A stretch of 43,867 nucleotides of DNA from an uncultured Bacteroidaceae bacterium (GTDB lineage: Bacteria; Bacteroidota; Bacteroidia; Bacteroidales; Bacteroidaceae). The translations under genes and the position numbers were made by a program. The stretch lies in NCBI GenBank assembly GCA_905234745.1, contig CAJOJD010000004.1, forward strand, positions 3,537-47,403, read 5' to 3'. Below are positions 1 to 43,867 of this stretch, piece after piece; position 1 is the first letter of the stretch, and each line of letters opens with the position of its first letter. Under the pieces are notes generated by a model. That model saw only the letters and a program-made list of their open reading frames with translations, made no database searches and was not told the DNA's origin.

Positions 1-1193
1 ACGTAACCGTAGCCAAGTCCGCCGCCCATACCTTCGCCCTGGTAGCCGTGACCTGAATAGCCGTCAAAGCAGATATCAAACAGGTTAGCCCCTAAGTATG
101 CCGACAGATAATGGCCGGAATGACGGGAATCCTTCTTGAAATATCTGCGTGCCTCCAACTGGAGGTTCATAATCTGGAAACATTCGTGATTGTCTTTGGC
201 CATATGCCAGGGGAACTCATACTCGCCCAGCAGTGTCCATCGGCCGTTCTCGGTAAGATACCATTCGGCTTCGACGTTGTAGATAGGTGCCCAGCCCAGA
301 TCCTTCCTGAAGAATCCCCAGTAAGGGATGTTGGTCTTTACGGCTACTACGGGACGCTTGCGCTCGGGCGGAGTTGAATCCGGCTCTTCAAATACGTGAG
401 GCTCGGGTCTGTCGGGAGCCGGACCAATGGTGTCGGGCAGTACCGGCTTTGACTCCTCTACGTAGGGAATCATGGGAGGCATGTTGAATGCCGTTGCCGG
501 TTCAACGTTATGCAGGATGTAAATACCTGTGTTACGTATGACGGGGTAGTAGTATTTGATCAGGTAGGCGTATATGTCGCCAAGTTTGCCTTGCCTGCCC
601 AGATTGTTCTTGAGTCGTGATTTCTTGGTGGCCACGCTCATGGTGGGGGAGTCTATGATGTCCAGGATCTTGTTGCGGTTGGCATCGGTAAGGTTGGGGT
701 CCTGGGCCACATACATTGCCAGGTTTTCCCATGACTCGGTTACGGTATTGAGTGATATCCTGTCATTGAGTTCAGGGAAGTGCTCCTGCATATACTCCAG
801 AATGACTTGTGAACGGTGTTCGGTAAGCCATTCGTTACGCGCAAGACCGCCATCAGGTGATGATTGGGCTATAATCTCGACAGCCGCAATGTTCTCTAAT
901 CCCAAGGAGTCCATCACTCTGCTCAGATGATTCAGAGAGCGCTGGTTGTCCATGTAATCGAGGTCCAGGTCGGCTTTGTTCTGTCTGAAGTGGATTTCCG
1001 TATAGTCGGCGTCGGCGTATATGCTGTCTGATTCGGGTATAGGCATGATGCGTTTCACGGTAGAGTCACCCACTTTAAGCAGGTTGTCCGATATGGAACG
1101 TATCTGGGCGTGGACAGGACTGATCGTGGTGCTTGTTGCAACCATGAAAGCCATGATTATTGCGGTCAGAATAGTAGCCTTCTTAAACGTCAT
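1..1193 (-). CDS. DUF3575-type outer membrane protein with OmpA-like region (3' end truncated by window edge)
   Basis: Open minus frame from ATG at 1193 to the window edge: MTFKKATILTAIIMAFMVATSTTISPVHAQ (signal peptide), OmpA-like IIAQSSPDGGLARNEWLTEHRSQ, then VKTNIPYWGFFRKDLGWAPIYNVEAEWYL, typical of DUF3575. Not in the ORF track because no stop lies in the window. Confidence 0.7.
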   Translation of the reverse strand, partial: MTFKKATILTAIIMAFMVATSTTISPVHAQIRSISDNLLKVGDSTVKRIMPIPESDSIYADADYTEIHFRQNKADLDLDYMDNQRSLNHLSRVMDSLGLENIAAVEIIAQSSPDGGLARNEWLTEHRSQVILEYMQEHFPELNDRISLNTVTESWENLAMYVAQDPNLTDANRNKILDIIDSPTMSVATKKSRLKNNLGRQGKLGDIYAYLIKYYYPVIRNTGIYILHNVEPATAFNMPPMIPYVEESKPVLPDTIGPAPDRPEPHVFEEPDSTPPERKRPVVAVKTNIPYWGFFRKDLGWAPIYNVEAEWYLTENGRWTLLGEYEFPWHMAKDNHECFQIMNLQLEARRYFKKDSRHSGHYLSAYLGANLFDICFDGYSGHGYQGEGMGGGLGYGY

Positions 1194-1282
1194 CTATACG
1201 TGCGTGCGCGTTTTCAAACTGCAAAGATACTTCTTTTTTTGTAAAATAGTACTAATTTAGCGCCCAATAAATACATTCTGGG

Positions 1283-2575
1283 ATGCATAGGGATGCTTTT
1301 TCTTTGGATTCATGGCTTAAGATAAGACTTATTTTGCTGGTTTTCATACAGTATGCTGTGTGGGGCGCATATCTGATATCCATTGGCCGATACCTGGCTC
1401 AGACCGGTTTGGGGAGTCAGATCAAGTGGTTTTTTGCTGCAAACGGCATAGTTTCGCTGTTCATGCCGGCACTTGTGGGTATTATCGCTGACCGTTATAT
1501 CCAGGCCCAACGAATGCTTTCCATCTGTCATGCATTGGCCGGAGTTTTCATGCTGTCGGCCGGTCTGTATTGCCTTGGGGCGGAGCATGTATCATTCGGT
1601 ACGCTCTATCCGCTTTATGCACTTAGCATTGTATTTTTCATGCCTACCGTGGCACTGACAAACTCGGTGTCGTATACAGTCATAGGCAGTGCGGGAGGTG
1701 ATCCGGTCAAGGATTATCCGCCCATTCGTCTGTGGGGTACCGTGGGCTTTATCTGCAGTATGCTGGCAGTCAACTGGATTTCTGTAGGGGGGGGCAGGAT
1801 GCAGGATTCATCAACTCAATTGGTTTTGTCAGGAATTTTATCCATAATACTATGTCTGTATTCGCTTACATTGCCGGAGTGTCCTACGGGTGGAGTCCGT
1901 GCAGGAAGGAGTGTTGCCGAGGCTATGGGACTTAAGGCGTTCCGTCTGTTCGGTCAGAGGCATCTGGCGGTGTTCTTTGTGTTCTGCATACTTATGGGTT
2001 CGGCCCTTCAGATAACCAATGGATATGCCAATACGTTCCTGAGTTCATTCTCGGCCAATCCTGATCTGGCCAATACGTTTGCGGTCAGGAACTCAAACGC
2101 ACTGCTTTCTCTGTCGCAGGTATCTGAAACGCTGTGTTTTCTGCTGGTGCCGTTCTGTATGAAGAGATTCGGAATCAAGAAGGTTCTGCTCATGTCCATG
2201 ACGGCATGGGTCTTGAGGTTCGGCCTTTTCGGAATAGGCTCTCCCGATATACCCGGCGTGCTGCTGTTCATACTCAGCTGCATACTTTACGGAATAGCAT
2301 TTGATTTTTTCAACATTGCCGGTTCGCTCTATGTGGAGCAGAATGTGGAGGCGGGCGTCCGGACCAGCGCCCAGGGACTGTTCATGATGATGTCAAATGG
2401 GGTGGGCGCCACACTTGGCATGATAGGCGCAGGTGCGGTTATGGACCGTTATGTGTTCAAGGCGGCCATACCGGATTGGAGTTCCGCCTGGCTGGTGTTT
2501 GCAGGATACATGGTGGTTGTAACACTGTTGTTCGCAGTGTTCTTCAGAAATCCTGAAAGTAAGAAAAATTCTTAA
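1283..2575 (+). CDS. MFS transporter, nucleoside:H+ symporter (NupG) type
   Basis: 430-aa polytopic protein; N-terminus IRLILLVFIQYAVWGAYLISIGRYL and the VGIIADRY loop are typical of the NupG family. Confidence 0.75.
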   Translation: MHRDAFSLDSWLKIRLILLVFIQYAVWGAYLISIGRYLAQTGLGSQIKWFFAANGIVSLFMPALVGIIADRYIQAQRMLSICHALAGVFMLSAGLYCLGAEHVSFGTLYPLYALSIVFFMPTVALTNSVSYTVIGSAGGDPVKDYPPIRLWGTVGFICSMLAVNWISVGGGRMQDSSTQLVLSGILSIILCLYSLTLPECPTGGVRAGRSVAEAMGLKAFRLFGQRHLAVFFVFCILMGSALQITNGYANTFLSSFSANPDLANTFAVRNSNALLSLSQVSETLCFLLVPFCMKRFGIKKVLLMSMTAWVLRFGLFGIGSPDIPGVLLFILSCILYGIAFDFFNIAGSLYVEQNVEAGVRTSAQGLFMMMSNGVGATLGMIGAGAVMDRYVFKAAIPDWSSAWLVFAGYMVVVTLLFAVFFRNPESKKNS

Positions 2576-2585
2576 TGTTTGCCGA

Positions 2586-3449
2586 TTAGAGCGAACGCTT
2601 GTCCAACTGCGTCAAGATGGTGCGGTAGTAGGCGGGTGTGACCGTTATGGTCTTGCCCGATGGGTGGTCTAGCGTTATGGTGAACCTGCCTCTTTCTTTA
2701 CCGTAGCGTACTATCTTGGCCGTGTTGACCAGAAATGAACGTCGGCATCGTACTATCGATGTGTCAACCAGGTCCTCCTCAATCTTCTGCGTGGTGGAGC
2801 GCAGCAGGTAACTGGAGAGTTTGCCTTCCAGGTTGTAGAATATCTGTACGTAGTTGTCCTGTGATTCTATGTAGAATATGGAGTCCTCGCTTAATGACAT
2901 CTTGTGTTTGCCCTGGCTGTCGCGGAACTGTATGAGTCGGTGACCGGACTCCATAATTTCGCGGTTGTGCGTTACCTTGAACAGCTCCAGCTCCTCTTTT
3001 TTTGCCTTGTATTGGGCATAAAACCAGACTATGGTATAAGGTATAGCCAGAATTAGGGCTACGCACAGAGGGATTCTTACGAGCAGCTGCGGCAGTTCAC
3101 GTGAGAGCCCCAGCTTAAAGCACATGGTAAATATGTAGTACTCTGTAGCTATGACAAAGAATTCGGCCACATGCCACAAAAGGAAACGCTTTACCGTAAT
3201 GCTGTGCAGAGTGCTGATGCCGGAAAGCAGCAGTTTACTTACTATAAGGGTGGGGACCGCAACCATATAGAACAACACCGTTACGCCTGTCTGTTTCCAT
3301 GTGTTGAATCCAAACCATGTGGTGTTGGAGAACGGCTGATAGAGAGCCATGAAGATCATGGAAAAAAGCGACACGAACAGGACGGCTCTCAATAGGAACC
3401 GCCTTTGAAGCATCTGCTTGGGAACAGTGTTGTTAGTCGTCTTTGTCAT
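2586..3449 (-). CDS. Membrane-anchored LytTR-family DNA-binding regulator
   Basis: Four predicted TM segments, then a C-terminal LytTR domain (IFYIESQDNYVQIFY...LLRSTTQKIEEDL...RCRRSFLVN). ORF-track start is TTG; the likely ATG is at 3449. Confidence 0.75.
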   Translation of the reverse strand: MTKTTNNTVPKQMLQRRFLLRAVLFVSLFSMIFMALYQPFSNTTWFGFNTWKQTGVTVLFYMVAVPTLIVSKLLLSGISTLHSITVKRFLLWHVAEFFVIATEYYIFTMCFKLGLSRELPQLLVRIPLCVALILAIPYTIVWFYAQYKAKKEELELFKVTHNREIMESGHRLIQFRDSQGKHKMSLSEDSIFYIESQDNYVQIFYNLEGKLSSYLLRSTTQKIEEDLVDTSIVRCRRSFLVNTAKIVRYGKERGRFTITLDHPSGKTITVTPAYYRTILTQLDKRSL

Positions 3450-3476
3450 AACTGACGGCAAAAGTACATAAACAAA

Positions 3477-3503
3477 GCGGGTCGTCCAAACCGGACGGCC
3501 CGC
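3477..3503 (-). terminator. Hairpin terminator after the 3527..4405 gene
   Basis: GCGGGTCGTCC-AAACC-GGACGGCCCGC, 11-bp stem with one wobble; T-rich on the minus strand afterwards (TTTGTTT). Confidence 0.6.
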
Positions 3504-3526
3504 TTATATACTGATTGTTTAAAAAA

Positions 3527-4405
3527 TCAGAAGTAGAACATCATGAAGAGCTTGCCACCCATATCCTCAGTTCCGATGTGGAATACGCGGTCAACAGGTG
3601 CCTCAAGCTCTGTGTGTGTCTCAACCTGGCTTGTGGTGGGGTTCCAGCCCTCTGACTTGGTGTATCTGCCTTTTGTGATTTCCTCGCCGATAAAGAGTGA
3701 TACCTCACCGCCAAATGAAATCTTAGGTGCTACGAAATACTCAACGCCAAGTTTGCCTGCAGCACCAAGTACGAGAGTATTGCTGTATGACTCAGTAATG
3801 AAGGCTGTTCCGGCTGTCCAGTATCCGGGGTTTACTACGCCCAGACCAAGGGCATTGTAGTTGGTGCGGGTAGGTGTGTTGATATCAGTAAGGGCATTAC
3901 CGTATTCGAACTTGTAGTGACGCTTACGCATACCAAATACCAGGTCTGCACCGGCATAACCCTGAAGGCGTTTTTCGCCTTTGCGGAACTCAATACCTGC
4001 AGCCAATGAATAAAGAGCGTTGTTCAAGTGCTGGCAATCAGTGACATCGGCCTCTGAAAGGGGATCGAGGAAACGTGCCAGATCATCAGGACTATATGAG
4101 TAGTCATTGGTGACGGTTTTCTGAACGCCAAGATTTACGCGAAGGGCAGTGGTTTTGTCAAGCATGTATTTACCCATGATGGAAATGCCTGTATATCCCA
4201 GTGCGTCCTCGCCGCCGAACTGACCCAGACCGTTAGCCAAGTTACCATTGGCAAGATTGCCAAAGAAGGTGTAAACGGGCTGCATGTCAATTCCTATTGC
4301 AAGATCACCGGCCTTGGGCAGGTAATCTTTCTCTTCCTGAGCTGTCAGGACTCCCAGAGGGAGCACTGACAACATCAAGAGAGCTGTTATTTTCTTAATT
4401 GTCAT
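3527..4405 (-). CDS. Outer-membrane beta-barrel protein
   Basis: Signal peptide MTIKKITALLMLSVLPLGVLTAQ, alternating beta-strand pattern, C-terminal aromatic GGKLFMMFYF. Confidence 0.65.
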   Translation of the reverse strand: MTIKKITALLMLSVLPLGVLTAQEEKDYLPKAGDLAIGIDMQPVYTFFGNLANGNLANGLGQFGGEDALGYTGISIMGKYMLDKTTALRVNLGVQKTVTNDYSYSPDDLARFLDPLSEADVTDCQHLNNALYSLAAGIEFRKGEKRLQGYAGADLVFGMRKRHYKFEYGNALTDINTPTRTNYNALGLGVVNPGYWTAGTAFITESYSNTLVLGAAGKLGVEYFVAPKISFGGEVSLFIGEEITKGRYTKSEGWNPTTSQVETHTELEAPVDRVFHIGTEDMGGKLFMMFYF

Positions 4406-4441
4406 AACTAATCGTTTTTTATTGAATTAGAGAATGACATA

Positions 4442-7400
4442 TTATTCCTCGTCGTCATACTTGGTTGACCAATCGTATGAACCCCAACCTGCAGGAGTAG
4501 AAGTAGGCTTGAAGATCATCTTGGCTGAGTGCTCAAGAGGATATCTTGTTGATGTGCCAGACTTGCTGACTACGGTTCCATTTACGTTGTTTGCGGTCTG
4601 GAACTTACCGGCAACAGACTTCTTTGAGCCGTTGTCAGCCTGGTCGGTCCAGTGCTGGAAAGCACCCTCGGTGATGTCGTCGGGCTTAACGGTAACTGTA
4701 ACGTTATCGGGCTGCTCCTTAACCTTGATCTGAACGGTAAACTTACCGCTGCCGTTGGTAACAACCTTGAATGTATTGCCGGCTACGGTTACGTCAGCAA
4801 GAGCATTGCTTGCGTTAACCCATGTCTCCTGTGCAGAACCTGACTTGAATACCTCGGCGGCCTTCTTGATGTTGCCCTCGATGGTAAGAGTCGTCTTCTC
4901 ATCGGCACCCCATACAGCCCAGCCGTAAAGGTCGGTCTCCCAGTTCTTGGGCATACCGTCAGCGTTGAAGATATAGTAGCGGGTTCCCTTCTCGTACCAG
5001 TTGCTTGAAGGATTGACGGTACCGTTGTCTTTGTATTTACCCTCAAGGTTCATTGTTGCATCTGAACCGGGGTTACGGAAGTGAACGAATGTGAGACCCA
5101 GATCCTCGATATCGAAGCTGCTGTTATCCCATGCTACTGCAAACTCGTCATCAGCAAACTGCTGGAGAACGTTGATTGTCCAGTTACCCTCGTTGTCGGT
5201 GGGAGCTACATAGGTGATGCCACCTGCGGTGATCTTGACGGGAAGGCTCTTGGCTGCCTCATAGTGACCTACGCGGAAACCATCCTCAACGGCAATCATA
5301 GCAGCACCTGTAACGGCCTTGGTTACATTGTAACCCTTCTTGTAGGCCCAGCCTGCAATGTCTGCTGAGTATTTATCCCAACCGTCCCAAAGCTCAGCCT
5401 TCTCAGCTGCGGTGGGCTCGAACTTATAATAAACAGTGCCAAGCTCGTTCCATGCTGCACCTTCTTCCTTAACGCTTGTGCCGGAATATGCACCCTCCAG
5501 AATCTTGGTCTTGCCGGAAGCGTTGATATAGTGCTTGAAGTTGTCAACATCTATGTCTGCGGCAGCAACATTGATGGTGGTCTCGTCACCTACGTTCTTG
5601 ATAGGAACATTGAACTGGAATACACCTGAGTTGTTTGCAAGAACGGCGATATCCTCAGTGTAGACGGTAAGCTTAACGAGCTGACCCTTGGCAGCCTTGT
5701 ACTCACCTGTCAGGAAACCGGTCTCCTCAGCCTTGAGGGCCTTACCTGATGCCTTGGCGGAATTCTGATAAACGACATCGTTACCATCGGCAGCTATAAA
5801 CCAGCCGGCCAGGTTGTCGTTATAAGTTGATGTGGCGTGATCCAGATCGGTATCATCGATGTACATGTACTGGGTACCCAGGTCGTTCCAAGCCTCCTGG
5901 GCTTCCTTGCTGTCATAAACAGTCTTGTAGATGGTGTACTTACCTGCAAGTAACTTAGTACCATCGTTGTTGTACTCGGGATAGTGCTTGAACTCGTTGG
6001 TTGTGTACTCATCGGAGGTGATGGCGATTGCGGGCTGGTCATTCTCATCCTTAAGAGGAATCATGAAGTCATAAGCACCACCGGCCTTGGTCTTGATGGC
6101 GAAGTCACGGTTGTTGGTACCGTCATGAACGTTGACGATACGGGTCTGAGCTGCGTATTCACCTGTTCCGTAAGAAGTCTCGACTGCGAACAGGATCTTA
6201 CCCTTAACCTGAACGGGCTTGTTAAACTCTGAACTTCTGTACCAACCAATCAGGTCAGCATTCCACTCGCCGGGCTGCTCGGTACCGTCGGGATTGTACT
6301 TGAAGTAGAAGTCACCAAGTTCATACCACTGGGCACCATCGGCCTTGATCTGAGTGTGGTCGTCGTACTTACCCTCGCGGAGTACGGTTGTCTTGCCTTT
6401 TGAATCGATGAAGTTGAAGGGCTGAACCTCCTCGGCCAGCTCAACAGCAAAGTTGATGGCGTTGTCATCCTGAACGGGGATATCTACGCTGAAGTTACCC
6501 TGTGCGTCGGTGATAACGGTAAGACCATTGTTGTAAGGAGCGGCAGCGGTCAGAACGATTGTCTGAGGCTCGTTGCGGTAAGCACCCTCGCCGAATGATG
6601 AGAGATAAGGCATGTAAACCTTACCGGTCAGGGTAGCGGTCTTTGAGTAAGACTCATCGAAACCGGCCATACCTGCTGCCCAACCAATCAGGTTGTCATC
6701 CCAGTTGTCGGGAACTGCGTTGGCGGCATCGGTTACACCTGCATTATAATAAGGTGTGAACAGAAGGTTCTGTGCGCCCAGGTTGTAGGTTACACCCTCA
6801 ATGATGTTGGCAAAGTTGAGACCGCCTACACCACCGGTGTTACCAAAGTTCATCAGCTGGTATGCACCGTATACCTTAACGGTTGTTGAGTCTGTGTCGT
6901 AGTGTGTGAACTGGCTGTCACCGATACCCAGAACCTTGAGGTCTGTGATATGGAAACCGTCGGCAAGAGACTTGACGGGCAGAGTGATTGAGTAGTTACC
7001 CTGTGCATCGGTTACGGTACCGAACTTGAGCTCGAGAGCAGCGGGTGTGCCGTAGTCGTAAACAACGGTGAACTCAACGGTAGCCTTGCTGGCAGCCTTG
7101 AAGGCACCCTTGCGGAAACCTGTCTCATAAGCCAGGTTAACCTTACCGGTCATTGTTACGTTGTTTGAGAACTGGTCAACGTCAATCTTCTCGCTCTGGT
7201 AAACGATCTCCTCGGGGAACTTGAATGCTCCGGGCTTAAGAGCGTTGGCAGCTACGTTGAAGTGGTAGTTGCGGAGTTCTGTCTTGAATACGGGTTTGCC
7301 GTCGGCACCCATCTTCTCATAAGTGCGATAAACATCGGTGAACTCCTCCATACGGATGACGGCGTTGATACCGGTGCTCTTGGTGGGGATGGTGATGCTG

Positions 7401-7699
7401 AACTTACCAGTCTCATCGGTTACTGTCTCAAAAATCTTGTTGCCGGCAGCGGCAGCAGCTGAATACTGGTTGTAAGGAACCTCAATGAATACCTTACGGC
7501 CTGATGCAGGCTTTGAGTTGATGATAGAATAGCTTGTGGCATTGACGTCGACGCCAGTGCTGTAAGTTACTGTAGCGGAGATTGTAACCTCCTGCTTTAC
7601 AGAGTCCATGTTGAACTCTGACTGTTCCTGCTGAGAGCATGATGCTCCGAACAGAATGAATGCAACCAATGAGGCTGCTCCAAACAGTTTCTGTTTCAT
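4442..7699 (-). CDS. Large surface lipoprotein with about seven degenerate ~130-150-aa repeats
   Basis: Likely start at 7699 (MKQKLFGAASLVAFILFGASC, lipobox then Cys). Repeated pattern TGKV...ETGF..G.Y.AA...IP.K...F.HY....GKT..L.GKY....W.ELGT.Y..F......W..DL.GW. Confidence 0.8.
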   Translation of the reverse strand: MKQKLFGAASLVAFILFGASCSQQEQSEFNMDSVKQEVTISATVTYSTGVDVNATSYSIINSKPASGRKVFIEVPYNQYSAAAAAGNKIFETVTDETGKFSITIPTKSTGINAVIRMEEFTDVYRTYEKMGADGKPVFKTELRNYHFNVAANALKPGAFKFPEEIVYQSEKIDVDQFSNNVTMTGKVNLAYETGFRKGAFKAASKATVEFTVVYDYGTPAALELKFGTVTDAQGNYSITLPVKSLADGFHITDLKVLGIGDSQFTHYDTDSTTVKVYGAYQLMNFGNTGGVGGLNFANIIEGVTYNLGAQNLLFTPYYNAGVTDAANAVPDNWDDNLIGWAAGMAGFDESYSKTATLTGKVYMPYLSSFGEGAYRNEPQTIVLTAAAPYNNGLTVITDAQGNFSVDIPVQDDNAINFAVELAEEVQPFNFIDSKGKTTVLREGKYDDHTQIKADGAQWYELGDFYFKYNPDGTEQPGEWNADLIGWYRSSEFNKPVQVKGKILFAVETSYGTGEYAAQTRIVNVHDGTNNRDFAIKTKAGGAYDFMIPLKDENDQPAIAITSDEYTTNEFKHYPEYNNDGTKLLAGKYTIYKTVYDSKEAQEAWNDLGTQYMYIDDTDLDHATSTYNDNLAGWFIAADGNDVVYQNSAKASGKALKAEETGFLTGEYKAAKGQLVKLTVYTEDIAVLANNSGVFQFNVPIKNVGDETTINVAAADIDVDNFKHYINASGKTKILEGAYSGTSVKEEGAAWNELGTVYYKFEPTAAEKAELWDGWDKYSADIAGWAYKKGYNVTKAVTGAAMIAVEDGFRVGHYEAAKSLPVKITAGGITYVAPTDNEGNWTINVLQQFADDEFAVAWDNSSFDIEDLGLTFVHFRNPGSDATMNLEGKYKDNGTVNPSSNWYEKGTRYYIFNADGMPKNWETDLYGWAVWGADEKTTLTIEGNIKKAAEVFKSGSAQETWVNASNALADVTVAGNTFKVVTNGSGKFTVQIKVKEQPDNVTVTVKPDDITEGAFQHWTDQADNGSKKSVAGKFQTANNVNGTVVSKSGTSTRYPLEHSAKMIFKPTSTPAGWGSYDWSTKYDDEE

Positions 7700-7894
7700 A
7701 AAATTTTTTGTTTGTGAAAAATAGGTTGATATTGAAAACTTGTTTCTTATCGGAAATATATAGTCCATTTTTGTCTGGTCCTTTATGAATTTGTCCTATT
7801 GATTCGTCCTATTGAGCTGCAAAGTTAACAATTTATAATTATAACGTAATATTTATTTAGATTAATATATCTAATTGTTGAAAATTTTTTCCGA

Positions 7895-9238
7895 TTAGGC
7901 GGGAATAACGGTCAGAACCAGCTGAATAGTGGTCTGTTCTGTAACGCGGTAGCGGTTGTCGGTGCGGTGGCCAAGAACCCAGATGATGTCATTGTTAAAA
8001 GATATGACAAGCTGGTTCCGGCGCTCTGCAGGGCTGATTTTGATGTCGGTCAGGTAATCACTTACCAGTTTGCTGCCGCGCATGCCGAAGGGGATGAAAC
8101 GATCGCCTGCGGCCCATGGACGTATGGTCAGGGTTCCCTGGCGCAAAAGGTCCATGTCAAATGTGGCAATGTTGGGATTTTTGGAAATAGGAGTTCCGGC
8201 GGGAGCTGTGGTAATGGTCAGTGTGCGGCCGTCGGGCAATTTGACGGAGGTTCCCGGCTCGGGGCTTACAATCAGTGGCTCAATGTCTTGGACCAAGGGT
8301 CGGACGGTGAACGTCTGACGGTCCTTTACCAGAAGATGGGTGGGGGACTTGAACTGAAGTCCTGGCTGGGCCTGTACGGATGCGGCGATGGCTTCAATCT
8401 GGGCGCTGTTGTATCCTAGCGGGGCCAGCACCTCAAACAGGAAGGCATCGGCGGACGGCAACTCCATGAGTTTCCGGATGTCGATGGTGAATCCGTTGTC
8501 GGTCGTATTGATGACATCGGCTATGGCCTGATCCATCGCGTTGCGGTAGACTGAATAGGCCTGCTGAAGGTGGGCTGCTGTCTCGCTGACGGCATTGTCT
8601 GCATCGGGATTGATGGCGCGCATCAGGGGTAACAGCTGTATTCTTATTTTGTTGCGGGTGTAGTCTGTTTCCAGATTGGTGCTGTCAGTGATGAAGGGCT
8701 GGTTTTGTTCTTTAAGCCAATCCTCGATTTCCTGACGGGAGACGCAGAGCAGGGGGCGGGTGATGTTGCCGTTCCGGGGCTTGATTCCCGTTAGTCCTTT
8801 TATTCCGGTGCCGCGGATAAGGTTCAGCAGCACGGTCTCTACTGAGTCGTCGCGGTGGTGGGCTATGCATACGGCATCGGCTCCGGTCTCTTTCAGGATA
8901 CGTTCAAAATCGGCGTAACGGAGTTCCCGGGCGGCCATTTCGATGGAGATTCCATGCTCTTTGGCATAGGCTTGGGTGTCGTAACTGCAGACGGTCAACT
9001 GTACTCCGAGTTTGCTGCACAGGTCGGTTACGAATGCCTGGTCGCGGTCACTTTCGGCCCCGCGCAGATGGAAATTGCAGTGGACAGCCGTGCACCTGTA
9101 ACCCAGGCGCAACAGTACCAGGAGCAGTGCGGTACTATCGGCCCCGCCGCTAAAGCCCACAATTACGTGCGCTCCGTCCTCCAGCAACCCGTTGCTGCTG
9201 ATATAGTCCCTGATCCTGTCTGTGAAACTGTTTCCCAT
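7895..9238 (-). CDS. tilS: tRNA(Ile)-lysidine synthase
   Basis: PP-loop VIVGFSGGADSTALLLVL, HCNFHLRG.ESDRD, IAHHRDDSVETVLLNLIRGTGIKGLTG. The ORF extends to 9310 but the natural start is MGNSFTDRIRDYI at 9238. Confidence 0.9.
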   Translation of the reverse strand: MGNSFTDRIRDYISSNGLLEDGAHVIVGFSGGADSTALLLVLLRLGYRCTAVHCNFHLRGAESDRDQAFVTDLCSKLGVQLTVCSYDTQAYAKEHGISIEMAARELRYADFERILKETGADAVCIAHHRDDSVETVLLNLIRGTGIKGLTGIKPRNGNITRPLLCVSRQEIEDWLKEQNQPFITDSTNLETDYTRNKIRIQLLPLMRAINPDADNAVSETAAHLQQAYSVYRNAMDQAIADVINTTDNGFTIDIRKLMELPSADAFLFEVLAPLGYNSAQIEAIAASVQAQPGLQFKSPTHLLVKDRQTFTVRPLVQDIEPLIVSPEPGTSVKLPDGRTLTITTAPAGTPISKNPNIATFDMDLLRQGTLTIRPWAAGDRFIPFGMRGSKLVSDYLTDIKISPAERRNQLVISFNNDIIWVLGHRTDNRYRVTEQTTIQLVLTVIPA

Positions 9239-9253
9239 CACCGCAAAGTTACA

Positions 9254-9366
9254 AAAAGGGCAAATTAGGGACGGTTCTTTTTTTGCCCTTTTTAGCAAAT
9301 CCCAGCTCAATTTGAAATGTTATCCCCAAAAGGGCAAAAAAAGAACCGTCCCTAATTTGCCCTTTT
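9254..9366. repeat. REPIN-like perfect inverted repeat (39-bp arms, 35-bp spacer), core TAGGGACGGTTC
   Basis: Arm 9254-9292 AAAAGGGCAAATTAGGGACGGTTCTTTTTTTGCCCTTTT is the exact reverse complement of 9328-9366. Each arm also carries short terminal inverted repeats AAAAGGGCAAA/TTTGCCCTTTT. Confidence 0.85.
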
Positions 9367-10326
9367 ATACAACTGGCGGGTGTTGTGGATGTTGTGCCAG
9401 ATGGTGTAGAAACCGCCCGCTACGGAGACGAGGGGGTTCCAGAAGGTGTACCCCATCCAGATGCCGAACACGGTGTTTTTCTGGCCCAGCGCCTGACTGG
9501 CCTCGATGCGACTGCCCGACCTGCGTCCGGTAATACGACCGACGGCGAACTGGAATATGCAGCATGCCAGCGATACGATGGCAATGCCTATAAGCGTGCC
9601 GATGCCGCAACGGCTGTGAATGATGGCGCGGGTGCTCATCATGATGGCCAGGGTGAGCGCAAAGCTCCAGAGATAGAAACTCAGGTTTATCTTGGAGGCG
9701 ACCCAGTCATGGAACCGTGGCATAAGCCAACGTACCGCCCAGGCAGTGAGGCAGGGCAGTATCAGAAGCGGGAACACCTTGGCCAATATGCGGCTGAATG
9801 CGGCAAAGAAGGTTATGCCGGCCTGGGGATAGAGCAGCGGGACGGTGAGCGGCACTGCGATTGATACCGCCAGGTTGATGATGATGGTGTACATGACCAC
9901 CTGTGCCATATCGCCTCCCAGTTTGCCGGTTACTACGGCGCAGGCGGTGGCGGTGGGGCATATCATGCAGAGCATGGCGGTTTCAAACAGGATGCGGTGT
10001 CTGAGTATCCAGGATGCGGCGGCGGTATGGCTGTGCATGGCCCATATTACGGCGAAGCATAGAGCCAGGAATACCAGCACCTGTATGGCGAGGTTGCGAA
10101 TGTGCCAGCGCTTGAACCTGAGCTGACGGGGCTCAATGCGGCAGAAACTGATAAAAAGCATCAGGAAAAGCAGTATGGGCTGTGTCCTGCGGCATATGGC
10201 TTCCAGGACGGGACCGGCACTGTGGATGGCATCTATCTGCATATAAATGAGATAGGCCCCCGCACCGGAGATCATGCCTATTACCAGCATCCAGTCCTTG
10301 AGGAATTTGAGAAATCTGCCTTTCAT
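9352..10326 (-). CDS. Bile acid:sodium symporter (BASS/SBF)-like transporter
   Basis: 324-aa polytopic protein; ETAMLCMICPTATACAVVTGKLGGD and QALGQKNTVFGIWMGYTFWNP resemble SBF-like family motifs. The C-terminal KRAN* lies inside the inverted repeat. Confidence 0.65.
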   Translation of the reverse strand: MKGRFLKFLKDWMLVIGMISGAGAYLIYMQIDAIHSAGPVLEAICRRTQPILLFLMLFISFCRIEPRQLRFKRWHIRNLAIQVLVFLALCFAVIWAMHSHTAAASWILRHRILFETAMLCMICPTATACAVVTGKLGGDMAQVVMYTIIINLAVSIAVPLTVPLLYPQAGITFFAAFSRILAKVFPLLILPCLTAWAVRWLMPRFHDWVASKINLSFYLWSFALTLAIMMSTRAIIHSRCGIGTLIGIAIVSLACCIFQFAVGRITGRRSGSRIEASQALGQKNTVFGIWMGYTFWNPLVSVAGGFYTIWHNIHNTRQLYKRAN

Positions 10327-10400
10327 ATTTGGGCGCGAATATACTTTTATTTTGCGATTTACGTTTTAACTTAGCGCATCAAAAGATTAAGTAACGACCG

Positions 10401-11825
10401 ATGAAACGCTTCAGGTTGGCAAATCTGCTCTTTCCGCTGCTGGCTTTGTGGTCATGCACGGATGACTGGAACTTCAGCACAGATGCTAGGTATGAGCTGG
10501 AGTTCTCGGCCGATACCATACGTTTTGATACGGTATTTACCGGCGTGGCGTCGGCATCGGCCGAATTCATGGTCTACAATCCCAATGATGTGGGGCTCAG
10601 GTTCGATGCCCTGATGGGTGGCGGCTCCGTCAGTCCGTTCCGCATGAATCTGGACGGAGAGGGCGGTACGGTCATAACGGGCCTTGAGATCCCGGCAGGG
10701 GACAGCCTCTTCTGCTTTGTATCGGTCAACATAGAAGCGACGGATCAGACAGGTATCCTGAACGCGTTTGACTCCATAAGGTTCGTACTGGAGAGCGGAG
10801 TGGTGCAGAGCGTACATCTGTCGGCCCAGGGACAGAATGCGGTCCGGCTCAAGGGAAAACGCATAGAGGCCGATGAAACCCTCACGTCAAGCCTGCCGTA
10901 CATTATTTATGACAGTCTGTATGTGGCCGATGGTGCCACGCTGACCCTGGCGCCTGGAACAAGACTCTATTTCCATCAGAATGCGGTGCTTGACGTGGCA
11001 GGCAGACTGATTGCCCAGGGTACCAAGGATAAAATGATAGTCATGCGTGGTGACCGTCTTGACGATATGCTACCGGGTATTCCCTATGACGTGCTTTCAG
11101 GGCAGTGGGGCGGTATCAGGCTGCGCAGCGGCAGTTACGGCAACCGGCTTGAGTGGTGCGATATACACGGCGGCAACTGGGGAATCTTTGCCGACAGCGC
11201 CAGTGCCGACCAGACAAAACTGAGCATTGTCTCAAGCATCATACACAATGTGAACGTAAACTGCATTGAGGCTGTGGGCTGTCGTATTGAGGCAGCTAAC
11301 TCGCAGATAACCAATGCTGGAGTATCATGCGTGGATATTACCGGCGGATGGTCGGAGTTTACTTTCTGCACCATAGCCGGATTCTCACTCTGGAGCGTAG
11401 GCAGTCAGGCGGTGGTACTGACCAACTGGTACAGGGACGGAACGGTGCCTTTCCTGAACGCATCATTCCGCAACTGCATCATAACCGGACTTCATGAAAC
11501 GGAGTTCGTAACCCTGTTCCCCGACTCGGTGGCTGGGACGGCTCCCTACAGCGTGAACAATTCGCTCCTCATGGTAAGGGATACCACCGATACACGCTAC
11601 AGTAATGTGGTGTTTGAAGACCGTTCCCGGAAGGTCTTCGGCTCTTATAATTTTATTGACAGAACAGTAAGGGATTACCGTTCAGTGTTTGCGCTTGATT
11701 CACTCTCTCCCGCACGCGGGATAGCCGATACCCTGGGCGCTGCCTGGCCCATAGACCTGGCCGGTGTGCCAAGACCCCCTGTAGGGGCCGATGCGGGCTG
11801 CTTCCAATATCAACCCCCTAAATGA
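10401..11825 (+). CDS. Lipoprotein with predicted right-handed parallel beta-helix region
   Basis: MKRFRLANLLFPLLALWSC lipoprotein signal; repeated short beta-helix-like segments (NRLEWCDIHGGNWGIFAD...IEAANSQITNAGVSCVDITGG). Confidence 0.6.
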   Translation: MKRFRLANLLFPLLALWSCTDDWNFSTDARYELEFSADTIRFDTVFTGVASASAEFMVYNPNDVGLRFDALMGGGSVSPFRMNLDGEGGTVITGLEIPAGDSLFCFVSVNIEATDQTGILNAFDSIRFVLESGVVQSVHLSAQGQNAVRLKGKRIEADETLTSSLPYIIYDSLYVADGATLTLAPGTRLYFHQNAVLDVAGRLIAQGTKDKMIVMRGDRLDDMLPGIPYDVLSGQWGGIRLRSGSYGNRLEWCDIHGGNWGIFADSASADQTKLSIVSSIIHNVNVNCIEAVGCRIEAANSQITNAGVSCVDITGGWSEFTFCTIAGFSLWSVGSQAVVLTNWYRDGTVPFLNASFRNCIITGLHETEFVTLFPDSVAGTAPYSVNNSLLMVRDTTDTRYSNVVFEDRSRKVFGSYNFIDRTVRDYRSVFALDSLSPARGIADTLGAAWPIDLAGVPRPPVGADAGCFQYQPPK

Positions 11826-12829
11826 AAAAACTGTTCCTTTTCCTTTTTGTCTGCACCCTGATTCCTATGACGTTACGCTCACAGCAGAGCATGACGGCAA
11901 TGTTCTATAACTGTGAGAATTTATTTGACACCGATGATGATCCCCTCAAGGACGATGATGATTATACTCCCGACGGCGATTACCATTGGACCCGTTCCCG
12001 TTACTGGGACAAGCTGGATGCCGTATCCAAAGTGATAGTTGCGGCCGATGAGGACCAGGCACCTGCGCTGGTGGGCCTTGCGGAAGTTGAGAACAGTACG
12101 GTGCTCAACGACCTTACGCAGCGTTCCGCTTTACGTGGGGCCGATTACAGATACGTTATTACCGATTCGCCCGACCGTCGCGGAATTGACGTGGCGCTGC
12201 TGTACCGCCGCAGTTTTTTCCGTCTGATAGGGCAGGAATCACTCCGCATAAACCTGAAACCTTATGGCGGGGGTGCCACGCGCGATATCCTGCACGTGAC
12301 CGGAGTGCTTGAAAACCACGACACATTGGATATCTATGTATGCCACTGGCCCAGCCGTTACGGAGGGGCGGAGCAGAGCGAGCCGCTGCGCATGTGCGCT
12401 GCACGCAGGTTACGGGCATCGGCCGACAGTATTTTTAACATGCGCCGCAAACCGTATATAATTATTATGGGCGACTTGAACGAAGGGCCCGATGACCCTG
12501 CAGTGCGTGAGGGACTGGGCGCAAAACCCCGTTCAAGAGGTGCCCAAGCCGCGGACCGTGAACTTATTACGGTCATGGACCCGATTGAAGACGGAAGTTA
12601 CAGATATGACGGCGAATGGGATAAATATGATCAGTTCATCCTGTCGGGCTCGTTCACGAACGGGCTGGGGTGTACCGAAATCCTGGAGGCCGGGATCATG
12701 GATCATGGGTTCCTGCTTATGGACGATGACAGCTTTGGCGGACGGAAACCGTACCGTACTTACAACGGCAGACGCTACCAGGGCGGATATTCGGACCATC
12801 TTCCCGTTAAAATCCGTATCGGATTCTGA
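11822..12829 (+). CDS. Endonuclease/exonuclease/phosphatase family protein
   Basis: FYNCENLFDTDDDP, ALVGLAEVEN, CHWPSRYGG, IIMGDLNEGP and a terminal YSDHLPV are canonical EEP motifs. 4-bp ATGA overlap with the upstream gene. Confidence 0.85.
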   Translation: MKKLFLFLFVCTLIPMTLRSQQSMTAMFYNCENLFDTDDDPLKDDDDYTPDGDYHWTRSRYWDKLDAVSKVIVAADEDQAPALVGLAEVENSTVLNDLTQRSALRGADYRYVITDSPDRRGIDVALLYRRSFFRLIGQESLRINLKPYGGGATRDILHVTGVLENHDTLDIYVCHWPSRYGGAEQSEPLRMCAARRLRASADSIFNMRRKPYIIIMGDLNEGPDDPAVREGLGAKPRSRGAQAADRELITVMDPIEDGSYRYDGEWDKYDQFILSGSFTNGLGCTEILEAGIMDHGFLLMDDDSFGGRKPYRTYNGRRYQGGYSDHLPVKIRIGF

Positions 12830-12909
12830 TTTATATCAGAAATAAACTTTATATTTGGGGACTTTTGCGAACCGAAAAATCATTAACCTAAAAACTTACA
12901 ATAACAATT

Positions 12910-14169
12910 ATGAAGAGTATCAGATCATTCGTAATGGCAGCCGCAGTCCTGGCAGTCATTCCCGCAATGGCACAGAAATCAATTCCTCTGGTTTATGACC
13001 AGGAGTTTACAGGAGCCAAGTATCCTGCACCAGCTTTCCCCGCAGTCGAAGAGGCTACAAACCTGGAGACCCTGCCCAACCCGTTTGAGTTCTCAAACAG
13101 CAAGAAGCAGGTCAAGAAGTTCAAGGATTGGGAGAAACGTCGTGCAGAGATTGTACGCGAGCTCCAGCACTACGAGATAGGTGAGAAGCCTATGATAGGC
13201 AAGGAGAACATCGAGGCATCTCTTGAGAACAACACCCTGACCGTCAAGGTTACCCGTAACGGTGAGACTCTTGAGCTTTCAGCCAGGATTACCTATCCGG
13301 AGGGTGACGGCCCGTTCCCATTGATGATTGGTGCATCAAACAACGCCCTGCCGCGTCAGTTCTTCAGCGAGCGTAAGATTGCCCAGATGAATTTCAGCGA
13401 GCGTCAGGTAAACAGCTACTCACAGATGGGCGGCTTTGGCGGCGGCGAGCGTAAGGACGGCCGCGGTACATACGCGTTTGACAAGCTCTATCCCGAACTG
13501 GTAGACAACGGTGCATACTCAGAGTGGGCATGGGGTGTAAGCCGCCTCATTGACGGTCTGGAGATTGTAGGTGCTGCCAGCAAGATCGATATGAAGCACA
13601 TCGGTATAACCGGTTGCTCATATGCCGGTAAGATGGCTCTCTGGTCAGGCGCACTTGATGAGCGTATCGCCCTGACAATCGCTCAGGAGCCCGGTGGCGG
13701 TGGCGCTGCTGCATGGCGTGTTTCACAGACCCTTGGCAATGTGGAGAATCTGGGTAACACCGATAACCACTGGTTCAAGATCTCTATGTGGGACTGGAAG
13801 GAGGATAACGTATCAAAGCTTCCGTATGACCACCATGAGCTCTGCGCTCTGGTTTGCCCGCGTGCCCTCCTGGTACTGGGTAATACCGACTATGAGTGGT
13901 TGGCCGATGAGGCCGGTTACGTATCATGCGTAGCTGCCCGCGAGGTATGGAAGAAGTTCGGAATCGAGGACCGTATGGGATTCTCAATCCAGGGCAAGCA
14001 CGGACACTGCCAGCTCCCCCAGAGCCAGTATCCCGAGGTTGAGGCCTTCATTGACAAGTTCCTGCTTGGCAAGGAGGATGCCAACACCATCATCATGCAT
14101 GTTGACGAAACCCTGAAAGACAAGGAGGTCCAGAAGTGGATTCCCTGGGCACAAACCGGCTTCAAATAA
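12910..14169 (+). CDS. Secreted alpha/beta hydrolase, glucuronoyl-esterase (CE15)-like
   Basis: Signal peptide; nucleophile-elbow HIGITGCSYAGKMALWSGALDERIALTIAQEPGGGGAAAWR and NTDNHWF resemble CE15-like esterases. Confidence 0.7.
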   Translation: MKSIRSFVMAAAVLAVIPAMAQKSIPLVYDQEFTGAKYPAPAFPAVEEATNLETLPNPFEFSNSKKQVKKFKDWEKRRAEIVRELQHYEIGEKPMIGKENIEASLENNTLTVKVTRNGETLELSARITYPEGDGPFPLMIGASNNALPRQFFSERKIAQMNFSERQVNSYSQMGGFGGGERKDGRGTYAFDKLYPELVDNGAYSEWAWGVSRLIDGLEIVGAASKIDMKHIGITGCSYAGKMALWSGALDERIALTIAQEPGGGGAAAWRVSQTLGNVENLGNTDNHWFKISMWDWKEDNVSKLPYDHHELCALVCPRALLVLGNTDYEWLADEAGYVSCVAAREVWKKFGIEDRMGFSIQGKHGHCQLPQSQYPEVEAFIDKFLLGKEDANTIIMHVDETLKDKEVQKWIPWAQTGFK

Positions 14170-14195
14170 ATTGAAAGTTAGTCAAATACAGATAG

Positions 14196-14228
14196 GAGAT
14201 GGCTCTGACGGGCCATCTCTTTTTTTTG
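14196..14228 (+). terminator. Rho-independent terminator
   Basis: GAGATGGC-tctgacg-GGCCATCTC followed by a T-run. Confidence 0.75.
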
Positions 14229-14398
14229 TGTCCGGCTTATCGACATATTAATATAAATTAACATATACGTGAGGTATTTGCAAAAATTAATTTATAACTT
14301 TACGTATCTTAATAGGGTAGATTATAAGTACGCGTGTACTTAGTGCTGGAGAAGGGACTGTTTTATTGAATTGCCTAAACTATTATAACCAATTAATT

Positions 14399-14881
14399 AT
14401 GAGAAAATTCCTTTTTGCCTTAATGGCGTTGCTATTGACAACGTCAGTGGCAGTGCGTTCCCAGAACGTAATGGTTGTCCACCTGAAAACCGGCACGGTG
14501 GCAGAACTTGCTTTCAAGTACAAGCCGGTAATCACATTTACAGATACGGATGCGGTCCTCACCACCGTTGTCAACGGCAGGGAGGTGGTCGTAAGTTATC
14601 CGCTTGAAAAGCTGACTAAGTTTACCTTCGTGACAAAGGATCTGACTGCAGTCGAGGAGGTGGAGGAGCGTAACGTACAGTTCCTGATTGAGGACTACAC
14701 TGTAACCATAACCGGAGCCAAGCCTGATATAGTGGTCCGTCTGATATCATCGGACGGCAAACAGCTTGGTGCCTATAAGACCGATAAGGACGGCTCCGTA
14801 TCATTCAGCATTGCCGACCTTGCCAACGGCACATACATTATTGCATCAGAAGACATTACCTTTAAAATTTTGAAGAAATGA
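14399..14881 (+). CDS. Small secreted protein with possible T9SS type A-like C-terminal domain
   Basis: MRKFLFALMALLLTTSVAVRSQ signal peptide; C-terminus IVVRLISSDGKQLGAYKTDKDGSVSFSIADLANGTYIIASEDITFKILKK resembles type A sorting domains. 4-bp ATGA overlap with the next gene. Confidence 0.5.
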   Translation: MRKFLFALMALLLTTSVAVRSQNVMVVHLKTGTVAELAFKYKPVITFTDTDAVLTTVVNGREVVVSYPLEKLTKFTFVTKDLTAVEEVEERNVQFLIEDYTVTITGAKPDIVVRLISSDGKQLGAYKTDKDGSVSFSIADLANGTYIIASEDITFKILKK

Positions 14882-17800
14882 AACATATAAAATCAATTAT
14901 CAGACTGGCAGCGTTATTGCTGGTTATGGTCTGTGCCCAGTCTGTGAAGGCACAGCAGACCTATATAATGGTTCACAAGGTTGACGGCACCGTCCTGAGG
15001 ATTGCCGTAGCTGATGTTGACAGCGTTACGTTCCGCGAGTGGACAGGACCTGTAGTATCATACGATTATGTTGACATGGGTCTGAAAGTCATGTGGGCTT
15101 CCTGCAATATCGGAGCCACCAGCCCGGAGCAGTTCGGTAGCTATTTTGCCTGGGGTGAGACCGCTCAGAAGAATGAATATACCGAGGCTAATTACAAGTG
15201 GTATGATGCCACCGGAGCAGTGCTGAAGTACAACATCTTCAAGAGTCTGGGCAGTGTCGATATGAAATACCGCCTTGACGCCGATGATGATGCCGCTCAC
15301 GTATTGCTGGGTGAAGGATGGCGAATGCCTACACCGGCTGATTTCAATGATCTTTTCATGAATTCGGAGGTTTCATTGACTGAACAGAACGGTGTACGCG
15401 GTCTTAGTTTTACCAGTGATATAAACGGCAACAGTATTTTCCTGCCGTTGGCCGGCGAGTTCTGGAAGGGTGACACAATAGGAACAAGTCAATATGCCTA
15501 TTATTCAACAAATACCTTGATTTGCTCCAAGCAGAATGATCCCGGCTGGATATACAGCCTTTATTACGGTGAAAGAAACGGAAAACCTACATACGGTTTC
15601 TCATCTTATAACAGGGTAGGCGGACTGCCAATCCGTCCTGTATACTCACCCAATACCACATTCGATGGCAATGTGTTGGTAGTTAAGGGAATAGTTATGG
15701 GACAGGATTCCATCACACTTAAGGCAGGAGAATACACCTGGATGGATGCATACGTTGACAGTAACGATGATATTTATCTGACACCTGAGTTCACATCAAG
15801 CGATGATTCAGTTGCAACTGTCGACGCAGACGGTAAGGTAGTTGCAGTTTCTGCCGGTGAATGTATAATAACTGTTTCATGGGGTGATTACTCAGCAACC
15901 TGTGTGGTAACGGTTAATGCAATTGTTCCCGCCACCAATGAACCTGTAGATCTGGGTCTCAGCGTCAAGTGGGGTAGCCTTAACCTTGGTGCAGTCAACG
16001 AGGAGGACTTCGGCGGTTTTTATGCCTGGGGTGAACTGACAGAGAAAGAATACTATTACTGGGACAGCTATAAGTGGGTAGGTGAGAATTATTTATTTAC
16101 CAAGTACAATTTTTATGCTGAGGATGGTGTAGTCGACATGAAGTATCGCCTTGATTTGGAGGATGATGTCGCATATAAGCTGTTGGGTGATAATTGGCGA
16201 ATGCCTACTGACGAGGAATTTGAGGAACTCCTCTATAATTGCTCATGGGAGGTTGAGGAAGTGAACGGCGTGAAAGGCTTCAGAGTTACAAGCCTTTTGA
16301 ACGGCAACAGCATTTTCCTGCCCCTGACAGGTGAAAAGTGGGGATACGATCATAATATGAAGAATTACGCTTTCTACTCTACCAATACCATGTCTGTAGA
16401 TGAAGGTGATGCGTCTTATGTCAGGGCTGTGTATATGAATTACAATGAATACGGATATGACAATTATTATCTGACAGGTTACAGAAGATCAGGTGGTCTT
16501 GCCATTCGTCCGGTCTATACGACTGATACATATGAAAATGTCATAGAGATCTCCAATCTCTGGATTGAGGAATCAATATCAATTGAAACCGGTGAGAGTT
16601 ACTGCATTAATGCAGGCTTTGACGCCAATTCAAATAATTATCCGCAATTAAGATGGAAATCGTCCGATGAAAGCGTAGCCACAGTAAACAGTTATGGTAC
16701 CGTTACCGGTAAATCTCAGGGAACCTGTATCATTACCGCTTCAATAGGAAATGAATCCGTACAATGTGCTGTTTCAGTAACCGAATTCGTTCCTGTCATG
16801 GAGTCTGTGGATTTGGGCTTGTCTGTGGAGTGGGCTACATGTAATGTGGGCGCTTCAAGACCCGAATTTACCGGTAGAATGTATGCTTGGGGTGAAACGG
16901 AAACCAAGGATGAGTTCTCTAGAGACAATTACAAATTGTGGTCAGACAGTACAGGTTATACAAAGTACAATCAGATTGACGGCAAGACCGTACTTGATCC
17001 TGACGATGACGTTGCCAGCGTACAGTGGGGTGATGGATGGAGAATGCCTACATATGAGGAATTTGTAGAATTGGTTGAAAACTGTTCTTTTGAATTTACC
17101 GATATAAACGGTCTGTACGGTTTGTTGGTAACAAGTTATATCAACGGTAACAGCATTTTCCTGCCCAACCATTCTGATTACGGTGAGCCGGTTTACTGGA
17201 GCAGTACCCTCTCAAAGGAATCAACAGCCAAAATACTCTATAATGATAGTCCTTATTATAGTGATGATCGTGCTGACGGTCTGCAGATACGTCCCGTACG
17301 GTTGTCAAAGAATTATACCGAACTGACCCTGAGTGACGATACACTGGAAATTTACGAGGGACAGAGTTATACACTCACAGGTAAGATATATGGCCAGGAA
17401 TTGGACGGAGATAATCTGACATGGAAATCAAGTGATGAATCCGTAGCTCTGGTTAATAACGGTGAAGTAACAGGCGTTGCAGCCGGTACAGCCATCATTA
17501 CAGCCCGTCTGGATTCAACCAAAGCCGATACCTGCTTTGTGACAGTCCTTGGACGTGAGCCTTTTGACAGGTTGGTAGACCTGGGCTTAAGCGTCAGATG
17601 GGCTTCATGCAATGTGGGCGCATCTTATCCGGAGCAGTTCGGCGAATATTATGCCTGGGGCGAGACAGAACCATATTATACAGGTTCATACAGAAATCCC
17701 GTTTGGAAAGACGGAAAAGAGAACGGTTACTCATGGTATTCAAACAAGTATGCTGTAGTTGACTCGTTGGATAACACATGGCTGACCAAGTACAATGAGT

Positions 17801-20800
17801 TCGAAAAGATAGGTCTGGACGGCTTTGTTGATAAGAAGACTGTTCTGGATGCTGCCGATGATGCTGCCAGTGCCAACTTAGGCGGTTATTGGCGTACTCC
17901 TACCAGTGCCGAGTTCAAGGAACTGATGGACAAATGTAACTGGGAATGGACCGAAATGTACGGTGTAGAAGGTTACCTGGTAACAAGTGCAATAGCGGGT
18001 TATGAGAACAATTCGATTTTCCTGCCGTACAGTGGAGATTTCTGGGAAACAGAAGTTGAGGAGTATGACGGCGCATTCTATTGGACAAGTTCACTTTATT
18101 CAGGTACAAGCAAGGCCGCAGAATACTTCTCCTTAGGTAATATTGCAATCGATGCATACTATCGCTTTGTGGGAGGTAGCGTACGTCCTGTTCTGGGATA
18201 CGACCTGGAGGATGTGAAGGATCTCTCTATCAGCCGTAGCGAGTTGCCTCTTGCATTGAATTCTTCATATAAGATTGAAGTAAACGCTCTCAATGCTGCC
18301 GGAACGGTTATTGATGTTGCAGGAGGACTGAGAACTTCATGGACATCGGATGATGAAAGCGTAGCAACTGTTCAGGATGGCATCGTAACGGCAGTAGGTG
18401 CCGGTATCTGTATCATTACGGCTAACGTAAGAGATCATTCAATAGAATGTCTTGTAACAGTTGAGGATCCCTCTCAGGCTGAACCTGAATCAGTTGATCT
18501 GGGCTTGAGCGTAAAATGGGCTACATTCAATGTAGGATCGTTCGCTCCTGAAATGATTGGTGATTTCTTTGCATGGGGTGAGGTTGAGCCTTATTATGAG
18601 GCCGGCTATGCCGAATCGGCCGATCCTGTCTGGAAGGACGGTAAGTCTGAAGGTTATGCATGGCCTTCATATCAATGGGCAGAGCTGGTTGATTCAGCGT
18701 CAGGCAATTATACCGTAACCAAGTATGCAAAGGATGGCAAGACCGTTCTCGAAGATGCCGATGATGCGGCTATTCAGGCTTGGGGCGGTAAATGGCGTAT
18801 GCCGGATACCGATGAGTTCAGGGAACTGATGTATCTGTGTGACTGGGAATTTGTGGTTGTGAATGGAGTTAAGGGCTACAGGGTAACCAGTAAAATAGAT
18901 GGTTATACCGACAAGTCCATTTTCCTTCCTCTGACAAATTCCCGTTCAGGGTCAAAATTTAATTCTGATTCAGAAGGATACTATTGGTCACGCAATGTGA
19001 ATGAAGGTAATTCAATAACTGCCTGGTATCTTTATATAGATGAGGGCTATCAGTCAGTATGGAACTACTATCGTTATCAGGGTAGGACTGTCCGTCCTGT
19101 ATGTCCGTCTGACAGCTGGCAGGGAATTACAGCTATAGATCTTGACTCAACGAGTATTTCCATTGCATTAGGAACCACCGATAACTTGACTTATTCAATA
19201 CATAGCGGAAACCATGATTACAGTTTCCTGAGGCCGACAGGTTGGAAGTCAAGTGATGAGAATGTGATCACCGTTGATGCTGACGGCACGCTGCATCCCA
19301 TTAAGGAAGGCTCAGCAACCATTACAGCCTACTATAATGAGTTGACGTCCGAGTGTGTAGTTACCGTAAAGAAACTGTCGGAGATTGATCCTGAACAGGC
19401 TCTGGAGGTTTATAATGCAATGTATACCCAGCTTGGTAAGCCTATGAGCTGCGGTTACGACAAGCCTGATGATTATGGACTTATAATGATTGCCTACAGT
19501 ACTGATATTGAGGCATCGGATATGTTCCTGCCCAATACCGGTTATAACTGGTTCAGTGTATGCGGCGAACTGTCGTCCAGAAACATCAGTTATCGTAACG
19601 GTGTCATAAGGTATAATGCATGCTATAATGTCATTAAGGCTGCAAACCAGGTGCTGTGTTCATACGATGAAAACAGCAGCAATCCTGAGGTTCAGGCCAA
19701 GATAGGTGAGGCCTATGCAATCCGTGCATTCGCTTATCTGAATCTTGCACCTTATTATCAGGTAAGCTACACATCATCGGCTGAAGCAAAGAATCTGCTT
19801 TGTGTACCTATTCTTACTCCTGATACCCCGGATCCAAGCAATAATCCCAGAGCAACGCTTCAGGAGGTTTATGACCTGATTCTTTCTGATCTGGGCACGG
19901 CTATTGAGAAGCTGGACGGTTGGAAGCGTAGTGACAAATCCAGAATTGACCAGCAGGTTGCATATGGATTACGTGCACGCGCATATCTGAACATGGGATT
20001 ATGGAGCCAGGCTGCAGACGATGCCGAAGCTGCTTTGGACGGATATGAACCCGCTTCAATATCGGATGTTTCCACTCCGTTCCTTTATGATCTCAGTGAA
20101 TCCAACTGGATGTGGGGATATGATATGACCGAAGAAATTGCCGATCTTTTCTCCTACGCTACTTCATCGGCATGGCTGCGTTCATTCTCCGGCAATGGAT
20201 ATTCAACCGGTTGTCAGACATACACCATGATCAATTCAGACCTTTATGACCTGATTCCTTCAACCGATGTCCGTAAGGGTTGGTGGGTGAATGAGAATCT
20301 CACCTCACCGTTGCTGAACAGACTGGTTTGGGATGATCTTAAAGGACAGGAGATAGCATCAGAAGTCATTGGCGGTACAAAGGAACAATTCCTTCCTTAC
20401 ACTAATGTCAAGTTCGGTATGAAGTATCCGGGTAATAAAGCTAATGATGAGGACTGGTGCTGGATGAGAGCCGAGGAGATGATTCTTATCATGGTTGAGG
20501 GATTGGCCAAGAGCGGTCATGCAGAAGATGCCAGTGATATGCTGACATACTTTGTCCAGCAATATCGTGATCCCAGTTATGATATTGAAGGTCGCGGTCT
20601 TTCTCTTGAGGATGAGATCTGGTTCCAGCGCAGAGTCGAGTTGTGGGGTGAGGGATTCTCCAACAACGATCTCCGTCGTCTGAACAAGCCTCTGGTTCGT
20701 TTCCACGAGTACAAGGAGAACAACTGTCCTGCCGGTTTCCGCAGGAACATGAGCGCCGATAACGGATGGTGGTTGATGCGCTTCCCGACAGCGGTAATTA

Positions 20801-20889
20801 ACCAGAATCCTGCTCTCGTGAATAACGATGGCGGTTACCAGCCTGAGGATGGTAACGATGAAGGCCTCCTTGATGGAATAACCGACTGA
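14878..20889 (+). CDS. Giant modular secreted protein: five FISUMP-like/Big2 repeat units plus C-terminal SusD/RagB-like domain
   Basis: Repeats VDLGLSVxWAxxNVGAxxPExxGxYYAWGE...WRMPTxxEFxEL...NSIFLP...VRPV alternate with Big2-like TWKSSDESVATVxxxGxVTGxxxGxxIITA. The C-terminal ~500 aa shows SusD hallmarks (AKIGEAYAIRAFAYLNLAPYYQV, WMRAEEMILIMVEGLAKSGHA, WFQRRVELWGEGFSNNDLRRL, LMRFPTAVINQNP). Confidence 0.8.
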   Translation: MKHIKSIIRLAALLLVMVCAQSVKAQQTYIMVHKVDGTVLRIAVADVDSVTFREWTGPVVSYDYVDMGLKVMWASCNIGATSPEQFGSYFAWGETAQKNEYTEANYKWYDATGAVLKYNIFKSLGSVDMKYRLDADDDAAHVLLGEGWRMPTPADFNDLFMNSEVSLTEQNGVRGLSFTSDINGNSIFLPLAGEFWKGDTIGTSQYAYYSTNTLICSKQNDPGWIYSLYYGERNGKPTYGFSSYNRVGGLPIRPVYSPNTTFDGNVLVVKGIVMGQDSITLKAGEYTWMDAYVDSNDDIYLTPEFTSSDDSVATVDADGKVVAVSAGECIITVSWGDYSATCVVTVNAIVPATNEPVDLGLSVKWGSLNLGAVNEEDFGGFYAWGELTEKEYYYWDSYKWVGENYLFTKYNFYAEDGVVDMKYRLDLEDDVAYKLLGDNWRMPTDEEFEELLYNCSWEVEEVNGVKGFRVTSLLNGNSIFLPLTGEKWGYDHNMKNYAFYSTNTMSVDEGDASYVRAVYMNYNEYGYDNYYLTGYRRSGGLAIRPVYTTDTYENVIEISNLWIEESISIETGESYCINAGFDANSNNYPQLRWKSSDESVATVNSYGTVTGKSQGTCIITASIGNESVQCAVSVTEFVPVMESVDLGLSVEWATCNVGASRPEFTGRMYAWGETETKDEFSRDNYKLWSDSTGYTKYNQIDGKTVLDPDDDVASVQWGDGWRMPTYEEFVELVENCSFEFTDINGLYGLLVTSYINGNSIFLPNHSDYGEPVYWSSTLSKESTAKILYNDSPYYSDDRADGLQIRPVRLSKNYTELTLSDDTLEIYEGQSYTLTGKIYGQELDGDNLTWKSSDESVALVNNGEVTGVAAGTAIITARLDSTKADTCFVTVLGREPFDRLVDLGLSVRWASCNVGASYPEQFGEYYAWGETEPYYTGSYRNPVWKDGKENGYSWYSNKYAVVDSLDNTWLTKYNEFEKIGLDGFVDKKTVLDAADDAASANLGGYWRTPTSAEFKELMDKCNWEWTEMYGVEGYLVTSAIAGYENNSIFLPYSGDFWETEVEEYDGAFYWTSSLYSGTSKAAEYFSLGNIAIDAYYRFVGGSVRPVLGYDLEDVKDLSISRSELPLALNSSYKIEVNALNAAGTVIDVAGGLRTSWTSDDESVATVQDGIVTAVGAGICIITANVRDHSIECLVTVEDPSQAEPESVDLGLSVKWATFNVGSFAPEMIGDFFAWGEVEPYYEAGYAESADPVWKDGKSEGYAWPSYQWAELVDSASGNYTVTKYAKDGKTVLEDADDAAIQAWGGKWRMPDTDEFRELMYLCDWEFVVVNGVKGYRVTSKIDGYTDKSIFLPLTNSRSGSKFNSDSEGYYWSRNVNEGNSITAWYLYIDEGYQSVWNYYRYQGRTVRPVCPSDSWQGITAIDLDSTSISIALGTTDNLTYSIHSGNHDYSFLRPTGWKSSDENVITVDADGTLHPIKEGSATITAYYNELTSECVVTVKKLSEIDPEQALEVYNAMYTQLGKPMSCGYDKPDDYGLIMIAYSTDIEASDMFLPNTGYNWFSVCGELSSRNISYRNGVIRYNACYNVIKAANQVLCSYDENSSNPEVQAKIGEAYAIRAFAYLNLAPYYQVSYTSSAEAKNLLCVPILTPDTPDPSNNPRATLQEVYDLILSDLGTAIEKLDGWKRSDKSRIDQQVAYGLRARAYLNMGLWSQAADDAEAALDGYEPASISDVSTPFLYDLSESNWMWGYDMTEEIADLFSYATSSAWLRSFSGNGYSTGCQTYTMINSDLYDLIPSTDVRKGWWVNENLTSPLLNRLVWDDLKGQEIASEVIGGTKEQFLPYTNVKFGMKYPGNKANDEDWCWMRAEEMILIMVEGLAKSGHAEDASDMLTYFVQQYRDPSYDIEGRGLSLEDEIWFQRRVELWGEGFSNNDLRRLNKPLVRFHEYKENNCPAGFRRNMSADNGWWLMRFPTAVINQNPALVNNDGGYQPEDGNDEGLLDGITD
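15070..19380 (+). repeat. Five ~0.8-0.9-kb coding repeat units within the 14878..20889 gene
   Basis: Units begin with V-D-[LM]-G-L near 15070, 15946, 16807, 17575 and 18493; each is followed by a Big2-like segment. Confidence 0.8.
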
Positions 20890-20898
20890 TACGATGTC

Positions 20899-20936
20899 AA
20901 AAAAATGACCGCTCAACCGAGCGGTCATTTTTTTTT
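20899..20936. terminator. Bidirectional rho-independent terminator between convergent genes
   Basis: AAAAAAATGACCGCTC-AACC-GAGCGGTCATTTTTTTTT; A-run and T-run flank a perfect stem. Confidence 0.85.
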
Positions 20937-20941
20937 GTTTG

Positions 20942-21970
20942 TTATTGTTGTGGAGGTAAGTTGTCCACGTAGTCTTTGATTGCGATGGCGGCGGCGCGGG
21001 CGTCGTTGACTGAATCCCAGATTGACATGGGGCGCTTGCATGTGCCGGCTGCAAACAGGCCGGGTTTGCCGGTGTCGTTGTCATACAGGTGCGGGGCTAC
21101 GGTCTTTATGAAACCGTAATCACCGCTTATTCCGCAGGCCTGTCCCAAGGTCTTGGTGCCGCATGATGCCTCCATACCTACCATAAGTACCAGAAGGTCG
21201 GTCGTCATCTTGAGCGGCAGGCCCATCAGGGTGTCCTCACTCTTAAGCTGGACACGGCCGTCGAACGTGCCTGCAGCCTCCGATATGCGTCCGCGTACAA
21301 AGCTTACGCCGTATTTCTCCTGGGCTGTGCGGTACATCTCCTCAAAGCCCTGGCCCCACATACGCAGGTCCATATAGAAGACCGATGCCTCGCATTTGGG
21401 CAGTTGCTTGCGCACCTCGATTGCCTGCTTTACGGCTGTCACGCAGCATATCTTGGAGCAGTAGTGGTTACCGCTCTTCTCGTCACGTGAGCCTACGCAC
21501 TGCAGGAATGTAACGCGCTTGGGCTCATCGCCGTTGGCGTTCAGGATCTTGCCGTGCTTGATCATCTGCTCCATATCCAGGGATGTGATTACACCTTTGT
21601 AGATGCCGTATCCGAGTTCCTCCTTGCGGTGGGCGTCAAATACCTGATAGCCGGTGGCAACGAGTACTGCATCGGCCACGTAGGTCTGGCCTTTGGCGTC
21701 TATGAGTTTCCACTCGGTACCCTGCCATTTGATATCGGCAATGTCAACTCCGAATGCGGTGGTGATGCCGTCGGTGAGCAGTTTGCCGCTCAGGTCATCG
21801 GCAATCTCCTGTGCTGCCTGGAAATTGGGGAACAGGAACGCCTTGTCCTGGATATTCTTGAGCGGAGTCTCTGATTTCTCAAAAAGAGTGACTTCAATAC
21901 CGTTTTTGGCCAGTATTGATGCGGCCTCTATGCCGGCGGGGCCGGCGCCTATTATTGCGACTTTTCTCAT
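20942..21970 (-). CDS. HdrA-like FAD-dependent oxidoreductase (short form)
   Basis: VAIIGAGPAGIEAASILAKNG FAD motif; LQCVGSRDEKSGNHYCSKICCVTAVKQA is the HdrA/QmoA-type Cys motif. Confidence 0.75.
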   Translation of the reverse strand: MRKVAIIGAGPAGIEAASILAKNGIEVTLFEKSETPLKNIQDKAFLFPNFQAAQEIADDLSGKLLTDGITTAFGVDIADIKWQGTEWKLIDAKGQTYVADAVLVATGYQVFDAHRKEELGYGIYKGVITSLDMEQMIKHGKILNANGDEPKRVTFLQCVGSRDEKSGNHYCSKICCVTAVKQAIEVRKQLPKCEASVFYMDLRMWGQGFEEMYRTAQEKYGVSFVRGRISEAAGTFDGRVQLKSEDTLMGLPLKMTTDLLVLMVGMEASCGTKTLGQACGISGDYGFIKTVAPHLYDNDTGKPGLFAAGTCKRPMSIWDSVNDARAAAIAIKDYVDNLPPQQ

Positions 21971-21977
21971 AATCGGT

Positions 21978-23030
21978 TTACACTAACAGGTTTTCGGGTT
22001 TCTCGGGAGCACGCAGTATCTTGCCGTCGGCCGTTCTGTATTTGGCCTTGGGATCATACGGTATGCCTATCTTGTCAAGCAGGCGCTCGCACTGCACCTG
22101 GTGTATCTGGAGGCCTAACTCCCACGGGTCATATCCCAGCAGCAGTCCGGCCATTTCTTCATAGGTCAGGACGGGTATGCCATAGCCCTCACGGTCATAG
22201 GTCTTGTGCTCCATCTCGGCGATGGTATACTGCCAGCGGTCCAGGAACATGGAGCAGCCGGGGCAGTTGGATACTATGAAATCGGGCTCGTAGGGCTCCA
22301 TTGACTCCAGTTTCTTCTTGGTGTTGGATACTGAGTATCCGCGGTTCTCCTGAACCAGGTACTGGCGGAATCCGAATCCGCAGCAGTGACGGCGCTCGGG
22401 ATAATCCACAACCTCTCCGCCCCAGGCCTCGATCATACCGGCCAGAACGTAGGGGAACTCGGCCTTGCCCACACCCTTATCGGGGAATATCTTGGCGTAG
22501 TGGCAGCCTATGTGCTCAACTACCTTAAGAGGACGGCCGGTAAAGCGGTTTACCAGACGGTATTTCATCTTCTGGGCCAACTCATTGCGGAAATGATATA
22601 TCACGTCCGACGGGTGGGCGATATTTTTTGGTATGTTGAACTCGCGCTTGCAGGCCTTGTAGAGGTTCTCACGGGTCTTTTCCAAGAGCTCGGGGTGCTC
22701 CTGCCACATATGGCACATCTCGGTGAATACTCCGAATGATGTTACGCATGACGGTACGTAGTTCTCATAGCCGTGCTCGGTCATGAGTGAGAACAGGCGG
22801 GCCACCACTGTCATAGTGGTCTCCAGTGGTACCACATCGGTATGGTATCCTATGCCGGTGCAGGTGTGCTGACGGAAATCATCAAAGATATCCTTGTTCA
22901 ACTCTTCACGGAGCATACGCAGGAATGCGGTCTCAGAGCCCGGGAAAAAGGTCTGACGGATGCAGCTGCGCTCATAGAAGTAGTGGTCATCAGCTATGGC
23001 TTTCTGATATTCGTTCCAAAAACGGTTCAT
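21978..23030 (-). CDS. HdrB-like CCG-domain protein
   Basis: Heterodisulfide-reductase-related CCG motifs: HIGCHYAK...RRHCCGFGFRQYL...FIVSNCPGCSMFLD. Confidence 0.75.
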   Translation of the reverse strand: MNRFWNEYQKAIADDHYFYERSCIRQTFFPGSETAFLRMLREELNKDIFDDFRQHTCTGIGYHTDVVPLETTMTVVARLFSLMTEHGYENYVPSCVTSFGVFTEMCHMWQEHPELLEKTRENLYKACKREFNIPKNIAHPSDVIYHFRNELAQKMKYRLVNRFTGRPLKVVEHIGCHYAKIFPDKGVGKAEFPYVLAGMIEAWGGEVVDYPERRHCCGFGFRQYLVQENRGYSVSNTKKKLESMEPYEPDFIVSNCPGCSMFLDRWQYTIAEMEHKTYDREGYGIPVLTYEEMAGLLLGYDPWELGLQIHQVQCERLLDKIGIPYDPKAKYRTADGKILRAPEKPENLLV

Positions 23031-23037
23031 AATCTTG

Positions 23038-24993
23038 TCAGTTTATAAGGTTCTCTGCCACAATCTCGGCTATATCCCTTACAGGATAGTCACTGGTGGC
23101 ATGCTGGAACGCTTTCTTACACATAGGGCAGGCGGTTGCTATGGCATCGACCGGCTTGCTGGTAAGATTCTCAAGTGATGCGTTCCTTATTTTGGTCTGC
23201 TGCTCAATGCTGAGTTTGGTATCGCCCAGATTGAATCCGCAGCATACGCTCTTTTCACGCTGATAGCGTGTTTTCTGCAGGTTGGTCACGGCACTGAGCA
23301 CATTGCGCGGCTCATCATAGATTCCGCAGCCGCGGCCCAGCTCGCACGGGTCATGATATGATACCTTACGGTCATCGTGACGTACCTTGAGGCGTCCCTG
23401 CTTAATCAGCATGTCTATGTACTCGGTGTGGTGAACCACCGGTATGTTCAGATTGTACTCCTTCTTGAATGACTGGTAGCAGATAGGGCAGGAGGTTACC
23501 AGCATGGTGGCCCCTGATTTCTCTATCAGGTCCGTGTTCTTGCGGCGCAATTCGGCAGCCTGTGTGGTGAATCCCTGCTGCTGCAGCGGACGGCCGCAGC
23601 ATATGGTGGCCAGCTTGTCCATGTACCAGTATTTCTGGCCGGCAGCGGTGAATATGCGCTCCATGGACTCGGTTATGCCGGGAGTAAGATGTGACATACA
23701 TCCTCCAAAGTAAGCCACACGGCCTATGGCGTTGAACGGAGTCTGTTTCTTGTCCAGATATACGTAATTGCCGGTGGTATCAATTGCTCCCTTGGCGCGA
23801 GTCTGACGGCGCAGGGCGCTCAGGTCTATGCCTACCGGGCAATCGACCGTGCATCGGTCACACATAAGACAATTGTCGGCAATCATTTTAAGACGGCTGC
23901 CGCGCTCCTGATTGCGCAGGCTGCGGATAAGATATACGGACTGGATCTCATGGTTCTCAAGTACCTTGTCTATGGGACAGCCCGATATGCACACTCCGCA
24001 ACGTGAGCAGGCGTTGAGCTCAAACAGTGTGTAGCCGGTCTTGGCGGTCTCCTCACGGACGCCTATCTTACGGAAGTAAATAAGAAGCAACTCGGTAAAG
24101 ATATGCATGTAGCGTGTGAACGGCATGGTTACAAAGAACACGCCCAGCATGAGCGAGTAGAGCATCCATACCGATGTCTCCATGCCGCGTACAATCATGG
24201 GGTCGAACAGATTACCCACTGCCTGGGTAAAGAATCCTCCGTTACCGTACAGACATGCCGTAATGGACTCGGCAAGCAGTCGCATGGGGAATATCATCCA
24301 CAGCGAGAACTTGGAGAACCTATCTATGATGGTATGCTTGGTTGTACGGCGCATTCCCAGTATCTTGGACCAGAATATCTTGATGAATGCCATCGTAAGG
24401 CCCAGGAATACGTACAGCAGCAGCGCGTCCATAAGGTCGGAGTAGGCCTTGTGCTGACGGAAGGATGCCGGTGCCTTGTGTACGAAGTAGCGGTAGAATA
24501 TGCCTACGTAGAACGGGCGGTGATAATGGATTCGGGCTATACCGTCCTCAGTCTCAACACGGTAACGACGCTGATTGAGGTATTCCGGGTTCTTGTCCTG
24601 ACCTGTGTTGTAAATGTGCCAGCCGTTCTGCTGCTGCAGTTCATGTACAGCCTCTATTGACTGCTCGTGCTGCATGGTGTAGAAGGCGTCACGGCTCTCT
24701 ACGGCACCCACCACAATCAGCAGGAACCAGCCTAAGGCAAATGCCTGGTGCATGATACCAAGCAGCAGGTTTTTCTTAAGGATGCGGGCGTGCAGAAGAC
24801 CCTCGCGGAACATCTCCCAGATGGCTGGGAATATCTTCCAGGAGTACCAGTTGCTGCGAATAACCTTACGCTGCTCCGGGCTGAACTTGCGGATCCAGCG
24901 TATGTACTTGTAGATGATGATGGCAAACAGCAGTACCGTACCGATAAGGAACGGTATCACAAAGTCATTATACGGATATGCGTGTATCTTCAT
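23038..24993 (-). CDS. Membrane-bound HdrD/HdrE-like fusion: TM N-terminus, two 4Fe-4S motifs, CCG domains
   Basis: N-terminal TM segments; CSRCGVCISGCPIDK and CLMCDRCTVDCPVGI ferredoxin motifs; VAYFGGCMSHL...TICCGRPLQQQG and VSYHDPCELGRGCG...VCCGFNLGDTK CCG motifs. Confidence 0.8.
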   Translation of the reverse strand: MKIHAYPYNDFVIPFLIGTVLLFAIIIYKYIRWIRKFSPEQRKVIRSNWYSWKIFPAIWEMFREGLLHARILKKNLLLGIMHQAFALGWFLLIVVGAVESRDAFYTMQHEQSIEAVHELQQQNGWHIYNTGQDKNPEYLNQRRYRVETEDGIARIHYHRPFYVGIFYRYFVHKAPASFRQHKAYSDLMDALLLYVFLGLTMAFIKIFWSKILGMRRTTKHTIIDRFSKFSLWMIFPMRLLAESITACLYGNGGFFTQAVGNLFDPMIVRGMETSVWMLYSLMLGVFFVTMPFTRYMHIFTELLLIYFRKIGVREETAKTGYTLFELNACSRCGVCISGCPIDKVLENHEIQSVYLIRSLRNQERGSRLKMIADNCLMCDRCTVDCPVGIDLSALRRQTRAKGAIDTTGNYVYLDKKQTPFNAIGRVAYFGGCMSHLTPGITESMERIFTAAGQKYWYMDKLATICCGRPLQQQGFTTQAAELRRKNTDLIEKSGATMLVTSCPICYQSFKKEYNLNIPVVHHTEYIDMLIKQGRLKVRHDDRKVSYHDPCELGRGCGIYDEPRNVLSAVTNLQKTRYQREKSVCCGFNLGDTKLSIEQQTKIRNASLENLTSKPVDAIATACPMCKKAFQHATSDYPVRDIAEIVAENLIN

Positions 24994-24999
24994 GGCTCC

Positions 25000-25335
25000 T
25001 TACTGTTTAGTCTCGTCAAGGATCTGACGCATATTGATAATGAGTGACCTTAGGTTTACCCCGCGTGGGCAAACCAGTGTGCATTTGCCGCAAAGCATGC
25101 ACTTTCTTAATTCCTCATCCAGACCGGCGTACTCTCCGCGACGGAAAGATGTGTGTACGCGGCGTATGCTGAATTCGGTAAACTGACGTGCAGAGCATGT
25201 GGCACTGCAGCATCCGCACTGGAAACAGCGCTTGAACGATGGCTCACGGTCCAGCAGCATGTTGTAACGCTCCAGCGATACCTTGTCCATGTTCTCGGAA
25301 CGCGGAGTCTTGATGGCGAATCCGAACTTATTCAT
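25000..25335 (-). CDS. HdrC-like 4Fe-4S protein
   Basis: CFQCGCCSATCSAR...CMLCGKCTLVCPRGVNLRSLI. Likely ATG at 25335; overlaps the upstream gene by 8 bp. Confidence 0.75.
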   Translation of the reverse strand: MNKFGFAIKTPRSENMDKVSLERYNMLLDREPSFKRCFQCGCCSATCSARQFTEFSIRRVHTSFRRGEYAGLDEELRKCMLCGKCTLVCPRGVNLRSLIINMRQILDETKQ

Positions 25336-25945
25336 TGTGCGGGCCGTTTTTGATGGAATCATGGAAATCCATTCCTCCGGTTACGCGGAATATGTTGCGG
25401 AGTTCCTCCATTGTCTCAGGGTTGATGGTGCGCAGCGCACCGGCTCCCTCACCGTGGTAGTTGGCTCCGAATTTGGGCGATACGGCCTTGATGTTCTTGA
25501 TATACCACTCCCATACAGGTCCCTGCTCGGGGTGTTTCTCGGGGAATACCACATCGGGATGTACGCAGTAACCTATGTTAAGTATGTTGTCACCTATGCC
25601 GGCCATCAGGTCTACCTGCTGCCGGCCCATGTGGCTCTCCTTGTAGTAGCCCATATCCTGCGATACCTTGCGCAGTATGTTTATTACCGCTCCGGGTATG
25701 TTGCCGCGAGGGCAGCGGGGCTTGCATGACATGCACTGTCCGCAATACCAGATGGTGTCGGAGCGCAGCAGTTTCTCTATCTGCTCCTCATCACCGCGCT
25801 GTACAGTGTCGCATATGCGGCGGGGGTCATAGTCGTAGAACTCGGCGGCAGGGCAGATGGCCGTGCATATGCCGCAGTTCATACAAGCCTTGAGCGAGTC
25901 CTCGTACCGGACATCGGACTTGATGATATCAATAAGGTTTCCCAT
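25328..25945 (-). CDS. HdrC-like 4Fe-4S dicluster protein
   Basis: CMNCGICTAICPAAEFYDYDPRRI...WYCGQCMSCKPRCPRGN. Confidence 0.75.
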   Translation of the reverse strand: MGNLIDIIKSDVRYEDSLKACMNCGICTAICPAAEFYDYDPRRICDTVQRGDEEQIEKLLRSDTIWYCGQCMSCKPRCPRGNIPGAVINILRKVSQDMGYYKESHMGRQQVDLMAGIGDNILNIGYCVHPDVVFPEKHPEQGPVWEWYIKNIKAVSPKFGANYHGEGAGALRTINPETMEELRNIFRVTGGMDFHDSIKNGPHNE

Positions 25946-25955
25946 TGTTTACTAT

Positions 25956-27029
25956 TCAAAACTTCTTGCGGTTCATCTTCATGGCGCGGAACAGCAGCTT
26001 GGAGAGCGGCTTCTCGCGGTTGCGGTACAACAGGTTGATGTACCAGCCAAGTTTCTTGGCAACCGATATGCGATATGTCTCTACAAACTCTATGAGTGTT
26101 CCGTCACTGTCCTCGATGTATGTGAATCGGCCGGATGCATCACCCATGGCGAACTGCTTTCCATCGGGGCAGCTGTCGACGGTGAAGGGATAGCCGTGGT
26201 CGGCGCACCATTTGCCCAGCTCGTCCATGCCGGTTACGTCAAAGCAGATCTGGATGAATCCGGGATCACCCCAGTATCGGCCCTCAAAGATCTTGCGGGG
26301 TTCACGGTCACGGGCCTGTACCAGCTCTATGTAACCGGTGGGGAATATTGGAGCGAACGCACCCTTGTTGGGTGTGGGGCACTTGAGCAGAGTGCGGCGG
26401 AACTCACCGTCACCGCCTGCCAGAGGCTTGAGGTCCTCAAAGTGACCGTATTCGTTGTATATCACCTCGTTGTATCCAAGGATATCGGAATATACGGTGC
26501 GGGCCTTGTCCATATCGGTCACGCCTATCATGCAGCCAATCATTCCGCCGAACTCCTTGCCCTCGTCAAGAAGTAGGTAGTCATCCTGTACGGCCTGGAA
26601 CCAGTTGCCCTCGGGGTCGGTTATGTAGAATGTCTGCTTGCCGTCGGGACCGGTCACGATGGGAGATACCTTGTCCCAGCGTTTTGAGGCGAATGCATGG
26701 GCGCTTTCCACATTGCGGCATTTCACTTTGGCGCAGAATATGCCAAGGTCACCAACCTGGATCTGGAACTCCACCGGTTTGGGCTTGCGCTGTGAGTACT
26801 GCCAGATCTCGAATCCGCCGCCTCCCTGAAGGTTTATGGCGATGGCAGCATGGCGCTTTCGGGGATGACCGCCGGTGTAGGGGAGCATGCGCTCTGCAAC
26901 CGTGTCGTCCTCAAGTACACGGATATCGACACCGAACATATCAATGAACCACTTCCATGAGCCATATACTGATGTAGTACCTACACCTATCTGCTGGATT
27001 CCAGTAATGAAAAAACCGCCGTTATACAT
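25956..27029 (-). CDS. VOC (vicinal oxygen chelate)-fold protein with two VOC-like halves
   Basis: 357 aa; ITGIQQIGVGTTSVYGSWKWFIDMFGVDI, FYITDPEGNWFQ, MIGVTDMDKARTVYSDILGYNEV, YIEDSDGTLIEFVETYRI are glyoxalase-like motifs. Confidence 0.7.
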   Translation of the reverse strand: MYNGGFFITGIQQIGVGTTSVYGSWKWFIDMFGVDIRVLEDDTVAERMLPYTGGHPRKRHAAIAINLQGGGGFEIWQYSQRKPKPVEFQIQVGDLGIFCAKVKCRNVESAHAFASKRWDKVSPIVTGPDGKQTFYITDPEGNWFQAVQDDYLLLDEGKEFGGMIGCMIGVTDMDKARTVYSDILGYNEVIYNEYGHFEDLKPLAGGDGEFRRTLLKCPTPNKGAFAPIFPTGYIELVQARDREPRKIFEGRYWGDPGFIQICFDVTGMDELGKWCADHGYPFTVDSCPDGKQFAMGDASGRFTYIEDSDGTLIEFVETYRISVAKKLGWYINLLYRNREKPLSKLLFRAMKMNRKKF

Positions 27030-27141
27030 ATTCTATATTTGGTTTATTAAGATGCGAATATACTGCTTTTTCGTTGCTTTTCCAATGTGTTACGATAGAA
27101 TTACCTATATTTGTGAACTACAAATCTTCAAAACTTACACA

Positions 27142-27366
27142 ATGACACTTTATCCGTTGCTACTCGGACTCGGAACCGGTGAGATAATACTTATAGTTCT
27201 TGTCTTTCTGCTTCTGTTCGGAGCCAAGCGTATTCCCGATCTCATGAAGAGCATGGGCAAGGGCGTAAAGAGTTTCAAGGAGGGAATGAAGGAGGTTGAG
27301 AAGGAGATCAACACTCCCGATGAGACCGCTGCCAAGGAACCTGAAAAGGAACCCGAATCCAAGTAA
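27142..27366 (+). CDS. tatA: Sec-independent translocase subunit TatA
   Basis: MTLYPLLLGLGTGEIILIVLVFLLLFGAKRIPDLMKSMGKGVKSFKEGMKEVEKE: one TM segment, FGAKRIPDL hinge and amphipathic helix. Start re-placed from the longer ORF. Confidence 0.9.
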   Translation: MTLYPLLLGLGTGEIILIVLVFLLLFGAKRIPDLMKSMGKGVKSFKEGMKEVEKEINTPDETAAKEPEKEPESK

Positions 27367-27381
27367 TCTTTCCGGTCCGTC

Positions 27382-28161
27382 ATGGCTTCTCCCGATGACA
27401 AGCCAATGACATTCTGGGACCATCTGGACGCTCTCAGGGATGTCATACTGCGCGTCCTCGCCGTTGCTTTGGTGGGGTTCATCGTCGCATTCTGCTTTAA
27501 GGAGCCGTTGTTCAAACTGATACTTGCGCCAAGCAGTCCTGACTTTATCCTGTACCGATGGATATCGGCCGTAGCGGGGTTGGCCGGGTTTGATGCATCG
27601 GGCCTGCGTGATTTCAGCGTGGATCTGTTCAGCACCACGCTGACCGCCCAGTTCATGATCCACATGAAAATGGCGTTCTATGTGAGTCTGGTGGTCATTA
27701 TGCCATACACCCTGTATCTTATCTTTGGCTTTGTTTCACCTGCTCTGTACTCAACCGAGCGGCGCAGCACCACCAAGGTCGTAGTCTGGTCTTACATCCT
27801 TTTCATGCTGGGAATAATACTGGATTACCTTATCATATTCCCGCTGGCATTCCGCTTCCTCGGAACCTATCAGGTAAGTGAAAGCATTCCGAATGTTATT
27901 ACTCTGGAATCCTATACCGACCTATTGGTTACATTGACGTTATTGATGGGCATCCTCTTTGAACTTCCCATCCTGGCCTGGTTCCTGGGCAAGCTGGGCA
28001 TAATTGATGCCGCATTCATGAAGAAGTACCGTCGTCACGCTATCGTAGTGATTCTCATAATCGCTGCCATAATCACACCCACAACCGATATCTTCACACT
28101 AACCATCGTAACATTGCCGATATATCTGCTTTATGAAGTGAGCATAGGCGTAGTTCGTTGA
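27382..28161 (+). CDS. tatC: Sec-independent translocase subunit TatC
   Basis: TFWDHLDALRDVILRVLAV, six TM pattern, FGFVSPALYSTERR, ITPTTDIFTLTIVTLPIYLLYEVSI. Confidence 0.9.
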   Translation: MASPDDKPMTFWDHLDALRDVILRVLAVALVGFIVAFCFKEPLFKLILAPSSPDFILYRWISAVAGLAGFDASGLRDFSVDLFSTTLTAQFMIHMKMAFYVSLVVIMPYTLYLIFGFVSPALYSTERRSTTKVVVWSYILFMLGIILDYLIIFPLAFRFLGTYQVSESIPNVITLESYTDLLVTLTLLMGILFELPILAWFLGKLGIIDAAFMKKYRRHAIVVILIIAAIITPTTDIFTLTIVTLPIYLLYEVSIGVVR

Positions 28162-28164
28162 GCA

Positions 28165-28249
28165 AAAAGAGTACCATTGGGGTCAGACCCCAATGGTACT
28201 CTTTTCAAAAATGATACCAATGGGGTCTGACCCCAATGGTACTTTTTTT
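28165..28249. repeat. REPIN-like pair of inverted palindromes with GGGGTCAGACCCC core
   Basis: 28165-28205 is a perfect 41-bp palindrome (AAAAGAGTACCATTGGGGTC-A-GACCCCAATGGTACTCTTTT). A second, imperfect, inverted copy covers about 28207-28249 (ATACCAATGGGGTCTGACCCCAATGGTAC). Together they fill the gap between the tatC and 28248..30029 stops. Confidence 0.85.
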
Positions 28250-30029
28250 ATTTCTCAATCCATCCGATGACCTCACCCTTGGTGACGAGTGAGCCGTGCT
28301 CTTTCTCGACGGCTGCCAGGTGGCAGTCATAAGGTGCGGTGGCATTGTCGATGAACGAGTTGCCGCTGGCCTGGATACCGACCATCCAGTCACCCTTCTT
28401 GTACTGCTTGCCGAAGGGAGGATTGGTTGACTGATCCATGTAGTCCAGATCCCAGATCACGCGGCCGCTGACAGCTGCCTGGATGGGCTCTGCATCGGGA
28501 TGCAGGATGGCACGCTTATCGGCTGCGGTGAAGTGCTTGACAGGTGCACCTGCGGTGCCGGCCTGAGCCTTTTCCATGCGCTCCATAAGATCCTTGTTGA
28601 ACTGATCCTTGGCTTGGCCGCTCTTGTACTCGCGGTACTGCTTCTCGTGCATGGCGAACTCAAAGAGCTCCTCATCATCCTGACCGCGGTCCCAGCCGTT
28701 CTCCTTCATCTCCTTCTCAAAGCGCGGGAGCTCGTTGGGGTAGAGCACCTGAGGATCATCGGTATAGAATTCAAAGCCTTTCTCCTTGGCGATCTCGACA
28801 ATCTCGGGAGCCAGCTCGCCGGGCAGCTTGCCTGACTTGCCCAGAACCATACCCCACATGGCGGGATCCATGCGGGTGAAAGGCTTCTCGTCCATGGACT
28901 TGCTGTAGAGGTTCATCAGGGCGGCGTTCTTTACGTACTGGCTGAAAGGTGTAACCAGACAGGGAGTACCGAGCATAGGCCATATGCGCTGTACCTCGTC
29001 AAAGAGCTCAACGAGCAACTCGTCCTCAGAGAGTTCCTTCTCACCCTTCTTCTTGAGGTTGGCGTTGATGGCGGCGTGCATACCCTTGAGGTCTGCCATA
29101 AGTGATCCCATCATACCGCCGGGAAGGCCGCAACCTACCAGCAGTGAGCTCATCAGTGAGTTCTTGGGGTCGATCCAGTAGCCCAGGAAATCATCCATGA
29201 AGCTCTGAGTAAGGCTGCGTGCCTCCATGTAAGCCTTCATGTTGATGTCCTTAACCAGGAATCCGGCATCCTTGAGCATAGCCTGGATGGTGATAACGTC
29301 CGGATGAACCTTACCCCATGAAAGCGGTTCCATGGCTACGTCCAGAACGTCACCGCCGGCCTTGGCAACCTCAAGCATTGAGGCTACAGCGAAACCGGGG
29401 CCGTTGTGGCCGTGGTACTGTATGATGATGTCGGGATGTTTCTCCTTGATGGCGCGGACGATGGTGCCCAGCATTGCAGGACGGCCGATGCCTGCCATAT
29501 CCTTAAGGCAGATCTCCTGTGCGCCGCCCTCTATGAGCTGCTCGGCCAGGTTGATGTAGTACTCGGCGTTGTGTACCTTTGAGTAGGTGATACACATAGT
29601 AGCCTGAGCGGTCATACCGGCCTCTTTTGCCCACTTGATTGAGGGGATTATGTTACGCGGGTCATTCAGACCGCAGAATATACGTGTGATGTCAACGCCC
29701 TGAGCGTGCTTTACCTTATACATGAGCTGACGTACATCGGCCGGAACAGGGTTCATGCGCAATGCGTTCAGACCACGGTCAAGCATGTGGGTCTTGATGC
29801 CTACTTCATTGAAAGGTTTGGTGAATGTACGTACTGCCTGGTTGGGGTTCTCACCGTACAGAAGATTGACTTGCTCCATGGCACCGCCGTTGGTCTCAAC
29901 GCGGTCAAAGCAACCCATATCGATTATAACCGGGGCAATTTTGGCCAACTGGTCCTTGCGGGGAACATACTTGCCTGATGACTGCCACATGTCACGGTAC
30001 ACAAGACTGAATTGGATCTCTTTTTTCAT
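28248..30029 (-). CDS. Pyruvate carboxylase subunit B / oxaloacetate decarboxylase alpha-like carboxyltransferase with degenerate biotinyl-like domain
   Basis: Carboxyltransferase motifs YRDMWQS, FCGLNDPRNI, ICLKDMAGIGRP, YHGHNGPG. C-terminal biotinyl-like fold WMVGIQASGNSFIDNATAPYDCHL...GSLVTKGEVIGWIE has no AMKM lysine. Confidence 0.75.
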   Translation of the reverse strand: MKKEIQFSLVYRDMWQSSGKYVPRKDQLAKIAPVIIDMGCFDRVETNGGAMEQVNLLYGENPNQAVRTFTKPFNEVGIKTHMLDRGLNALRMNPVPADVRQLMYKVKHAQGVDITRIFCGLNDPRNIIPSIKWAKEAGMTAQATMCITYSKVHNAEYYINLAEQLIEGGAQEICLKDMAGIGRPAMLGTIVRAIKEKHPDIIIQYHGHNGPGFAVASMLEVAKAGGDVLDVAMEPLSWGKVHPDVITIQAMLKDAGFLVKDINMKAYMEARSLTQSFMDDFLGYWIDPKNSLMSSLLVGCGLPGGMMGSLMADLKGMHAAINANLKKKGEKELSEDELLVELFDEVQRIWPMLGTPCLVTPFSQYVKNAALMNLYSKSMDEKPFTRMDPAMWGMVLGKSGKLPGELAPEIVEIAKEKGFEFYTDDPQVLYPNELPRFEKEMKENGWDRGQDDEELFEFAMHEKQYREYKSGQAKDQFNKDLMERMEKAQAGTAGAPVKHFTAADKRAILHPDAEPIQAAVSGRVIWDLDYMDQSTNPPFGKQYKKGDWMVGIQASGNSFIDNATAPYDCHLAAVEKEHGSLVTKGEVIGWIEK

Positions 30030-30050
30030 AGTTGTATGTGTTTTTGTTAC

Positions 30051-30851
30051 TTACATAGGATTAATGGAACGGGCTATCTTGGCGCAGAGTCCCGGGAAGA
30101 AACGCTTGATGTAGACCATCAGCAGTTCCTTGCGTCCTACAAGGACTTCACGCTTTTTACGGTAAACGGCCTTGACAATCTTGCGGGCGGCCTGCTCGGG
30201 AGTGCAGCCTCCTGCCTGGCCGGCATCCATCTTGGCGTGCTGTTTGCCGTCTTTCTCAAGGGCGTAGAATGATATGCGGGTCTGCACTCGGCCGGGGCAT
30301 ACTATGGTAACACGGATGTTATCCTTGTAGTACTCGGCCTGAACAGTCTCGAAGAATCCGTACAGGGCGTGCTTGGATGAGCTGTATGCGCAGCGAAGCG
30401 GGAATCCGAAACGTCCGTTGATGCTGGTGGTAACCATAAGCTGGCCTCCACCGTTCTCAATCATCTTGGGAAGGATTACCTTTGTCATGATTACCGGTGC
30501 GAACCAGTTGATGTCCATGACCTTGTTAATTACACGCATCTCGGTCTCACAGGTGGTTCCGCGCTGGCTGATGCCTGCGTTGTTGTAGAACACGTCTATG
30601 TGGCCGAATACCTGCCATGCCTGCTCTGCCAACTCTGCAACCTCATCCTTCCTGGAGAGGTCAAAGGGTAGGGGCTTGGCATCGGGAGCACCCAACTCAA
30701 TGCAGTGTGCGGCAACCTTCTCCAGAAGATCGGCCTCAAGTGCAGTGAGAATGAGTTTTGCGCCCTCACGTGCAAACTCGTACGCGGTTGCCTCACCTAT
30801 TCCTGATGAAGAACCTGTTATCCAAACTACCTTGTCGGTAAACTTTTTCAT
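30051..30851 (-). CDS. Short-chain dehydrogenase/reductase
   Basis: TGSSSGIGEA, NNAGISQRG, YSSSKHALYG. The ATG at 30851 overlaps the upstream stop by 4 bp (ATGA). Confidence 0.85.
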   Translation of the reverse strand: MKKFTDKVVWITGSSSGIGEATAYEFAREGAKLILTALEADLLEKVAAHCIELGAPDAKPLPFDLSRKDEVAELAEQAWQVFGHIDVFYNNAGISQRGTTCETEMRVINKVMDINWFAPVIMTKVILPKMIENGGGQLMVTTSINGRFGFPLRCAYSSSKHALYGFFETVQAEYYKDNIRVTIVCPGRVQTRISFYALEKDGKQHAKMDAGQAGGCTPEQAARKIVKAVYRKKREVLVGRKELLMVYIKRFFPGLCAKIARSINPM

Positions 30852-32074
30852 TTGCAATCGTCTATTGCTTTCTTAAACCAAAGGGCGCGCTCGCAGCCTT
30901 CGCCGGTGTTGAGCAGAACCAGGTCACCGCTCTTGAGCCTTTTCTCCTCAAGTGCCTTGAAGAATCCTGCTATACATACCACCGATGCAGGTCCCATATA
31001 AACGCCGGTAGCGTCCTTGACCATACGGCCGTAACGTTCCAGACCCTCCTCCTTTACACGCAGGAACCAGCCACCGCTGTTCTTTACGATTGGGCCGACG
31101 AGCGGATACATACCGGGAGTGCCCGCAGTAAGGATGGAGATCTTTGTCTGAGGAACCACGGTGGGGAAGTGCTTGTTCCAGCCCTGAGGGAACTCGTTCT
31201 CTATTGCCCATTCCCATGCCTGGACCATCGGGTCACAGGTATCCTGCTGAACCAGCAGCATGCGCGGCATCCTGTACTGCGGGTATGCATCGGCAATCTC
31301 ACGCATTCCCTTCTCGAATGCGATGGGGCTTGTGCCGCCTGCAACTGCCTGCATGTAGACATCGGGGATTCGGCCCAGCTGGCGCATGCACTCAAAGACA
31401 AGGGTCTTCTTGGCCTCAACGCGGATGGGGTCGATGTTTCCGGCCGATATCATCACGTTCTGATTCTTGTGGAAATCGGCAGCCTCGGCCTTGGCCTGTC
31501 CGTAACCGCCCTCTGACACCTGAAGGTTCTGACCGGTGGCGCGGATGGACTGCTGAGTTTCCTGATACATATCGTGCGGAGCGAATACGTCAAACTTGAC
31601 GCCTGCCTTGGCCAGATAAGTGGCGTAGGCAGTGGCTGCATTACCGGTCGATGCCAGGCAATACTCCTTTACTCCGTGTTTCTTGAACAGCGTTGCTGCC
31701 AGTGATGCGGCTATGTCCTTGAATGTGCCGGAACCGCCGTTCAGGTCATTGCGGGCTACCACAACCTTGCAGTCAATGCCGTACTTATCCTTGGCATAAC
31801 GGCCCAGGAACTCCCACTCCTCAATGGGTACGGCACCCTCACCGCAGGTTACCTGCTCATCGGCCTTGTCAAGAGGCAGGAAGGGCAGGTAGTGGTAGAG
31901 GTTGTCTACCTTCTGACCGGGCTTGCAGAGTTCGTCCAGGAGGTGGTAATCAGTAGTATTATAGGTCACCTCTGCGTGGTTGCTTCCGCACTCACACAGC
32001 TGGTCCTGGTTGAACCAGGCGGCAAAATCTCCAATAACCTTGCCGCACTTTTTGCAGACAAGCTGATACTTCAT
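30848..32074 (-). CDS. Threonine-synthase-like PLP-dependent (fold type II) enzyme with N-terminal zinc-ribbon motif
   Basis: CKKCG...CECGS; NDLNGGSGTFKDIAAS (PLP lysine context); ASTGNAATAYATYLAKAG. Confidence 0.8.
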   Translation of the reverse strand: MKYQLVCKKCGKVIGDFAAWFNQDQLCECGSNHAEVTYNTTDYHLLDELCKPGQKVDNLYHYLPFLPLDKADEQVTCGEGAVPIEEWEFLGRYAKDKYGIDCKVVVARNDLNGGSGTFKDIAASLAATLFKKHGVKEYCLASTGNAATAYATYLAKAGVKFDVFAPHDMYQETQQSIRATGQNLQVSEGGYGQAKAEAADFHKNQNVMISAGNIDPIRVEAKKTLVFECMRQLGRIPDVYMQAVAGGTSPIAFEKGMREIADAYPQYRMPRMLLVQQDTCDPMVQAWEWAIENEFPQGWNKHFPTVVPQTKISILTAGTPGMYPLVGPIVKNSGGWFLRVKEEGLERYGRMVKDATGVYMGPASVVCIAGFFKALEEKRLKSGDLVLLNTGEGCERALWFKKAIDDCK

Positions 32075-32075
32075 A

Positions 32076-33350
32076 TTATCTCTTTATCTGAGCACGCTTG
32101 AATACGTTCATATCCTGGATGGCACCCTCGTAGAAGCCGGCGTCGAGTTTCTTCTTGACCTCCTTGAATACCTCGATGGTACGCTTTACATGATCCAGAG
32201 TGTGTGATGCGGTCGGGATGATACGCAGCATCAGCTGGCCCTTCGGGATAACGGGATATGTAACGATTGAGCAGAAGATTCCGTAGTTCTCACGCAGGTC
32301 AACGACAACGTTGGTACCCTCGTTTACGCCACCCTCAAAGAATACGGGTGTTACAGGTGACTCGGTTACGCCGATGTTGAAGCCCTCGGCCTTGAGTCCG
32401 CCCTGCAGAGCGTTTACAACCTCCCACAGATGCTCGCGGTACTCGGGGTGAGCCTTGATCAGGTCAAGACGCTTCTGGTTACCGATAACCAGCGGCAGCG
32501 GCAGTGACTTGGCGTAGATCTGTGAGCGCATGTTGCACTTGAGGTGATCTATGATCTCGGGCTCTGAACTTACAACGCCACCGATTGATGCCATACTCTT
32601 TGCGAATGCGTCAAAGATAACGTCGATCTGGTCGATTACGCCGTAATGCTCGGCAGTACCGCGACCGTGCGCACCCATTGTACCGAAACCGTGTGCATCG
32701 TCAATAAGTATGCGGAACGGATATTTCTTCTTGAACTCTACGATGTCAGCGAGATGACCCAGGTCACCGGCCATGCCGAATACACCCTCGGTGATTACCA
32801 GAACGCCGCCGCCCTGCTCGTCGGCCAGTCTGCAGGCGTGGTTGAGCTGCTTCTCGAGGCTCTCCATGTTGTTGTGCTGGAAAGCGAAACGCTTGGCCAA
32901 GCTCAGACGCATACCGTCCAGGATGCAGGCGTGTGACTCAGAATCGTAAACGATAACGTCCTTACGGCTGGTCAGTACGTCGATGATTGAGATCATGCCC
33001 TGATAACCGAAGTTGAGGCAGAGACCTGCCTTCTTGCCTACGAACTCTGAGAAGTCATTCTCAAACTTGATGTGATAATCAGTATTACCTGACATCATGC
33101 GGGCACCCATAGGAGCACCAAGACCAAACTTTGCGGCAGCCTCGGCATCGGCCTTTCTTACCTCGGGATGATTGGCCAGACCCAGATAGTTGTTCAAGCT
33201 CCAGTTCAGGACGGGCTTGCCGTTGAACTCCATTTCGGGGCCGATTTCACCTACCAGGCGGGGGAACATGAAGTAACCGTCGCCGATTCCCTGATACTGT
33301 CCGAGCGGGCCCGGAGTCTCTTTGATTCTCTCAAAAATGTCTTTAATCAT
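32076..33350 (-). CDS. spt: Serine palmitoyltransferase / alpha-oxoamine synthase family
   Basis: NWSLNNYLGLANHPEV, GARMMSGNTDYHIKFE, LIDDAHGFGTMGAHGRGTAEHYG, IFDAFAKSMASIGGVV; length and motifs resemble Bacteroidetes SPT. Confidence 0.75.
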   Translation of the reverse strand: MIKDIFERIKETPGPLGQYQGIGDGYFMFPRLVGEIGPEMEFNGKPVLNWSLNNYLGLANHPEVRKADAEAAAKFGLGAPMGARMMSGNTDYHIKFENDFSEFVGKKAGLCLNFGYQGMISIIDVLTSRKDVIVYDSESHACILDGMRLSLAKRFAFQHNNMESLEKQLNHACRLADEQGGGVLVITEGVFGMAGDLGHLADIVEFKKKYPFRILIDDAHGFGTMGAHGRGTAEHYGVIDQIDVIFDAFAKSMASIGGVVSSEPEIIDHLKCNMRSQIYAKSLPLPLVIGNQKRLDLIKAHPEYREHLWEVVNALQGGLKAEGFNIGVTESPVTPVFFEGGVNEGTNVVVDLRENYGIFCSIVTYPVIPKGQLMLRIIPTASHTLDHVKRTIEVFKEVKKKLDAGFYEGAIQDMNVFKRAQIKR

Positions 33351-33510
33351 ACTGATATTCTTTATTTTGATGTTTGTAATTTACTTGTTTGACGCGTCCT
33401 GCAGATACTGGTACGCTTAAACTCCGCGAATTTACTAAAAACTCCGGACTCCCTATTATAAAATAAGTTATAATTCTGCTATTTTATAGATTAGCACGTT
33501 GCATCCGCGG

Positions 33511-33763
33511 GCGTTATCCCCCCCTGACCTTAGGGAGTCAGAACGCACGTAGGGCCATTTTTCTCCCTAAGGTGCGTAGGAAATACGCTCGTACCTGCGT
33601 TGCCCCCTGACCTTAGGGAGGTGGAACGCACGTAGGGCCATTCTCCTCCCTAAGGTGAGTAGAAAATACGCTCGTACCTGCGTTGCCCCCAGACCTTAGG
33701 GAGGTGGAACGCACGTAGGGCCATTTTCATCCCTAAGGTGAGTAGAAGGTACGTCGTCTCCCG
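33511..33763. repeat. Three tandem ~83-86-bp units, each with a CCTTAGGGAG/CTCCCTAAGG hairpin
   Basis: Units begin near 33511, 33597 and 33680 (GCGTT[AG][TC]CCCC...). Stem arms: 33527-33537/33563-33573, 33610-33621/33645-33656, 33693-33702/33730-33739. Confidence 0.85.
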
Positions 33764-33805
33764 GAGTCTTACAGTGCTCCGTTGCAGTCTGAACCTGCTC
33801 TTGGA

Positions 33806-34705
33806 TTATTGCAGAGAACCGATAAGCAGGAAGAATAGTCCGAGCAAAACAAGCAGCAGGTCGATGACCTTGCTCTTAAGGTTCTTTTCGTGGAAGAGTA
33901 GTGCTCCGCAGAGGAAGCTTACGATTACGCTGCTACGGCGGATCATGGAGACTATTGAGACCATGGAGGCGCTGGAGGCCAGGGATACGAAGTAGGCATA
34001 GTCAGCGAGCGTGAGAAAGACGGCGATGAAGATGATGGGCCATTTCCATTGGAAAGGGGTGGTGTGCTTGCGGGTGGGCCACCAAAGGGTGAAGAGGATT
34101 ACAGTCATGAGGGCTAGCTGGTAGAAGTTGCTCCATGCCTGTACGAACATGTTGTTGAAGCGGCCCAGCAGGTACTTGTCAAACAGGGCGCTGACAGCTC
34201 CCAGGATGGTAGCCATGATGACGCAGAATACCCATTTGTTGTGGGCAAAACTGATACCCTCCTTCTTGCCGCTCACGCTGAGCATGTAGAATGAGATGAC
34301 GGCTATGATAACACCTATCCACTGGTACAGGTTGAGGCGCTCGCCAAACAGTAGCAGGCCGCCCAGCAGCACTATGATTGGGCGCGTCGCGTTTATCGGC
34401 CCAAAGAGGGTGATGGGAAGGTGTTTCATGCCAAAGTAGCCGAATATCCAGGAGCCCAGCACGATGAACGCCTTGAGCATGAGCAGGCGGTGCAGCTCCC
34501 AGCCGGCTGTGGGAACGTAAAAAATACTGCCGTCCAGCAGTCCTGTCTTGGCTGACAGGAGCGTGAACGGCAGCATTAAAAGTGAGCAGAACAGGGTGTT
34601 GAACCAAAGAACCGGAATGACCGCGTTCTCCTTGAGGGATTGCTTCTTCGCTACGTCATAAAGTCCCAGAAAGAGGGCCGATACAAGAGCGAACGCCAAC
34701 CACAT
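33806..34705 (-). CDS. EamA/DMT-family transporter
   Basis: About ten TM segments; LFGPINATRPIIVLLGGLLLFGERLNLYQWIGVIIAVISFYML and SMIRRSSVIVSFLCGALLFHEKNLKSKVIDLLLVLLG repeats. Confidence 0.8.
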   Translation of the reverse strand: MWLAFALVSALFLGLYDVAKKQSLKENAVIPVLWFNTLFCSLLMLPFTLLSAKTGLLDGSIFYVPTAGWELHRLLMLKAFIVLGSWIFGYFGMKHLPITLFGPINATRPIIVLLGGLLLFGERLNLYQWIGVIIAVISFYMLSVSGKKEGISFAHNKWVFCVIMATILGAVSALFDKYLLGRFNNMFVQAWSNFYQLALMTVILFTLWWPTRKHTTPFQWKWPIIFIAVFLTLADYAYFVSLASSASMVSIVSMIRRSSVIVSFLCGALLFHEKNLKSKVIDLLLVLLGLFFLLIGSLQ

Positions 34706-34726
34706 GACTGCCTGCCTACGGGTTTA

Positions 34727-35587
34727 TTAGAACTTGTAACTAAGACCTACACCCAGGATCTCCTTGAACTGGACCTTGGCACCGCGAACTGTGCCGTCCG
34801 GCTCAAAAGTCTTGATGTCATCGTCATACTTCAGTGTTGACTGGAAGGTGACAGTGAGCAGGCTGGTAACGTTCAGACCAACCAGAACATCCCAGTTTAC
34901 ATCGACATTGCCGAATGTCTCGTTGTACGGGGTGAAGAGGTCAAGCACAGACTTGAGTGTGAGTTTGTCATCAAGAAGGCTGTAGTTGACTGTACCCTTG
35001 AAGCTGGAACCAAGCTCAAAGCGTGTCTTCTGACCTGCATCGACACCGTAACGTACAGAGTACAGGGTGTCGTTGGTAAGAGTCATCTTGCCTGCTACGG
35101 GTGAGTAGTACAGGCTGATGTGGTCGTTGGGCTTGTAGTCAATACCGACTGAGAGATTCAGGTAACCCGGAGTGAGGAACTTGGAAATAACCTCTTTGGT
35201 GGAATCGGTATATGCATAACCGTTACCCATCTGGGTCTTGAAATCAAACAGGGCTGCATAGTAGAGGTGCTCGGTGATCTGACGGCCGAACTTTGATGAG
35301 AAGTTCAGATTGTCAATATTCTTGCGCCACTGGGTAGCGTCGGTGTAGTTCATACCATAGTTTGCGCTAAGGCTGTTGTCCCATGCGTTCTTGCCCTCCT
35401 TGTAGTTGAGAGAACCGTTGAAATAGACGTTACCTGCCATTGAGTTCTCACCGCCCTCGCTCCAGTTGGTGAACGATGTCTGTGAGAAGTTCAGACCGGT
35501 AAGACCCTCATGTGTCCAAGCAGACTCCTCCTGAGCCCAGAGGCTCATAGGCAGCAAAGCTGCGAGAAAGAATAATGTTTTCTTCAT
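34727..35587 (-). CDS. DUF3078-type outer membrane protein
   Basis: MKKTLFFLAALLPMSLWAQ signal; GLTGLNFSQTSFTNWSEGGENSMAGNVYFNGSLNYKEGKNAWDNSLSANYG is typical of DUF3078. Confidence 0.75.
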   Translation of the reverse strand: MKKTLFFLAALLPMSLWAQEESAWTHEGLTGLNFSQTSFTNWSEGGENSMAGNVYFNGSLNYKEGKNAWDNSLSANYGMNYTDATQWRKNIDNLNFSSKFGRQITEHLYYAALFDFKTQMGNGYAYTDSTKEVISKFLTPGYLNLSVGIDYKPNDHISLYYSPVAGKMTLTNDTLYSVRYGVDAGQKTRFELGSSFKGTVNYSLLDDKLTLKSVLDLFTPYNETFGNVDVNWDVLVGLNVTSLLTVTFQSTLKYDDDIKTFEPDGTVRGAKVQFKEILGVGLSYKF

Positions 35588-35647
35588 ATTCTGTCTTTGT
35601 TTAGGATTAATTTGACGCGAAGATAAACAAAAATCCAGAAAGTGATA

Positions 35648-36907
35648 TCAAGCTTTCTTATTAAGAGCCCTTCCAACCAGGTAGCAGATGATTGCTACGA
35701 CCATGCCGTTGATTGAAGGAATACCCCACTTGAGCAGGTTGGCAACTATGGCACCCAGAACAACGCCGATGACTGCAGCCCAGTTGACTGTCTTGATCTC
35801 AACATTATCGGACTCATAGTCACTGCGGTTCATGAAGTAGCTGATAATGAGGATGGCGCCGATGGGAGGCAGGGTGCAGTTCAGAACGTTCAGCCAGCCG
35901 CAGAAGTTCCAGTAAAGCCATACGGCTGCTACTGTGCCGATGATACCGGCTATGAGCACCATGGTCTTCTTGGAGAATCCGAAGATGTTTGACAGACCCA
36001 GACCGGATGAGTAGAGGGCGTTGTCATTGGTTGTCCAGATGTTCAGACCCAGAACGAATACTGCGATGTAGAACATGTTCAGGTTAAGCATAACCTCAAA
36101 GATATCGTTACCGCCTACGTAGATGCTTGAAACGGCACCGAAGAAGAACATCAGTGAGTTACCCAGGAAGAATGCAACGACTGTGGTGATGCAGCCTATC
36201 TTTGCGGTCTTGCTGAAACGGGCGAAGTTAGGTGTTGCGGTACCGCCTGATACAAAGCTACCGATAACCAGACCTGCACCGGCTATAACGGTAAGTGATC
36301 CGTCATTGACCTTAGCAAACTGCTCAACCAGAGTGGTGTCACCGCGATGTACAGCCATAATCATTGCTACGGTACCCAGGATACCTACCAGAGGAACGGC
36401 GATCCAGCTTACGATGGTAAGGCTCTTTATTCCGAAGTATGCGCTGGCGGTCATCAGGACACCTGCAATTGCAACCAGGATGTAACCGAAGAACGGCATG
36501 TGGTCAGGAGTAACCTCCAGATGGAAAACCTCCTGGGCAACGGGAATGGCAAACATGGCCAGACCTACGCCGAACCAGCCAATCTGAGTGAAACTGATCA
36601 TTGCACTGGGCAGCCAGCTGCCTTTGCGGCCGAAACTGCGGTGTGCGAGCATGTCAAGTGTGAGACCGGTCTTGGCACCGATGAAACCGAGTGTGCCGGT
36701 GTAAGCGCCCAGGATGATACCACCCAGGATCAATGCGCCGATAAACTGTCCGAAGTTAAGGCCTGCAGCCAGACTCTGTCCAGCCCACATACTTGCCGAG
36801 AAGAAGGTGAATCCCAGCATTACCATAAACATACTGATGTTGCTCTTGCGACCGTCGGGGGTCACTCTGCTTGATGTAAAGTCTACATCGGGTTTCTTGT
36901 AAGCCAT
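35648..36907 (-). CDS. codB: NCS1-family cytosine permease-like transporter
   Basis: 419 aa; FTFFSASMWAGQSLAAGLNF, GFIGAKTGLTLDMLAHRSFGRKGSWLPS, INGMVVAIICYLVG. Confidence 0.75.
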   Translation of the reverse strand: MAYKKPDVDFTSSRVTPDGRKSNISMFMVMLGFTFFSASMWAGQSLAAGLNFGQFIGALILGGIILGAYTGTLGFIGAKTGLTLDMLAHRSFGRKGSWLPSAMISFTQIGWFGVGLAMFAIPVAQEVFHLEVTPDHMPFFGYILVAIAGVLMTASAYFGIKSLTIVSWIAVPLVGILGTVAMIMAVHRGDTTLVEQFAKVNDGSLTVIAGAGLVIGSFVSGGTATPNFARFSKTAKIGCITTVVAFFLGNSLMFFFGAVSSIYVGGNDIFEVMLNLNMFYIAVFVLGLNIWTTNDNALYSSGLGLSNIFGFSKKTMVLIAGIIGTVAAVWLYWNFCGWLNVLNCTLPPIGAILIISYFMNRSDYESDNVEIKTVNWAAVIGVVLGAIVANLLKWGIPSINGMVVAIICYLVGRALNKKA

Positions 36908-36932
36908 ATCTTTTATAGTTTAGTGTGTAAAA

Positions 36933-38033
36933 TCATTTGGCGGACATATAGGGCTTGAGAGCCTTGCGGAACTCGCTCAGACGGCGGTCGGCAATCTGAC
37001 GGATTGAGAGGTCCTCGGACCTGCTGGCAAACTCCCTTTCAAAGATGTACAGCTCATTCATCAGCTTGCTGTCAAGTTTCTGATAGTGATTGAGTCTGAG
37101 CCAATCCTCAAAACTTACGGGAGTGGGGTAGCCAAGTTTCTCGTCCAGGAAATCCTTGAACGTAAAGTTGTCGGCTACCTCCTTAATGCCTTCCCAGTAT
37201 TCGGTAACCTCATGATAGTGGTCGGGAATCTCGTAACGGCGGGCACCTCCGTCGTAGATTATGCACTTCTCAAACAGTGCGTCGTCATCGGCCAGGACAT
37301 ACTTGCGGAACTCGGGTGATATAACGCCGTCTTTCCAGAAGAAGTCAATTGCCGGCCAGCTGATACCGGTCACGCCCTTATCCTTGTAGGCCGAGAAGAT
37401 GCCCTCGTAGAATATGCAGGTAATGCCCTCAAACTCGGGCCAGTGGAAACGGAATTCGGGAGTGAGTTCCTCAAAGAGTTCTATGGCGCGGGTGCCTCCG
37501 ATGGTAAAGAATACCATACGGCGGATGCTGCCGCCCAGACGCTTGAACTCGGCTATGATATAGCGGATGCAGCGGGCCAGAGTCTCACCCGATGCGATGA
37601 TGTCACCGATCATCAGGGTGATGTCCTGCGGGGCACGCAGTTTCGTGTATCGGATGTCAAGACCGGTAATCTGGTTGTTGCGGATAACACGCTCGCATGA
37701 TACAAAGTCCATGTTGCTCACGCGGATGCCGTTGCGGTAGCAGCACTCCTCGAGCGGGTAGTTAAGACCGCCGCGCAGGATGGTCATGATATCCACGTTG
37801 GCGGGTACCATTTTCTGCTCTTTGCACCAGCCAAGCATATCGGATGTGGCGCCGCACATGGCAAGGTAGGAATCGTATCCTATAACCTCAGGTGAGGCGA
37901 GCAGATGACGAGTCCCTTCATTGCTGATAATAAAGTACTTGTTAAGGAATTTGCCACCCTCAAGGCGGTAGATGTCAGTCCCTTTGTGATGTCCTGCAGG
38001 CTGCAGGTAAGTATTCTCCAGATAAGGCTGCAT
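36933..38033 (-). CDS. Phosphoribosyltransferase-family protein
   Basis: IMTILRGGLNYPLEE and DITLMIGDIIASGETLARCIRYI (PRPP-loop-like). Likely start MQPYLENTYLQ at 38033. Confidence 0.65.
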   Translation of the reverse strand: MQPYLENTYLQPAGHHKGTDIYRLEGGKFLNKYFIISNEGTRHLLASPEVIGYDSYLAMCGATSDMLGWCKEQKMVPANVDIMTILRGGLNYPLEECCYRNGIRVSNMDFVSCERVIRNNQITGLDIRYTKLRAPQDITLMIGDIIASGETLARCIRYIIAEFKRLGGSIRRMVFFTIGGTRAIELFEELTPEFRFHWPEFEGITCIFYEGIFSAYKDKGVTGISWPAIDFFWKDGVISPEFRKYVLADDDALFEKCIIYDGGARRYEIPDHYHEVTEYWEGIKEVADNFTFKDFLDEKLGYPTPVSFEDWLRLNHYQKLDSKLMNELYIFEREFASRSEDLSIRQIADRRLSEFRKALKPYMSAK

Positions 38034-38111
38034 AGTGATGCTTGCTTTAATTCTGGAAACCAAAGGTATCTATATTATGCGTGCGGGGCGGTGGTTGAAA
38101 GAGAGAAGTTT

Positions 38112-38747
38112 TCAACAATTTTCAAGTAGTTCGGTACCCTTGATGCGCCACTTGAAATAACCGTAAACCGATGCCCCCAGATAGAAGCTGTAGAGCAGGA
38201 TTGTGGTCAGATGCAGGCCTCGGCGGCAGTAGATGTAGATGGATATCAGGTTGACCAGGAACCATATTCCCCACACCTCGATTATCTTCTGCGCAAGTAC
38301 CCATGTACCTACAATGTTGAGCATGGTGGTGAGTGCATCCAGCGCGGGTACGGGCGAATCGGTCAGGAACTTAAGGATGCTGAAAATGGCACCCCAGATC
38401 AGGGCCGATGTTCCCAAGACCGCCAGGAATTCCCTGCTGCGGAAATGGCGGTAGACGATATACTGCGATGCGCGTTTACGGTCACCATGGAGCCATTTAA
38501 TAAAACCGTAAACGCACATGCAGATATTGAAGCAGCTGAATCCCATATCGGCATATATCTTGCTGTGAAAGTATACGCTGGCATAGATCATGGAGCACAT
38601 GGCACTGACAATCCACATCAGGGGTTTCTGACGGAATTCGAGCCAGAGATAGATGAAACTAAGGATTAGTCCAACTGTCTGGATTATTGCCCAGAAATCC
38701 ATGCCGGTAAACTGACCGGCGATATATGACCAGATATCGGATAACAT
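38112..38747 (-). CDS. pnuT: PnuC-family transporter, probable thiamine transporter (PnuT type)
   Basis: GLILSFIYLWLEFRQKPLMWIVSAMCSMIYASVYFHSKIYADMGF, WGIWFLVNLISIYIYCRRGLHLTTILLYSFYLGASVYGYFKW. Thiamine role inferred from the upstream TPP riboswitch. Confidence 0.75.
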   Translation of the reverse strand: MLSDIWSYIAGQFTGMDFWAIIQTVGLILSFIYLWLEFRQKPLMWIVSAMCSMIYASVYFHSKIYADMGFSCFNICMCVYGFIKWLHGDRKRASQYIVYRHFRSREFLAVLGTSALIWGAIFSILKFLTDSPVPALDALTTMLNIVGTWVLAQKIIEVWGIWFLVNLISIYIYCRRGLHLTTILLYSFYLGASVYGYFKWRIKGTELLENC

Positions 38748-38753
38748 TGTCTT

Positions 38754-41246
38754 TTAGAATTTTAGGGTTAAGTGTGCCAATGCTTGGAAGGGGGCGGCGG
38801 GAATGAAACCTATCTGATAGTAACGGTTGTCAGGGGTGAAGCCGTCTTTCTCATCAACTGCCGAGTAAACCCAGCCGCTTGTGGCAACACGGGCGTTAAG
38901 TACATTGTTAAAGTCAGCACCTATTACGATGCTCTTGAATGCTTTTTTCATGGGTATTGTGTATGAGAACGAGAGATCCGAGAGAGAGTAGGCGGGCAGT
39001 GAACGGTCGTTGTTGCCGGTGTTGTCAAGATACTGGCGGCTTACATAACCGGTGTGCCATGTTGCATTGAAATTACCGAAATACAGGTTTACGAATCCGT
39101 TCAGGATTACTGACGGAGAGAAAGCCAGAGGTGTCTTGCCCTTGTGGGGTATGGTGCGCAGCTTGTCGCCGTTGCCGTCAATGTGGTAATTCTGCTTGTA
39201 CTGGTCCATGTTGGGGTCATCGGCCGCATACTTGTCACGCCAGTCCTCTATGACCTCGTCAAAGTCGTTCAGGCAGTTCTCGCTGATGGCGGCGTTGCCC
39301 TCCAGTGACAGCCACTTGAGAGGCTGTACGGCAGCGGTGAGCTCTATGCCTGTGCGGTATGAAGACTTGATGTTGGTGGTCAGGTTCTCGCCTATGTCGC
39401 TCTTCATTCCGGTCTGTACGAACTGGTCCTTATAGTCCATGTAGTAGAGGTTGAATCCGGCGTTCCAGATATTGCCCTGGAAACTGTATCCTGCCTCATA
39501 GTCAATCATGTGCTCTGGAGTGGGAGCAGGGTAGGTACCGTTGTCGGTAAAGTTGTTGCGCTCGGGCTCACGGCCTGCGGTGGCTATGAGAGCATGCAGT
39601 TTGTGTCCTCCATTGATCCAGGTGAGGCCTGCCTTGGCGTTCAGGAAGTTGTATTTTTTATCAATGTCAAGGTTATGTTTTGAGGTGGTGCCGTCGGCAT
39701 TTACATAATAACGGTCGTTGTAACCGTCGGTCCTGTAACCTACGTGACGGTACTGGACATCGGCAAACGCATGGAGACTCTCAAGTATGTCATATCCGGC
39801 CTTGATGTATGCGCTCAGGTCATTCTTGGTGGCATCTGAGTCATAATAGGTGTCCAGGTTGTTTGCATAGACATACTCTCTCAGGGCATCATCCTTTATG
39901 TAAGGCAGGCGTCCGAAATGGTTGCCCTTGAACTGCTGTAACGATACGCCGCTGCGCAGGTCAAGACTGCCGGTCTTGTAAACATTGTTCCAGATAACGC
40001 CATAGGTGTGCTGCTCCAAACCTTTCTTGCGGACAAAATCGGTCTTCTTTACAGTGTCTGTCGCGTTGATCCAGGCAGGATCTCCATCGTCGTTCAGATT
40101 ATTTGAAAGGCCGTACTTGCTTACCTTGTTCTTGTATCGGAATTCCTCATAGTATCCGTAACCGTAGGTGTAGTGGGCTGTAAGAGATGTCGAGAAGGCA
40201 TCATTTACATTCCAGGCCAGTGACAGGATGTTGTGGTCCTGCCAGAAATTATCGGTAGTACGGTCCCAGTATGAGCCGTCTTTCATCTGGTAGCGGTGGG
40301 TGACGTACTTGCCGTCGGCATCCTGGACAAAGCACCAGTTGTCATCATCGTAATCCAGATACTCATACAGGCTGTTGTACTGGCCCAGTCCGGCGTTGTA
40401 CATATCCTTGTACTCCTTTATTCCGGTGTCGCCCAGATACATGCCGTCCATAAGGCTGGAGTCGTCGTTTCCGGCTGTGGCGCCGTTCCAGGCCTGGCCG
40501 GTGACCTCAAAGTTGCCTATGTTGCGGTAGCGGATCATGATGTTGTCCGATGGTGTCCAGAGCAGACCTGCGTAGTAGCTGCCGGACTTGCCTTGGGTTC
40601 CGTGCATGAATCCGTCGGTCTGCGTCATGTTGAATGCTCCGTCTATGATGAGGCTGTTTAGGATTGTTCCGGTTGAGAATGCACCACCCAGACGCAGGGT
40701 GTTGAATGATCCGTATGATGCTGTGAGTTCGGCACTCTTTTCAGGGTTGGGCAGCTTGCTGGTAAGTGCAACGGAGCCTCCGAATGCGCCGTCACCTACA
40801 GATGATGTGCCCAGACCGCGCTGTATCTGTGCGCTGCCCAGCAGTGATGCGTAACTGTTCATGTTGACCCAGAATACGCACTGGTCCTCGGGCGAGTTCA
40901 GGGCTACGCCGTCCAGGGTTACGTTGATTCGTGAATCGGCCGCACCGCGTATACGCATGTATGTGGTGCCGATGCCTGTTCCGTTCTCGCTCCATGATAT
41001 CACGCCGGGTGTGCGGGAGAACAGGAATGGCAGTTCACGGCCGCTCTTGGAGTAACTGTCAAGTTCCTGACGGCTGATGTCGGTGGTTGCAAACGGCTCG
41101 TTTTTATGGGCACGTACTCCGTTTATTACTACTTCGTTAAGCTGTTCAAGACGCAGGGAGTCTGCATCGGACACAAGGTTTTCCACATCGGCCTTTGCTG
41201 TAAGGCCTGTCATTAGGGTTAAGGACAAAAAAAATACCTTCTTCAT
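38754..41246 (-). CDS. TonB-dependent outer membrane receptor, probable thiamine uptake
   Basis: LEQLNEVVINGVRA (TonB-box-like), plug domain PFLFSRTPGVISWSENGTGIGTTYMRIRGAADSRINVTLDGVALN, C-terminal beta-barrel ending HLTLKF. Confidence 0.85.
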   Translation of the reverse strand: MKKVFFLSLTLMTGLTAKADVENLVSDADSLRLEQLNEVVINGVRAHKNEPFATTDISRQELDSYSKSGRELPFLFSRTPGVISWSENGTGIGTTYMRIRGAADSRINVTLDGVALNSPEDQCVFWVNMNSYASLLGSAQIQRGLGTSSVGDGAFGGSVALTSKLPNPEKSAELTASYGSFNTLRLGGAFSTGTILNSLIIDGAFNMTQTDGFMHGTQGKSGSYYAGLLWTPSDNIMIRYRNIGNFEVTGQAWNGATAGNDDSSLMDGMYLGDTGIKEYKDMYNAGLGQYNSLYEYLDYDDDNWCFVQDADGKYVTHRYQMKDGSYWDRTTDNFWQDHNILSLAWNVNDAFSTSLTAHYTYGYGYYEEFRYKNKVSKYGLSNNLNDDGDPAWINATDTVKKTDFVRKKGLEQHTYGVIWNNVYKTGSLDLRSGVSLQQFKGNHFGRLPYIKDDALREYVYANNLDTYYDSDATKNDLSAYIKAGYDILESLHAFADVQYRHVGYRTDGYNDRYYVNADGTTSKHNLDIDKKYNFLNAKAGLTWINGGHKLHALIATAGREPERNNFTDNGTYPAPTPEHMIDYEAGYSFQGNIWNAGFNLYYMDYKDQFVQTGMKSDIGENLTTNIKSSYRTGIELTAAVQPLKWLSLEGNAAISENCLNDFDEVIEDWRDKYAADDPNMDQYKQNYHIDGNGDKLRTIPHKGKTPLAFSPSVILNGFVNLYFGNFNATWHTGYVSRQYLDNTGNNDRSLPAYSLSDLSFSYTIPMKKAFKSIVIGADFNNVLNARVATSGWVYSAVDEKDGFTPDNRYYQIGFIPAAPFQALAHLTLKF

Positions 41247-41290
41247 ATAGATTTAATTAGTTAATCCAAATGAAAAGGGTATACCAACTT

Positions 41291-41375
41291 TTTGAAATCC
41301 AATCCCTCCGCCGGCACTGTCCGGATCAGGTTCATAGGGTATAATCTCAGCCCCTTAAAGGCACCCCCTTTCATT
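41291..41375 (-). ncRNA. TPP riboswitch (THI element)
   Basis: Minus strand: TGAAAGGGGGTGCCTTTAAGGGGCTGAGATTATACCCTATGAACCTGATCCGGACAGTGCCGGCGGAGGGATTGGATTTCA. It has GGGGTGCC, GGCTGAGA, ACCC, GAACCTGATC and the P1 TGAAA/TTTCA. Confidence 0.95.
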
Positions 41376-41412
41376 CGAGGGCAAAGGTAAAGCATTTTTT
41401 TGTGTTGAAGTG

Positions 41413-41443
41413 TTGACAAATGTGAAAATATCCTTTATATTTG
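41413..41443 (+). promoter_or_regulatory. Bacteroidetes-type promoter for the 41474 gene
   Basis: TTG at 41413-41415, 20-bp spacer, TATATTTG at 41436-41443, matching the TTG-N19-21-TAnnTTTG pattern, 30 bp before the ATG. Confidence 0.55.
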
Positions 41444-41473
41444 CTCATACGCATACATCAAACAAGAAATAAC

Positions 41474-42118
41474 ATGGATAAATCAAGCAAATTTGTCATT
41501 ACAATTAATCGTGAGTTGGGTTCGGGTGGAAAGACTGTGGCAAAGTTACTGGCTCAGAAGCTGGGTGTGCCTTATTATGACAAGGCTCATTTACAGTCAC
41601 TTGAAGATAAAGAAGGCTTGAACGAGAATAAGATAGAGGACCTTAAGACAAAGAAACGCACGTGGTGGCCGGATCTTAAACGTATGGTCGAGCTGGACGG
41701 CGGTTTTGCAGTATCAATCTATGACAACCTTCCCAATTATCCGGTCAGGGAGAAGAATGATACGGATGAGAAGTTCAGGACCGAGCAGGAGATTCTTGAA
41801 GGTATTGTCGATGCCGAGTCATGCGTGGTAGCCGGACGTTGCAGCTTTGTTACATTCAAGAATCATCCCAATCACCTTCACATATGGATTCAGTCTCCCA
41901 TGGAGTGCCGTGTGGAGAGAGTCATGAAGAAGAAGGGCATCGCCTCAAAGGCAGAAGCCGAAAAGTTCATAAAGGAGGTTGACGAGTTGTGTGATGACTA
42001 TGCAAAGCGCCATACCGGTGTGAGCCGCTACGACCCCCGCAACTACGATCTTGTAATCTCAATGAAGGACCGTACCGAGGAAGAGGCGGTTGACCTTATT
42101 CTGAAGTATATAGGTTAA
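41474..42118 (+). CDS. Cytidylate kinase-like family protein
   Basis: FVITINRELGSGGKTVAKLLAQKLGVPYYDKAHL, CVVAGRCSFVTF, RYDLVI-like end (NYDLVISMKDRTEEEAVDLIL). Confidence 0.8.
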   Translation: MDKSSKFVITINRELGSGGKTVAKLLAQKLGVPYYDKAHLQSLEDKEGLNENKIEDLKTKKRTWWPDLKRMVELDGGFAVSIYDNLPNYPVREKNDTDEKFRTEQEILEGIVDAESCVVAGRCSFVTFKNHPNHLHIWIQSPMECRVERVMKKKGIASKAEAEKFIKEVDELCDDYAKRHTGVSRYDPRNYDLVISMKDRTEEEAVDLILKYIG

Positions 42119-42151
42119 TGACACAAAGGGGTCTGACCCTATTGTGTCATT
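42117..42151. repeat. REP-like palindrome with GGGGTCTGACCC core
   Basis: AATGACACAAAGGGGTC-T-GACCCTATTGTGTCATT: 17-bp arms with two mismatched positions around a central T. Confidence 0.75.
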
Positions 42152-43275
42152 TCGCTGACGAGCGAAGCGAGACCTGCGGCGTCATCGGCCTCGGGTATAA
42201 GCCAGTCATTTTTGTAGATAAAACGGGGAACGGCAGAACGTCCCTCGGATGACGTACGTCCGAATATCTGAAGGACTGTCTGCATGTAACTCTCTATCCA
42301 CGGGTCTTTTATGGCCTGTTCCAGTCTGTCGGCTCCAATCAGGTCCGATGCATACGCCGTTGCTTCATCCACGCTTGGCGGGTTCCAGCCCTTGGCGGGA
42401 TCGCCCCAGTACCACTCCTCGTAGCGGGAGTAGGCGATGGGATCGGTGCGCCACAGTGCAAGGCCTATGTGCAGCAGTTGGCAGGAGCCGGTGAAACGGT
42501 CGGTGCTGCCCTGCGGTATGAGCGGGTTGCACTCGCGGCTCAGGGAGATGGGGCAGAGTATGAATGCCACTTTGCCGGACAGAATGTCAACGACATCGGG
42601 CAGCATATTGTGAATCTTGCGGCAATGTGAGCACTGCCAGTCATAGAGCAGTGTTATAACATGCGGGGCATCGGGATCACCCGTTACGGGCAGTTCGCGG
42701 GGGCTGAGTTCAGGCAGCGGTTCTCTTGCGAATCCGCGCTCGGCAAGCGTGAGCGGGGTGGTTGCAAACTGGACTACAGCCAGTGCCACGGCAATAGTCA
42801 GGCCAAAGCCTATGTTGAGCAGGCTGTGTCCCGGCTTTTGTCTTACGCACCAGATTACTGTCAATGCCGATATCGCTATGCCCAGGATGTGGGCTGTCAT
42901 GCAGTAGGGGCAGAAGGCCTTTATCATATGGCTTTGCAGCCAGATGAACCATGCTGCGCTGCCGGTTACGGAGCCTGACAGGATGAGCAGTATCCGGTTC
43001 AGGAAATACTGAAGTTCAAGGTCGCTGTTGCGGCTGTGCAGGATAAGGCATACAAGGAATGCAATCCACACTCCTGCGGCCAGTGCGCTGACAGGGATGA
43101 TTCCGAACAGGAATGACCACTTGCTGCCCAGTACGGCATTACAGCTGGATCCCTGGCTGCAGCCTATCAGACCTCGTCCGGAAATGGAGTGGAAACATAG
43201 GATTATTGATAAAAGAAGGACAATGGTGACCAGTGCCACCATTGTCTTTCTCATTTTTTCGGTATCCCTAAACAT
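42139..43275 (-). CDS. Vitamin K epoxide reductase (VKOR)-family protein fused to thioredoxin/DsbA-like domain
   Basis: VKOR: CSQGSSCNAVLGSKWSFLFGIIPVSALAAGVW, AFCPYCMTAHILG. Thioredoxin-like: LLYDWQCSHCRKIHNMLPDVV. Confidence 0.8.
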   Translation of the reverse strand: MFRDTEKMRKTMVALVTIVLLLSIILCFHSISGRGLIGCSQGSSCNAVLGSKWSFLFGIIPVSALAAGVWIAFLVCLILHSRNSDLELQYFLNRILLILSGSVTGSAAWFIWLQSHMIKAFCPYCMTAHILGIAISALTVIWCVRQKPGHSLLNIGFGLTIAVALAVVQFATTPLTLAERGFAREPLPELSPRELPVTGDPDAPHVITLLYDWQCSHCRKIHNMLPDVVDILSGKVAFILCPISLSRECNPLIPQGSTDRFTGSCQLLHIGLALWRTDPIAYSRYEEWYWGDPAKGWNPPSVDEATAYASDLIGADRLEQAIKDPWIESYMQTVLQIFGRTSSEGRSAVPRFIYKNDWLIPEADDAAGLASLVSEMTQ

Positions 43276-43280
43276 CTGTC

Positions 43281-43867
43281 TTATTGGATGTTGGATCTGC
43301 CGGGTGTCGCTACCGTCGCGGTGAATGCATCGCCTGCACCATGATTCTTTGTCAGGGGAGCACCCAGTGTCACGCCGGTTCCTGACAGATACTCACCGCT
43401 GGCCACTGGAGCCTTGAGACCCTCGGTCAGGGTGATCTTGTCGGGCTCGACAGGCTGCTGCTGGCCGCCACGGCCACCGAATCCGCCGAATCCTCCGAAT
43501 CCGCGGCGGGGAACTGCCTGGATTGATGCGATAGTGTATTTCTCACCGCCAATCAGGATTATCTGACCTGCCTGGAAGCCCTGTGCGGCTGCTACGGCAA
43601 CGGTCTTGTCACCCTTCTTTGCATCGGCCGAAAGGGTAGTCACGCCGGCTGTACCGATTGTGGCAATCCTGACTTTCTCCATGTTGGCTCCTGAGCCGAT
43701 GTACATAACCTGTCCGATGGCCAGTCCCTGAATTGATGCAACCTTGATGTTGTCCTCACCGGCCTTGGCGGGAGCTGCTATGGTCGATGCCTGTGACGTA
43801 TGGAAATCCAGTTTGTTGTCATCGGTGTCATATCCGTCGGGATAACGGCCTGTGCTCAGGTCGGGAC
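43281..43867 (-). CDS. C-terminal part of a large secreted protein with Gly-rich linker (5' end outside window)
   Basis: The frame stays open beyond the listed 43706 start: PDLSTGRYPDGYDTDDNKLDFHTSQASTIAAPAKAGEDNIKVASIQGLAIGQVMYIGSGANMEK... There are two similar AGEDNIKVASIQGLAIGQ / KGDKTVAVAAAQGFQAGQ segments. Confidence 0.6.
   Translation of the reverse strand, partial: PDLSTGRYPDGYDTDDNKLDFHTSQASTIAAPAKAGEDNIKVASIQGLAIGQVMYIGSGANMEKVRIATIGTAGVTTLSADAKKGDKTVAVAAAQGFQAGQIILIGGEKYTIASIQAVPRRGFGGFGGFGGRGGQQQPVEPDKITLTEGLKAPVASGEYLSGTGVTLGAPLTKNHGAGDAFTATVATPGRSNIQ

Follow-up and report, generated by a model that had tools for sequence, protein, structure and literature searches.

A SusD domain fused to a FISUMP/Big_2 array and coupled to a small partner with a T9SS type A-like tail: a candidate surface-display cassette in a Bacteroidaceae bacterium

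The window analysed here, a 43,867-nucleotide stretch of DNA from an uncultured Bacteroidaceae bacterium, encodes a two-gene unit in which the gene for a 160-aa partner protein (14399..14881, + strand) overlaps a gene (14878..20889, + strand) whose 2003-aa product joins FISUMP/Lcl_C and Big_2 domains to a SusD domain. We find the case about evenly balanced for reading this locus as a T9SS-linked surface-display cassette, in which a cargo protein without a sorting tail of its own has at its C-terminus a SusD capture module that works without SusC. Somewhat more tentative is a wider reading in which the T9SS signal is split: large passengers, interchangeable and without tails, would be served in trans by the sorting domain of a widespread, translationally coupled family of 150-170-aa proteins. 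SusD would have been captured repeatedly as such a passenger, passing from transporter lid to free surface binding module.

Inspection of the large gene with ORF, Pfam, and NCBIfam data revealed one intact frame with an ATG start and zero internal stops, so that the fused reading frame of the initial annotation is real, with its coordinates exactly as claimed. The protein begins with a Sec signal peptide (residues 1-26; 14878..14955, +) that terminates '...SVKAQ' immediately before 'QTYIM' and lacks a lipobox, in agreement with the earlier claim that none was obvious. A short hairpin motif detected by alignment and profile search follows (residues 27-55; 14956..15042, +; 'YIMVHKVDGTVLRIAVADVDSVTF'), then five FISUMP/Lcl_C units alternating with five Big_2 units, and the complete SusD domain stands last. 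Searches with Pfam, NCBIfam, TIGR04183, and a CTD profile derived from the partner family found no C-terminal sorting domain in the large protein, whose C-terminus reads '...NDEGLLDGITD'.

The five-unit FISUMP-like/Big2 array described in the initial annotation was recovered in full by Pfam and NCBIfam. Pfam matched Big_2 at 1.5e-32 and Lcl_C, the family covering FISUMP units, at 1.2e-20; PF07603 reached 74.4 bits against a cut-off of 34.9, and the NCBIfam FISUMP model TIGR02145 reached 42.1 bits (E 1.4e-10) against a cut-off of 41.65. The FISUMP units start at residues 65, 357, 644, 900, and 1206, and the Big_2 cores lie near residues 305, 593, 849, 1155, and 1456. As drawn on the + strand, FISUMP/Lcl_C units 1 to 5 span residues 65-265 (15070..15672), 351-556 (15928..16545), 644-812 (16807..17313), 894-1110 (17557..18207), and 1204-1415 (18487..19122), the last scoring highest for both FISUMP and Lcl_C; Big_2 units 1 to 5 span residues 266-350 (15673..15927), 557-643 (16546..16806), 813-893 (17314..17556), 1111-1203 (18208..18486), and 1416-1500 (19123..19377), respectively. 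Pairwise identity among the units is 36-50% for FISUMP and 29-40% for Big_2, so the array is old rather than the product of a recent tandem expansion. A simple tandem-repeat expansion was also rejected because Tandem Repeats Finder was nearly blank in the gene and the units are <50% identical.

The partner combines a signal peptide, a small beta domain, a disordered linker, and a T9SS type A-like C-domain. Its ATG at 14399 was chosen over a TTG at 14366 because relatives start at the equivalent of 14399, and its Sec signal, a hydrophobic N-terminal helix, ends in SQN or AQN in nearly all of them. The structure model of the N-domain (residues 21-81; 14459..14641, +) shows six predicted strands, the first hairpin of which is similar to the N-terminal part of the large protein, a weak link by hhalign (49% probability, E 1.7e-4). 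The C-domain (residues 93-160; 14675..14878, +) resembles T9SS type A sorting domains at the level of the family: TIGR04183 matched 44 of 48 relatives (best E 1.2e-9) and PF18962 matched 28 of the 48, while the window's partner itself scored 18.4 bits with TIGR04183 (E 0.0015), under the curated cut-off of 23. Lys-156 is invariant in all 48 relatives; a Lys of high conservation is a hallmark of type A CTDs (PMC10994853). The predicted fold of the C-domain resembles the CTDs of RemA, RemZ, and others, with Foldseek retrieving the RemA CTD (8gl6_D) at a probability of 1.00 and a TMt of 0.68 and no match at E <0.001. The many tiny PDB matches of the partner profile to WD-40 and designed propellers were discarded as repeat artefacts. 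No member of the family was found in plasmid records.

The stop codon of the partner and the start codon of the large gene share an ATGA (14878..14881, +). Across genomes, this exact -4 overlap was found for 41/60 partner genes compared with 42/670 other neighbouring pairs (Fisher p 2e-29, a value computed on related and hence non-independent sequences). Terminators flank the bicistron on both sides; an intrinsic terminator with a 12-pair stem and a T tail (14194..14221, +) ends the upstream glucuronoyl-esterase gene and forms the left border, and a strong intrinsic terminator with a 16-pair stem (20899..20934, +) lies at the end. The genes that follow a partner vary, their secreted products being SusD fusions, a C10 protease-LRR protein, a transglutaminase, an SGNH hydrolase, or Cthe_2159. 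TIGR04183 was detected in 1/40 of the large proteins, and the partner-derived CTD profile matched 2/40 at E <0.001, one of these at its own C-terminus. The partner's T9SS-type domain suggests a route to the surface for a large protein without a lipobox. The fusion as originally described overlooked this two-gene arrangement with its T9SS-type tail and did not record that the fusion is more than a singleton.

Co-occurrence data agree with a T9SS link. SprA is encoded on contig 12 of the window's own genome, and in genomes of the family outside the genus the full-length partner was present in 26 of 35 that are T9SS-positive versus 0 of 19 that are T9SS-negative (p 4e-8), a comparison in which phylogeny and the CTD portion of the partner profile act as confounders. 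Among the genomes examined, members of the partner family are confined to T9SS-positive ones. Partner-negative genomes were set aside as a disproof of the linkage; G046 and G070 carry GldM despite having no SprA match.

These observations could be joined in the following scheme. Both proteins would reach the periplasm via Sec and be cut by signal peptidase I, and the small partner would supply the T9SS sorting domain that the large protein lacks. The likeliest route is that the two join in the periplasm, possibly by way of their similar N-terminal hairpins, and that the partner tail then carries the pair over the outer membrane through SprA. On the surface, the presumed destination, the FISUMP/Big_2 array would form an adhesive stalk, with the SusD at its end serving as a capture module independent of SusC. 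We consider it rather unlikely that the partner is instead an ordinary small T9SS cargo and that the large protein is exported alone or stays periplasmic, the genes being coupled only for co-expression; FISUMP/Big_2-SusD would then be a binding protein that is periplasmic or secreted on its own. Such a reading accommodates the 7 of 60 partner genes that have no same-strand gene downstream, as well as the FISUMP hairpin proteins, one of them in the window genome (L152), that have neither an adjacent partner nor a tail; an own tail had been expected in hairpin proteins lacking a partner neighbour, and the CTD profile search did not bear this out. These observations also count against the cassette scheme. 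The rival reading accounts poorly for a coupling kept across highly dissimilar large proteins, several of which (the C10 protease-LRR protein and adhesin-like arrays) are expected to be extracellular, and in one 'partner alone' case (G029) a decayed remnant of the large gene was seen.

The SusD/RagB domain (residues 1501-2003; 19378..20886, +) is complete, as the HMM search and structure prediction agreed on the SusD-like C-terminus first noticed in the sequence. PF14322 and PF07980 both exceeded their cut-offs, with Pfam placing SusD-like_3 at residues 1565-1704 (1.1e-15) and SusD_RagB at residues 1841-1985 (6.7e-7). The AlphaFold model (pLDDT 91.6, pTM 0.94) gives a full SusD fold, whose top Foldseek match is 3snx (E 1.6e-24, TMq 0.74), the structure also retrieved by a PDB sequence search (6.8e-28). 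A lipidation Cys is present in every one of the 26 free-standing SusDs examined, with 23 fitting the strict pattern and the remaining three reading FSC, LPGC, and NSC; no lipobox Cys was present in the fused SusD proteins examined, the window's included. ORF and Pfam searches found no SusC in the window, in line with the earlier claim that none is adjacent to the fused gene: the nearest TonB receptor is an 830-aa gene (38754-41246) about 18 kb off on the opposite strand, and a 1108-aa ORF (4442-7768) gave no plug or barrel match.

The survey for the fusion in other genomes, proposed with the initial annotation, disclosed equivalents in five more genomes of the genus (G005, G009, G020, G025, and G026). 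In the SusD tree, the fused domains require at least four changes, and the idea that the genus fusions arose once and then drifted apart was rejected by the tree and by the AU test of a single clade (p 5e-60); SusD entered partner-gene cassettes at least four times. With dN/dS of about 0.14-0.22 across fusion pairs, the fused genes are under purifying selection. The window SusD is sister to the SusC-paired SusD of its own genome (support 100/100), a paralogue on G000 contig 12 whose SusC is L036, and would have been copied from that line. Their identity of 62-64% and the retention of the whole SusD fold are what might be expected if the fused SusD served as a lid in trans on that SusC, standing in as the subunit for substrate binding and extended by an adhesive part. 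We regard this role as improbable, since the Big_2 stalk replaces the lipid anchor and the ~45-residue N-terminal leader of paired SusDs, and since the fused and the paired SusD of G009 lie on different branches, the paired one occupying the same gene neighbourhood as the window genome's paired SusD. An artefact of assembly or binning, or a gene fusion in decay, the one hint of which is an incomplete source assembly (80% complete, 4.45% contamination), is scarcely credible given the unbroken 6-kb frame, a dN/dS far under 1, and the repeated architecture; the repetition refutes an assembly join or frameshift for this architecture as a class.

For the capture module of the proposed cassette, descent from the paired line suggests that the fused SusD probably binds the same class of ligand as the paired SusD. 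Because the closest, SusC-paired SusD shares its operon with a subtilisin-like protease, a peptide or protein ligand is no less likely than a glycan, and the shared ligand may be a peptide or protein instead of a glycan. The initial suggestion of an orphan module that binds glycans or peptides and is presented on a stalk is still the best functional guess; it left out the partner gene, the recurrence, and the SusC-paired closest relative with its bearing on the ligand.

Should the tail work in trans, recognition of T9SS substrates by their own C-terminal domain would be a rule in need of extension, and cargo lists based on CTDs would overlook the true passengers (proteases, adhesins, SusDs) directly downstream of a small tail protein. 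If the SusD reading is true, SusD is used as a stand-alone binding module, captured repeatedly and independently from transporter loci.

Compared with T9SS type A cargo of the RemA, RemZ, and gingipain type, the partner likewise has a Sec signal and a type A-like CTD with the conserved Lys. Known cargo of this type carries CTD and passenger in a single polypeptide (PMC4804311, PMC10994853), whereas here the two are split, with a distinct 160-aa protein bearing the tail and the large protein having none; our literature search, with incomplete coverage of subscription papers, found no account of one gene providing the CTD for the product of another. The TANFOR polymorphic proteins of Bacteroidetes offer a parallel in that delivery and passenger parts sometimes lie on adjacent genes, are proposed to interact, and have neighbourhoods rich in T9SS substrates (PMC7073777). 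Unlike TANFOR, which had no match among the families searched, the separate gene described here bears a CTD-like tail and lies before the passenger. The five Lcl_C/FISUMP units recall the Legionella adhesin Lcl, which recognizes sulphated glycosaminoglycans of eukaryotic cells (PMC11162425); the fused protein differs in having no collagen-like region and in the interleaving of its units with Big_2. Finally, the complete SusD fold is shared with the SusCD and RagAB systems, the nearest solved structures being 3snx (BT_1439), 3lew, and RagB, but in contrast to those lipoproteins the fused SusD has no lipobox and no SusC neighbour and stands after a FISUMP/Big_2 stalk at the C-terminus of a 2003-aa protein.

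The reading frame at 14878-20889 (+) runs for 2003 codons without interruption, and matches to Pfam and NCBIfam placed Big_2, Lcl_C/FISUMP and SusD as the initial annotation had ordered them. Anchoring on the VDLGL and RPV motifs resolved the proposed five-unit array as five FISUMP units (starting at residues 65, 357, 644, 900, and 1206) alternating with five Big_2 units, followed by the C-terminal SusD domain (residues 1501-2003). Pairwise identity among units is 36-50% for FISUMP and 29-40% for Big_2. The AlphaFold model of the SusD part is confident (pLDDT 91.6, pTM 0.94), and Foldseek aligned this part full-length with solved SusD structures. Inspection agreed with the annotation that the signal peptide carries no lipobox. 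No SusC lies within the window. The lipidation Cys is present in 26/26 free-standing SusDs, unlike the fused protein.

Directly upstream of every fused gene found, a same-strand gene encodes a secreted protein of 150-170 aa, here called the partner (14399-14881, + in the window). Partner and fused gene share an ATGA 4-base overlap throughout the genus fusions, and in the window the two form one unit, since terminators at 14194-14221 and 20899-20934 flank both. Profile searches found at least one partner match in 33 of the 37 genus genomes. The loci retrieved yielded 60 distinct full-length partners. For 53 of them the next gene lies on the same strand, in 52 cases within 25 bases, and 41 show the exact 4-base overlap, vs 42 of 670 other neighbouring pairs. 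The genes that follow are diverse: FISUMP arrays, SusD fusions, C10 protease and transglutaminase each with LRR, a DUF4886 (SGNH-like) hydrolase, Cthe_2159 domain proteins, an alkyl-sulfatase-like enzyme, and unknowns.

Just upstream of the pair, with a terminator between, lies a secreted glucuronoyl-esterase-like protein (12910-14169; PF22244, 2.5e-65). Downstream, heterodisulfide-reductase-like genes of HdrA, HdrB, and Fe-S/CCG type (20942-24993) adjoin the cassette in several genus genomes. At this HdrA-adjacent site the window and genome G025 carry SusD-ended proteins, G002 and G011 carry FISUMP arrays ending differently, and G006 and G007 have a partner with no following gene. Elsewhere in the window, an intergenic 43-bp unit with hairpin-like symmetry occurs twice (28163-28248), and an 83-bp tandem repeat of 2.7 copies separates two minus-strand genes (33520-33747). 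An operon conserved in several genus genomes (loci L143, L146, L148, L149, and L150; domains examined in L143) reads VTC domain, DUF4956, outer-membrane-like protein, partner, Cthe_2159-like protein, with the T9SS-tail partner immediately upstream of the large protein. In G032 (L132-L136), several contigs terminate within near-identical partner genes, which suggests that multi-copy partner genes break the assembly; a cassette may have been duplicated recently.

The C-terminal 68 residues of the partner resemble, by sequence profile and predicted fold, a type A sorting domain (CTD) of the type IX secretion system (T9SS). TIGR04183 was matched by 44 of 48 partner relatives (best 1.2e-9) and PF18962 by 28; the window partner alone scored 18.4 bits against TIGR04183, below the cut-off of 23. 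Two residues, Gly120 and Lys156, do not vary across the 48 sequences. In the AlphaFold model a disordered linker connects two beta domains, of which the C-terminal one has pLDDT near 95. Single-domain Foldseek matches included the RemA CTD (8gl6_D; prob 1.00, TMt 0.68), the RemZ CTD (8gl8_D), and 5hfs, all with E above 0.001. The large proteins are generally tail-less: among 40 of them, TIGR04183 matched one, weakly, and a CTD profile built from partners found a clear C-terminal tail only in L096. SprA is present in the window's genome. Within the family but outside the genus, a full-length partner occurs in 26/35 T9SS-positive vs 0/19 T9SS-negative genomes, an association inflated by shared ancestry and by the CTD part of the profile; G046 and G070, with GldM and no SprA match, were scored positive, and GldM absence was checked in four SprA-less genomes (G037, G038, G044, and G089).

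With the SusD part as query among 150 related genomes, the suggested survey recovered long fused frames of 854-1587 aa in five further genomes of the genus (G005, G009, G020, G025, and G026), which from named contigs comprises uncultured Bacteroidaceae of ruminant and other herbivore guts. FISUMP/Big_2 precedes SusD in every genus fusion, and three of these five extend past SusD. Three more fusions lie outside the genus: SusD is N-terminal in G046 and G048, with ~600 aa after it, and downstream of a BACON domain in G087. No SusC adjoins any fused SusD gene in these genomes.

SusD capture was repeated: a tree of 35 SusDs requires at least four changes to account for the fused ones. Within the window's genome, the SusC-paired SusD of contig 12 is sister (100/100) to the window SusD; the remaining genus fusions cluster with paired SusDs of G025 and G026. 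A single clade of the six genus fusions was rejected (cost 351 log units, p = 5e-60). Purifying selection is evident in dN/dS of ~0.22 between the G026 and G020 fusions; fusion pairs further apart gave 0.14-0.16 and the window fused vs paired SusD gave ~0.17, both with synonymous sites near saturation. The contig-12 operon encodes SusC, SusD, an 808-aa protein without a Pfam match, and a subtilisin-like protease; this gene content points to a protein or peptide as the putative SusD ligand.

We propose that both proteins would cross the inner membrane via Sec, that the partner's tail would engage SprA/PorV, and that the large protein, presumably bound to the partner, would be carried along in trans to the surface as an adhesive array with a SusD tip. 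A candidate contact site, from sequence comparison, is an N-terminal hairpin common to both proteins, with a weak profile-profile match (49%, E 1.7e-4). Hairpin proteins with neither an adjacent partner nor a tail of their own exist; for these, the proposal would need either a partner that is not encoded alongside or another role. In the window's own genome, contig 10 encodes a 417-aa hairpin protein with no CTD and no adjoining partner (L152:1465-2718). At the G029 locus (L166/L065) a large-gene remnant follows the partner, with a stop within the hairpin region; this locus is a cassette whose passenger was lost.

The fused domain belongs to the SusD family in sequence and fold; the fused protein differs in lacking two customary features, lipoprotein status and a SusC neighbour. 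Type A CTDs have a single highly conserved Lys (PMC10994853), to which Lys156 of the partner is likened by description rather than residue-by-residue alignment. Judged as a family, the partners qualify as T9SS type A cargo, unlike the large protein. A T9SS signal split over two genes, one for tail and one for passenger, is a real possibility, if somewhat short of probable. No such arrangement was found in the papers searched, and the nearest idea is that of TANFOR, where separate toxin genes lie beside TANFOR genes (PMC7073777).
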